Shown here in pieces: positions 1 to 64,000 of a DNA stretch of 64,000 nt. Source of the stretch: Pomacea canaliculata (Eukaryota > Mollusca > Gastropoda > Architaenioglossa > Ampullariidae); NCBI RefSeq assembly GCF_003073045.1, contig NC_037596.1, positions 27,874,392-27,938,391 of the forward strand, written 5' to 3'. The first letter of the stretch is position 1. Each line of letters opens with the position of its first letter. The translations under genes and the position numbers were made by a program. A model generated the notes under the pieces. It worked only from the letters and a program-made list of their open reading frames with translations, ran no database searches and was not told the DNA's origin.

Positions 1-185
1 TTAAACTGACATATTCACTGAAGTTTCTGCAAAGCCAGAGTAGTAAATAAAAATTCGTGGTTTATTTTGAATTTCTGTATTTTTTTCTTCGGAATAAAAC
101 ACTAACATGAAACGGTGCTGCGTGCAAGTTTCTAGGTGAATTGAAAACAAACTATTTTAGAAAGAACTTTGCCTTCCTTTGGAAA

Positions 186-248
<63 letters not shown>

Positions 249-603
249 GTGTGTGTGTGTGTGGTGTGTGTGTGTTAGTGCATTTCATTACATCTCAGCT
301 TGCAGGCTCGGAGATCTTCACAAACTGTACTTATATAATGACAGGAAACAAAACCCTGGCTAAACCACAAGCTGCTTAAAGAGAGAGATATCTTGATATA
401 AAGTTTAAACAGAACAAGGAAGGAAACATCCCTTGCACCACACACTGTCTGCAGACTGTCTTTGGACGGAGAAGCAAACTGTGTTCTGTGTAGAGACTGG
501 GCTTACAATGACTGTATATACTGTGAAAAGACATTTTATTATATCGTGGATTTGCTATTTGTGCTGTGAAGATTTATATTAAATACGACAGCCAAGTCAA
601 GTG
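1..603. other. 5' flank of receptor gene A
   Basis: No coding exon is seen here. The stretch holds a long TG microsatellite and then the probable 5' untranslated region just before the ATG at 604. No clear TATA element or upstream splice junction could be fixed, and the conserved promoter block of genes C to F is not present. Confidence 0.5.
188..274. repeat. TG dinucleotide microsatellite
   Basis: About 87 bases of nearly pure TG with two small interruptions. The cysteine/valine-rich reading frames through it are artefacts of the repeat. Confidence 0.95.
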
Positions 604-3600
604 ATGGATGTCTGGAGCCTGTGGATGTTGTGTGCTCTTCTCGCTGGAGAGGGTCATTCAGGTACTTCAACATTTTAGTCGACTTGAAACACGTTCATTG
701 TATTATCTTTGATTATTTCTTAACTAAAGTCTTTTTATTTTAAAGTTTGTAAAGATCAAACTGTTTAAGGGTAATATTTCCTCCTTTTTCCCCAGATACC
801 CCTTTCACCACCCTTGTCTTTCAGAGTTCGAGCATTCGGTAATGGTAACGCACTCTAGCAAACAAGCCAACCAACTAGCTGACTATTTCTCAGTAAAGCT
901 CTTCCTTTACAAAATAAAAAAAAAGAAAACAAAACAGCAACATTGGTACTTAAATGCAATAACTTTTGCAGTTTCAGGTTTGACTATTGGTGGTTGTGAA
1001 CAAGGTAGCGTAGATGTTACTGAAGACACAGATCCCTCATTTACATGTCCTGCATCTTCTTCACATCAGATACAGTGGAAGGTTTATAGTGAGCAGGAGA
1101 AAGAACTCTATTCTGCATATTGCAAAAGCAGGACCTGTAAACCATTGAATAACCAGTTTAACTTATCCATAATAGGCTCTAAGTATGGAGACTACACATC
1201 AAGACTTATGATAAAGGGGATTACAAGAGAATCCGCTCAGAGACTGGTTTGCATTGTGTCCTCAGAACGAGCCGAGTGCACTTTGAGAGTCATTGGTAGG
1301 TTGAAAAGGATGAAAAATCCTAATGTGCTCGCACATGTCACATTCTGATTATTCATTTAAACTAACTGCTTAGTAAACTATTTCTTTTTACCGAACAGCT
1401 AAAGATGGTCTATTATCATTCCAATACCACCACTTTTAAATTTTCTTTTTTCATATTTAATAAAGATGTGAAGTGCAGATATAATCAGAATGCAGAGAAA
1501 CATCTCTCTCGTTAGGGCTGTTACTTTGACATTTTTAAAATTAAACTATAGGTATATTTTAATGTTTTGTGTGTGGCGTACTCGTTTGATTGCTTGCGAG
1601 GCGTCAGTGGACAATCGCACGTGACCACTCCACGCTGCACTCTTCTACCTTTTTCAGAAACAAAAAGGACTAATCGTTAACAAATTTAATTAGAAAAAAA
1701 TGGGAAATGAAAGGAACGTGAAATGCTCAAATGACGGATGGTATACGATGATGTGTTTTTGGACATTGTGCCGCGGTTAGTGATGTTGATTAAGAACACA
1801 GTACTGCCATACATCTATCTCAACATCCGTCGCACTCGAGGTCATTGCAGTCGAGAACTACGATGTATGGCTACGGCAAAAATAACACAAAAATCTAATA
1901 ATTGAGCAGAATTTCCGTAATCCCCAAGCAATCGCAGTAGAAGTCGTTGTTCCAATGCGACGTGTGGTGATGATGGCAATAACATGATAGTCCGATGATT
2001 TAATGATCTGATAGGTCTTCCGTGCAAGGCAATGAATCGTTGTGCATTGCAGAATACAACTAGACAGCAACAAGAATATTAACTTTTGTCTTATTCATCG
2101 CTTTGGGATGTACTGCTAAGAACTACTCAAGTCGGAAATAGAGAAATAATTAGTCCGAAGCTACCGCATACCACTGGACCGTTAAACTGTGCATCACGTG
2201 ATGACTGTTACCACTGCTTGCTGGACAATATTTACCCCTACCTGTTGACACAAGCAACAAACACACACACACACTTCCGATGCTTTTTCTCTGTTACCAC
2301 TCTTGCCTGTTTCTCTCTACTTTCTATGTATGATGTTCAAGACTAATATTCACTGACCAACAAAAAAAAACAAACTTGTTTACCTAGGATTATATAAGTT
2401 AAGTTTATACAATTTGAACATATATTTATTTGTTTTTAAAGAAAAGGAACAAGAAAAAGACTCAAATGGAAAAGGAGGAATAATTGGCGGCGTTGTGACA
2501 GCTGTGATTGTCATCGCTATCATTGGAACTATCATTACTGTCTACACAGTAAAACATCGGAAAGGTTTGACTACTTAGTGTCATATTATACTTTTTAATT
2601 TCATAGGCTGCTTGTTAGTTATTTGCTAAATCCAGTTTTCATGTAGTCTGAGGATTGTATCTAAATTTCCAGCTTAATGAAAAGGGTTGCTACAGCATCT
2701 CCTCCTTCTTTCCGTGTGTGCCCTTGGTCTTTTGTCACAATAGCTAATTAAACACCCGCTGGCTTTAAAAACCAGCTGCATAGTGTTTATCTCTAAAAGG
2801 TATTTGAGGGTGTAAACAAGAAAATTTTAACATTTTCTTTAGTTTATTGTAACAATTATTGTGCAAAAGCTGTTATTTTTTTTATTTTGGGGTTATATTC
2901 ATTTTGATGCAAAAGTAATGCGGGTTTTACAATCGGTGGACATTGAATTGTTTATCATCTTTTCCATTGCACTTTACTTACTTTCTTTCTATCATTACAA
3001 GTCAGCTAAAATATGGTAGCCCGGCACACATATTTTGAGAGGCACCCGTCGCATGAAAACAAAGACCGGGACATAAATTTTAATGTCGGTGCCATTACTG
3101 AAACCCTTGTATATCATCGACGATCTCCAGTCTCTCGAGACGGCTAATAGAGTGTCTAATCGTCCCATAAATCACTAGGACTAGGCCTGTCTCGAACTTG
3201 TTTCCGCGAAGATTACTTTCCTCTTCACACAACAAGAAAGCAGCAGCCATCTTTAGCTAGAGTCGACAGAAGGTCGGGGAGGATGGGTCGAGCTGTCTCT
3301 GGCTTGAAGGACGGATCTGCCGGCGGAAGTGGTTTCGACAAGACCATCACTTTATCGAACTCAGAGACTCTGTCAGCCTTTACCAGTTCTTAAGTGGCTT
3401 CGAGACCCTACAAGACCTCAGTCCATTATGTAGGAATGTAAATAAATTTTAAGCTTTAAGTTTGTAAGTTTGAGTTCAGTTGCACTTTAAGGTTTGTGGA
3501 ACTTTATTTACAATACTCAGGCAAAAAATAAATTAAAATCGTGTTCATAGAGAGGAAAATTGGTATTAAAACAATTGTTGGTGTGCAGGCACGTTTTTCA

Positions 3601-4911
3601 GAGGAAGATTTACACTTAACATTTGGAACAGGATTTTTAAATTCTGTCAACGAAGAAAGTCCCAGCCCTCGGTGGTCGTCACCAAACCTATCAGACAAAC
3701 TCCCATCAAACGTTTCGCGGCTCCTTCAGGCGACCTCTACACCCTGACTTTGTCAACGACTTCTGGTGGAGTCAGTGATGAACCTTCAACAATTTATGAG
3801 CCTATTGAGAACACAATGTTCGGGACATATGAGAACTATAATCCCACGAGGAGCAAGGCAGTTTGCGAAGTGACTGGAGGGAAGGCAGCAGCAAATCCGA
3901 CAAAAAACTTTAAACCATCCACAGCAAGTACACTGAAGAAGCAGAATACATTAGGTGACTCATGTTACTATATATATATATTCAGTCATCCATATATCAT
4001 TTCATACTCTTCGTGTAAAATTAAAGTCATTCTAATGACAAAAACCAATAGTTGTAACTAAAAAGGGATATCATAGGAACCTTATCAAGAATGTATAAAA
4101 CACTAGCTGATTTTTTAATATTCGTTGGTCTATTGATGTTAATAGTCAGAAGAATATTATATCATGGATCTTGTCATCAGCTAGTTAAGTAGTTTTTACT
4201 GGGTAAAAAAAAATGTTTCCATTTTATAGTCATATTTTAGAAGCGAAAAAATCCACTCGCAAATAAAGATAAAATATGTTTTTGTTTCAATTCATTTATT
4301 TGTAAATAAGATTATACTGGTTAACGCTTACATTACAGACACTGTCTACATGAATGTAACACAAGTGTCGACTGATTCTGGCTCAGGAGTCTACCACAAT
4401 GTTCCTCGGTTAACAATCCATGCACGCAGGGAGGCTGACACCAGGGTAAGATTTAAAAAATTAATATGACTTAAAAAAGGATTATTATTAGAATTTCTAG
4501 ATGAATTACAAAAGTACTGATTAGAATAGCATGTGTTTTTTCTTTTAAAAAACAACATCAGGCACTTTTAGGGGTTAATAACTAAATTGATGATTTAAAG
4601 TTTGAAATTTATTAAAAATTTTAGTCAATTTACATTTTCATCTAAGCTAGAGGTATATATATATTGGCATTTTTTTCATTAAAACATTATTTAAATCTTC
4701 AATAATTTTCGTAAAAGGATTATGACCATCACTTTTTTAAAAACTGTTTTTTTATTCTTTCTTATACAAGTCACTAACAATTCTTATTTTTAAACAGGAC
4801 AAATGTGCAACAGCACTTTCAGACAGCAACTATAATGCCCTACGTTTTGAAGAGGATCATAGTAAACAACAAAACCATAATGCTACCTACCACCACCTTC
4901 AACATGATTAG
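604..4911 (+). CDS. Ig-like receptor gene A (one Ig domain, tyrosine-rich tail)
   Basis: Six-exon model: 604-661, 978-1295, 2442-2564, 3589-3954, 4339-4445, 4798-4911 (361 aa). Exon 1 is a signal peptide (MDVWSLWMLCALLAGEGHS). Exon 2 is one Ig-like domain of 106 codons with cysteines at FTCP and LVCIV and a tryptophan in IQWKV. Exon 3 gives a glycine/isoleucine-rich transmembrane helix followed by KHRKG. The remaining exons form the cytoplasmic tail, with TIYEPI, VYMNV (YxN, a Grb2-SH2-type site), GVYHNV, SNYNAL (fits the ITIM consensus) and ATYHHL. Splice sites are GT/AG and phase 1-1 up to the YMNV exon, which ends in phase 0. Unlike C and E it has no second or third Ig domain, and I found no second tail set downstream. 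Its Ig domain belongs with that of D (shared GCEQGSVDV). I infer a single-pass surface receptor signalling through phosphotyrosine; no named family was recognised. Confidence 0.85.
3005..3480. other. GC-richer block in an intron of gene A, candidate repeat
   Basis: A stretch clearly richer in GC than the surrounding intron, between the transmembrane and long cytoplasmic exons. It has no long open frame, ends near an AATAAA-like signal, and has no counterpart in the same intron of C, D or E. It looks like an inserted repeat or retroelement tail, but I cannot name a family and see no clear terminal repeats. Confidence 0.3.
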
Positions 4912-7900
4912 ATGTCTTATTTTTCCCAAAAGCAATGAAAATTCACCTGATATGTCGTTTTTCTAATATAAACATCTTTGCAGAAGTTTCCCTGACAATT
5001 TACTAATAACATAATAAAAAAAACCTTATCTATGTGCTTGACACCTGTTACCTTTAGAACAAGTATGAGAAAGTTTAAATTGTTTGTGTCTTGCATGGAC
5101 AGACAGCGAAGCTACTTTAGAAATGAAAAAAAAAAAGTCAAAGATTTTTAATAAAGGACAGATAATAAGCGCTTACTCTCTCTTGCTGACGGAAACTCTT
5201 TTTTCTTATACATTGTTCCCTTGATGCGCATTAAAGATTTTTTATAGTCAAATGCCAATTGCTAAAAGGTGTCAGCCAAACAGCTTTAATACACGATTGT
5301 CTTTTGTTTAGTAATATATATATATTTAAATAAATCAAAACTCGATAGAATAGTGCTATTATGCTGTTTATGTATACATGGACTGTAAATTGTAATATGT
5401 AGAGCTGAACTACCCTCCCTAACATAAATGTGATTAACAGTGAGACTCACATCTGATTATGTAGCAGTGTCAGCCAGAAAATTAAGTTTACAGATTCCAT
5501 GTCTTGAACAATTATTGAAAGTATTGTTGTATATATCTATAATTCTTTATTGCATATGTCTATCTCATTATATATATATATATATATGCACATATATATT
5601 ACATACTGCGTGAGTGCGGCTGTATAAATGTTATTAGGAAGTGTTACATATTCAGTCTAAGGTCAAGTGTAATTTAATTACCCACGTGCTTTGACACACT
5701 GGCGATCTGAGACACTCTCCAAGATTGTCCATTTATATTTTCTAAAACACATTTTATGCTCCTCTTTTAAACTATACAAAAGAAAGGTTACATCATCATT
5801 ATAATCGTCATCATCACCACCGACACCACCAACACTACCATCATCATCAACACGAGATTTGTATAGCACATACGCTCAAAGGGAGCGTACTCTTATTAGC
5901 CCTTAGCTATTAAAAGAAGCACACTGTCTGTTGTACTTCCTACTTGTCTACTTTAGCTTGCAAGGCATGTGTGTGTGCGTGTGTGTGTATGCAAGCGTTT
6001 GTTTTTGTATGTGCGCGTGTGTGAGAGAGAGCTAGATGAAGAGGAATGTACGTGTGTGCTCGTGCGCTTGTGTATGTTTCACTGGTTTTGTGGCTAACAT
6101 ACAAACCAACATACCAGCAATCAAAATAAGGGAAAGGGCATAAGGAGAAAAAATACAGAATACGAGACAAAGAAGGTGAAAGCAGAAACAACAAGAACGG
6201 ACAAACATCCGTCAAAAAGATTTCCGAGTGTTTGAGAGGAACTGCCTTCTATGCAATCGTGTAGTTACACTCTGCACCAAGTCTGTTTGTTTGTGTGCAT
6301 GGCCTACCTATAGAATAGTGTGTGTGTGAGAGAGCGAGAGTGTGTGTGAGAGTATGTTCGTGTGTGTGTTTGCTTGTATGCGTGTCTATTTATGTGTGCC
6401 TGCGGGTGTTTGTATTTGTAAGTGTGTCAAATCACGACAGCAATAAAGATGAGACAAGAGAAGGTCAGAGAGCTGGCGGGTTTTCTACAACAAAGTAGGT
6501 GAGCTGACAGCTCGGCAACAACACAAGTACAAACTCGAGTACAGTGACACCCCGCGTGTCCCCACCCCTGTCGTTATCTCTGCTATCTTGACACTGTAGG
6601 TCACACACCCGAAACAGGATCTGACACTACACATCACGGTTGGTTTGAGTCCTTCCTCATGTCGTTTCTTCCAGTGGATTGCAAGGTGTGCATTCTTATA
6701 GTTTGCTCTCTCTCTCCTTTTTGCTAGCAAACATATCCACAGTATTCGAAAACACACACACACAAAAGCAAACAAGAATTTGAGTTACTTGGTCACATTA
6801 AAATCTTTGGTGTTTCGTGTCCAAATATAGGGGACATTAAAAAAAAATAAACTACTCATAACTACTCATATATTCAACACTTTTAGTAACTATTCAAACT
6901 GCATAATTAGGAAACCATTAAAAACATTAAAACTATTTCTACACAAATAAGTGCAAACACACTAAACACAGTAACTGTGCAACATGTTCAGGAATGACGA
7001 GCAGCAAACCATTGCAGGGGAAGGAACTCCTGTCAATTAATTTTAAAAGAAACACGAGTTATCGTTCTTATAAAATCACAGCAGAGTGTGTCGTACACTA
7101 TAATTGCCGTGCAGCAGTCTTCTGCGTCTTGTCTGGTTGTAAACTTTTAAGGCATTTAACTTTTTTTTTCTTTCTCTTTAGACATCTTCTGTTAATTTAT
7201 GGAAAGCACCATGGCCAAACTAAACCCGCACAAATTGTCTTGTTATCGCTGGTAATAAAACTATAAAATTTACAGCCCCATATCCTTTATCGAACCTCAG
7301 TGTGTGTAGTGTTCATGCGTGAGGCTTCACATTGATTGTGCACGTCGCTAATGTCAAAGGTTAAACTCGAGCTCGCGCGATTGCTGTTGTCCCTCGACGT
7401 CAGAAAGAAGCTCGACACACTGCGATCCATAACCATGTGAAACCCAGGTAAGTATATTTGTTTTGCATTCGTACTAATATACACTACTGCATTGCAGTAA
7501 CGATAGCACGATATGTTAGACACAGGCCAGAGAACATGAATCATACATATCAACATGTGTGTGTACAGGTACGTGTATATTTGTATGTGTATGTAAATGT
7601 GTGTGTGTGTGAGATAGAAAGAGAATTTTATATTTATACACATACCATTTTCACTAAGGTATAAACTGATACTAGTTTTAATCAAGTTATTTTTCACAAC
7701 TGTTCCACTGCCATTTACAAGGATTAGGTTACCACCGACCCGCTACAGAGAACATGTCAGGTCTAAGTATCTTTTTACTTCACGGGTTAGTATTCTGTGT
7801 ACAGGGCTGCCTGTTGTGTCGTGATAGAGCCTGGGGTGCAGTAACAACAGTCAACCCTCCCCTGAATGTGTATATAAATATAAGTTCTGTTGAAAACCGT

Positions 7901-8249
7901 TTCACGCTCGACTAACTCCTACCTGTTCGTCTAGTCGATGATTTTCTTATTTAGCGGGTTTTCAATTAGCGAGAATTATGAAGTTCTAACACACCTGTTC
8001 AGTTTGTCTCATACCTGCGACCTTTCTATGTACCCGTTGTGGGAGAGTAATGTGAACTTACATTCTGGTACTTTTTTCTGACAACACGGAAGTGTGTTCT
8101 AAATTTTAACATGTACTGTGTACAACAGTGTATGGAAAGAGGTTCAACTTTCAAGGAGGTGTCACAGACAAAAATTCTTTCGATTGTTTCAGGAGCTTGG
8201 TTATGTGTTTGGGGAAATCTGTTATTGAATTAAAACACCGAATAACAGA
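4912..8249. other. Intergenic region between genes A and B
   Basis: No convincing exon. Candidate AATAAA signals follow the stop of A around 5010 and 5150. The rest is AT-rich, with short TG-rich and AT-rich simple repeats (for example 5572-5590, 5960-6030, 6300-6430). Short frames on either strand are low-complexity or have no splice or homology support. No equivalent of the second tail exons of C, D and E was found. Confidence 0.5.
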
Positions 8250-11200
8250 ATGGACTTGACACTACTGCTGTTGTGTGGAGTTGCACTACTTGCTGGAAAG
8301 TGTCAGTCAGGTATGTATTTATTTTTTTTTTATTTTACTATCACGTTTCTTTTAACAAGTCTCATTCACAGTAAGCATTTTGTTAGAATTGGCCGACATG
8401 GATATTCATTCAATCATCTTTCTTTTACTGTTTACTTCTTATGTGTATGTAAAGCATGCACAGCACATACAAATAGTTTAATATAGAAGAAGCACTAGAA
8501 TAATGCTGAGCAAATTATTCCATTGGTAACTTTCCGTGTAATACTGTCTTACTTTAGGCTAGCATAACTGAAATATAGGTGTCATGTGTGTATCTGTTGT
8601 TTTTATTAGTAAAATGGAGGAATAGGACAAAGTGTTTTGTACAGTACTAGAAGGAAGATAAAAGTATTCTTGAACATTTAAGATATTTTCACCTTATTGA
8701 TTTGAGGGTGATGATAACTAGTTACCGAAAACGGACAAACAAGTCTTTTTAGGGTTTCTTAATTTATAATTTTAGACGAAATAGGATATAAATTTGCTTT
8801 TTATACAATAGTTTTTTGTTTCATAACTGTTTCTCAACTAAATCCCATAAGCATTTACTTATGATTTATGTGAGTGTACAGTGGTTTTCATTGAATGTCA
8901 TTAATTACCTGTTTTTGTAGGTGTGGTTATCCAACCGTGTCCGAGTGGGCAGAAAACGTGTCTGAATACACCAATGTCAGCTTATCCTGCGGTCCGTGCA
9001 CTGACTCAATAGACTGGTACATGGACTGCAGCAACCCTCAAAGTACCCGGTATCAGTATCTAGGGGGATGCAAAAAAACAGACTGCACCTTTCAATCTGA
9101 TTCTTCTTTTCGTCTGAAAGCAACCACAACAGAGACAGGACAACTCGATGGTGCCCTGGACATTGTCCGGTGAAAGAGAAATGATGCTTGTCGTGTCTGT
9201 GCAAGTGTTATCGATACTACTTCTACTACAACTCTCTGCCGATAATGGATATTATTTGGAAGGCACTGATTCATGTCCAGATATTTGTAGAAGGTAGGTT
9301 ACAAAAAATAAATTGAATTTAATAGGCTGCTTCACTTTTTTGTGATGATCTTCTCATTGATGTGAAACATTTGGACTTGATTTATTCTGCAATTAAGCTC
9401 TTATCCAAAGAACTTTCACACTTCATTCTACAGCCACATTCCTTTTAACTTTCACATCCAACTAGTTCCAAAACTTAGGACAATCTTACATTTACTTTTG
9501 AAGTCATGCCTGGCTAGTGGTTACCTAATCATAACAAACTTGAAATACTGATACATATATGTAATTAACATCAGGAACACATTATGTGTAATGTACATTA
9601 CTTCTGAAGAGCCCATAAAGTTGCTGCAAACTAAATGTGGAGTATGGAAGTGAAAGTGTTGTTTCAAATTTGGACATAAACAGATTATAGAACATTAGGA
9701 TTGTATTGTTACAGGTGACAAGTTGCTTTGAGTCTTTATCTCATCAGCTGGAAACAGCTTACATAACTAAAAAAATTCTTTAAGAAAAATGCTTTCATCA
9801 AAAATGACTATTTGTTTCTGGAAAAAACCGTTCATCATTGTTTATTTGTGCATTGTTTATTTGTAGCGATCTTTAACTACAGGCACTATTTCGATGTGTA
9901 AGAGTGTCTTGTTGCAAACTTTGTATGTGCGTGTGTGTGTGTGCGCGCATATACACTGGTCCTTGAATCCACACCATTTCTAGGAAACAAATTGAACTAA
10001 CACGTGTGGACCTCTACAGAATCTGTTTCAGAAGTAAAGCAGCAATCATCAGAAAGCTCAAATAGTTGGTGGCGCTGGGCGGTGATTGGTGGAGTTTCTG
10101 GACTTGTACTTATCATCGTGATCATTGTAATCGTCATCATTGTGTGCAGACTTAAACGACGGAAAGGTTTGAATATTTAGCATCATTTTCAGAGTTACAA
10201 CACTAAAAATTCATTTCTTTACTCGTTTAAGAGCTTTATGAACTCTGTTTTAATGTTTAAAACTGCCAGTAACAACTCTTGATTTGCAGAAACCCAGGTC
10301 AAAGGAAAGGCAAACCTGAGTTTTCAGCTTTGCCCTGAAGACTTATATAATCAAGACAAGCCATTGTCCCAACATTATGCAGTTTCCAACAATCTCAAGT
10401 CAGAGCCCACCACCAAGCGAGAACCCACTGTCCTAGGTAACCTCTACACCGTCCCCGTCGCAGTGAATCCTACTTACGGCAATAATGACCACAGAACAGT
10501 TAATAAAACAGCTCAGAACCAAATGTCTGAGAGAAACAGGAGTTTTAACCATCAGACCAGCAGAGTCGGTTCTAACCCTACACCCAGACCAGCAGTGAAG
10601 CCAACACCAAAACCCAAACCAGCTTCATTAAAGAGAAGGGATTTAAATAACATACCAGGTAAGATCTTGGTGTCATTTACTTTTACCATTAGGTATGGGT
10701 AACATTCTGCTGTATTTGCTATATTTGAAACTTTGGTCTAAATCCTTTATTAATTTTCAAAAAGTTTTCACATCGATGTCAAGGGATAAAGACAGTAAAA
10801 AATGCATGAATGTATTCGTGGGTCTAATGAGGCAATAACTCAGTAATGTTTGACCCCCCATCTCTCGCAAAGACCGGCAGATGTAAATAAAAATAACGTT
10901 AGTAAAATAGGTTTATTGATATTCAAATAAATGAAAAACTAGTATGTTTTTAAATAATCAGTTTGTGGAAAAATAACTTTTCATGTCTCAATTTCAGCGA
11001 CTGGCTACATGAATAATACTAAGGTGACAGACTCTGGTGGGTATAATGATCCCTGGGATATCATGCCTGCCTTCACTGAGCCTTATACCAGGGTAAGATG
11101 TTTTAATGGCTTTCTTAAAACTAGAAACTAAAGAAAATACAACGGATTTAATTGATATTCCTTACCCCTTATAACACTGATTAAGTTGAAATGAATATTT

Positions 11201-11514
11201 TAATTAAGCCAGGATAAAATATCTCAACTCGCCAATATTATTTTGATTATATTCCAGAGAAATATGCTTATTATAACCCTTGATTTAGTTTTTATCATGT
11301 TAACCTAAATAAACAGTCATTTTTCTAAAATTATGTTTATTTTTGTGACTGACCAGTGGTTGTTATGTTTACACAGGACAGTTATGCAGCAGCTGTCTCG
11401 CGGTTTGATGATAATTACTTACAGCTTAACGATGATTACCTGCAGTTCAACCCTGATTACCCCAGACAAAAGGCCGAGACTCCTGCTTCCTATAGCAATG
11501 AGTGTTTCATTTGA
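8250..11514 (+). CDS. Ig-like receptor gene B (Ig exon damaged)
   Basis: Supported exons are 8250-8310 (signal peptide), 10020-10166 (transmembrane), 10290-10658, 10998-11092 and 11377-11514 (cytoplasmic). The Ig exon at about 8921-9293 is broken (separate entry). Without it the five exons still join in frame (269 aa: signal, membrane helix, tail). The membrane exon has a WWRW juxtamembrane stretch, then a run of V, I and L, then CRLKRRKG. The tail is the most divergent in the window: NLYTV, a proline-rich stretch (TPRPAVKPTPKPKP), GYMNN in place of YMNV, and a last exon with a repeated DNYLQL / DDYLQF motif in place of YHAL/YHHL. I infer either a pseudogene or a gene expressed without its Ig domain. 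An alternative donor after 8299 (AA|GTGTCA) would join exon 1 to part of the Ig exon in frame, but it is weak. Confidence 0.65.
8921..9293 (+). pseudogene. Disrupted first Ig-domain exon of gene B
   Basis: The acceptor TTTTTGTAG and the phase-1 frame open with GVVIQPCPSGQK, matching the start of the first Ig domain in its relatives. The frame then shifts by one near the run of A at about 8953-8956 and continues as VSEYTNVSLSCGPC, with a tryptophan (DWYMDC) and the expected spacing. A TGA at 9171-9173 follows IVR, just before the recognisable DACRVC segment, and the last part is degenerate up to a phase-1 donor after 9293. One missing A would restore the first half, so an assembly or base-calling error is possible for that break; the TGA is a separate problem. 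Confidence 0.6.
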
Positions 11515-14500
11515 GTTTTGTAAAACTTTCCAAAGGAACTGCTCTTTTTAACATCTAAGAAATTACATGTGTTAAGACATCATTCACTGTGAAATAGAAA
11601 AATGTTGAGAAAGACTTAAGAACAGCACCGCACATTGTACTTGAAAGGGTTTGGCAAAAGTATTCGGATTTTGTATTTATGTAATAATGAGTCATGTATT
11701 TACTCAATACCCTATAAGAAGATGTTTTCATTGTTAATGTATTGGGATTTGCTATTTTAAGCTGTTGTAGCTCTCATACTGTAGCCTGCTTCCATTGCGT
11801 AACATTTCTGTAAATATTTTTGCTTTTTGTAAATATTTTGATATTTTTAATTGTTACTTTATATAGAAAACAGTGTACAAAATATACATCAGTTTTATAA
11901 CAATGACATAACAAATTAAAAGTAAGAAAATTTAACTTAAATGAGTTTGTGAAATGTGTGGCTTTATATAAAAAATTGTTTTTTAAGTTATTTTTATGGA
12001 AGTTGTTGCAACTGATTACTTTGTCCTTCTACTTGTAATACTTTAGTTTTTGAGATAAGAGCAAAACAATTACAACATACAAGGATGGAAGTATAAACAG
12101 CAAAATTAATGACTAATGAAAGACAAATATAGAAACGCAACGAGCAATATAACCTGAGAGTATCCTAAAACTGCAAAGGCAGACGAGTAGGAAAACCTCT
12201 GACAGACAACACAAAAGGAACAAATCCACTTGCATTGTGCAAACATTTCCTTTAACGAAGAACTTTGTTTTTGTATCCTCTTCTATCTCGTTGGCTTCGA
12301 TTTATTTTTGCACCAGTTAGGAGTACTTTGAATGCGGATTAACAATTTATTTAATATTTTGAGCTCTACTTTTTTTGCTATGTAAGTTTTCTTTCCGAGA
12401 CTGCGTTGTTGTTGATGTAACCTGTTATGTGGTTTTGATATGTGAGCAGAAGAGTGTTCTGTAAGAGAGAACACTGTTTATCGGGTCCAGCTACACAACA
12501 TGCTAAAGACAATGTCAGGTTTACAAACAGCCCCTTAGAAGGCAGTTTTATACAGTTGTGTGCTCCAGTTAGACAGGTAGAAGCTAAAACGTGGTGAGTT
12601 TTGAGGACAGGTGTATTTTATTTCCTTGTAACAGATGAAAACCCTAAACCTGTTGAGCCAGCGCTATCTAGCTTATCTCTCTGTCTCTATCTCTCAAAAA
12701 GCAAATGGTTGCCAACCCTTTCTCATGCCCTCTCCCATTTGATTTGAGGATGTGTGTGTGTTTGAACGAGTTCTCGTGTCATAAAAGCCGGTAATTACAC
12801 CTGTCACAGTCACACCTGGTGAGTCACAGGCTCTCACACAAGAGGACTGCATCGTGTGCTGTCAGTGAAACGTGACGATCGCTGTATTTCATTTGAATGC
12901 ACAAAGAACACGAATAATGAAAGAAAAAACATTTGGCCAGGTTTGACTACCATCAAGAATCTTTTAATACTTGGAAAATATATATAATCTACTACGTTAT
13001 TTAGCTAGGCTATTGGTTGTCATTTTTGTTGCTTTGTGTATGTGTGAATGCATGTATCTCCATTTGAGGACTGAAACATTGGTGTAAGAGCGAAAAAGCG
13101 CGTGTAAAATAAGTAATTGTTTGCTCACCTTCGGAAGTAGTCTACTTGCATTACAATGTATTTTCAAAAAAAAAAAAAAACCCAAAAACAAAAAAACAAC
13201 AACAACAACAAAAAAACAACCAAAACAACAACAACAACAACTGTACTCTATTGAAAAATTTAAAGTACTCCATGTGTTTGGCAGTTCAGCAGTTACCTGG
13301 TTATTACAACTAACCAGTGCACAGAGTCACTGTACTTTAGAACAGACTATGAAAACTTAAGGAAAACCAGCGCACGCGCGAACACACAGTCCTACATCAA
13401 TCCATCAAGTACTACACATACCATCGACCTTTACTATTTTCTCCCATTCTGTTCGTTATAATCAAAAAGTAAGTAAAAAAGCAAAAAGAAGTAAATTATG
13501 TGTCAGTATGTGTGTTTGTGAGCTCGCGATCTTGTCCCGGTGTAAGGGGGAGAACCCCAGCTTTCAAACATAGATGGTTATCACGCATTACCTCCCCTGA
13601 TCAATTTTTTTTCTTTAGGGCTGCAATATCACTCTCATGTTATAATGTGGATTATGAGTAAAAAGTGTTTCCTGAATGTGGTCTGTCTCGGTAAGAGGGA
13701 ACAGAATTTGACTGATATCATTTGCTCTTCATTGTTATTTAATGAATAGTAAAATATCAACAGGCACATATTGGGTTTTGTACAAGCAGCCTCACTCACT
13801 TGTCCTGACACAAGATGTGTCAGAGGTAGTCGTTACATGATGCTTAGCATTACAGACAGTACTGCCAGGGAGTTAAGAATAGTAAATCGGAGATAGTACT
13901 TTGTAAACAGATATGTTGTCAGAAAATGTGTGAATGTAGCCTAAAGATTCGCTTATGTTATTTTGTAGCAGTAGTTCATTTTATTCATGTTATCTGACCT
14001 TTCGGCAAGTATATTTGTAAACTGGCTCCTTGTTTTTTCCTCCATTTTTCTCACTAAACTTCTTCTCTATGCCATAAGACACAGATTGAAGACAAGAGGT
14101 CAACTTTGCAATGGATGCGTAAGAGTTTTTTTTTTTTTTTTTTTCTGGAATATGACTCGGAACTTATTTTCGAAGCTGCTATAGCTCTAAGAACACAGAT
14201 ACAAAACCTACTGATCCAAGCAATAACTTTATTTTTAAATGTAATTGTGGATAAATAGTACTTGTTCTTGATGTAGCAGCTATTGCACGAGTATTATGAA
14301 ACATAGTTTTAGGGTTACTTTTCGGGATAGGTCTACTTGTTGAAATGTCATTAGTTTGTTCAGCGTCCTCTTCGCTTCCACTTCTGACATTACAGTTAAC
14401 GAATGTCTCCTGATTCTGGTTGTGTCGCCAGTTATGGCGGAGGAGGAAGGTCCAGCCTACGCGTGCTACAACTCGCTCCATGCCATCTTGAACCACCTGC

Positions 14501-14515
14501 TTCACCTGTCCGTAT
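11515..14515. other. Intergenic region downstream of gene B
   Basis: No supported exon. It contains AT-rich sequence, the first copy of a block repeated before gene C and before gene E (12590-13745), an A-rich/CAA-rich run at about 13168-13240, and a polar minus-strand frame at 14179-14505 without splice or homology support. Confidence 0.45.
12590..13745. repeat. Segmental repeat, copy 1 (downstream of gene B)
   Basis: Shares long runs with 24120-25320 and in part with 48780-49260, including the landmarks CACCTGGTGAGTCACAGG, AACCAGTGCACAGAGTCAC and CATTACCTCCCCTGATCA. It marks the older duplication that seeded this array. No coding content is evident. Confidence 0.7.
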
Positions 14516-14616
14516 CAGGTCGCTGACGACAGGTGGGAACACGTGGCTTGACCCTTGACACGTAGCACCGCTCACCCCGTCAACACACACACACACACAC
14601 ACACACAGACACAGAG

Positions 14617-14674
<58 letters not shown>

Positions 14675-15329
14675 AGAGATACACACACACACACACACAG
14701 ACACACACAGACACACAGACTTACACAGCGACACCTTTACCACACGATCTTCAGCTACAAAACTAAATAACGAACCCAGAACAGTTTTGCTGCAATGGAT
14801 ATTTCTTTATTTTCAAGAGGTTCAGAAACAAAAGGTATAAAAAAGAATTGTTACAGGTTTCTTACTAATACAAAAATACTTTTTCCATGCAGACAATTTT
14901 TCTATGCCAAAATACAATGTTAACCTATTTTAGTCAAAACTGAAAAACAAGTCCAATGTGGGTCTGTTTTTACATCACATCAATCCTCTCTTTTCTTATT
15001 AATGTCGGTTATCGTAACTGTCGTAAACAATTATTGATAGTGTTGTATTTAGGACTTTAAACATTCCTTATTTGACTTCAATTATTATATCGCTTAGTAT
15101 TGCACTTTAACAGAGAAACATTTTTCATCCATTTGTCTGTGTGTGTGTGTGTGTGTGAGAGAGCTTGTTGATGTTTGATATTTGCCTGAGATTACAGAGT
15201 GGTTGCACTTCTAAATAAAACAGAAAACAACAATAGTAAGAGTCAGTTGGAATGATAAGTAAAGGCAATATCCATAAAACGGTATTGATATCGCTTATTT
15301 TTGTTCCTCTTTTCGCCAGTAAACGAAGC
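14516..15329 (-). repeat. Inverted copy of the C1q 3' flank
   Basis: Read on the minus strand this matches 22131-22790, downstream of the intact C1q gene, and includes a conserved polyadenylation signal (AATAAA on the minus strand at 14806-14811). It contains an AC microsatellite at 14582-14712 that is very short in the other arm. Together with 15330-15720 it forms one arm of an inverted repeat whose other arm is 21735-22790. Confidence 0.7.
14582..14712. repeat. AC dinucleotide microsatellite
   Basis: About 130 bases of AC with small AGAC/GAGAT interruptions. Confidence 0.95.
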
Positions 15330-15710
15330 CTAAAATGCCATGGCAAGCCACCCGGCAAAGATGCTATGGTTCAGTGCCCAAAAATTCAAATTGCCTTGAC
15401 TCTTGACATAGACCCGGTCTCCGGCCTGGAGAGTGACGGGCAGCACACTCTCGTTACTAGAGTCGCTTGAAGTGTTAGATCGAGCTCGCAGCGCCATCTG
15501 GTCATTGATGTACAAATCCCAGTTTGCATCAGCTCCGCCACGAGTGAAGGTTCGCCAAACGAAGACGTAGTCCCCGCGGTAAGGAGCCGTGATGACCCCG
15601 GTGGTAGGGCTGTAGGCGTTGCCTATGTTTGTCTGCGCTGTGTCAAAGATGACCACTTTCCAAGCTTCACACGATGATATGTCATCTTTAAATGTGGCCT
15701 TGAAAAAAAG
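15330..15710 (-). pseudogene. C1q globular-domain copy 1, truncated
   Basis: On the minus strand this encodes nearly a whole C1q head: VVIFDTAQTNIGNAYS, TAPYRGDYVFVWR, NWDLYINDQMALRAR, LPVTLQAGDRVYVKS, then FAGWLAMAF and a stop. It is roughly 85% identical in protein to the intact C1q gene at 20247-22130. The first exon (signal peptide and coiled coil) was not found upstream on this strand. In the frame just before the domain, the codon aligned with CGA in the intact copy is TGA (15711-15713), a CpG-type change. A pyrimidine-rich tract plus CAAG lies just inside that stop and could act as an acceptor, so use as a downstream exon of an unseen gene is not excluded. A truncated, probably non-functional duplicate is the best reading. 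Confidence 0.65.
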
Positions 15711-15965
15711 TCATCTTCTGAGAAGTACAGAATGGTATACAAATATTCTGTGTGGTAGTCATCGTAATAATAAACTGTAAGTTGTTAGTCACGAATATAA
15801 TTACGCGTACGTGTGTGATAAATATGCTAACAGGTCACCTGGTTAAATCTTATTCATTTGCTCTTTCATTGCTCTTGACTTCTCCCATTGTTTAAGAGCA
15901 CAGTCAATAGAGTACGTTTTATTTATTAGTAGGTCTGCACGTTTTTCAATTGTATCTGTTAACCA

Positions 15966-16520
15966 CAAGTTATAAGGTTATTGAGATAACGCATGACGAG
16001 GACTGCACTGATGGTGGACGAAGCGGAGACTGAAATGGAATTTAGTTCACATCAATTCATTTATCTCACTGAATAATTCATTCTCCAAACACTTGGCACA
16101 GCCAAAATCTCCCGCTAAACATCAATCAACGGTACGTTGGACAGCAAGAACATTTACAGAGAAAAAATGTTGTCCACCGACAGAGTGTTAACAGAGCAAT
16201 GTAGGTTATTTGGAACCAAAAACCGTGATCAACAACTGTAACATGACAAGCAGAGGAGCAGAGGACTTAGTTTCCACAGAGCACACCATGTTGTTTTAAG
16301 CTGTTTGAGTTGCTTTAGCGACGACAGATGTAAGCACAAGCAAACAGTCGCTAGGATTAGGAGGCCACGACCAGGATGGAATACAATCCCACGGATGAAG
16401 AATATTTGTATCAAATCTCTGACAGTTTGTTTAATAAAGTAACAGATTGCATCGAAAGTGTTCGGAAATGTGTTGTTAGTGATGAGATTATTTTAATCTG
16501 TCGAGTTTCTTCTTAATACT
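15966..16520 (+). repeat. 0.6-kb dispersed repeat, copy R1
   Basis: Begins AAGTTATAAGGTTATTGAGA and runs through GTACGTTGGACAGCAAGAAC to GATGAGATTATTTTAATCTG. The same sequence recurs at 22803-23430 in the same orientation and at 18334-18948 inverted. It has no long reading frame. It may be a non-autonomous mobile element or simply part of the local duplication, because all three copies lie within 8 kb around the C1q genes. Confidence 0.7.
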
Positions 16521-16959
16521 ATTTTTTTTATTTAGTTGACTTTTAGTTCTCTGCGGGGCCATCGCCGTCTCCGTTAAAATCGATGTACAGATTATCTGGG
16601 GCCATCGCATGGGATGGAAGCTATTATGTCATAGTACAGTTTGCAACCCTGTGCGTAAATGAACGAATTCATACAGCAGGGTACTTGTATACAAACAAAG
16701 ATAGCATCGTTACAAAAATGTGTACAAATAAACAATAATTAACGGTTTTATACAATTTATCTTACAACAGATGTGGACATTACTCTTCACACTATTCCTA
16801 TCATCGACACAGCGATTGCGAAACCACAATACAAATGAACAAGATAAAAGACTCTTAATAAACGAATGGTAGAAAAGGACTAAGATTATTTGACTAACTG
16901 AAAAAATTGTTTAACTTACGCAGAAGGTACATTGTTTGTTGCTAATTTTATTTGAAAAA

Positions 16960-17197
16960 AATTCAATTTTACAAGTATATAAACAAAATGTCCCGTAAAC
17001 TAGCCTACATCGTTTTTTCACCGTAGTTTTTTTCACTCAAATTCTACATTGCATATTGAATTTTTTTCCTATGTAAATCAACGCTCATCAGTCTATTGCT
17101 TAGATCAGTTTCATAAAAGTACACTTTACACTCGTACAGAAAATATTGTTATCAAAGTAAATGTTTTCACTGTAGTGATAAATACAGTTTTCATACT
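16960..17197 (-). pseudogene. Inverted 3' untranslated relic of an Ig receptor
   Basis: On the minus strand this follows the stop codon of the orphan exon and matches the 3' untranslated region of genes C and E (AATAAAGTAT right after the stop, then the equivalents of CACTACAGTG, ACATTTACTTT and GAGTGTAAAGTG). Similarity fades towards 16960. Confidence 0.65.
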
Positions 17198-17311
17198 TTA
17201 TTCATGTTGCAGATGGTGACAGGTAGAAGCTTGCTCCTCCTGTTCAGTCCGATCCTCTTCAAAGTGTAGGGCATGATACTCCTCTTCTGAAATCCAGCCT
17301 TCTTGATTGTC
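17198..17311 (-). pseudogene. Orphan terminal exon of an Ig receptor tail
   Basis: On the minus strand: acceptor TTTTAACAG, then DNQEGWISEEEYHALHF EEDRTEQ and so on to CHHLQHE and a TAA stop. It is 114 nt long, exactly the length of the last exon in A, C, D and E, and is closest to C and E. The last tyrosine motif STYHHL is changed to STCHHL. I found no matching YMNV exon or other receptor exon on this strand upstream (17312-17740), so it is the stranded end of a receptor gene that was inverted or broken during rearrangement of the C1q region. Confidence 0.8.
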
Positions 17312-17740
17312 CTGTTAAAACATGCTACTGTACTCCTAATATCCCATCTTTTAAAAAAAAATTAATCAGTTTTGGTTAACTGCTGACTCCAATTTGAAAA
17401 AGTTCCAGAATGATAATTTGAATCCATTGTTAGAATTCTCTGTCACGGGTGAAGAATACCGTCTCAAAAGTCTCCCTTTCTTAGCTTTGGTCTTAAATCT
17501 GTTTAGTTACATAAGTACACAGAGAACAATATTTCTCCAAATGACAAAACTTTTATATAAAATTCAATTGTTTAAACCACGCCGTTAATCTCGTCAGCAC
17601 ATTGTGTTCACCTGTGCCTGTATACAGTCATCGACCTTATAACCAAACAGGTGAAGAGAATACCATGACTTTTTTTTATAATACTGTTTTTTCTTTAGCT
17701 TATATTCCATTATACTATGCGTTAATCCGTGCTTGTTATT

Positions 17741-18329
17741 TGTGACCCTCCACGACGAACTGAGTCTTAAGTCGCGCGGAGCAGTTCTGTGCTCGAGGCC
17801 CCGAAAGTTGATAGGGGTCAGTTTTGTGCGGTTTGACTTTTCTTTAGAAATGGATTCTTTGGTTATTCAACTATCAGGAAAATACACTCCTATAGTAAAA
17901 TAAAAGTTAAAAATCGACTTAAAATACGTTTTAATCGAGGTACCCTACTGCGATCCGTACCGATCTCAGACGAAATTCAAACACTATTTCGACTGTTACC
18001 CTGTGTTAACCCATCGTGTTATACCTTGCCAGAAAGGCCGGAGTCTGTATGTTAAACCTCTTTCAAGAACGATTCAAATATTAACCGACCAAAAGATATG
18101 TCTGCAAAAGTTTCGGAGTAAACAAACTTGGTCGGCCATCTTGATGCTAATCTTTGAACCCGGCGCCACCTTACTTTCACACTTCAAACGTGTATAACTC
18201 ACTCAATGTTAGGGATAGAAGAACAACTTGAGTATCAACAGAAAGTTCACAACCTGTTCTTTTTAAAAATATGCAATAAGCCAAACACAAATTTCCGACT
18301 AAAGACTCATTTTGTCGTGGAGGGTCACA
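17741..18329. mobile_element. Non-autonomous DNA transposon with TGTGACCCTCC ends
   Basis: A 589-bp element with terminal inverted repeats of about 34 bp starting TGTGACCCTCCACGAC. It is flanked by a candidate 3-bp ATT target duplication. The empty site is visible in the homologous sequence of repeat copy R3 (near 23420-23440), where the two flanks are joined, so the insertion is real and younger than the R2/R3 duplication. No transposase frame is present. The superfamily is uncertain; a 3-bp target duplication is used by several, including PIF/Harbinger and CACTA. Confidence 0.75.
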
Positions 18330-18333
18330 ATTG

Positions 18334-18948
18334 TGTAAAGACGCCCGAACATCAGCTTTAAAACAGAAAGTAAAGTAAAATTTAAAAAAAAATATTATTG
18401 GGAGGAAACTCGACAGATTAAAGTAATGTCATCACTAAGAAAACAACATTTTGGAACACTTTCGATGCAATCTATTACTTTATTGAACAAACTGTCAGAG
18501 ATTTGATACAAATATTCTTCATCCGTGGGATTGTATTTCATCCTGGTCGCGGCCTGATCCTACCGACTGTTTGTTTGGTTTCACAAACTGTCGAGGCTAC
18601 AGCAAATCAAACAACATGGTGTGCTTTGCGGAAACTGAGTCCACTGCTCCCAACATCACTCACATTATCATGTTACAGTTGATGGTCACGGTTTTTGGAT
18701 CCTAATAACTCACAATGCTCTGTTAACACTCTGTCGGTGGACAACATGTTTTCTCTGTAAATGTTCCTGCTGTCCAATGTACCGTTGATTGATGTTTAGC
18801 GGGATATTTCCGGTGTGTCAAGTGTTTGGAGAATGAACTATTCAGTCAGATAAATAAATTGATGTGAAGTAAATTCCACTTCAGTGTTCACTTCGTCCAC
18901 AGACAGTACAGTCTTCGTTATGTGTTATCTCAATTGCTTCATAACTTG
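18334..18948 (-). repeat. 0.6-kb dispersed repeat, inverted copy R2
   Basis: Reverse complement of R1 and R3. Similarity continues on the far side of the transposon at 17741-18329, down to about 17610, matching the right flank of R3 (23400-23540). Confidence 0.7.
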
Positions 18949-19820
18949 TGGCGAACACAGAAATTGCAAAAATGTGCAGAGGCTTAATAATAAAAAAATG
19001 ATCTCTAAATATTGAATGAACTCTTGAACAATAGGAGGAGTCAAGAGCAACAAAAGAACAAATGAATAAGATTTAGCCAAGTGATCTGTAAGCATATTCA
19101 TCACACACTGACCGGTAGTTATATTAGTGACGAACAACTTACAGTTTATTATAACTATGAATATCACCAAAAATATTTCTATACCTTTTGTACTTAATTT
19201 TCTAAATAAAAATTTCATATCTTTTAAATATTATGTAATCAAAGATGCAGTCAACATTTCCTATTGGATTTAGTAGCGAGGAGCCCGTCTGGATCTTTTG
19301 TTGGTTAATTGTCTTTCGTATCCAAACAATAAAACGCGTAAGATCAAGGGTAAATGGCTATTTTGACTGGACAGTCGACAATTTTCTTGACGAGAAAAGA
19401 TCTTTATAAATAGTAGCATGGCCAAGGACATGAAAACAGTGATATTCTCATTATCCAGTTTCTGTCTACGTACAGCACAGATGCAAAAGCGAAATATTTT
19501 AACCTTTACAGAAAATTAGTTTGCTTACCAGCAGTAGCCCTAAAACATCATTTTACAGGAACTATTGACACAGGCATTAGGCCCTGCTGTCTCTTAAAAA
19601 AATTAAAAAAATACATATCTTAAACATTTCTAAAACTGTCCTTGTATACGTCATGCATCTGAAATACTAGACGCTTTGTAAACAGAGTATTACATATTAT
19701 ATTTCATCATTTTGCCACAGGTTATAGATGTGAAAATCTGACAGGCTCAAAATGTCGTTAGTTAATGTCGGCAGTTAATCCAAGAGATCACACAAAGTCA
19801 TCATTCAATGGTTGTCAAGG

Positions 19821-19912
19821 GTATAAATAAGTTCAACTCTCTCCTCTTCTCCATCACTTCTCTCGGCGGAACATCCTGAGACGAACAGCTTTGTTTTCAA
19901 AACCTCCTGAAT
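19821..19912 (+). promoter_or_regulatory. Core promoter and first untranslated exon of the C1q gene
   Basis: A TATA-like GTATAAATA at 19821-19829 is followed about 30 bp later by a pyrimidine-rich start region (CTCTCCTCTTCTCC). A non-coding exon ends at 19912 with a good donor (AAT|GTAAGT). The matching acceptor TTTTCAG ends at 20227, 19 bases before the ATG. The exact start site is inferred. Confidence 0.55.
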
Positions 19913-20246
19913 GTAAGTACATCTTATTACGAAATATTAGATTATGTTAATGCTTTTAATGCATACTTTGTCCTGTGAAACGTTCTTTATTTTGTAGTTC
20001 CTGCACACCTTTTTGCATTTCAATTATACGGTGTTGGAGTATAAGTACAGTCACATCTGTCTTCTTAACCACTGATGTCATCAGTAACACCGCTGTCTGG
20101 AAGGCCAGAAGCTGCATTATGAAGTTTTCTAAGTCACACACACACAGTGTACACACGTGTGCATACTCCAGCAGACAAGCACCCAGAAGCTCGGTTTACT
20201 TGCTAATTTCGAAAACTTAATTTTCAGCTGTTGGTGACAATTGAAG

Positions 20247-22130
20247 ATGGCAATCACTCTGCTGGTCCTGTTGGTCATCATGGTGTCCAAAGTGGACGCA
20301 AGTGATATCGGCGATCTGCAGAGAAAGGTCACGGCACTGAAATCACAGATTGGTAAGACTGAATATCACAATATTATATGCCAGACTGAGGCACTAGCTC
20401 TGGTGTAATAGTCTCGCTTGGTCAGTTTTTGTCCTTATCAACATTTATTTGCACGTTACTTAAAATGTTCTTCAAGTGACATACATTACACATCATTACT
20501 ATCATTACCATTATTGACAGTAATGTCCTATAGGCTAACGGGTTTGCGGGTTATTGCTTCCTCTCTCTACTCTGATCCTTCGTGACACTTTTACAGATAT
20601 CAGTCAATGTTAATTTAAACTGTTTATCTCTGCAATTCCTCCTCTGTTTAGGTTTGTTTGTCTTTCAGGTCACATGTGTTCTATTTCTCTACTACATGTT
20701 CACCTCACTGTCCTACTATTTCTATTACTGTCTACTACATTCCGATGCTACTTAATACACTGTGCTTTTGTGTAAATGTAACAGTTTCTCATCTGTTTTT
20801 CACAATATCTGTTGATGCCAAAATGAACAATCATATGTCTACTTGTCCCTGTAACCGTTTAAACATGGTTTGGCCTGCTTGCTGGGCGCTAGGAGTTGTG
20901 TGCACGATGACCTGTCAGTCTAATGAAAATCCTGTCTAGTGTATAATTTATCTAATTCTTATTGTATGTTGCTTTACCTCTTTATAGTTGCTTCTTTATA
21001 TATTTGGAACATGTTCATAGTTCCATTTATTTTATTTTTGTTTATTCAAAGTCTCACCAATTCAATCATTCGCTATAAAATCTATTATTTTTTTTTCATA
21101 TTTGCAAGTCTTAAAAACAGTATGCTAGAGGGCGCATGAACGCCTCTTACATTACTGTTCTTAGATTTACAACTCTTTTTGTAAGATGCTTTCAGCCTAA
21201 ATGGCTGCAGGATGCGAAATCTCTCACATTTTGTTTGTTTATGTCGAGATTTAGTATCTTTCTGATGTATGATGTTTGTTGCGCCATTCACACTGTTCTT
21301 GATTTATCTTCACTGTTTGTGCTGCGTCGTTTTTTTCCTTTGACACCTTCATCCACTAACGGCTTGTGTGTCGTGTCCTTAGTTTTTCTCATGGACTAAA
21401 GAATGAGGGACATGTGTTGTTATTCAGACCAAGTCCGGAGTTGCCTTTCTCCCTCCTGTTGGAAGGACGGAAATTGTGATATGTGTGTAGTGTGTTGTCG
21501 TCTGCAAACATTTCAACTGTTGTATATAAAGGGGAAGATTGTCAGTATAGATGTAGCGAAACTTATTCATTTCATTTTTATAGCTACCGTTTACACTTTG
21601 CAAGAAAAGGGGTAAGGAGCCTGAGGAAATCCGTTTTTAGTTTGTATAATTGTAGTTTTCTATTGTACAGATGACCATCTGTAGCTTCGAAGGCTTTAAT
21701 AAAATCTACAAATAAGATTATTTCTTTTTCAGATCTTCTCTCAAGACGAGTTTTTTTCAGGGCGACATTTAAAGATTTCAAAACATCGTGTGAATTTGGG
21801 AAAGTGGTCATCTTTGACACAGCGCAGACAAACATAGGCAACGCCTACAGCTCTACCACCGGGGTCTTCACGGCTCCTTACCGCGGGGACTACGTCATCG
21901 TTTGGCGATCCTTCTCTCTTGGCGCAGGTGATATAAACTGGGATTTGTACATCAATGACCAGATGGCGCTGCGAGCTCGATCTCTGACTTCAGGCGACTC
22001 TAGTAACGAGAGTGTCATGCCCGTCACTCTACAGGCCGGAGACCGGGTCTATGTTGCAAGTCCTAACAGTCTGAACTTCTGGGGACTGAACCACAGCATC
22101 TTTGCCGGGTGGCTTGTCACGGCATTTTAA
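20247..22130 (+). CDS. Secreted C1q-domain protein
   Basis: Coding exons 20247-20352 and 21733-22130 join in phase 1 to give 167 aa; a 5' non-coding exon ends at 19912. Residues 1-18 are a signal peptide (MAITLLVLLVIMVSKVDA). A short heptad-like stretch follows (DIGDLQRKVTALKSQIDLL), then a C1q globular domain of about 140 residues (FFRATFKDF, VVIFDTAQTNIGNAYS, TAPYRGDYVIVWRSF, YINDQMALRAR, PVTLQAGDRVYV, FAGWLVTAF). There is no collagen region. This is the layout of molluscan sgC1q proteins, secreted trimeric pattern-recognition lectins; the ligand cannot be told from sequence. A polyadenylation signal lies at 22627-22632. A damaged inverted copy is at 15330-15710. Its position inside an Ig-receptor array suggests an immune locus. 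Confidence 0.88.
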
Positions 22131-22802
22131 TCTTCGTTTACTGGCGAAAAGAGGAACAAAAAGAAACGATATCAACACCTTTTCTGGATATTGCCTTTCC
22201 GTATCATTCCCACTTACTCTTACTATTGTTGATTTCTGCTTTATTTAGAAGTAAATCCACTATGTAATTTCTGGCAAATATTAAACATGAACGCACACAC
22301 AATTAAAAATGGATCAAACATGTTTCTATTTTCAGTGCAAAACTAAACGATATAATAACTGAAGTCAAATAGAGAATGTTTAAAGTACTAAATATAACGC
22401 TATCAAAAATTGTTTACAATAGCTACGATAACCGACATTAATAAGAAATGAGAGGACTGATTTGATGTAAAAACAGACCACATTGGACTTCGTTTCAGCT
22501 TTGACTACAGTAGGTTAACATTGTATTTTGGCATATAAAAATTGCCTGCATGGAAGAAGTATTTTTGCATTAGTATGAAACCTGTAACAATTCTTTTTTA
22601 GGTCTCTTCTGTCTGAACCTCTTCAAAATAAAGAAATATTCATTGCTGCAAAACTGTTCTGGGTTCGTTATTTAGTTTTGTAGCTGAAGATCGTGTGGTA
22701 AAGGTGTCGCTGTGCTAGTCTCTGTGTGTGTGTGTTGACGGGGTGAGCGGTGCTACGTGTCAAGGATCAAAGCACTTGTTCCCACCTGTCTTTATCTGCC
22801 TG

Positions 22803-23430
22803 CAAGTTATAAGGTTATTGAGATAACGCATGACGAAGACTGTACTGTCTCTGGACAAAGTCAAAACTGAAGTGGAATTTACTTCACATCAATTTATTCC
22901 TCTGATTTAATACTTCATTCTCCAAACACTTGACACACCGGAAATCTCCCGCTAAACATCAATCAACGGTACGTTGGACAGCAAGAACATTTACAGAGAA
23001 AAACTGTTGTCCACCTACAGAATGTTAACAGAACATTGTAGGTTATTAGGAACCAAAAACCGCGACCATCACCTGTATTATGACAATGGGAGTGATGTCG
23101 GGGAGCAGAGGACTCAGTTTCCACAAAGCACACCATGTTGTTTTAAGCTGTTTGAGTTGCTTTAGCGACGACAGATGTAAGAACAAGCAAACAGTCGCTA
23201 GGATCAGGAGGCCACGACCAGGATGGAATACAATCAAGTGGATGAAGAATATTTGTATCAAATCTCTGACAGTTTGTTTAATAAAGTAATATATTGCATC
23301 GAAAGTGTTCCAACATGTTGTGTTGTTAGTGATGAGATTATTTTAATCTGTCAAGTTTCTTCTGAAAACTATTTTTTATTTAGTTTACTTTCTGTTTTAA
23401 AGCTGATGTTCGGGCGTCTTTATACAAACA
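22803..23430 (+). repeat. 0.6-kb dispersed repeat, copy R3
   Basis: Same sequence and orientation as R1, inverted relative to R2. It supplies the uninterrupted (empty-site) version of the flank in which R2 carries a transposon. Confidence 0.7.
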
Positions 23431-23541
23431 ACAAACACGGATTAACGTATAGTAGAAAGCATTATCAGGTAAAGAAAAAAAAACCGGATTATGAAAAAAA
23501 TCATAGAATTCTCTTCACCTGTTTGGGTCGATGACTGTATA

Positions 23542-23675
23542 TGTGACCCTCCACGACGAAATGAGTCTTAAGTCGGAAATTTGAGATTTGCGAAATTAGC
23601 ACATTTTTAAAAGTAGAGGTTCTGAACTTTCTTTTGATATAAAATTTGTTCTTTTAGACCTAACATTGAGTGACA
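23542..23675 (-). mobile_element. Truncated end of the TGTGACCCTCC transposon
   Basis: About 130 bp matching, in reverse orientation, the right end of the element at 17741-18329: the terminal repeat, then AGTCGGAAATTTG, GAACTTTCT and CTAACATTGAGTG. The rest of the element is absent. Confidence 0.65.
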
Positions 23676-24020
23676 ACCAGCACAAATCAAATAAGAATGC
23701 AATGACACCACATGACATATTGTCATCTCAAACTACACACTGTTGGCAGAATACCTGGACCAGGATTTGACCTAACACCGCACAAACATCAATAAACAAA
23801 CTATTTTTACTTGGTCTATGCTCGTCCTTAAAATCATCCCTGCCAGTGGTTAACCAGGTTGCTTTAACGTCTTCAACTATCTCTTGCCTTTCCCTCTCTG
23901 TTTTTTTTTTCTCTCTTTGTTTAATAATCGTCACAAGTGTTTATATATAAATATAGTTAACGTATTATACGGTGTCTTAAGATTTGTCATTTCTTTGTTT
24001 ACACATATTTATTGACCAAC
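23665..24020. repeat. Dispersed intergenic block, copy 1
   Basis: Starts CAACCAGCACAAATCAAATA and includes ACCAGGATTTGACCTAAC. Repeated at 59865-60200 (long) and 35375-35520 (short, ending at a deletion relative to the others). Non-coding. Confidence 0.65.
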
Positions 24021-24119
24021 TGACCTTTAACATAGGACAAAAAATTGATAAAGAGAATATTTGATTGGTTGGTTAATCTTATTCCCTGAGTGCCTATAAA
24101 GCTACAACGTGTTGCTTCT

Positions 24120-25320
24120 TGAGGACTGGTGTATTTTATTTACTTGTAACAGATGAAAACCCTGTTGAGCTAGCTGTATCTTGTGTCTCTCTGTGTCTCT
24201 CACTCAAAAAGCAAATGGTTGCCAACCCTTTCTCATGCCCTCTACCATTTGATTTGAGGTTGTGTGTGAGTGTGTTTGAAAAAGTTCTCGTGACATAAAA
24301 GTCGATAATTACACCTGCTGCAGTCACACCTGGTGAGTCACAGGTTCTCACACGAGGACACTGAGGACTACGAGGTTTGCTGTCAGTGTACCGTGACGAG
24401 AGATGTATTTCACTTAAATGCTCGTAGAATACGACTCATGGAAAAACATTTTGGATCGGTTTGACTACCATCAAGAATCTTTTAATAGTTGGAAAATATA
24501 TGTGATATACTACGTTCCTTAGCTAGGCTATTTGTTGTCAATGTTGTTGCTTTGTGTGTCTGTCTGAACCCTGTTTCCACATGTGAGGACTAAAACCTTG
24601 GTGTAAGAACAAAAGATCGCGTGTGATAAAAAGAAATTGTTTGCTCACCATCGGAAACGGTCTACTTGCATCGCAACTTATTTTCAAAATAAAACTGTAC
24701 TCCATTGAAAAATATAACGTGTTAGACGTCTTCGGCAGCTCAGTCACCTGGTATATACAACTAACCAGTGCACAGAGTCACTGTACTTTCGAAACAGACT
24801 CTGAAAACTTTATGAATACCACCACACAAACCAGCGCACGCGCGCACGCGCTCACACACAGGCCTACTTCAATCCATCACGTACTACACATACTATCGAC
24901 CTTTTCTATTCTCTCTCACCCTGTTTGTCATAATCAAAAGTTTATTTAAATGTAGAGAGATGTAGTTAAAATAGTTAAAGAGAGTGAGAGAGCATATGTA
25001 CATTGTCTATGAAGATATATTTGACCTTTACACCTTCTATGTAGAACACAGAAGTAAATTATGTGTCAGTATGTGTGGTTGTGTGCGCGTGATCTCGTCT
25101 CAGGGTAAGGGGGAGAACCCGATCTTTTAAACCTAGATGGTTATCACACATCACCTCCCCTGATCAAATTTTTTTTCTTCATAGCTGCAGTATCACTCTC
25201 ATGTCGTAATGTGGATTATGAGTAACAAGTGCTTCTTGAATGTGGTTTGTCTCGGTAACAGGGAACATAATTTGACTGATATCATTTGTTTTTCATTGCT
25301 AGTTGACAAAGTAAAGAAAA
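24120..25320. repeat. Segmental repeat, copy 2 (upstream of gene C)
   Basis: Matches 12590-13745 and, in part, 48780-49260. With the third copy it marks the left edge of the two-gene duplication. Confidence 0.7.
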
Positions 25321-25796
25321 TAAACATATTCTAGTCTGCAACTTATTTAGTTTATGGTTTCCTGTAATCTTTCTTTTCTAGCAGCAAAACACCACATTTT
25401 TCTCCAAATACCTGCTTTTTTCTAACCGAAGATTGAAAGGAGTGGGAAAGAGAGAGGTCGTGTAGGTAAGTTGTTTCAGACTTGTTTATCAATGTGGAGA
25501 AAATATATTGCTTTTCTGCGGTAACGGCCGGTGTCTTATTTTCCATCGCAAACTTACGTGTATACAGGATTAAAATTTGTAACACAATATAGCGAGTTTT
25601 GATCATTGCTTACTTCTGTGTAAATGTCTATATAATAACAACAAGAAACTGTCAAAGGCTATTCACATGTTTAATATATATGATATAAGTAATATGTTGA
25701 AAATATACTCCGATGAAACGAAATTTAATCCTGACAGGGGTGCAAACTATAACTGCCAAGAAACACGATGTGCAAATGTCCTGTTATCGTGATAAG

Positions 25797-25880
25797 CCTC
25801 ACGAGACATTTTAAATAGAAGAAGGAAGTGATTTCCAGTCCTGTCCACAGTGTGTCACCACCACTTGAAGTCAGAGGTCG
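25797..25880 (+). promoter_or_regulatory. Conserved upstream block, gene C
   Basis: CTCACGAGACATTTTAAATAG followed by GGAAGTGATTT, CAGTCCT and AGAGGTCGCAC. The TATA-like TTTTAAATAG is at 25809-25818, 188 bp before the ATG. The same block at nearly the same distance precedes D, E and F, including genes whose intron 1 and first Ig exon differ, which suggests a shared core promoter. Confidence 0.55.
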
Positions 25881-25996
25881 CACGAATGACAGTTTTGTTG
25901 TTCGTGTGGCAGGTGGATATGATTTCAGCATAGCTGTTCACATTGCGTTGTTAGTTGTGTTGTCAACATTTGTAGTTCTTAACAGTGAGACAAGTG

Positions 25997-28900
25997 ATGG
26001 CTGTGTGGAGTCTGTGGATACTGTGTGGTGTCGCACTACTCGCTGTAAAGGTTGACTCAGGTAATAAGCTGTTATATTAGTCGAAATATTAGCTTAGCTA
26101 TGACAACGAAGACTATGATGACAATTAGGTCATAGTGTTAATTCGTTTTCTCTTCAGCTAATTTTTACTAAAATTATTTCGTTTCTTATGATAACTTTAA
26201 CCTGTGTAGATGTAACTAGGTGACTACACAAAGGCTTGAGGCAGCGTGACGCTGACAGTGTATCACTTGGTAATTATTGCCCTTATCATGGTCACAACTT
26301 GTAGTCTGTAGTTTCTTGTGACACCAAACAGGGAAGAATAAAAAACTCCTAGAACACATTCTCAGTTTTCAGTTTCCAAAACTATCCACCAACTTGAATC
26401 TGGGTCCGTACACCACTCGTTATATTAATGTTAATGGTGGATATGTTGTATTACATTAGTTAACCTAAATTTAATCATCACTATGTACAAGAAGTAGTCG
26501 ATTACAGAATTCATCATTTAAAAGCACAAATACCACACCATGTTACACATGAAACAAGTTCTGACTGTTAGCTCATTAGCTTTTCAGCCTCTCATACTTA
26601 GCACACAGGAAATGTTTTATCCCATTTAAGCTCACATTCTTTTATAGATGGATACCCTTTGGGTCAAATCTCACAACAATTATCAAGGTGTTATTTTCAA
26701 TCATGATAGCGTCGTTGTTATTTTACCTAATTATAATAAATTAGCATTTGGTTTATAATCAGGATGTTTGTTGTTGTTTCGCACTTCTCTCCTTGAAATA
26801 GGCCAAGGTCTAGTCTATACAAAAGTTTTTGTTCTCTGTATTTCTGTAGGATACTCTACTAGTTTCTTTGTTTCTAAAGAGACGTGCATGGAAGAATTAC
26901 TTGCATACTATCATTTTTTGAACCAATCCCGGTCATCCAAGACTACAGATGATAAAGAACAAAAGTGTTCTCAAGGAACTTTTTAACTGGAGCTACAGGA
27001 GCAGGGAGGGCGGTATCTGTGGGGAAGTAAAAACCAGTAAACTGACAAAAACGAGACAATTATTTTGAATTTTTATTTAACAAGTGTATTGATTTATCAC
27101 TGATTGCTTAAGTTTGTGTTTCAGCTATATACATTCGTGTTTGTTCTGACGAAAAAAGAACTGTCATAGAGGACACCAACGTGACTTTCATTTGTGGCCA
27201 ATATCAAAATCAGGTAGAATGGTCTTGGTCTTACCCTAACAACTGGCAATGGTATGGATTTGGTTCCTGCAATCGCACGGGGTGTAGGCTCTACAACGGA
27301 GTTACATTACCAGTAAAATTATCCAAATTGACTTCATCCTCTTCATGGATTTACGAGAGTCAACTTGACATCAACGTTGTTACAAGATACCAAGCATATG
27401 CTTACCATTGCCGCGATACCGACTCAGGGAGAACAGCAACGTGTGGACTACGGTTAATCGGTGAGCTGGGCTTAAATATAGTCGTCAGGCTTTAACTGTA
27501 TGATGAGTATGAGTTGTAACATACCTACAGTCATTTTCATTTTTGTGTCATTCACAGGACAAAATGTTTTGGCCTGGCCGGCTGAGGGTTGCTTGCAAAT
27601 AAAGTTATCTTTGTTTTTGTAATTTGAGACTCACTCAACAAATGCCTTTCAAAAAACTTTACTTAGAAGCAATGTTTTTGTAACTTAATCTCGTAATATT
27701 AAAAAAACTGTTATCGAATGTATATCATGATTACTTTATTATTATTTTTTCACATTGTATCTGTTTTAATTCCATCCTTTTATTCGTTTGCATCTTGTCA
27801 AAGATATATCCCTTCTAACAGGGATATAGAGTGAAGTTAGCAATATCACTATCAAATACTTGCTTGTTGTAATGATATCAAAGACAGGGACAGTACCTAA
27901 TAGATAAAGACAAAAGAAAAAGGTAGCCACACAGAAGTTAATAATATGCATCATCATCGTCGTCGTCGTCGTCGTCGTCGTCGTTGGAAGGTCTTAATAA
28001 TAAGGTATGTTTTTTTTTATTGTTTCTATAACAGCACCCGCTATCATCAGTGGTGACAGTTGCAGTGTGCGGGTCTCAAAGTGGCAGATATACGGGACAT
28101 GCGCAGTTGAAAGGATGTACGCGTCAGATGATGTTTATACTTGCATTTGGCGGAAAAACAATAATCAGGTACTCCAGCCTGAGTTTTCCTAAGTCAAATA
28201 ATTGGAAATTAATGCATATGGAAGAATATCAATCCTTTTAACCACACACTCTTCCTAATAACAGACTTGCTAATGCACAGAGATCGCTTAAGACCATAAT
28301 GACTACAGGATATTATCTCTCTCTCTCTCTGATGAAACCATGAGTAACACTGTATAACACCTTACAGTCATAATTTTTTTTTAAAATTGTGTCAAAGAAC
28401 ACGACTTTCAGAAATTTAAGGATCTGATGCAGCCATTCCATATATATATCTACATTGTATATTGTGTGAGATTTTACAAAGCGCTGGACTGTGGAACATA
28501 AACTGAAATAAACAAAAGTCACTTAAGTTTGGAAAGGTCTCAGTAAGATCCAATTAATGTCCCAAGCAATCCTGATAAAGAAGAACATAATTACTAATCA
28601 CTTTTTCCCCATATATGTTTATACGTGCATTGATTTATTTGATTCATTGAGTCATTTGATACCAAAAGATGGATGACAGAAAGATAAGATTTGTTTTTTT
28701 AGCAATTAGTCTCCCGTGTCAATATCGCTTCGGTTTCAACGTCCACATTTTGATACTTTTTTATGTTATGACAATTTGTATGTGATTATTATATTATCAT
28801 CTGCGACTAACTCGTTTTATTAAAACACTTTGCAGATCCAAGAAGGATTTCAAGAACCCATAACTTATTATACTTTTGGCTCTAGATCTTACAGAAGAGG

Positions 28901-31900
28901 AGTTTGCTCCTTTAGTCAAAATATGCCTGTTTCCCAGGGCAACTACAACTACAGCATGGATATAGATCCTGGTTCCCAGAATTTCTTCTATAAAACCATA
29001 AACATAGGTAAGATGATACGTTTAGATAATTTAAGATTAAATACAAGATATTTTAAATACTTTTAATCACTCTTACTTCCTGACAAAACATCCATTTTTA
29101 AAGCACAAATACACCGATTTTAAATATTTTTTTAAGAATTGATTGTCTCTGCCAAATCATTCGCTACGTTTACAAAAAGTTTAACACACACGTAACTCAG
29201 ATTAAATACACCAAATTGAAGGCTTCTAGTTTTGTTTATTTACAGTATCAATATATTGTTTCTCAGAAATATTACAACTAGTTTCGTATTTATATCCTTA
29301 CTCAAAACAGAAAAAAATTAACTAAAACCAGTATCTTAATCATTTTATTACTTCTTATTTAATAAGCAGTTAACCAAAATCAAATCCTCTGTGTTATAAT
29401 TCGGCACAAAAATCAAGTTGTTGTTTGTAGTAAGAGACTTTAAGTTAAAAATAAATCCCGTATATCCGATGTTATCTAAAAAAAGCCCTATAAGCTGCTA
29501 ATTAAAGTTTATATTCCCCTATCCTGTTTAAGAGGTTTTTATGATATTTTCTCACCTGTTATTTCTTTCGTGAAATTGTGACAGTCGCAACGACAATAAG
29601 ACGTAATTAGTTTCTTTAAATATTTATTGTTCAGAGGTTTGATAATACTATAACACTATCACTACCACTCTCATTTCCCAGCTTCCTATTTACTCTCTAC
29701 AAGGCTTTCTTATTATACGCTTATCATTTCTTTCGACATTTTACTTTTATTTCTCCTTTTTGTCAGTTTAAACCACTCTGTGCTCTTTCTGTACCGCCCC
29801 GTTAATGAAATCTTGCTTGTTTTGTATAGATTATCCTAGATACATTTCGTCACAGGAGTTGTTGTTCAAACAAAATCTTTACAGAAATGAAAATAACTAC
29901 ATTTATAATTAGTATTCACCATTTGGAGAATTTATATTTTACAGATATGCGTTTGTGTGTGTGCAGTTCCTCCTGATGAACCTAGCCATGACTGTCCAGA
30001 AACTGTTTTTGAGGGTTCTGACATCACTTGCAAATGTACCTCTTCAAATTTAGGAACTCCACCTGCTGAATTTGCTTGGGATGGAATTGGTACTGATACA
30101 TTATTTCTCCAAGATATTCAGCCCAAAAATACTACCATAAACTATTCATGTCGGCTGATATGGGGTCCTGACGGATATATCAACAGTTCAATTGTTTACA
30201 CTTTGCGAATAGCAGGTAAGTGTGTACTAAGTCTGTTATAAAGCTTCTTTGATGTGGTGCTAAATTCTTTTCATGTGCATGTATCTTATATGTGTAAAAT
30301 AGTAAAACAGTTGATGCTCGACTTGTTCACTTTGTGTTCGAGGAACATTGGCAGCATTATTATTTTTCTTCGACCAGCAGTGTGAAGTTAAAATTATTCC
30401 TTAAACCAATAAATACCTACCTTGCTGAACAAAGATTGACTTTTTGTATTATACTTGTAAGCGACATACCTCAAAGAAGCAAGAGTAAGGAGAAGGTTGA
30501 CTGTGATATAAATAAGACAAGGTGATTGTGCATTCGTGGTATTGCACTGTAAAAAGTTTGTTTTCTGTACCGATGATAGCTACATAATTTAATGGCATTT
30601 TATTGTATTAGATGTGTAATATATGTAACGTGTTATATTCAAAATTAATCAGATACTACCACACAATGTAAATAATATGTTTTTGTTTGTAATACTTTAC
30701 ACTCAGAAAACGAAAGAGAAAAGAACACTAAAGGAGGCATCATTGGTGGCTGTGTGGCAGCTGTTTTCATTCTAGCTATCATCGGAATTGTCATCGCTGT
30801 TTACATCGTTAAAAGGCGGAAAGGTTTGAATTTGTTTCTCTTGCTGACAAATCTTTTATAAAATGCCAAAGCTCCATCACTCCAACCGTCAAAATCTCTG
30901 TCTCCATTTCTTTTAATCTATAAACAATAGTTCTTTTAACTATTTCACTAAAAACAAGATTTAAAAAAAAATCTATCCGGATGTCTTCTTTTTAACTTGC
31001 TTTTGTCTCTTTGTAATTTTCCACTAAATACAATACAAATTTTTTTTTAAATGCACTATTAAAAGAAGTTTGTCGTTTGACGAACTAAAAATTTTACTGC
31101 GAAATTTAGCAAATCGTTTTTCAAACACTTTTCTTTCGGAATGTACTACTTGTCATTTGGTCGTTGAAAGCTGCTGTATGATTCTACTCCCTCCCGGAAT
31201 GTTTAACATCTCCATGAAACATGACTTTCCTAGTCAGGCGAGTTACTTTTCTGTTAATTAAATATAAACAATTTATGTACCATCCTTAGTGTCAGCACAT
31301 TAAACACAGTTAATAATTTGCTTGTTTTTTAGTAATACTTTTTGCATTCCAGTATCTTGATTCAGACATTTTTGTATACTAAATGCGTGCTTGTTAATGT
31401 TTTTAATATCCTCCTATGTCGATATTTCAAAATATAGGTAATATCCTGTAGAAATCTTCTACAAAATTATTTAAAATATTCAGACTACATTTTTTGAATG
31501 AAGCATCACTCATAAAACTTAAAGTGTAGTGTTTAAATGCATATAGTATTTTCTCCTTTAGCTACAAGATATTACAAATGCAGCGTCTGTATCTAAATTA
31601 ATTTGAGAAGGTGGTTAGATTTTATAAATACAACTTTCACATATATTATTATAAACTGTATAAGTTATTGGAATTTTTTAAGCTCTAAGCTTACTACAGC
31701 TTGCTGTTGATTTGCAGGAAAGTTTGGAAGAGGAAACATTAACCTGAGATTTTGGCAATGTCTTTGCAAGTTCTTTCATCAGAAAAAGCCACCAACTAAG
31801 CCACCAACTACGCCCTATGCAGTGGTCAACAAGCCCAAGCCACAGATTCCCATCAGGCGTCAGGCGGCTTCTTCCGGCGACCTCTACACTGTCGCTATGA

Positions 31901-32860
31901 CAACGACATCTAGTGACCTCAATGGCGAATATGTAACAATCTGTGAAACTAACGAGGATGCAATTTATGAAATAAACAGGGAAGGCAATAACCTGGCGAG
32001 CCAAGGCGTGCAGGAAACGACAGAATGGAGGACTGCAGTCGCGCCGGCAATGAAATCCAAACCAATGACACCAGGAACAAGAAATATCAGTGACATACCA
32101 GGTAAAAGTCATGGAACCATCCACCAATTTTAAACATCATGTTTCAGTGCCCTTGTGGGTAACAAGACAATGATAAAATGAACACAACACAAAGCTTGAG
32201 CGGCTAAAACTTTAGCCTAGTAAATGTAACACGCAATTTTATGTAAGATAACTCTGGTAAAAACAAGTAAATAGAATTAAATTGTTAATTAATTATCCAA
32301 CTTTGCGGTCAAAGGTATAATATATAAATATCAAAACAATGTAGATACAAATAAGTGTTTTAAAGATCTTTTTGTAAGTTGTAAAAATCGAATTATTAAG
32401 TAAAACGTTTTTCTATATGCAAATATACTTACCAGATTTAGTTAGATAATAAAGGACTGTAAAATTGAAATAGGAGATCGATAAAGATTTTGTTTGTCGT
32501 TTCAATGGTCAGGCTATATGAATGTCACTGAAGTACCGACTGATTCTGGTTTGGGTGTCTACCACGTGGTTGCCAGTGCTGTAACGCCTACAGGATTAAA
32601 GCCAGAAATATTGGTAAGATATCATCATCATCATCATCATCATCTTTTATTATGGGCTATTTGATAGTGCAGTATTGTTTACTAGACGCTGTAGCTGTTT
32701 CTTCTAAAGTATGTACATATCACTAATAAAATGCATGTTTAAACAGAACAATCATGAAGCAGGGATTTCAGAAGAGGAATACCATGCCCTACACTTTGAA
32801 GAGGATCGGACTGCACAGGAGGACCAAGCTTCTACCTACCACCATCTGCAACATGAATAA
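25997..32860 (+). CDS. Ig-like receptor gene C (three Ig-like domains, YMNV/YHHL tail)
   Basis: Nine exons: 25997-26060, 27125-27460, 28035-28168, 28836-29007, 29967-30215, 30707-30823, 31718-32101, 32513-32613, 32747-32860 (556 aa). Signal peptide MAVWSLWILCGVALLA. Domain 1 has FICGQY, VEWSWSY and AYHCRDT. Domain 2 is split over two exons by a phase-0 intron (GDSCSVRVSKW, then GVCSFSQNM). Domain 3 has CKCTS, FAWDG and YSCRLIW. The membrane exon has GGIIGGCVAAVFILAIIGIV, then KRRKG. Tail tyrosines are TPYAVV, DLYTVA, GEYVTI, AIYEIN, GYMNVT (Grb2-SH2-type), GVYHVV, EEYHAL and STYHHL (fits the ITIM consensus). The long cytoplasmic exon carries a 12-bp in-frame duplication (PTKP) that gene E lacks. 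AATAAA overlaps the stop codon; a second signal lies near 33450. A second tail set follows at 33883-34451. I infer a single-pass immune-type receptor; no named family was recognised. Confidence 0.9.
27957..27984. repeat. GTC trinucleotide run
   Basis: Nine copies of CGT/GTC just upstream of exon 3 of gene C. Gene E has CAT/CATCAT runs in the corresponding intron instead. Confidence 0.9.
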
Positions 32861-33882
32861 AGTATAAAAACTATATTTAACACTACAGTGCAAACATTTA
32901 CTTTAATAACAAATATTCTGCACGAGTGTAAAGTGCATTTCTATGAACTGATTTAAGCAATAGATTGATCACATTTGATTTACCCAAAACCACCTTATGT
33001 AGTAACCGAGCGAAAAAAAAAAGTGAACAACGCTCTAGGCTAATTTAAAGGATGCTTTTCTTAAAGTTTGCTGCTTCTGACAATTATCAAAAGTTAAGTT
33101 TCTATGTTATGTATAAACTTAAATATATATATAACTACTCTTTCACACTCTAAGGTAATTTTATCTAGTGTGTGGAATTTTTTTTTTTAAGTTTAACATA
33201 TGCATGTCAATATTATAATATCAAATGTTGTCCTTCATTTGAATATTGTTACTTCTTGCCTTATATGGAGTAGTGAAACGCCTATGAAATTTTTAAATCA
33301 TAATATAAGATTGTGACAAAAGATTTTCATCTATATTGAATGTTTTAACTGTTTGAGTATTTTTGTTGAGCTAACTGTCAGTTTCTCTTGTATGTATCTT
33401 ACCTGGAAATTCATAAAATACTGATTGTGATGTTGGTTTTAAGTAAAAAGCAAATAAAATAATGAAATCTCTTCAGCATTTGTGTTATTTTTATTAAAAT
33501 TTGGTTTTGGTCCTGAAGTGTGTTCTTCGAATTACTACAGTTAAAACAAATAATTGTGTTCCCTATTTTATTAGTTATCTACTCCTCCTAGCCTCTTTTG
33601 TTTTTCATATTTTTTCTTTATCTTTGTGTGTATTTTATTGAGTTTACTTTTTAATTACAGAAGTAGGAATGTTTTTAACTATTTTTATGAATAGTCATCT
33701 CTAGCACTAATAGTCGGACAAAAACACATTTGTCATTACTAAACAAAAAGCAATCGTGATGCTGACAAACATTTTACAAAGCTCTGTTTTTAATTGTCAC
33801 ATATTTCTACACAAGGAACATATTTCTGCCTGGCGTGTCGTCTTTTATGGCTATACAAACAAGGATTTCTTTATAATTGTAG

Positions 33883-34451
33883 CTCCATTGTACGACACAG
33901 CCAGACGACCTGCCAACAACGAACACAGTTATGATGATCTCACCCAGAAATCAGGTGACACACCCCAGTCGCCAGGTACATTATGGTGACATATCCTTCA
34001 AGCTACAATGTGTTTATTACACCTAGCATACAATATTATTTTACTTTTGTTTCCAAGTTTGTTCTCCAGTAAAAAGCATAAATATTGTATTATTTTATTA
34101 TATTCATAATATCTTGTACACAAAACATAACCGTACTGTTTTTTTAACGATCTATTTATCTACTGACTCAGAAATTAGGGATGGCATGATTGCAAATGAC
34201 AATCATTGCTACGAGGAAGTGATTCTGGAAAGACCAAATGCAACACAACCTACAGGTATAAGTAATATCATCAAAAAATAATCTTTACAAACCTTTTTTG
34301 TGAAACAATGCAAATCTATTAACTTTAAATTATGTTAGCTTTCGCGAGTTTTTATCTTTATCTTTTGGAAACTTTTATATTATTTTTTCTATTTTTTCTA
34401 GTCGCAATATTTGTTGTGCCGAGGACGTCTCAGACTGTTTCAAGTCCTTAA
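33883..34451 (+). CDS. Alternative tail cassette of gene C (three exons)
   Basis: Exons 33883-33975, 34172-34255, 34402-34451, each with consensus acceptors (TTGTAG, CTCAG, TTTCTAG) and phase-1 junctions, ending in TAA. Joined to the long cytoplasmic exon (ends 32101, phase 1) they give APLYDTARRPANNEHSYDDL, then HCYEEVILE, then VPRTSQTVSSP, a 560-aa receptor. The YMNV exon ends in phase 0, so it cannot be spliced in frame to this cassette: use of the two tails must be exclusive. Polyadenylation signals lie at about 34570. The same cassette follows D and E, and the D version is clearly diverged yet keeps its splice sites, lengths and tyrosines. There is no signal-peptide exon in between, so a separate gene is less likely. 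Confidence 0.75.
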
Positions 34452-34958
34452 AAGTTTACACACTGCGGTGGAAAGTCACACTGGCTGTGCTTGAATGTCA
34501 CGGAATCACTCTAACAAAACATTGTGTACTTTGAAAAATGGCGCTGGAAGAAAATGAGCAAAATATACATAATAAAAAGATTGTTTTCCATTTGCTGGTG
34601 ATGAACATAGACTTGTTCCAGTCACAATATTTCTAAAAGTAAAAGGTTTTTACGATGAAAGTACTGTAGCAGAATAATATCGTTACTATATTAAATCTTT
34701 ATTGTGACTTCTTTCGTTGTTTTTGTTAAAAGGCTTTTTTAACGTTTGAAATTTATTTACACACATATATGTTCACTAGAAAGCTGGTAGTATTAATTTT
34801 TTAACAGCTTATAAACTATTTTAGAGCCAAAGAAAATGTCCTTCTTTCCTTTTCGGATGTCTGACTCCTTACTTTGTTCTTTCTCTATTTCTCTTGCAAA
34901 ATACGAAGTGGACCACTTAACAGAAGTCACCTTCCTATAAAACGCTCGGATGAGGCTT

Positions 34959-35101
34959 TATTTGTTTGTTTGTTTGTTTGTTTGTTTGTTTGTTTGTTTG
35001 TTTGTTTGGTTTGGTTGGTTGGTTGGTTGGTTGGTTGGTTGGTTGGTTGGTTGGTTGGTTGGTTGGTTGGTTGGTTGGTTGGTTGGTTGGTTGGTTGGTT
35101 T
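34959..35101. repeat. Compound tetranucleotide repeat TTTG/GGTT
   Basis: About 12 copies of TTTG followed by about 22 copies of GGTT. The duplicate downstream of E has only a short TTTG run followed by unrelated sequence, so the GGTT expansion happened after duplication and replaced about 70 bp. Confidence 0.95.
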
Positions 35102-35374
35102 CTGTCTTCAATGATGTTTATGTAAACACCGGTTGCCTTCAAGAGCCTGTGAAATCCTCAGACGTTGTTGACATGTTATGACCTTCAAACGTTCCATGCA
35201 ATAAAGGTCTGGAGGTCTTTTGTGCAAATGCCGCTCTTTTTTTTTCACTGTCTCTATTCTTTCATCTTTCCTTTTATCTAGATGTCAGTGTGTGTGTGTG
35301 TTATAAATGTTAGAAAAAGGTGTAGGAAAAATGATCTACGGACTTTCCTTAAGATGTAAATCGCCTCCCACAGT

Positions 35375-35520
35375 GGCAACCAGCACAAATCAAATAAGAA
35401 TGCAGTGACACACCACATGACATATTGTCATCTCAAGCTACACACTGTTGGCAGAATACCCGGACCAGGATTTGACCTAACTCTGCACAAACCTAAATAA
35501 AAAAACTATTTTTACTTGGT
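35375..35520. repeat. Dispersed intergenic block, copy 2 (shortened)
   Basis: Matches the first part of 23665-24020 and 59865-60200, then jumps at ACTTGGTCTA to sequence that in the duplicate lies about 640 bp further on. This marks a deletion in unit 1. Confidence 0.6.
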
Positions 35521-36372
35521 CTAGCATTACAATTTTCCTGAAAAAAGATAAGGCCCCGTACACAAGCGAAATCAGACACTCCTCCACTTCCCCAACAACA
35601 TTTGTTATCTCAACCTGCACACTGTCCCCTCTACTCAGCAGTGAAATGTGAACACCCGGAATAGGATTAGATAACATTCTATTGAGTTCATTTAACTGCG
35701 TTTTCCTGTATTTAGTATTTAACTACTTTTTGTAAGAAAAAATTAATTTGCGTGAATATTTTTACTCTCCTTTCTTCAATTTTAACTATAAAGGGAAATA
35801 ATATTTTAGCAAAAATAATTTAAGTTTTTGTTAATGTAAACTATTGCGGCAAATATCACTGTTAGTAAAACTAACACTAACTTAATGCAGTTCCTATTAA
35901 TATTGTTCAGCTTCTATACATTTATAGGGACGGAACTCTGTTCCATTAACATAGAGGGTAAGACACGGGTGGTCGATCTTGTTCAATAAGAAAACTTTGT
36001 ATTTTTGTATAAAACATCTTTAGTTCTTGCACAACGCTTCATTTTAGAATAAGGTCAGACGATAGACAGATATATGAGAGCTTTATTGTGTAAATAAGAA
36101 TGATAATAAACACTAAAAAAGCACTTGCTCGCGTTCACACATTCTTACTCTCAATAGAAGAATTACAAGCTAGTGCATCAAAAAGGTTTAGCGCATAATA
36201 GTCTAAATTATATATTATTTCGCTAGATAGAAATTGTCATCAGCTATCCATATGCTATATGTATTTTATATGTTCAAAAAGTTTTCAGTACGGAGTGATA
36301 TATAACACTGACAGTGGCGAACGACAAGAGCGCAAAAGGACGACACACAAATGTGTTGTTGTCGGTATTTTT

Positions 36373-36456
36373 CTCACGAGACATTTTAAATAGAACAGGG
36401 AAGTGATTTTTCAGTCCTCTCCACAGTGTGTCAACACCGCCTGGAGAAAGAGGTCG
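36373..36456 (+). promoter_or_regulatory. Conserved upstream block, gene D
   Basis: CTCACGAGACATTTTAAATAG with GGGAAGTGATTT, CAGTCCT and AGAGGTCG; the TATA-like element is about 190 bp before the ATG, as in C, E and F. Confidence 0.55.
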
Positions 36457-36573
36457 ACAACGTACAGACAGTATTGTTGTTGTGTGGACTTGATGTCCCT
36501 CCCCGTATCTGCTCAGGTTGTTTGTTAGTTGTGCTGTAACACACCCACTCTCTCAAAACAGTTGAGATGAGTG

Positions 36574-39500
36574 ATGGCTGTCTGGAGACTGTGGATACTG
36601 TGTGGTGTCGCACTGCTGGCTACAAAAGCATGTTCAGGTACTTGGCTGTTTTAACTTATTTGTCGAAACAATACACGTACTACTCTACACGAGATTACAA
36701 CAAAATACCATGGTGATAAATAGTTAACTGTGCTTTTTCACTTCAGTCAGTACATAAAGCTACCAGAACCTTTTCGTTTTTATTTTTCATAAGCGCTTTA
36801 AATAATGTAGAATTATGTGTGCCTTAGAAAAGTTTCTTCGTCTATCTTTCGCGACTAACAAGGTTAAGGGAAGGGGGAGTAGAGTGGATGAAACAAAGGA
36901 CTGGCAGTGGTACATGTTTGTCCAAACACGCTCTCAAGTTACACAGCAAACAGGGCGAAACAGAGTTTAGTGACACATCCTGTTGCGACTTCCACGAAGT
37001 ATTTAACAGTTTATTACTGAGAAATGCTAGTAAACTAAAACATTTTGAACTCGTTTTAAACGACGAGAGAATGTAAACAATACTTCCTAATTCCTAATAA
37101 TCCTAACCTGGACCTTGACACTTTCTTAAATACTATTTCCATTTAAATCGTTCCACAGCTTATCGCTGAAAACAGAACCTAGTGCCTGCTGAGAGCTATT
37201 TCATACAAGATAAATATTTTAAATTCTAGATTAGTTGCTTCTTTAAGCCCATCGATGTGAGTATTTGATCAATATTATTATAATCATTTTGAACCATTCT
37301 TTCCGGATAGTTTCGTTTTATTTAACCTATTGATACTTTATGTCTTGTGGTATTGCGAATCATGATATATCCCTTTAACTATCTTCCTTTCTTAGAGATT
37401 GGATAGTAAACTTATTTTTGTTGTCAAGGCATCTCTTGTCAATGTTTTCTGTCAGTTATTTAAACTTTGACTGCTAGCTTCGCTCGCGCCTTTGATATCC
37501 GGAATAAGCTATTAAAGCGCTTATCTGCCATCAGCAGACCGCGTTTTCGGTTTCCTGTGGTCCGTTTAGAAGTGGATTGAGTTTGGTACTGTAGTCCTAC
37601 TGAGGCCTCTACTCTCCTCTATTGACTTTAAAACAACCGCACACCAAACAATATTGCTAGCAATTATGTCCTAAGCTGTCTCCTGCTAATTCACCAGTGT
37701 TGGTCAATTTGTTTTTCTTTTTATTTAGATAGGTAGTGTTTTACTTAGTTAGATCATTCTAGCTTGCAGAGTACTCTGTATATCATACAGATTAATGACT
37801 TAAATGATCACACAAAGCGAAGGTTTTAAGGTGATCACTGAATAACAGTGAAGTAATTACTTAGATGTCCTGATTGTAAAACCCTGTTTCGAACGAGGTC
37901 AGCTACCTACTGGACGGCTGGGTCAGATACGAGAAGGTCACAAACAGATAGTTCATTTTTGTATCCCAAACTTGCGACACATTAAGCAGCGAACTATCAA
38001 AGAAAAGTTTTTGATAAAGTATATTGATTAAAAAATTAAAAACTCGTTCTAAATTAAAACAAATATGATACTAGATTTCTTACCTTGCCAGAGAAATTTC
38101 AATTTTGAGTAAGTGCTTTCATTAAAATTTTTAATTTTTTCAGGACTGAAAATACCCGAACTACTGTTACTTTTATTAAGAAACAGAATTTTTTTAGTTC
38201 TTTACTTGTTATTGTTAGGAACTGTTACGTATTTTGATTGTTATTATATATTGATTGTTACGTATATTGTCAGGTTAATAAGTATTTACAATCATTATCT
38301 TGTTGCAGGTTTAATTATCGGCGGTTGTGAACAGGGTAGTGTGGACGTTGTTGAAGACTCAACTCGCTCTTTTACATTTGAGCCATACCAGTACAATCCA
38401 GTACAAATTACGGCTCATAATGACAAGATGGAAACCATTTTCTTTTGTTCTTGCTTTAAACTCGACTGTACAGCTTATAACAACACGTTTAAATTGTTTA
38501 AACTCTATTATTCTGTAACGAACAATAATTATATTTTACAAGTGAGCGGGATCACGAGGAACTCAGCTCGTACCTTGTCTTTCAGCGATTCCTTGAATTA
38601 CGCACGGTGTGAATTTAGAATAATTGGTAAGTATTGTAGAACACATTGTAGAGTACTATGTACCATTGTTTTCTGTCCACCTTAATGGGTTGTTTGCTGT
38701 AATACTACTTGCATTTACTCTCTCATTCTCTTTCTTTCTCTTACGCATGAGCTTACGTGTATATATATATATGCAAAATGAACTCTAGAAATTAACAGAA
38801 GAAATGGTATTATTACAAGCAAACCACTTTAAATGATTGTTAAATGGTTATGAAATTATGAGTAAACGTAAATGCAAAATTATCACGATAACATAATATA
38901 TGTGTTTTTTCACCCAACGATGATGTCGCACTTCGATTATATATATAAGAAAGAGAAGGAGATAGAGACAAGAAACAGTTAGATCAATCTCTTTAAAAAT
39001 ATTTTAGATAACCATTAAATAATAATCCTGATAACATATACATATATAAATATATATGAAGAGGTAGAGAAAGAAACAGTTTAATATTTAAAAAGATATT
39101 TAAGTATAAAGCGACATAACTAATAACTCACAAAGGCAGAAAAAGAAATTGAATAAAATAAGTAAATACTTAATTTTGAGATGAGCATTTTTTAAAATAA
39201 AAAAGGTTAACAGAAATTTTGTTTAAAAAAATAGTAAATAACATGATTTTTGGTAAAGTATTTATTAGAAGTTATTAATATATTCCAGAAATATAGCACC
39301 CACGTGAATATATATCTATATAAAATTTAACCCCTTACTGTAGATAATGTTGCAAAATATATAAATGCATTTAATAAACATATATTTCATCCAGTGGCGC
39401 CGGTGTATTCACCTGGTGACTGCAGGGTAAGTATTTCAAACTGGATGGTGATTGGAAGCTGCACAGTGAAAAGAATGTTTTCTTCAGACAACAACTACAC

Positions 39501-42500
39501 GTGCAAATGGAGGGACAATGAAAACAACGAGGTAAACGTTTCTTTTCCCGATTTTGTTGTTGATATATTTAGTTCCTCTCACTCTATAATATTATCAAAT
39601 TCATAAAACATACCTCTTCTTGCACTTTTCTTCAACATATCCCTTTTTCACTTCCACTTTTATACCAAGAGAACATGTGATCGTAATATTTTCATATTGT
39701 TTAGCCCAACACAATATTTATTTAGTATAAAAAAAGTGTAAACCACTTTCACAGAATTTGGAGGTGCACTTGAAATGTTGATATATACATCATAGAAAGT
39801 TCAAATGTTATGTAACAATCATCATATCCCTTTTTTCAAGGAATTCGGGGGTTTTGGAACCACGCTGAGGAATTACACTGCTGTGAACTCAAGGACTTAT
39901 ACTAAAGGAGTTTGCTCTTTTGCAAAACCAATTCCCACAACTAAAGGCTATTATACGTACAGTGTAAGCGTATCACCCGGTGCTGATGATTACTTCAATA
40001 AAGAAGTATATATAGGTAAGAAGGCTTTCTATGACAACCACATTTATGTTATGCAAAACGTTAATATCTGTAAATAAAAAATACGTTTTGGTTGATAATA
40101 TCGATAGGGAGAAATTTAAACCCAATGCAGGTTAAAAAAGCGACAAAGTTTTCCCGAAGACAGGAAAGTCACATGAACGAAGACAAAGAGCATCTCAAAC
40201 AGAAACATCCTTACCCTGTGCCATTTAGACAGGGAATGTAAAATCAGCCCAAATAATGGATAAATTATAAATATTAAATGTATTTGCTTAGGAGAGAGTG
40301 TCGCCCACAGAGCTAGTCTAAAAAAAATATTTCTGTCACCATTGAGCTCTGTTTAACAATTGTAATGATGTGTGGCTGTTCTGGAACCAGTAGAGTTTAC
40401 AAAGATGTAAGATTTGTGGAAATGTTACATTTTAAATATATTTTTGTCGTCTTTCGTTATTATTGATTGTGAGGAATCAATCACACTCCCAAAAACTCTC
40501 TTCAGATATGTCTTTTTTAATAATATTGTCATCATTGAGGGTGTACTGGACAGTTTTGTTACTCACTACATTTTTATGAAACAAGTAGTTCAGTACCGCT
40601 GAAGTAGATCTCTGTAGGAAAAATGTTTATGATTCCTCGTTCAGATAAACAAATTTTAACGCATTGGCTGTTTTTTTTCTATTATAAGCTGCGCCATATG
40701 TGGTAAAACTCAACCACAGTTGTCCTGAGTATGTATTTGAGGGCTCAGATGTAAGATGTACATGCTGTGCTTCAAGACACATAAATCCACCAGCACTTCT
40801 AGTGTGGGAAGGAATGAATAACGCAACTCTTCTGCTCCAAAATGTAAACCGGCGATTAAACAAACAACAATTCACATGTCGACTAGAGTGGCACCCAGAC
40901 GGCTCCCTTAAAGAAAGCATTTCTTACAAACTCACCGTTGCTTGTAAGTAAATCAGACACACACAAAGTAAGGCTAACCATTACAAGGTGAAAATACTCG
41001 TAATGTATCATGGGGAACCGGATTTTAAATGTAAAGGATGCAAGATAAAGAAAACATGTTTTTTCTGCAACGAAGAGTAAAGATAACAAGTAAGTACATA
41101 AAAACCATAATGAAAAGAATACTGTAACTGACGGTAAATAAGGATTTTCTACTTTTTTCTTATAATTCGAAAGATTAATTTCTAAAAGTTATTGATTATA
41201 GTTTATAAATATTTCTAGATGGACCCTTAAATGTTGTGATCACCAACAATGAAAAGAAGACAGAAGATGAGTCAGAGATGATAAGTTTAACCTGCACAGC
41301 GACTGATGTTTATCCCTCCGCAGCTTTTCAATGGAATGTCACGTGTTCTAATCAGACTGACTCTTGGAATTCCAGTACATGTTTCTTCAACTTCACTCAG
41401 AAGTTTGAAAGTATTTCGATATTATGTACAGCTAGCAACACATATTTTCATCAAGAGTATGCTTCAAATGTCTACGTTCTTTCTTCTTCTGGTAAATAAA
41501 AAAGTTCGAACAATTTTTTTTTAGTTTTAAACAAAAGACAAGGGTTTAACTAGAGAAGAATGAAAGGTATCTTTAAATTTGCAAAAGTTTTTTTTATCAT
41601 TTTAAACGGATTACATATAAAAAATGTTCCACAAAAATCTCGTTATCAAGACTTTTACTGACCCTTACATTGTCGCTATTGCTCGTTTGTCTGTCAATAA
41701 GTTGTTTCTTTTGAAACTGAATTTTTAGTTTGAAAATCTAGCGATATCATGCACAGCTAATAACAGATATCCCCATCAAGCATATGCTTCACATAAAAAC
41801 ATCCTTTATTGTACAGGTCAATAAAACTTGCAACGCTTTTTGTTATTTTGAAACTGGAACAAAGGAACTAAAATAAGAATTAAAATTATTTACCGTATAT
41901 TGCCTTCACGAGGTAGGATGTAATACTTTGCAACAACGTACAGTCTCTTTATATTTTAAACTCAGTAAAAATGTAAAACATGCTCCAGAAAATAAATTAC
42001 ATTTTGTTATCCAAAATTTACTGGCAGTAAATTTGTTTATATTAGTTGCTCGTCTGTCTATAAGGTGTTTATTTTCACGCCGCCTTAGATCAATTTCTTT
42101 TTTTATTTTTTTAGAAAGCCAGCAAGCGAGCACAGGTGGACCTAATGCCGGGTTAATTGGTGGTGTTATTGCAGCTGTACTTGTTGTACTCATCATAGTT
42201 GGAGTCTTGATTGTGTACATCATCAGACGAAGAAAAGGTAAAAACGTCTGACATTCTCCACCTAAACCCTTAGAACTTCTAACTCCTATCTATTTTTTTT
42301 TTATTTTTTTATATTTAATCTACAGCGCAAATGGTAATGACATGTGAAGCCCTAGTTCAAATATTCTATTTACCTAGCTATCTACATATTTCGCTTTTCT
42401 AATTCTTTTCTGTATTATATCGAATACTCTTTCTATCGTATGATGCATGCAGTAACAAATAATCTTTCCTTTTCACAAGTTTCAGACAATTTTAAAGAAT

Positions 42501-44231
42501 TGAATAAATATGTACATTGACAGTATGTTTGCTTTATAGAATCTAATATTTTGTGAAATGCTAAAGAAAAAATATAAAAAGCGGCACGTTATCGCCTTGT
42601 TTTTTCCTTTGACATCATCGTTAGTTTTCGACTTTACAAGAAATGCTTTAGTCGGGTCTACATCTCCTTAAAGTTTACATATTTGTTAAACACATCGCTT
42701 CTGTTTGGACAATCCAATGTCAGGCGAGTGTATTTTCTCATCTTTATCGCGTACATTGTAAGGAATAGAGTCTAGTAAAAGTTACTTAATGTGCCTGTGA
42801 TTATTATTAATAAAAAAATCGTTACAAAAATTATAAAATACAATTTGATTTCTTTCAGGTACAATAAACCATACATCTCCTTTATTTTTTCATTTGTATG
42901 CACTTGTTTTTGTGCTTGATATAAGTTAAGTTTTATTATATAATTTATAACGTCAATTAATTCCTCGTTTGTGAGAATTAAATGCTTTTGATTATATAGT
43001 TATGTATACCCTAATGTAATGTATCTTGTTATGTATAATTTACATAGGTCATAAAAGTAACAAGTTTCCAACGTCCGAATACAAAACTCTTAATAAATTA
43101 TAACACATTAACGTACTGGTGTTTGATATCTTGCTTAACTACAGGGACACTAGACAGAGAGAGAGGTTTCTTTGGATTTGTTTCTGGCGCCCGCAAACAT
43201 TATCAGAAGGAAACAGCTATGCCAGTGCCATACGCTGTCGTCAATAAGCCACAGAGACAGACGCCAATCAGACGAGAAGCAGGTCCTTCAGGTGACATGT
43301 ACACAATCACTAACACAACCAGTTCCGGTCACGTGGTAGATGTCTATGCGGCGGTCTGTAAAACCTCCATCAACAACACCGGTGGAACAGAGAGTGATGG
43401 CGCTCACCAGACAACTCAAAAGACGCAGCAAACAACAACAGCATCGAAACAAACAACAAAGCCAACGCTAAATCTAAACAACAAGAACGTCCAAGATTTG
43501 CATGGTAACAATGAACGTCGTTCACAATATGATAAGATGTCACAAACTATTTGATGGATGTAAAAGAGGCAATCAAGACATATAACAAGTTTTAAAATAC
43601 AAGAATAGGATTGAAAGAAAAAAAATGCCAGTGATTTAAAAAATCAATGATCCAATCATAACGATAACACAGAGACCTGTATCCTAATGAGTTTGTAGAT
43701 ATATGCAAACATACACGTAAACTTGCGCAACTATCCGTCGATTAATAACAACATTATATAAATAATCAAATTAAAAATCGTTCTTTAATTCAGACACAGG
43801 TTACATGAATGTCACTGAGGTGCCGACTGACTCTGGTTTGGGTGTGTATCATGTTGTTCCCTGGGCAACAATGTCTGGATCACCTCTACCGGACACAAAC
43901 GTAAGATTTGTCTTAAAGACATCCATCACAGACGTTTTTTTCTGCGACAAAGCTTTTATTTTAAATGCACCCAAGAAAAATGTTCTTGTTTTAGTTTATC
44001 AATTTTAGTTTTAAAACAAAGATATTTGTTCTATATTGATAGATGTATTTATAAAAACATATTTACAACATTTTATTACAACCTGTAACTTATAATGCCA
44101 TTCACTTATTGAAACAGGAATATTCATTACCGGCAATTTCTGAAGATGAGTACAATGAACTACATTTTGAAGAGGATCGAACTGGACAAGAGGACCAAGC
44201 CGATAACTACCACCATCTTCAAATCACATAA
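36574..44231 (+). CDS. Ig-like receptor gene D (four Ig-like domains, YMNV/YHHL tail)
   Basis: Ten exons: 36574-36637, 38309-38626, 39395-39531, 39841-40015, 40689-40943, 41219-41491, 42115-42237, 43145-43504, 43794-43900, 44118-44231 (641 aa). Signal peptide MAVWRLWILCGVALLA. Domain 1 (GLIIGGCEQGSVDVVED) is of the gene-A type, but the first Ig cysteine is replaced (SFTFEP). Domain 2 is split over two exons, as in C and E. Domain 3 has CTCCAS, LVWEG and FTCRLEW. An extra domain 4 (SLTCTATD, FQWNVTC, SILCTAS) is absent from A, B, C and E. The membrane exon has IGGVIAAVLVVLIIVGVLIV, then RRRKG. Tail tyrosines include VPYAVV, DMYTIT, DVYAAV, GYMNVT, GVYHVV, DEYNEL and DNYHHL. AATAAA signals at about 44317 and 45318 could end this form; a second tail set lies at 45799-46448. 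Confidence 0.9.
41729..41816 (+). pseudogene. Relic second copy of the domain-4 exon in gene D
   Basis: Starts after TTTTTAG and reads FENLAISCTANNRYPHQAYA, ending at ACAG|GTCAAT. It matches the second half of exon 41219-41491 (FESISILCTASNTYFHQEYA). The first half is missing, so it cannot supply an Ig domain. It shows that the domain-4 exon was once tandemly duplicated. Confidence 0.75.
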
Positions 44232-45798
44232 CATCTTTTTCTGTGATATTTTAATCTGCTGCTGAACTTACTTTTATTCTCTTCCTTACACTGTCTTTAG
44301 CAAGACTCTCGTAAAATAAATAATACAATCTCATTATTGACAGCTGCCATTGTTATAATAAGTCTCATCCTCCGATTAATGATGAACAAGCAAATATAGT
44401 CATGAGAAGTATTTTTAGCGACATCAACTATTATTATTTACGTTCAAAAGCCTGCATACATGATCATCAGTGGGTTTTTTTTCTCTCTCAGCTTTGCCAT
44501 TCGTATTTGTCCTTCGCTGAAAGTTTCATCTCTTTCTTTAATCTCTTGGAACCACAACCTCTCAGCAAGGAACAAAAACAGTAATGTTTTCATTGTTAAT
44601 ATTTGTTTCAAGATAACCAGAACCAAGCGTAAGAACTTAAAAGTTTCCAGTAACCACCAAAGACAAAAAGAAATCCTTATTAATCATAATCATGTGTTTG
44701 CATAAAAATTTTTAGTTTCGGTCTGGTGGCAGATACGCGATGCCTGAATGCAGAATGAATAGTCGCTGGAACTTTTCTGTTGCACAAGACATTTAGTTAA
44801 TCAACTCATAATGTTGTGATAACATGACATGATATAATATAGTGCACCATTTGCATCTAATGTTGTTTCAGATCACGTGTCTATTTTTTTATGTATAATG
44901 TAATTAGACTCATCATGTTTTTATGAGTTTATTTGTATATTGCTTGTCCATATGCAATTATAAATCTTACTTGTAATATTGCTCTGTATTATACTGCACA
45001 CAACATTATAAATGGAATGTCGGAGTGCCAAAAAAAGGTGGGAACGACAGAAAAGACAGTGAGAAAGATACACGTATTCATACACTAAGAAAGAGAAAAC
45101 GTAAGAAACTGGTTAATTAAAAAGTAAGCAATATGAATTACATGACAGCCAGTTTTTATTTTATGTTTTTTGTGTTATTTTTAAAAGTTTATGTAAGATT
45201 GAAAACGCGCTATTACATAGATTATGTTAGAATTTAATTAATAACATAAATATTGAACCAAATAACATGATATAATAATAATTATTTTTTAATTTTTTTG
45301 TAACACCATAATTGTGAAAATAAAATATATTTTTGCAAACTTTTTCGTGCTGTGTATTTCAATCATTATGATAGTTACGATCAGAAAAGTAAGCAAAACT
45401 ATCACACAGTACATTTTTCACACACACATATATATATATAACACTCGTGTCAATGTTGTACGGTGAAAGCTCTGTGATGGAAGGATACGTAATTCCGAGA
45501 AAATCGGTTTCTAATTATCCAAAAGCTTAAATATCTTTTCCCATGTTTCCTTTTCTATTCAATGTCAACTTTTTTATCGTTTATTTATACATGCTGACAA
45601 CTAACGCACTACAAACTATTAAATCATAAGCCGTCTTATTTTAATCACAATACAAGTGATCATCTGTTATCTCACTACAATATATATATATAGCTAAGTC
45701 TAAATCAAAAGGCATCATTTACAGGTAAAGAACTTTTTCAATTATTTTCGTGTCTGAATGTCTCTTTTTGAGACTACATACTAGTTTTCCTATCTCAG
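44232..45798. other. Interval between the two tail sets of gene D
   Basis: AT-rich sequence with no supported exon. Likely 3' untranslated sequence of the first form followed by intron of the second. Candidate AATAAA sites lie near 44317 and 45318. Confidence 0.5.
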
Positions 45799-46448
45799 AC
45801 CCAGTGTATGACACGACCAGGAGGCCTGAAAACAACGAACACAGCTACGTGGACCTCGCTTTAAGGGGACGCAAATCATCACCACCAGCAGGTAGCTGAG
45901 TATAAGCATCCATTTTTATCATTGCTCTCTTTAAACAACTAACAATGGCGGCATTCCTTTTATGTACATAATGAAAGCAAAATTCAGTTGAGTATCGCGA
46001 TATAGCCCAAGCCATAACACAAAACAAGCACAACACATCAACAACAGCAACAACAAACTGATACAACTCGTGCAGAACCACCAGCTTCACTAATGTTACA
46101 TTCGTTGTGCAGGATCTGACGATGACAAGGCTAAAAGAGAAAACAAAAATGAGCATTGCTACGAAGAAGTAACCATTGCAGGTCAAAATGTGTCTGAACA
46201 ACCAGGTAACATACCATACATAAAATATTGCTCTTATATTTAAAATGTGATAACAAAGCTGATAATTGTGCATAATGACTTATATTTTGCAAAATTATAT
46301 TTAAAGGCATACTGCTTAGAAATGAGAACCATAGTGAGTATTTTAGATGAGATAAATAGTTATAATAAAAGAGCATCTACAACAAGGTCTCATTAATAAA
46401 AGTTATTTGTTATAATTTCTTCTAACAGAACTGGTAATCCCAGACTGA
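45799..46448 (+). CDS. Alternative tail cassette of gene D (three exons)
   Basis: Exons 45799-45891, 46113-46205 and 46429-46448, all phase 1, ending in TGA. They read DPVYDTTRRPENNEHSYVDL, then HCYEEVTIAG, then ELVIPD and stop. Joined to the exon ending at 43504 (phase 1) they give a 636-aa receptor. The sequence is well diverged from the C and E cassettes (DDL to VDL, a different middle, a shorter end), yet exon count, phases and tyrosines are kept, which argues for function. AATAAA lies near 46615. Confidence 0.75.
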
Positions 46449-47662
46449 TTTATGAGAACCGACTTCTACAACTGTTCCAAATCTGTAAATACTGTACACA
46501 GACTGATTGGCAAAGCACTAGAGGTCGTCCTGGATTTTTAAAAGTTGAAACAGCCTTCATTGATTATTCGACTTAGTGGCTTTTCATTGATGACTATATC
46601 AAACATGATCTCAAATAAAAAGACACATTTTCGAATGTTTATGCCTAAAAGAAAAATATGTTAGTATCTTTAGTTGTGAGTCTCAAATGGACTTGTCACA
46701 CAAAGTTTTACATCAATATTTAGTCTCTGTATTATCAATCGTATTTCGCTGCTCTCAAGTCTTGATTATGTTTCTTCCTGTTTGTTTTTCATTGATTTTA
46801 TATAAGCATAACAGTAAAATGGCATATTACATTAAATTACAATAATTATGTAATGTCTATTATATTGTACGTATACTTTTGTAACCACTTTTTTGGTATA
46901 CCCGTGTATATATACACTTAATTATCTCAGACGCTTATTTTACTCAGTTTGGAGACAAGTAAGTTTATTTATGATGCTCTTTAAATAGACATATTTTTAG
47001 CTTTGCTTATAAACATGATATATATTGTGTTTACCATTCTGTCATTGTATCTTTTTTTGATCGCATTTTTTCTCTCTTTCTATCCCTCCTCTCTCTAATC
47101 CTCCTTAGTTTATAAAAAAATCATACTTAATAAGTGACATTTCTACTTCGATTAAAATCGTTCACATTCAACTCCTCTTCAAACTCTCGTCCCGCCCTGA
47201 CACGGTGGATAGCAGTTAATTCAGCTACAAGCTCCATTATTTGGTTGACGAGTGTCATTTCTTATCTCCACTCACATTCCTAAAGCGTCAGGTTAATTGT
47301 TTTGAACATAAAGCTGCCTGGAGTTGATACATTTATTTTAAATTAACTGCCTAGTGTGACATCATCATAAACTTGCATTAATACAAACTGTATGTAATAA
47401 ACTGAGCAGCAACTGGGTAATTAAAATTTAAAATATATATATGTATATTTCATGCTTGTTTTCGCTAATGCTGATTAAAATGTTCTCACGACTCACGATT
47501 GTGTGATTTGTAATTGAAATTTCGGGTAAAATGACAAAAAACAGTCCTTTGTGTCTATAACATGAAACTTCTCGACCACAAATTATGGTAAGGAAGTCGG
47601 TTTAAATATAATAGCTTTCATTCATCACTTTGTTCCCTTTTTTATTTCAACCTGTCGTAAAC

Positions 47663-47685
47663 TCTGTGTGTGTGTGTGTGTGTGT

Positions 47686-47717
<32 letters not shown>

Positions 47718-47735
47718 CTGTGTGTGTGTGTGTGC
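47663..47735. repeat. TG dinucleotide microsatellite
   Basis: About 70 bases of TG with two TCTG interruptions. Confidence 0.95.
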
Positions 47736-48269
47736 TTAATTTTTGTGATTATGCATAAGGCTGAGTGTATAGATATAAAATCACCGATAAAGCTGAAGGT
47801 TAAACAATTAGATGTAAAAAACAGACAGGAAAGAATACAATTTCAAGACGATTTTCCTGAAAGAGGTAATTCATCTCACAGCAATGCCTCGTACCTAAGA
47901 GAAATCGGACACGTGAAGAGGACACGCTACCTGCCTCCCCACCTCCACACACGCACGCACTCACACACACACATACATTTACGCATGCGTGCTCACTCAC
48001 ACAGATGGAACATGAAGCTAAATTACTTTACACGCAAGCATCATTTAAATAAATTTGTTCGCATGCAATCAAAAACTTAATTGTTGTTTAGCGAAAAAGT
48101 GAACATGAATACTATGATTCCTACATTTACTATTGTTAGTACACAAAATCGCATAATATATGAAAATTTTATTAAAATTTTTATAGCAAAATTCATTTAC
48201 ATGCATGAAGTTATATTTTATTCCTCGTTATCTCAGTCCTATGAAGTTCTTAAACAGGGTATGTAAATA

Positions 48270-48380
48270 GGCAGGGCTTCTGCTAAGGCTAAATTCTTTG
48301 GGGTCCCAGGGACCCCTTCCTCAGATTTCTAAGGGGTCCCAGGCTAACTCTAAGGGGTCCCTTTACAAAGTGAAAAAAAA
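48270..48380. other. GC-rich candidate mobile-element fragment
   Basis: Contains GGGGTCCCAGGGACCCC (self-complementary) and two further AAGGGGTCCC units in an otherwise AT-rich spacer. It has no frame and no clear ends. It resembles a transposon fragment but the family is not identified. Confidence 0.3.
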
Positions 48381-48779
48381 ATCAACAAATCAACTACTTT
48401 GTTAAACTGCCTTTCAGGCACACAAGGCACTGTAATGTCTAGTCAGACACGGCGAGATTTCTGTGTCATGATGTCTGTGCAAGCATCTGTGATGAGCTTA
48501 AGTTACTTTGCTTAATCAAGTGATCTGACATCTGTCACAGCTTATTTATTCATACAATTGATCCTTGAAGTGTTGAACTTAGTTACCACCACTAAAACTT
48601 TTATTATTTTTTTAGTATCCTATGCAAAAAAATTGAGATTGCTTTGTAACTGAGCAAAACTTCTAAATGAAACACACACAAACAACAACAACAATAATGA
48701 TAACAACAACAACAACATACACAGTTGAAAAAATAATAATGATTCAGATGGTCAAGAACGAGCATCTGCCTAAGTGCAT

Positions 48780-49260
48780 TTAACTCTTATATATGTTTTG
48801 GAACGAGTTCTCGTGTAATAAAAGCTGGTAATTACACCTGCAGCAGTCACACCTGGTGAGTCACAGGTTTTCACACAAGGACACTGAGGACTGCTAAATA
48901 GTGGGATCTGAACCGTTAAGATAAAGAGAGAGAGCATATGTACATTGTCTATGAAGATACATTTGACCTTTAAACCTAGTAATGTAGTACACAGAAATAA
49001 ACTGTGTGTCAGTACCTGTGTTTGTGTGTGCACGAGTTCGTCTCAGGGTAAGGGGGAGAACCCTAGCTTTTAAACCTAGATTATTATCAAGCATTACCTC
49101 CCCTGATCAGATTTTTTTTCTTCATAGCTGCAGTATCACTCGCATGTTATATTGTGGATTATGAGTAAAAAGTGCTTCTTGAATGTGGTCTGTCTCTTTA
49201 ACAGGGAATATTATTTGACTGATATCATTTGCTCTTCATTGCTAGTTGACAAAATAAAGA
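48780..49260. repeat. Segmental repeat, copy 3 (upstream of gene E)
   Basis: Matches parts of 24270-25270: the first about 110 bp align to 24270-24370, then the match resumes near 24960, so about 600 bp is missing from this copy. Confidence 0.65.
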
Positions 49261-49736
49261 AAATAAACATATTCTAGTCTGCAACTTATTTAGTTTATGG
49301 TTTCCTGTAATCTTTCTTTTCTAGCAGCAAAGCAACTACATTTTTCTCCAGAAACCCTGCTTTTTTCTAACCGAAGAAAGGAGAGGGAAAGAGAGAGGTT
49401 GTGTAGTAAGTTGTTTCAGACTTGTTTATCAATGTGGAGAAAATATCTTGCTTTTCGGCGGTAAAGGCCGGTGTCTTATATTCCCTCGCAAACTTACGTG
49501 TATACAGGATTAAGATTTGTAACACAACAGAGCGAGTTTTGATCATTGCTTACTTCTGTGTAAATGTCTACATAATAACAAGAAGAAACTGTCAAAGGTT
49601 GTTCACATGTTTAATATATATGATATAAGTAATATGTTGAAAACATACTCCTATTATACGAAATATAATCCTGACAAGGGTGCAACCTGTAACTGCCAAG
49701 AAACACGATGTGCAAATGTCCTGTTATCGTGATAAG

Positions 49737-49820
49737 CCTCACGAGACATTTTAAATAGAAGAAGGAAGTGATTCCAGTCCTGTCCCCAGTGTGTCACCAC
49801 CACTTGAAGTGAGAGGTCGC
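49737..49820 (+). promoter_or_regulatory. Conserved upstream block, gene E
   Basis: CTCACGAGACATTTTAAATAG with GGAAGTGATT, CAGTCCT and AGAGGTCGCAC; the TATA-like element is about 187 bp before the ATG. Confidence 0.55.
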
Positions 49821-49936
49821 ACGCACAGACAGTATTGTTGTTTGTGTGACAGGTGAAGGTGATTTCAGCTTAACTGTTCACATTGCCTTGTTAGTTGTGT
49901 TGTAAACATCTGTAGTTCTTAACAGTGAGACAAGTG

Positions 49937-52430
49937 ATGGCTGTGTGGAGTCTGTGGATACTTTGTAGTCTCGCACTACTCTCTGTAAAGGGCGACTCAG
50001 GTAATAAGCTGTTATATTTATTTGTCGAAATATTAGCTTTACTATAACAACGAAAGACTATAGTGACAAATACACAATAGTGTTTATTTTCTATATCTTT
50101 ATCTAAGGTTCTCTAGAATTACTTAGTTTTTTAATGATAACCTTTAGCCCTGTGTAGATGTAACTAGGTGACTACACAACAAAGGCTTGCGAGAGCTTCA
50201 CGCAAACAATGTATCACTTGGTTGTTAATGCCCTTATTATGATCACACCTTGCTTCCTGCAGTTTCTTCTGAGAGGACACACGAAAGGACAGCAAACGCA
50301 TAGAACGCATTCTCAGTTTTTAGTTTTCAAAACTATCAACCAACCTTAGTCTGGGTCTCTACACCAAGAGTTATATTGATGTTGTTGGTGTATATATTGT
50401 ATGCCATTAGTGACCTAAATGAAATAATAACTATGTATAAGAAGTAGTTGATGTGAGAAGCCATACTTTACAATAACAAATACCACAACAAGTTTCACAT
50501 GAAACAAGTTCTAAATACTAGCTGATTAGCTTTTGAACCTCTTATACTCAGCAGACAGGAGATATCGTATCTGCTCACTCACTTATTTACATGAATACCC
50601 TCTGGATCACATCCAACTACAATTCTCAAAGTGTTATTTCATATCATGATAAAATTGTGGTATATTTTACCTTATAATAAATTAACATAAGCAGTTGTAA
50701 TCAGGATTTTGTTGTTGTGTTTCTTTCTTCCTTCCTTGAAATAGGCCAAGGTCTAATCTATACAAAAGGTTGAGTTCTCTCTATTGCTGTAGGTAACTCT
50801 ACTAGGTAGGTGTTTTTTAAAAGTAAGAGACATGCATCAAAGAATTACATCCGGTACACGGACGTTTCGCCGACGGACGTTTCGCCGCCGGACGTTTCTT
50901 CGCGGGGCACTTCATTTCGGCATTTCACGCGGGACCTTTAGCCGAAGTCAAGCCCCTTAGCTCACACATTTCTCTCGCCATTGTATCAATGTATCAGTGA
51001 ACTCTCTCTCACTATCCCTCTTCATGTGAACCGTTAGCTCACACATTTCTCTCGCCATTGTATCAATGTTTTTTCTCAAAGCTGTTGCGCATAATCTGTG
51101 ACAATCAAAGTGAACTGTCTGTGAAGTCTGTGTGTAAAATTTGTTTGAAATAAAGAATTATTGTGTAATCTAGTAGTTACTTTCATTCTTTGAGAAGTAA
51201 GTAAGCTCTCTCTCTCTGACATAATGCGGCGAAACGCCGGACGGCAAAACGTCGACTCCGAAACGTCCGGCGGCGAAACGTCCGGTCGGCAAAACGTCCG
51301 CACACGTTACATCCACACGATTGTTTTATTTTAATTAATCCCTATCATCCAAGACTACAGATGATAAAGAACAAAAGCGCTCTGCAAGAATTTACACACC
51401 ATAGCCTCTAAACTTCGGTAATCAAAACCAGTATTCTTATTAAATTGACATTGATCGGTAAAAAGTGCAAGCGATTTGTAGGTCTCACACACACACACTA
51501 ATGCACTGGCTTGTCTTTAAGGTGATCTAAGATAGTGGTAGAAAATTACGACAGGTAAATTGAGTTGATGGTACTTATATTAGTAGGAATATATATATAT
51601 ATATATATTATGGATATCTATGGAAATAAGGAATAGGAAACTGATCAAAGAATTAGCATTGCAAAGGAGAAGGAGGGAAGGATGTATATGTGGGGAAGTA
51701 AGAGCTAGAAAGTTTCAAAAAGGATACAATGATTTATAATTTGTATTTAACATGTGGATTATTTTACCACAGAATGTAAATGTTTGTGTTTCAGCTATGT
51801 ATATTCGTGACTGTTCTGATGAAAAAAGAACGATCATAGAGGAAACTAAAGTGACTTTGATTTGCGGCCAATATCAAACCAGGGTAGAATGGTCTTGGTC
51901 TTACTCTAACTGGCCGAGGAATACAATTGGTTACTGCAATGTCACAGGGTGTGGCATATACATCGGACTTAAATTACCAATAACATTATCCAAATTAACT
52001 ACATCCGTCTCAGGGATTTTTGAGAGTCGACTTGACATCAGCGATGTTACAAGACAGCAAAACTATTCTTACCATTGTCGCAATACCGACTCGGGAAAAA
52101 CAGCAACATGTGGATTACGGGTAATCGGTGAGTTGGACTCTAAAAAAATATAGTTGTCAGGCTTTAACTGTCTAATGAGTATGAGTTGTAATATACCTAC
52201 AGTCATTTCCTTTTTTACGTGATTCACAGGACAAAAATTAACGGCCTAGCCGGTCGAGAGTAAGTTGCACAAGAAGTTTTCTTTATACCTATATTAATGT
52301 TTTACTTTGTATGTAATTTGGGACTGACTCAAGGAATGCCTATTCAAAACTGTACGTAGAAGCAATGTTTTTGTAACTAAATCTCATATCATTAAAAAAA
52401 ACGTTGTTATCGAATTTATATCATACGTAC

Positions 52431-52491
<61 letters not shown>

Positions 52492-55400
52492 ATCATCATC
52501 ATCATTATCATCTGTTTTTATTGATTTGCAACAACGTAGCCATGTCGAATTTTCATTCTAATATTAAAATTTAAAAATCAGTCAGTAAACATGCACCATC
52601 AACATCATCATCGTTATCGTCATTGAAAGTGCTTTGCTTGAAATTATATTATCAATAATAATATTATGTCACTGTTGCTTTAACAGCACCTGCTATCATC
52701 GTTGGTGACAACTGCGATGTGCGGGTCTCAGAGTGGCAGATATACGGTTCATGCGCAGTGGAAAGGATGTACGCGTCGGATGGTGTTTATACTTGCATAT
52801 GGCGCGAAGACAATACGAAGGTACTCCAGCCTGAGATTTCCTAAGTTAAATTAATTGAAAATGAATGCATATGGAAAAATATCAATCCCTTTAATCACAC
52901 ACCCTTCCTAATGACAGACTTTCTAATACACAGAGATCAATAACAACAACATGATATTACCGCTCTCTAAGGAAACCATGTCCAAGTATAACTCCTTACA
53001 GATTTTAAAAAATCATGTTAAAGAACACGACTTTTAGAAACTAGACGATCTGATGCAGCTATTCCATACATTGTATAATGTGTCAGTTATAACAAAGCTC
53101 AAGACTGCAACAGAAGCTAAAATAAACAAACTGACCTAACTTTGGAAATTTCGCAGTAAGATCCAATTAAGATGTCAAGCAATCCTGAAGAAATAGAGCA
53201 TTTATACTAATATTTTTTTCTATCTCTTTTGATGCGTGTCTTGATCCATTTAATTTATTGAGTCCTTTGAAACAATAAGATGGATAAAAGGAAGATAATA
53301 TTTGATTATTTAGCAATTAGTCTCCTGTTTCAATATTGCTTCGGTCTTAACGTCCACATTTTTATACATTATGGCAATTTGCATGTTGTCATTATATTGT
53401 CATATCTGTTGAACTCGTTTTATTCAAACACATTGCAGATCCATGAAAGATTTCAAGATACCATAACTTATTATGTCTTGGACTCCAGAATTTACGGAAG
53501 AGGAGTTTGCTCCTTTAGTCAAAATATGCCTGTTGACCAGGGCAGCTACACCTACAGTATGGATATAGATCCTGGTTCCCAGAATATCTTCTATAAAACC
53601 ATAAATATAGGTAAGATGATACGGTTAGCTAATTTAAGATTAAATACCAGATATTTTAAATACTTTTAATCACTCTTTCTACCTTACAAAAATACCCATT
53701 TAAAGTACAAATACAATCTATTTTGAATAATGTTTTCAAGAATTGATTGTCTCCCAACTCCTTAGATAATTCTACATAAAATATAAACACACACGTCACG
53801 TCATAAAAGGACTTAGCATAAGTACATAAAATTGAAGGTTTGTACTTGTGTCTATTTACATTATTATATGTATTTTCTGTCATAAATATTACAACTAGTT
53901 ACTTATTCATATCCTCACTCAAAACAGAAATAAATTAACAAAATTCAGTATGATATCATTTCATTACTTCTTTTTTAATAAGCAGTTATTCAAATTAAAT
54001 TTTTTGGTTTTATAATTCAATACAATAATCAAGTTCTCGTCTGTAGTAAGAGACTTTAAGGTTAAAAATCAGTTCCGTATGATATCGTCTAAAAATAACT
54101 CTAAGCTGCTAATTAAAAACTTCTTTTCTCGTATCCTGTTTAAGAGTTGTATTATGATAGAGGTTTTATAATACTATAATGCTATAATTACCAGCCTCCT
54201 TCTCCAGCTGCCTTTGTATTCTCTACAAGGTTTTCTTATTATACTCTTATCACTGTTTTGGACCATTTACTTTTATTTCTCCTTTCCGTTATTTATGACC
54301 ATCCTGTTTTCTTTCAGTACCGCCCCGTTTCTGAAATCTTGCTTGTTTTGTAATAGATTATCCTAGATAACTTTTTTCGCTAAGAAGTTGTTGTTCAAGC
54401 AAAATCTTTACAGAAATTAAAATAGCTTAATTTATAATTAGCTATTAAACACATGATATTAATATTTTAAAGAGTTTACAATTTACATATATATATATGT
54501 GTGTCCAGTTCCTCCTGGTGAACCTAGCCACGACTGTCCAGAAACTGTTTTTGTGGGATCCAATGTCAGCTGCAAATGTACGTCTTCAAATCCAGGAACT
54601 CCACCTGCCGAATTTGCTTGGGATGGAAGTGGTACTGATACATTATTTCTCCAAGATATTCGGCCCGAAAATACCACCATCAACTATTCATGTCGGCTGA
54701 TATGGGGTCCTAACGGATATATCAACCGCACAATTGTTTACACTTTGCGAATAGCAGGTAAGTATATCTTGAGTCTGTTATAAAGCTTCTTTGGTCTATC
54801 TTTTTCAGTGCATGAATCGTATATGTGTAAAGGAGTGAAAAACAGTTATTGCATGGCTTTGTCAGTTGGTGTTCGAGGAACATAGGAAGCATCATTTTGT
54901 CTGTTACACTCTTATTAGTCGATAGAGCAGTGTGAAGTTAAGTAATAAAGTCTTCTCCTTAAACTTGCAATACCAGACCTCTGTAGACAATGATTGACTT
55001 TTGTATTATCCTTGTAAGTGACATACCTCAAGAACAAGAGTAAGGAGAAGGTTGATGTTTATAATAAGAGAAGGTGATTGTGCTTTTGTCCTGTAAAATT
55101 CCGTTTCTATATCGATGATGGATATATAATTTAAAAACATTTAATAGTATTAGATCGGTTAATATTTGTAACATGTTACATTCTAAATTAATCAGATACT
55201 ACCACACAATGTAAAATAATATGTTTTTGTTTGTAATATTTACATTCAGAAAACGAAAGAGAAAAGAACGCTAAAGGAGGCATCATTGGTGGCTGTGTGG
55301 CAGCTGTTTTCATTCTAGCTATCATCGGAATTGTCATCGCTGTTTACATCGTTAAAAGGCGGAAAGGTTTGAATTTGATATTCTTGCTGACAATTTTTTT

Positions 55401-57075
55401 ATAAAATGCCAAAGCTCCATCATTCCAACCGTCAAAATCTCTGTCTCCATTTCTTTTAATCTATAAACAATAGTGCTTTTATTTATTGCACTAAAAATAA
55501 GATTTTTTAAAAATAATCTATCCGGATGTCTTCTTTTTAAGTTGCTTTTGTCTCTTTGTAATCTTCCACTAAATACAATATACAATTTGTTTTAAAAATG
55601 CACTATTAAAAGAAGTTTGTCGTTTGACGAACTAAAAATTTTACTGCGAAATTTAGCAAATCGTTTTTCAAACACTTTTCTCCCGGAATGTACTACTTGT
55701 CATTTGGTCGTTGAAAGCTGCGGTATGATTCTACTCCCTTCCGGAATGTTTAACATCTCCATGAAACATGACTTTCCTAGTCAGGCGAGTTACCTTTCTG
55801 TTAATTAAATATAAACAATAAGTGTACCATCCTTAGTGTCAGCACATTTAAGACAGTTAATAATATGATTGTTTTTTAGTAATAATTTTTGCATTGCAAT
55901 AACTTTATTCAGACATTTTTTATACTATATGTGTGTGAAAATGCCTGCGTGCATGTTAATGTTTCCAATATCCTCGTATGTCTATAGTTCAAAATATATG
56001 TTACATGCGGCAGAAATCTTCTACAAAATTATTTAAAATATTCGGGCTATAATTTTTTAATGAAGCCTCACCAATAAAACTTAAAGTGTAGTGTTTTATA
56101 TGCATGTAGTATTTTCTCCTTTTGCTACAAGATATTACAAATGAAGTGTCTGTTTCTAAATTAATTTGATAAGATGGTTAGGTTTTATAAATACAACTTT
56201 AACATATATTAATATAAACTGTATAAGCTATTGGAATTTTGTAAGCTCTCAGCTTACTACAGCTTGCTGTCGATTTGCAGGAAAGTGTGGAAGAGGAAAC
56301 ATTAACCTGAGATTTTGGCAATGTCTCTGCAAATTCTTTCATCGAAAGAAGCCACCAGCTACGCCCTATGCAGTGGTCAACAAGCCCAAGCCACAGATTC
56401 CCATCAGGCGCCAGGCGGCTTCGTCCGGCGACCTCTACACCGTCGCTATGACAACGACATCTAGTGACCTCAATGGCGAATATGTAACAATCTGTGAAAC
56501 TAAGGAGGATGCAGTTTCTGAAATAAACAGTGAAGGAAATAACCTGGCGAGCCAGGGCGAGCAGGAAACGACAGAATGGAGGACTGCAGTCGCGCCGGCA
56601 ATGAAATCCAAACCAATGACACCAGGAACAAGAAATATCAGGGAAATACCAGGTAAAAGTAATGAAACCATCCACCAATTTTAAACATCATGTTTTAGTG
56701 CCCTTGTAGGTAACAAGACAAGTAAATAGTATTAAATTGTTAATTAATCATCCAACTTGGCAGTCAAAGCTGTAATATATAAATATCAAAAGAATTTAGA
56801 TACAAAGAAATGATTTAAAGACCTTTTTGTAAGTTGTAATAAGCGAATTATTAAGTAAAACGTGTTTCTATACAAAAATATACTTACCTTATTTAGTTGG
56901 ATAATAAAGGACTGTAAAATTGAAATAGGAGATCGATAAAGATTTTGTTTGTCGTTTCAATGGTTAGGCTACATGAATGTCACTGAAGTACCGACTGATT
57001 CTGGTTTGGGTGTCTACCACGTGGTTCCCAGTGCTGTAACGCCTACAGGATTAAAGCCAGAAATATTGGTAAGAG

Positions 57076-57134
<59 letters not shown>

Positions 57135-57365
57135 ATCATCATCATCATCTTTTATTATGGGCTATTTGATAGTGCAGTATTGTTTACTAGACGCTGTAGC
57201 TATTTTTTCTAAGGTATGTATATATTACCAATAAATTGCATGTTTAAACAGAACAATCATGAAGCAGGGATTTCAGAAGAGGAGTACCATGCCCTACACT
57301 TTGAAGAGGATCGGACTGCACAGGAGGACCAAGCTTCTACCTACCACCATCTGCAACATGAATAA
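49937..57365 (+). CDS. Ig-like receptor gene E (three Ig-like domains, YMNV/YHHL tail)
   Basis: Nine exons: 49937-50000, 51795-52127, 52687-52820, 53439-53610, 54509-54757, 55250-55366, 56281-56652, 56968-57068, 57252-57365 (551 aa). It is the duplicate of gene C with the same exon plan and phases. Signal peptide MAVWSLWILCSLALLS. Domain 1 has LICGQY, VEWSWSY and SYHCRNT but is only about two-thirds identical to that of C. Domain 3 is about 84% identical. The membrane exon differs by one residue and the YMNV and YHAL/YHHL exons are almost unchanged. Tail tyrosines are TPYAVV, DLYTVA, GEYVTI, GYMNVT, GVYHVV, EEYHAL and STYHHL; the IYEIN tyrosine of C is VSEIN here. Intron 1 carries a DNA transposon (50853-51306). 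AATAAA overlaps the stop and recurs near 57998. A second tail set follows at 58427-58989. Confidence 0.9.
50853..51306. mobile_element. Miniature DNA transposon with CGGACGTTT ends, in intron 1 of gene E
   Basis: A 454-bp element flanked by an exact 8-bp target duplication TTACATCC (50845-50852 and 51307-51314). The ends are inverted repeats of about 40 bp made of repeated CGGACGTTTCGCCG-type units. The corresponding intron of gene C (near 26900) lacks the insert. The 8-bp duplication fits the hAT group among others. There is no transposase frame. An internal unit (AGCTCACACATTTCTCTCGC) occurs twice. Confidence 0.85.
52433..52512. repeat. CAT/ATC trinucleotide repeat
   Basis: About 24 copies of CAT in the intron between exons 2 and 3 of gene E, with one interruption. 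Confidence 0.95.
57077..57150. repeat. ATC trinucleotide repeat, tail intron of gene E
   Basis: About 24 copies between the two short tail exons. Gene C has only about 7 copies at the same place (32626-32645), so the run expanded after duplication. The polyhistidine frame through it is intronic. Confidence 0.95.
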
Positions 57366-58426
57366 AGTATAAAAACTGTATTTAACACTACAGTGGAAAC
57401 ATTTACTTTAATAACAAATATTCTGAATGAGTGTAAAGTGTATTTTTATAAAACTGATTTAAGCAATAGATTGATGGCAGTTGATTTACCCACAAACAAC
57501 TTTTGATATGCAATGTAGTAACCGAGCGAAAAAAAAATACAGGGAACAACGCTCTAGGCTAATTTAAAGTATGTTTTTCTTAAAGTTTACTGCTTCTGAC
57601 AATTATCAAAAGTTAAGTTTATGTGTTATATGTAAACTTAAATATATACTATATCTATATATATATATATAACTAATATCTTTCACCGTACAGGTAATTT
57701 TATCTAGTGTGTGGAAATTTTATTTTTTTTAAAGTTTAACATATGCATGTCAATATTATAACATTAAATGTTGTCCTTTCTTTGAATACTGTTACTCATC
57801 TCTTTTTTTGCAGTATTTAATGCCTGTGAAGTTTTTAAAATCATAATAAAAGATTGTGACAAAAGATTTTCATTTATATTGAATGTTTGAGCTGTATGAG
57901 TATTTTTGTTGAGCCAACTGTCAGTTTTTCTTGTTTGTACCTTACCTGGAAATTCATAAAATACTGATTGTGATGTTGGTTTTAAGTAAAAGCAAATAAA
58001 ATAATGACATCTCTTCAGCCTTTGTGTTATTTTTTAATTTGATTTTGGTCCTGTTGTATGTTCTTCGAATTACTACATTTAAAACAAGTAATTTGTTCCC
58101 TATTTTATTATATTATAGTTATCTACTCCTCCTAGCATCTTTTTTGTTTTTAATTTTTTTTTTCTTTTTCTTCATTTGATTTTTACTGTTTAATTATTTT
58201 ACAGAAGTAGGAATGTTTTTAACTATTTTTATAAATAGTTATTTATAGGACTAATAGTCGGACAAAAACACATTTGTCATTACTAAACAAAAAGCACTCG
58301 TAATGCTGACAAACATTTTACAAAGCTCTGTTTTAATGGTCGCATATTTTCTACACAAGGAACATATTTCTGCCTGGCGTATCGTCCCGTATGACTATAA
58401 AAACAAGGATTTCTTTATAATTGTAG

Positions 58427-58989
58427 CTCCATTGTACGACACAGCCAGACGACCTGCCAACAACGAACACAGTTATGATGATCTCACCCAGAAATCAGGT
58501 GACACACCCCATTCGCCAGGTACATTAGGTGACGTATCATCAAAGCTACAGTGTGTTTATTACACCTAGCATACACTATTATTTTATTTTTTGTATTCAA
58601 GTTTGTTTTCCAGTAAAACGCATATTTTATTATTATATTATATTCGTAATTTCTTGTACACAAATCATAACCGTACTGTTTTTTAACGATCTCTATCTAC
58701 TGAATCAGAAATTAGGGATGGCATGATTACAAAGGACGAACATCGCTACGAGGAAGTGATTCTGGAAAGTCCAAGTGCAACACAACCTACAGGTATAAGT
58801 AATATCATCAAAAAATAATCTTTACAAACCTTTTGTGCAACACTGCAAATCTATTGACTTTAAATTTTGTTAGCTTTCGTGAGTTTTTACCTTTATCTTT
58901 TGGAAACTTTTATATTATTTTTTTTTCTATTTTTTCTAGTTGCAATATTTGCTGTGCCGAGGACGTCTCAGACTGTTTCAAGTCCTTAA
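58427..58989 (+). CDS. Alternative tail cassette of gene E (three exons)
   Basis: Exons 58427-58519, 58709-58792 and 58940-58989, phase 1 throughout, ending in TAA. They read APLYDTARRPANNEHSYDDL, then HRYEEVILESP, then AVPRTSQTVSSP. Joined to the exon ending at 56652 they give a 555-aa receptor. Differences from the gene C cassette include CYEEV to RYEEV, with the tyrosine kept. AATAAA is near 59080. Confidence 0.75.
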
Positions 58990-59470
58990 AAGCTTACACA
59001 CTGCGGTGGAAATTAAAATTGGCTGTGCTTGAAAGTCATTTTGAAAAATGGTGCTGGACGAAAATGAGTACAATATGAATAATAAAAAGTTTGTTTTCCA
59101 TTTGCTGGTGATGAACATAGACTTGTTCCAGTCACAATATTTCTAAAAGTAAAAGGTTTTTTTACGATGAAAGTACTGTAACAGAATAATATTGTTACTA
59201 TATTAAATCTTTATTGTGACTTTTTGGTTGTTTTGTTAAAAGGCTTTTTTAACGTTTGAAATTTATTTACAGACATACATGTTCACTACAAAGCTGGTAG
59301 CATTAACTTTTTAAACAGTTTTGAAACTATTTTAGAACCAAAAAGATTGTCTTTCTTTCCTTTCCAGATGTCTGACTCCTTATTTTGCTCTTTCTCTATT
59401 TCTCTTGCAAAGTACGAAGTGGGCCACTTAACAGAATATTCCTTCCTATAAAACGCTCGGACGAGGCTTT

Positions 59471-59583
59471 GTTTGTTTGTTTGTTTGTTTGTTTGTTTGT
59501 GTTTTATGCCATACTAGCAACTATGGCTATATCACGGCCTTCTTTTATGTGACCCACCCTGTGGTTTACATTTATCACAATTC
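59471..59583. repeat. TTTG run with candidate SINE-like fragment
   Basis: Seven or so TTTG copies followed by TTTTATGCCATACTAGCAAC and CTATATCACGGC, which resembles the tail half of widespread molluscan SINEs (TTTTACGCCG..., ...CTATATGGCGG). The gene C duplicate has GGTT repeats at this place instead. The family assignment is from memory of general SINE appearance and is weak. Confidence 0.35.
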
Positions 59584-59864
59584 TGTCTTCAATGATGTTT
59601 ATGTAAACACCGGTTGCATTTAAGAACCTATGAAATCCTCAGACGTTCTTGACATGTCATGACTGTCAAACGTTCCATGCAATAAAGGTCTGGAGGTCTT
59701 TTGTGCAAATGTCGCTCTTTTTTCTCACTGTCTCCATTCTTTCCGCTTTACTTTTATTTAGATGTCAGTGTATGTGTGTGTGTGTGTTAGAAATGTTAGG
59801 AAAAAGGTTTAGGAAAAATGATCTACGGACTTTACTTAAGATGTAAATCGCCTCCCACAGTGGC

Positions 59865-60200
59865 AACCAGCACAAATAAAAAAAGAATGCAGTGACACAC
59901 CACATGACATATTGTCATCTCAAGCTACACACTATTGGCAGAATACCCGGACCAGGATTTGACCTAACACTGCACAAACCTAAATAAACAAACTATTTTT
60001 ACTTGGTCTAAACTCCTCCTTAAGCTCCTCCCTGCCAGTAGTTAACCAGGTTGCTTTAACGTCTTCAACTATCTCTTGTCTTTCCCTCTCTGTGTCTTTT
60101 CTCTTTTGTTTAATTATCTTTGTTTATATATAAATAGTTAACGTATTAAAAAGCGTCTTAAGATTTGTCATTTCTTTGTGAACAAATATTTATTGACCAA
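59865..60200. repeat. Dispersed intergenic block, copy 3
   Basis: Long match to 23665-24020, including TTGACCTAAC, TAACCAGGTTGCTTTAACG and TTTATTGACCAACTGACC. Confidence 0.65.
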
Positions 60201-61029
60201 CTGACCTTTAACATAGGATTCTTTAAGCGGTAAAAAAAAGTATTTCGATGTTTTATAAAATTAGATCTTTTTTACAAGAGAAAAAAAAACTAAATACCAC
60301 AGAGACTGCCACTTAAGTACAACGCCCTCATCGTAAGCAAATACACACTTAATGTTTAAGCAGCTCCGAGACACACTTTCGCGCGCGCAGACATACACAA
60401 AGATAACACAGAGATGAAAATTGGGTCAGTATGGTCACGAGCACACGCACGCATGTGTGTTTTGTACTTGCATGTGGGATATAATTTTTATTTTTTTTTA
60501 AATTAAGCTACACCTGAGTACCCATGTATTTTCAAACACATTTTTCTTATCCTGTCTATTTGCTTGTGTGCATGAAGGTGTTTCTGTCAAGATAATATCT
60601 TTCTCCCGATGAGGGGACAAAGAGACAGGAGTCAACAGACAATAGCAAGCGGAGAGCATTACAATTTTCCTGAAAAAAGATAAGGCCCCGTACACAAGCG
60701 AAATCAGACACTCATCCACTTCCCCAACAACCTTTGTTATCTCAACCTGCACACTGTCCCCTCTACTCAGCAGTGAAATGTGAACACCCGGAATAGGATT
60801 AGATAACATCCTCTTGAGTTCAGTTGCCTTCATTTTCCTGTAATTAGTATTACCTACTTTTTGTAAAGATTTAAAATTTGCCTGAATATTTTTACTCCCT
60901 TTCTTTAATTTTAACGATAAAGGGAAATAATATTTTAGCAAAAATAATTTAAGTTTTTGTTAATGTAAACTATTGCTGCTCATATCACTGTTAGTAAAAC
61001 TAACACTAACTTAATGCACTGTTCCTATT

Positions 61030-61138
61030 TTACTTCTAACTGTGTGTTAAATGTCTGTATGGGTATGTGAGCAAAGACAAATTTCTGTCCTCCTGGGCAG
61101 ACAATAAAGTCTGTTTTGATTTGATTTTGATTTGATTT
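61030..61138 (+). mobile_element. LINE 3' tail insertion
   Basis: About 109 bp present here but absent from the duplicate near 35900, where the flanks CCTATT and AATATTGTTCAG are joined. It ends with a small hairpin-like GTCCTCCTGGGCAGAC, then AATAAAGTC and a short TTTGA tandem tail, the typical end of a 5'-truncated L2/CR1-type LINE or a SINE using such a tail. The clade is inferred. Confidence 0.6.
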
Positions 61139-61610
61139 AATATTGTTCAGCTGGTATACATTCAAAGGGAAGGAACTCTGTTCGATTAACATAGAGGGTA
61201 AGACACGGGTGGTCGATCTTGTTCAATAAGAAAACTTTGTATTTTTGTATAAAACATCTTTAGTTCTTGCACAACGCTTCATTTTAGAATAAGGTCAGAC
61301 GATAGACAGAGATATGAGAGCTTTATTGTGTAAATAAGAATGACAATAAACACAAAAAGCACTTGCTAGCTTGCACACATTCTTACTCTCAATAGAAGAA
61401 TTACAGGCTAGTGCATCAAAAAGGTTTAGCGCATAATAGTCTAAATTATATATTATTTCGCTAGATATAAATTGTCATCAGCTATTTATATGCTCTATGT
61501 AATTTATATGTTTAAAATGTTGTCAGTACGGCGCGAAATATCACACTGCCAGTGGCGAACTACAAGAGCGCAAAAGGACGACACACAAATGTGTTGTTGT
61601 CGGTATTATC

Positions 61611-61696
61611 CTCACGAGACATTTTAAATAGAACAGGGAAGTGATTTTTCAGTCCTCTCCACAATGTGTCAACACCGCCTGGAGAAAGAGGTCGCA
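61611..61696 (+). promoter_or_regulatory. Conserved upstream block, gene F
   Basis: CTCACGAGACATTTTAAATAG with GGGAAGTGATTT, CAGTCCT and AGAGGTCGCAC; the TATA-like element is about 188 bp before the ATG. Confidence 0.55.
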
Positions 61697-61810
61697 CGTA
61701 CAGACAGTATTGTTGTTTGTGTGGACTTGATGTCCCTCCCCGTATCTGCTCAGGTTGTTTGTTAGTTGTGCTGTCAACACTCCCACCTCTCTCAAACAGT
61801 GAGATAAGTG

Positions 61811-64000
61811 ATGGCTGTCTGGAGACTGTGGATACTGTGTGGTATCGCACTACTGGCTACAGAGCATGGCTCAGGTACTTGGCTGTTTAACTTATTTGTC
61901 AAAACGATAACCGTACTACAATACACGAGGTTACAATAAAATACCATGGTGACAAATAGTTAATTGTGCTTTTTCACTTCAGTCAGTACATAAAGCTACC
62001 AGAACCATTTCGTTTTTATTTTTCATAAGCGCTTTAAATAATGTAGAACTATGTGTGCCTTAGAAGGGTTTCTTCGTCTCGCTGGCGCGACTAACCAGGT
62101 TAAGGGAAGGGGGAGTAGAGTGGAGGAAACAAAGGACTGGCAGTGGTACAAACTTGTCCAAACACGCTCTCAAGTTACACAGCAAACAGGGCGAAACAGA
62201 GTTTGGTGACACATCCTGTTGCGACTTCCACGAAGTATTTAACAGTTTATTACTGAGAAATGCTAGTAAACTAAAACATTTTGAACTCGTTTTAAACGAG
62301 AGCATGTAAACGATACTTCCTAATTCCTAATAATCCTAGCCTGGACCTTGACACTTTCTTAAATACTATTTCCATTTAAATTGTTCCACAGCTTATCGCT
62401 GAAAACAGAACCTAGTGCCTGCTGAGAGCTATTTCATCCAAGATAAATATTTTAAATTCTAGATTAGTTGCTTCTTTAAGCCCATCGATGTTAGTATTTC
62501 ATCAATATTATTATAATCATTTTGAACCACTCTTTCCGGATAGTTTCATTTTATTTAACCTATTGTATACTTTATGTCTTGCTCGTAATTGCGAATCATG
62601 ATATATCCCTTTAACTATATATCCTTTCTTAGAGATTGGATAGTAAACTTATTTTTGCTTGTCAAGGCACTCGTCCTTGTCAATGTTTTTCTGTCAGCTA
62701 TTTAAACTTGACTGCTAGCTTCGTTCGCGCCTTTGATATCCGGAATAAGCTATTAAAGGGCTTATCTGCCATCAGCAGACCACGATTTTGGTTTCCTGTG
62801 GTCCGTTTAGAAGTGGATTGAGTTTGGTACTGTAGTACTTAGGCCTCTACTCTCCTCTATTGACTTTAAAACAACCGTACACCAAACAATATTGCTAACA
62901 ATTATGTCCTAAGCTGTCTCCTAATAATTCACCAGTGTTGGTCAATTTTTTTTTATTATTTAGATAGGTAGTGTTTTACTTAGTTGGATCATTCTAGCTC
63001 GCAGTCTACTCTGTATATCATACAGATTAATGACTTAAATTAGTGATGCCCAACCTTTTTCGGCCTGCGGGCCATATCCATTTCGGACAACCGTGTCGCG
63101 GGCCATATCCAGTTCGGACAGCCGTGTCGCGGGCCGCTTCACCGCAAAAATACAAAAAACAAAAAAAATAGAGCAGATACCATTTTTTATTAGAAACAAG
63201 TTGTACTTACCATTAATTATGTAGTAATTAGTTGGATATTTGAAGTTGTTTTCCCGAAACCAACTTCTGAATGTCCGGCCTCATCGTAAAGACACCAAGT
63301 AGGAGCACTGAATCGAAATGTTCGTCCATCGAAAAAAAGATTGCGAAACGCCCCTACGTGGGGATAAATACTTATTCCTTCTTTTTTTCGTTTTTTTAAG
63401 GTCTTCTATTATTACTAACATGCCGATTTCCTGCACTGTGGGCAGAAGTTTTGCGGGCCGGATGGCACCGCGTCGCGGGCCGGATATGGCCCGCGGGCCG
63501 TAGGTTGTGCATCCCTGACTTAAATGATCACACAAAGCGAAGGTTTTAAAGTGATCGCTGAATAACAGTGTAGTAATTACTTAGATGCCCTGATTGTAAA
63601 ACTCTGTTTCGAACTAGGTCAGCTAACTACTGGACGGCTGGGTCAGATACGAGAATGTCACAAACAGATAGTTCATTCTTGTATCCCAAACTTGCGACAC
63701 ATTAAGCAGCGAACTATCAAAGGAAATATTTGATAACGTATATTGATAAACCACTTCAAAACTCGTTCTAAATTAAAACAAATATGATACAAGATTTCTT
63801 ACCTTGCCAGAGACATTTTAATTTTGATTAAGTGTTTTCATTATTTTTAAAAATATTTTCAGGACGTTAAATACTGAAAAAACACGAACTACTATTATAC
63901 TTATTAGAAACATATTTGTTTAGTTCTTTACTTGTTAATAATATAGTTAGGTTAAAAAGTATTTACAATCATTCTTTTGTTGCAGGTTTAATTATCGATG
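61811..64000 (+). CDS. Ig-like receptor gene F, 5' part only
   Basis: Exon 1 (61811-61874) is a signal peptide, MAVWRLWILCGIALLATEHGS, ending in phase 1 (TCAG|GTACTT). The first 15 bases of exon 2 (63986-64000, after TTGTTGCAG) read GLIID and stop at the window edge. It is the duplicate of gene D: exon 1, intron 1 and the upstream block are highly similar, while the sequence just before exon 2 begins to diverge. Intron 1 carries a hAT-type element (63040-63516). The rest of the gene lies outside the window. Confidence 0.8.
63040..63516. mobile_element. Non-autonomous hAT-type transposon in intron 1 of gene F
   Basis: A 477-bp insert flanked by an exact 8-bp target duplication GACTTAAA (63032-63039 and 63517-63524). 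The same intron of gene D at 37798 has a single GACTTAAA and no insert. The ends are inverted repeats of about 40 bp (GTGATGCCCAACC... and, reversed, AGGGATGCACAACC...) with GCGGGCCATATCC, as in Charlie-like hAT elements. A unit of about 35 bp (CATATCC-TTCGGACA-CCGTGTCGCGGGC) is repeated in tandem near the left end. No transposase frame is present. Confidence 0.88.

Follow-up and report, generated by a model that had tools for sequence, protein, structure and literature searches.

Whether a single receptor gene can provide one ectodomain with two different signalling outputs is the question raised by three genes (C, D and E) in a stretch of 64,000 nucleotides of Pomacea canaliculata DNA (the window), each of which holds a second set of tail exons behind the stop codon of the first. 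The origin of paired receptors, whose ectodomains match while their tails differ, is an old question, and molluscs have, to our knowledge, neither antibodies nor T-cell receptors. It is quite likely that each of C, D and E encodes a receptor with two tails, a choice of alternative last exons giving one ectodomain two outputs. That a single gene makes use of both tails is what we infer from gene layout and constraint, and such a gene would probably send two different signals, depending on the tail spliced on.

Gene structure and reading frames

Exons in C, D and E follow the order signal peptide, ectodomain, transmembrane (TM), long cytoplasmic exon, first tail (tail 1, exons t1a and t1b), then second tail (tail 2, exons t2a, t2b and t2c). 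The features are given below in coordinates of the whole window.

Gene C
25997..26060 (+): signal-peptide exon, open spliced frame
27125..30215 (+): ectodomain exons 27125-27460, 28035-28168, 28836-29007 and 29967-30215, open spliced frame, GT-AG
30707..30823 (+): TM exon, ends in phase 1
31718..32101 (+): long cytoplasmic exon, phase 1-1, TPYAVV, DLYTV, EYVTI
32513..32613 (+): t1a (tail 1), YMNV, phase 1 to 0
32747..32860 (+): t1b (tail 1), YHAL, YHHL, stop
33883..33975 (+): t2a (tail 2), LYDT, SYDDL, phase 1-1
34172..34255 (+): t2b (tail 2), YEEV, phase 1-1
34402..34452 (+): t2c (terminal exon of tail 2), VAIFVVPRTSQTVSSP, stop
Gene D
36574..41491 (+): signal-peptide and ectodomain exons 36574-36637, 38309-38626, 39395-39531, 39841-40015, 40689-40943 and 41219-41491, spliced frame
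42115..42237 (+): TM exon, ends in phase 1
43145..43504 (+): long cytoplasmic exon, phase 1-1
43794..43900 (+): t1a, YMNV
44118..44231 (+): t1b, YNEL, YHHL, stop
45799..45891 (+): t2a, VYDT, SYVDL
46113..46205 (+): t2b, YEEV
46429..46449 (+): t2c, ELVIPD, stop; the least certain exon of D
Gene E
49937..50000 (+): signal-peptide exon, spliced frame
51795..54757 (+): ectodomain exons 51795-52127, 52687-52820, 53439-53610 and 54509-54757, spliced frame
55250..55366 (+): TM exon, ends in phase 1
56281..56652 (+): long cytoplasmic exon, phase 1-1
56968..57068 (+): t1a, YMNV
57252..57365 (+): t1b, YHAL, YHHL, stop
58427..58519 (+): t2a, LYDT, SYDDL
58709..58792 (+): t2b, YEEV
58940..58990 (+): t2c, stop
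Gene A
3588..4911 (+): long exon, t1a and t1b, comparison case within the window, carrying tail 1 alone

The signal exon of D starts 2.1 kb past t2c of C. Downstream of gene A, the window scan gave no tail-2 match.

The TM exon ends in phase 1 in all three genes; the long exon (384, 360 and 372 nt in C, D and E) is in phase 1-1, t1a (101, 107 and 101 nt) runs from phase 1 to 0 and t1b from phase 0 to a stop, while t2a (93 nt in each gene) and t2b (84, 93 and 84 nt) are in phase 1-1 and t2c runs from phase 1 to a stop. These maps agree with the first-pass annotation, which had described a three-exon cassette after the stop of the YMNV/YHHL tail, a long exon ending and both sets starting in phase 1, a YMNV exon ending in phase 0, and a D cassette keeping exon number, phase, tyrosines and two 93-nt exons (t2a and t2b); of the cassette motifs that it gave, LYDT holds for C and E and is replaced by VYDT in D. 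Exon t2b appears to be a repeat of t2a that has since diverged.

Both tail sets have GT-AG splice sites and are in frame with the same TM exon in 3/3 genes, and the splices ectodomain + long exon + tail 1, ectodomain + long exon + tail 2, ectodomain + tail 2 and ectodomain + tail 1 are each open to the terminal stop in 3/3 genes. The splice ectodomain + long exon + t1a + tail 2 meets internal stops in 3/3 genes, which rules out co-inclusion of t1a and tail 2 in one message (t1b also ends in a stop); the tails are mutually exclusive because of the reading frame, and the earlier proposal of one set per transcript stands. Since the long exon is symmetric, tail 2 could join either the long or the TM exon in frame. 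The AATAAA signals that had been assigned to each set are present after t1b and after t2c in C, D and E; they are weak as sole evidence, because about one per 0.7 kb is expected in DNA of 33% GC (own estimate), and poly(A) signals as proof of two tails were dropped as too frequent in AT-rich DNA.

No Pfam family was found above cut-off for the ectodomain (Ig_2 at E 0.17 for C). Its profile matches were weak (best E 0.021), 24 of the 25 listed being IgSF proteins by name, and the exon-5 domain was predicted to form six beta strands (pLDDT 82.4).

Tail loci in the genome

Counts of tail loci were obtained by whole-genome searches and are lower bounds. At least 18 tail-2 loci were found, all on one contig; 13 of these 18 are dual (tail 2 behind tail 1) and 5 are without tail 1. 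At least 11 further loci carry tail 1 only, and 13/24 tail-1 loci are followed by tail 2 in the same orientation, a layout that, with the low divergence of tail-2 exons given below, goes beyond coincidence. Twelve dual loci lie in a single cluster and one more than 3 Mb away. An inverted orphan t1b was seen in the window at 17201-17311; it was excluded from the counts together with gene B of the window (t1a E 0.043) and the weak tail-1 matches 24587299 (E 1.4), 27603434 (E 4.6) and 27580226 (E 5.8).

In dual loci, t2a has an open frame (13/13), an acceptor AG (13/13) and a donor GT (12/13); locus 27867 has GC in place of a GT donor behind t2a, and its t2b was looked for and not found. The long exon was found in 11/13 dual loci, the 11 for which the sequence covered extends over its place. 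Among tail-1 loci, 28006 has t1a without t1b, and 24280, which is outside the alignments, has His at the second t1a tyrosine. The t1 alignments omit 24280, 24301, 24332, 24345 and 28006, with 28015 and 28023 in the t1a alignment only; the t2b alignment omits 27706, 27856 and 27867 (short, shifted or not found) and 27725, 27811 and 27844 (stop).

Constraint on the second tail

Across four sister pairs, tail-2 exons diverge by 4.8% (39/807) vs 10.9% (1010/9252) for noncoding sequence (p=4e-9). In dual genes, omega was 0.30 for t2a (13 loci, p=1.9e-8), 0.55 for t2b (10 loci, p=0.025), 0.33 for t1a and 0.22 for t1b, values that come from 31-37 codons and from trees of the same exons. Distances in tail 1 and in t2a correlate over the 13 dual genes (r=0.73, p=0.0001). 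By these measures tail 2 is under constraint in dual genes, and t2b as a whole is weakly constrained: C and E differ in t2b by 7 nonsynonymous and 0 synonymous changes. In the pair C-27957, t2b (19/75) and t2c (12/51) are no less divergent than noncoding sequence (362/1498), and in D-27943, t2a (9/93) diverges no less than noncoding sequence (197/2564).

If tail 2 of the dual genes were an unused leftover, for instance the tail of a former downstream receptor minus its ectodomain, one might point to the tail-2 copy 27716, for which no TM match was found in 1.5 kb upstream, to the decay in 27867 and to the weak constraint on t2b. We regard this as improbable, given the constraint on tail 2 in dual genes, t2a splice sites that are intact at 12/13 loci, and an order and strand of tail 2 that are kept in lineages whose t1b-t2a spacers no longer align. 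A further rival, slightly less probable still, makes tail 2 a small independent gene or transcript, driven by a promoter of its own and beginning between t1b and t2a. Tail 2 does sit about 0.7-1.7 kb behind tail 1, and a short or fast-evolving first exon could escape detection; however, comparison of the 13 t1b-t2a spacers between lineages by tblastx was empty at E 0.01, their strongest similarity to a signal-peptide exon was at E 0.33, t2a begins in phase 1 behind an acceptor, and in four sister loci it stands directly behind the TM exon.

Loci with a single tail

These four (27725, 27811, 27844 and 27990, of the 5 tail-2-only loci) have a TM exon followed by t2a, with neither long exon nor tail 1 between, so that by gene layout no tail but the second follows their receptor TM exon. 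Their TM donors are almost the same as in the dual relatives. In 27990, with exon boundaries set by hand on the model of D, 8/8 junctions from signal peptide to t2b are GT-AG and the frame is stop-free; on this basis it reads as an intact receptor through t2b. In 27725, 27811 and 27844 a stop in t2b precedes its tyrosine. The linkage of the cassette to receptor exons, on which the first-pass annotation had made its reading depend together with the cassette not being a separate gene, is supported by these sisters, by the spacers and by the constraint on tail 2 in dual genes. The idea that tail 2 represents 5' exons of the next gene was ruled out by t2a standing directly behind TM in four sisters and by the 2.1 kb between t2c of C and the signal exon of D.

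The two-tail reading admits a version, overlapping with it in likelihood, in which tail 2 follows the long exon, so that the isoforms share the juxtamembrane tyrosines and differ at the end. Such a splice, as originally suggested, keeps the frame in all three genes, and the long exon was found in 11/13 dual loci; yet TM to t2a is equally in frame, and both tail-2-only lineages with a TM exon also lack the long exon, tail 2 coming right behind TM. We hold this version to be possible, at roughly one chance in three. Tail 2 thus seems able to do without the long exon, although dual genes may still splice the long exon to t2a; the donor to tail 2 may well lie at the TM exon instead.

Two tail-2-only loci, 27990 and 27725, have matches to ectodomain exons of D and C, which are dual; sister loci with related ectodomains and different tails, as in a paired family, are thereby seen for tail-2-only vs dual loci. 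Where dual 27738 has about 2.3 kb with the long exon and tail 1, the three 27725-type loci have about 0.3 kb of unaligned sequence instead. Alignment of 27990 with D looks like a tail-1 loss separate from that of the 27725-type loci; a weak t1b-like stretch, HFEGDRTG (tblastn E 0.12), which the profile scan missed, follows its t2b at a distance of 1 kb, so 27990 may be rearranged and not simply deleted. Relative to D, 27943 and 27971, about 0.7 kb with t2a and t2b is missing from 28000, and this loss is the only firm one among its changes: a lost t2c acceptor was weakened as a candidate, since 27971 has a second in-frame terminal site, absent from D and 27943, where 28000 keeps AG. On the alignments, tail 1 seems to have been lost twice and tail 2 once; a count of losses on the t1 tree was dropped, this tree being poorly resolved (9/14 inner branches open). 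The chances appear about even that the cluster represents a two-tailed gene being turned into separate single-tail genes, the dual state being ancestral and one or other tail having been lost at least three times. If so, paired receptors would arise here as gene copies divide up an alternative-splicing switch, and this route from splicing choice to gene pair is testable because dual, tail-1-only and tail-2-only loci stand in one cluster with some readable breakpoints.

Tyrosine motifs and proposed mechanism

All 7/7 majority-tyrosine columns are invariant among aligned loci, and in t2b the tyrosine is the sole invariant column of 31. YxN was found in 18/19 t1a, 0/18 t2a and 0/12 t2b, and [DE]xxYxx[LI] in 17/18 t2a and also 17/17 t1b. 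The canonical ITAM (Yxx[LI]x6-12Yxx[LI]) was found in 0/18 tail-2 and 0/19 tail-1 loci, and a canonical ITAM receptor was ruled out. ITIM/ITSM patterns ([SIVL]xYxx[ILV] or TxYxx[IV]) occur in 6/17 long exons, scored after trimming intronic 5' ends (D, E, 24448, 24476, 28000, 28015); they are scattered in tail 1, with two matches in tail 2.

The notion of two signalling outputs is based on these motif differences. A stronger form of the two-tail reading, that the outputs are opposite, with tail 1 inhibitory and tail 2 activating as in a paired receptor by tail choice, could appeal to the ITSM pattern in long exons of C, E, 27738, 27856 and A, to the ITIM pattern in that of D and to the [DE]xxYxx[LI] motif of nearly every t2a. 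With ITIM/ITSM in just 6/17 long exons, the same acidic motif in every t1b scored and a canonical ITAM in neither tail, we consider it unlikely.

Under the two-tail reading itself, one ectodomain and TM would be spliced either to the near tail, in which the long exon, t1a and t1b bring several tyrosines and a YxN site, or to the far tail, in which t2a, t2b and t2c bring acidic Y-D-T, ExxYxxL and YEEV sites. Splicing to t1a would end the transcript at the near 3' end; if t1a were skipped, a phase-1 donor (TM or long exon) would join t2a. The phosphotyrosine sites of each tail would dock different SH2 proteins, and we propose that one ligand could therefore yield two outputs. The switch, phosphotyrosine signalling and any part in immunity are putative. 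Were they real, a mollusc would have a clustered receptor family in which many copies could tune output by tail choice.

Comparison with known receptors

Paired receptors (KIR, LILR, SIRP, teleost LITR) are clustered, with related ectodomains and different tails that are split between genes, whereas in the snail 13/18 tail-2 loci combine the two tails within a single gene, with single-tail sisters alongside. Among the matches listed for the mollusc and Pomacea receptor literature, titles and abstracts do not describe the snail family, and the available part of an apple-snail immunity paper (PMC9178244) uses the words transmembrane and tyrosine 0 times. The oyster CgIgIT2, in a section of PMC11999971, is a mollusc IgSF transmembrane receptor with a tyrosine motif, five Ig domains and an ITAM, named an inhibitory receptor by a title in the reference list of that paper; it may resemble the snail family, and alternative tails are unmentioned in that section.

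Excerpts of PMC4503800 and PMC13148388 describe how alternative splicing of Drosophila Draper gives ITAM (Draper-I) and ITIM (Draper-II) versions of opposite effect; Draper-II, as presented there, results from an insertion within the ITAM, whereas the snail genes would swap whole tails and have no canonical ITAM. CEACAM1-L and -S have tails with or without ITIM/ITSM, and splicing after duplication diversifies tails of equine CEACAM paralogues (extract of PMC5856374); the alternative there is a short tail without motifs, while both snail tails carry conserved tyrosines. Dscam of Penaeus monodon (passages of PMC6851185) has mutually exclusive tail exons, with two alternative stop-bearing exons and an ITAM lost by splicing, and is, by description, an invertebrate IgSF receptor whose alternative tail exons are the point of likeness to the snail genes; it is a single large gene with a hypervariable ectodomain, unlike the clustered snail genes. 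CD46, whose exon 13 gives CYT-1 and CYT-2 according to part of PMC5064401, is similar in that one gene has two alternative cytoplasmic tails via splicing, but this is one exon choice in a single gene, whereas the snail genes have multi-exon terminal cassettes with their own stops in a tandem family. Alternative tails are already a known device; what is new is a snail receptor cluster in which dual genes and sisters with a single tail stand together.

Gene structure and reading frames

Genes C, D and E were each modelled as full receptor genes, running from a signal peptide through the ectodomain (four exons in C and E, five in D), a transmembrane (TM) exon and a long cytoplasmic exon to tail 1 (exons t1a and t1b, then a stop) and tail 2 (exons t2a, t2b and t2c, then a stop). 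With phase 1 at both of its ends, the long exon is symmetric, and four products therefore keep an open frame in these three genes: long exon plus tail 1, long exon plus tail 2, tail 1 alone and tail 2 alone. Joining the long exon and t1a to tail 2 leads to stops in 3/3 genes. The exons, phases and frame argument of the first-pass annotation, which had proposed two mutually exclusive signalling tails per gene, were borne out. Its tail-2 motifs stand for C and E, but D reads VYDT, not LYDT; tail 2 is in frame with the long exon as it had stated, but this exon is not the sole compatible donor, the frame from TM to t2a being open too. Exon t2b resembles a diverged t2a copy (in D 93 nt each, phase 1-1, EHxYxx[LV]; window 45799-46205 and equivalents).

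For the ectodomain, no Pfam family scored above cut-off. The exon-5 domain is predicted to form six beta strands (pLDDT 82.4), and its profile matched PDB entries weakly (best E 0.021), 24/25 among the matches listed being immunoglobulin-superfamily by name; an Ig-like ectodomain is likely from these models.

Other features in the window were as follows.
17201-17311, minus strand: an orphan t1b exon of C type in inverted orientation, with Cys in place of its last tyrosine; it is likely a pseudo-exon
10043-11089: gene B, whose TM exon lies near its long exon and whose t1a is very diverged
50850-51300: within intron 1 of gene E, a block in which GGACGTTTCGCCG-like words recur in both orientations (read by eye), perhaps a small mobile element

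Genome-wide census of the tails

The whole genome (440 Mb, 24 contigs) was searched with the C tail-2 peptide and then with a diverged tail-2 peptide, and the two protein queries agreed on 18 t2a loci, every one of them on contig NC_037596.1 (17 at 27.71-27.99 Mb, one at 24.45 Mb). A separate whole-genome search was made for tail 1, and loci were then sorted by profile scans of their flanks. Counts are lower bounds, since the searches score best candidates only.

Loci by tail content (numbers are kb positions on the contig)
Both tails (dual), at least 13: 24448, 27706, 27738, 27801, 27834, 27856, 27867, C, D, E, 27943, 27957, 27971
Tail 1 only, with at least 3 kb inspected downstream of each, at least 11: 24280, 24301, 24332, 24345, 24440, 24476, A, 28000, 28006 (t1a alone seen), 28015, 28023
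Tail 2 without any tail-1 match in the flanks, at least 5: 27716, 27725, 27811, 27844, 27990

Constraint on both tails

In the dual loci, codon models gave omega = 0.30 for t2a (p=1.9e-8, 13 loci), 0.55 for t2b (p=0.025, 10 loci), and 0.33 and 0.22 for t1a and t1b (13 loci each). Over four sister pairs (C-E, D-27943, 27801-27834, 27738-27856), tail-2 exons differ at 39/807 sites versus 1010/9252 for noncoding DNA (p=4e-9). Against constraint, however, t2a by itself is not less diverged than noncoding DNA in D-27943, and in the older pair C-27957 the divergence of t2b and t2c equals it. Both tails persist across six lineages despite unalignable spacers: the DNA from t1b to t2a gave no match among these lineages with blastn at E 1e-3 or tblastx at E 0.01. 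The t2a acceptor AG is present in 13/13 dual loci and the donor GT in 12/13, and t1b is stop-terminated in 13/13. Across the dual genes, tail-1 distances are correlated with t2a distances (n=13, r=0.73, p=0.0001), as expected if both tails remain in one gene. The deviating donor reads GC in 27867 (contig position 27868920), where t2b was looked for and not found; tail 2 of this gene may be decaying.

Between C and E, t2b (window 34172-34255 and 58709-58792) shows 7 nonsynonymous and 0 synonymous changes and t2a one difference; t2b of these genes appears to change fast around a fixed YEEV.

Tyrosine motifs

All seven mostly-tyrosine columns are invariant in the aligned loci: two in t2a (18 loci), one in t2b (12), where it is the sole invariant column out of 31, two in t1a (19) and two in t1b (17). 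Locus 24280, outside the alignments, has His at the second t1a tyrosine site. YxN occurs in 18/19 t1a, 0/18 t2a and 0/12 t2b exons, and [DE]xxYxx[LI] in 17/18 t2a and likewise 17/17 t1b; a pattern scan of the aligned loci found no canonical ITAM in either tail, and ITIM/ITSM patterns in 6/17 long exons. SH2 domains of Grb2 prefer YxN and those of the Src family YEEx. Given these preferences and the motif differences, the two tails likely differ in their partners.

Probable loss of either tail

Exon t2a directly follows the TM exon in 27725, 27811, 27844 and 27990, with no long-exon or tail-1 match in the interval. Locus 27990 has 8/8 GT-AG junctions and a frame without stop in a model with boundaries hand-placed after gene D, covering signal peptide to t2b and ending before the terminal exon. 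Upstream of 27725, five ectodomain exons were matched and a signal exon was searched for without success. In 27725, 27811 and 27844 a stop precedes the t2b tyrosine, and their tail 2 would therefore end there. Locus 27716 looks like an orphan tail-2 copy, since no TM match lies within 1.5 kb upstream and its alignment to 27706 begins inside the spacer.

When the three 27725-type loci are compared with the dual locus 27738, their match extends about 132 bp into the post-TM intron (30 bp less in 27844) and starts again 210 bp before t2a; they lack about 2.3 kb holding the long exon, t1a and t1b, and have about 0.3 kb that does not align there instead. A comparable loss (long exon and tail 1) is seen in 27990 on a D-type background. 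A weak t1b-like stretch, HFEGDRTG (E 0.12; contig 27991700-27991759), lies 1 kb 3' of its t2b; it is perhaps a displaced tail-1 remnant and hints at a rearrangement. Conversely, the alignment of 28000 to D, 27943 and 27971 runs across the spacer, is interrupted where 28000 lacks about 0.7 kb with t2a and t2b, and continues beyond. The simplest reading of these alignments is a dual ancestor followed by losses of tail 1 or tail 2, the tail-1 tree being too weakly resolved for counting events; insertion of tail exons in other lineages would formally be compatible as well.

Proposed splicing switch

On the best account, the tails would act as alternative last exons, t1a being used with a near 3' end or skipped in favour of t2a. 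The AATAAA motifs expected from the first-pass annotation are present 3' of both tails, but give weak support where the sequence is AT-rich. In both tail-2-only lineages that have a TM exon the long exon is missing as well, so TM-t2a may be the natural joint; this junction would exchange the whole cytoplasmic part, and a long-t2a junction is a possible alternative.

Comparison with known systems

Tail choice by splicing is already known for CD46 (PMC5064401), CEACAM1 (PMC5856374), Draper (PMC4503800, PMC13148388) and crustacean Dscam (PMC6851185), and among molluscs an IgSF receptor that carries a tyrosine motif has been described in oyster (PMC11999971). What is new, as far as searches of the open literature show, is that dual genes stand beside sisters fixed for either tail within one clustered family, where some of the breakpoints can be read.
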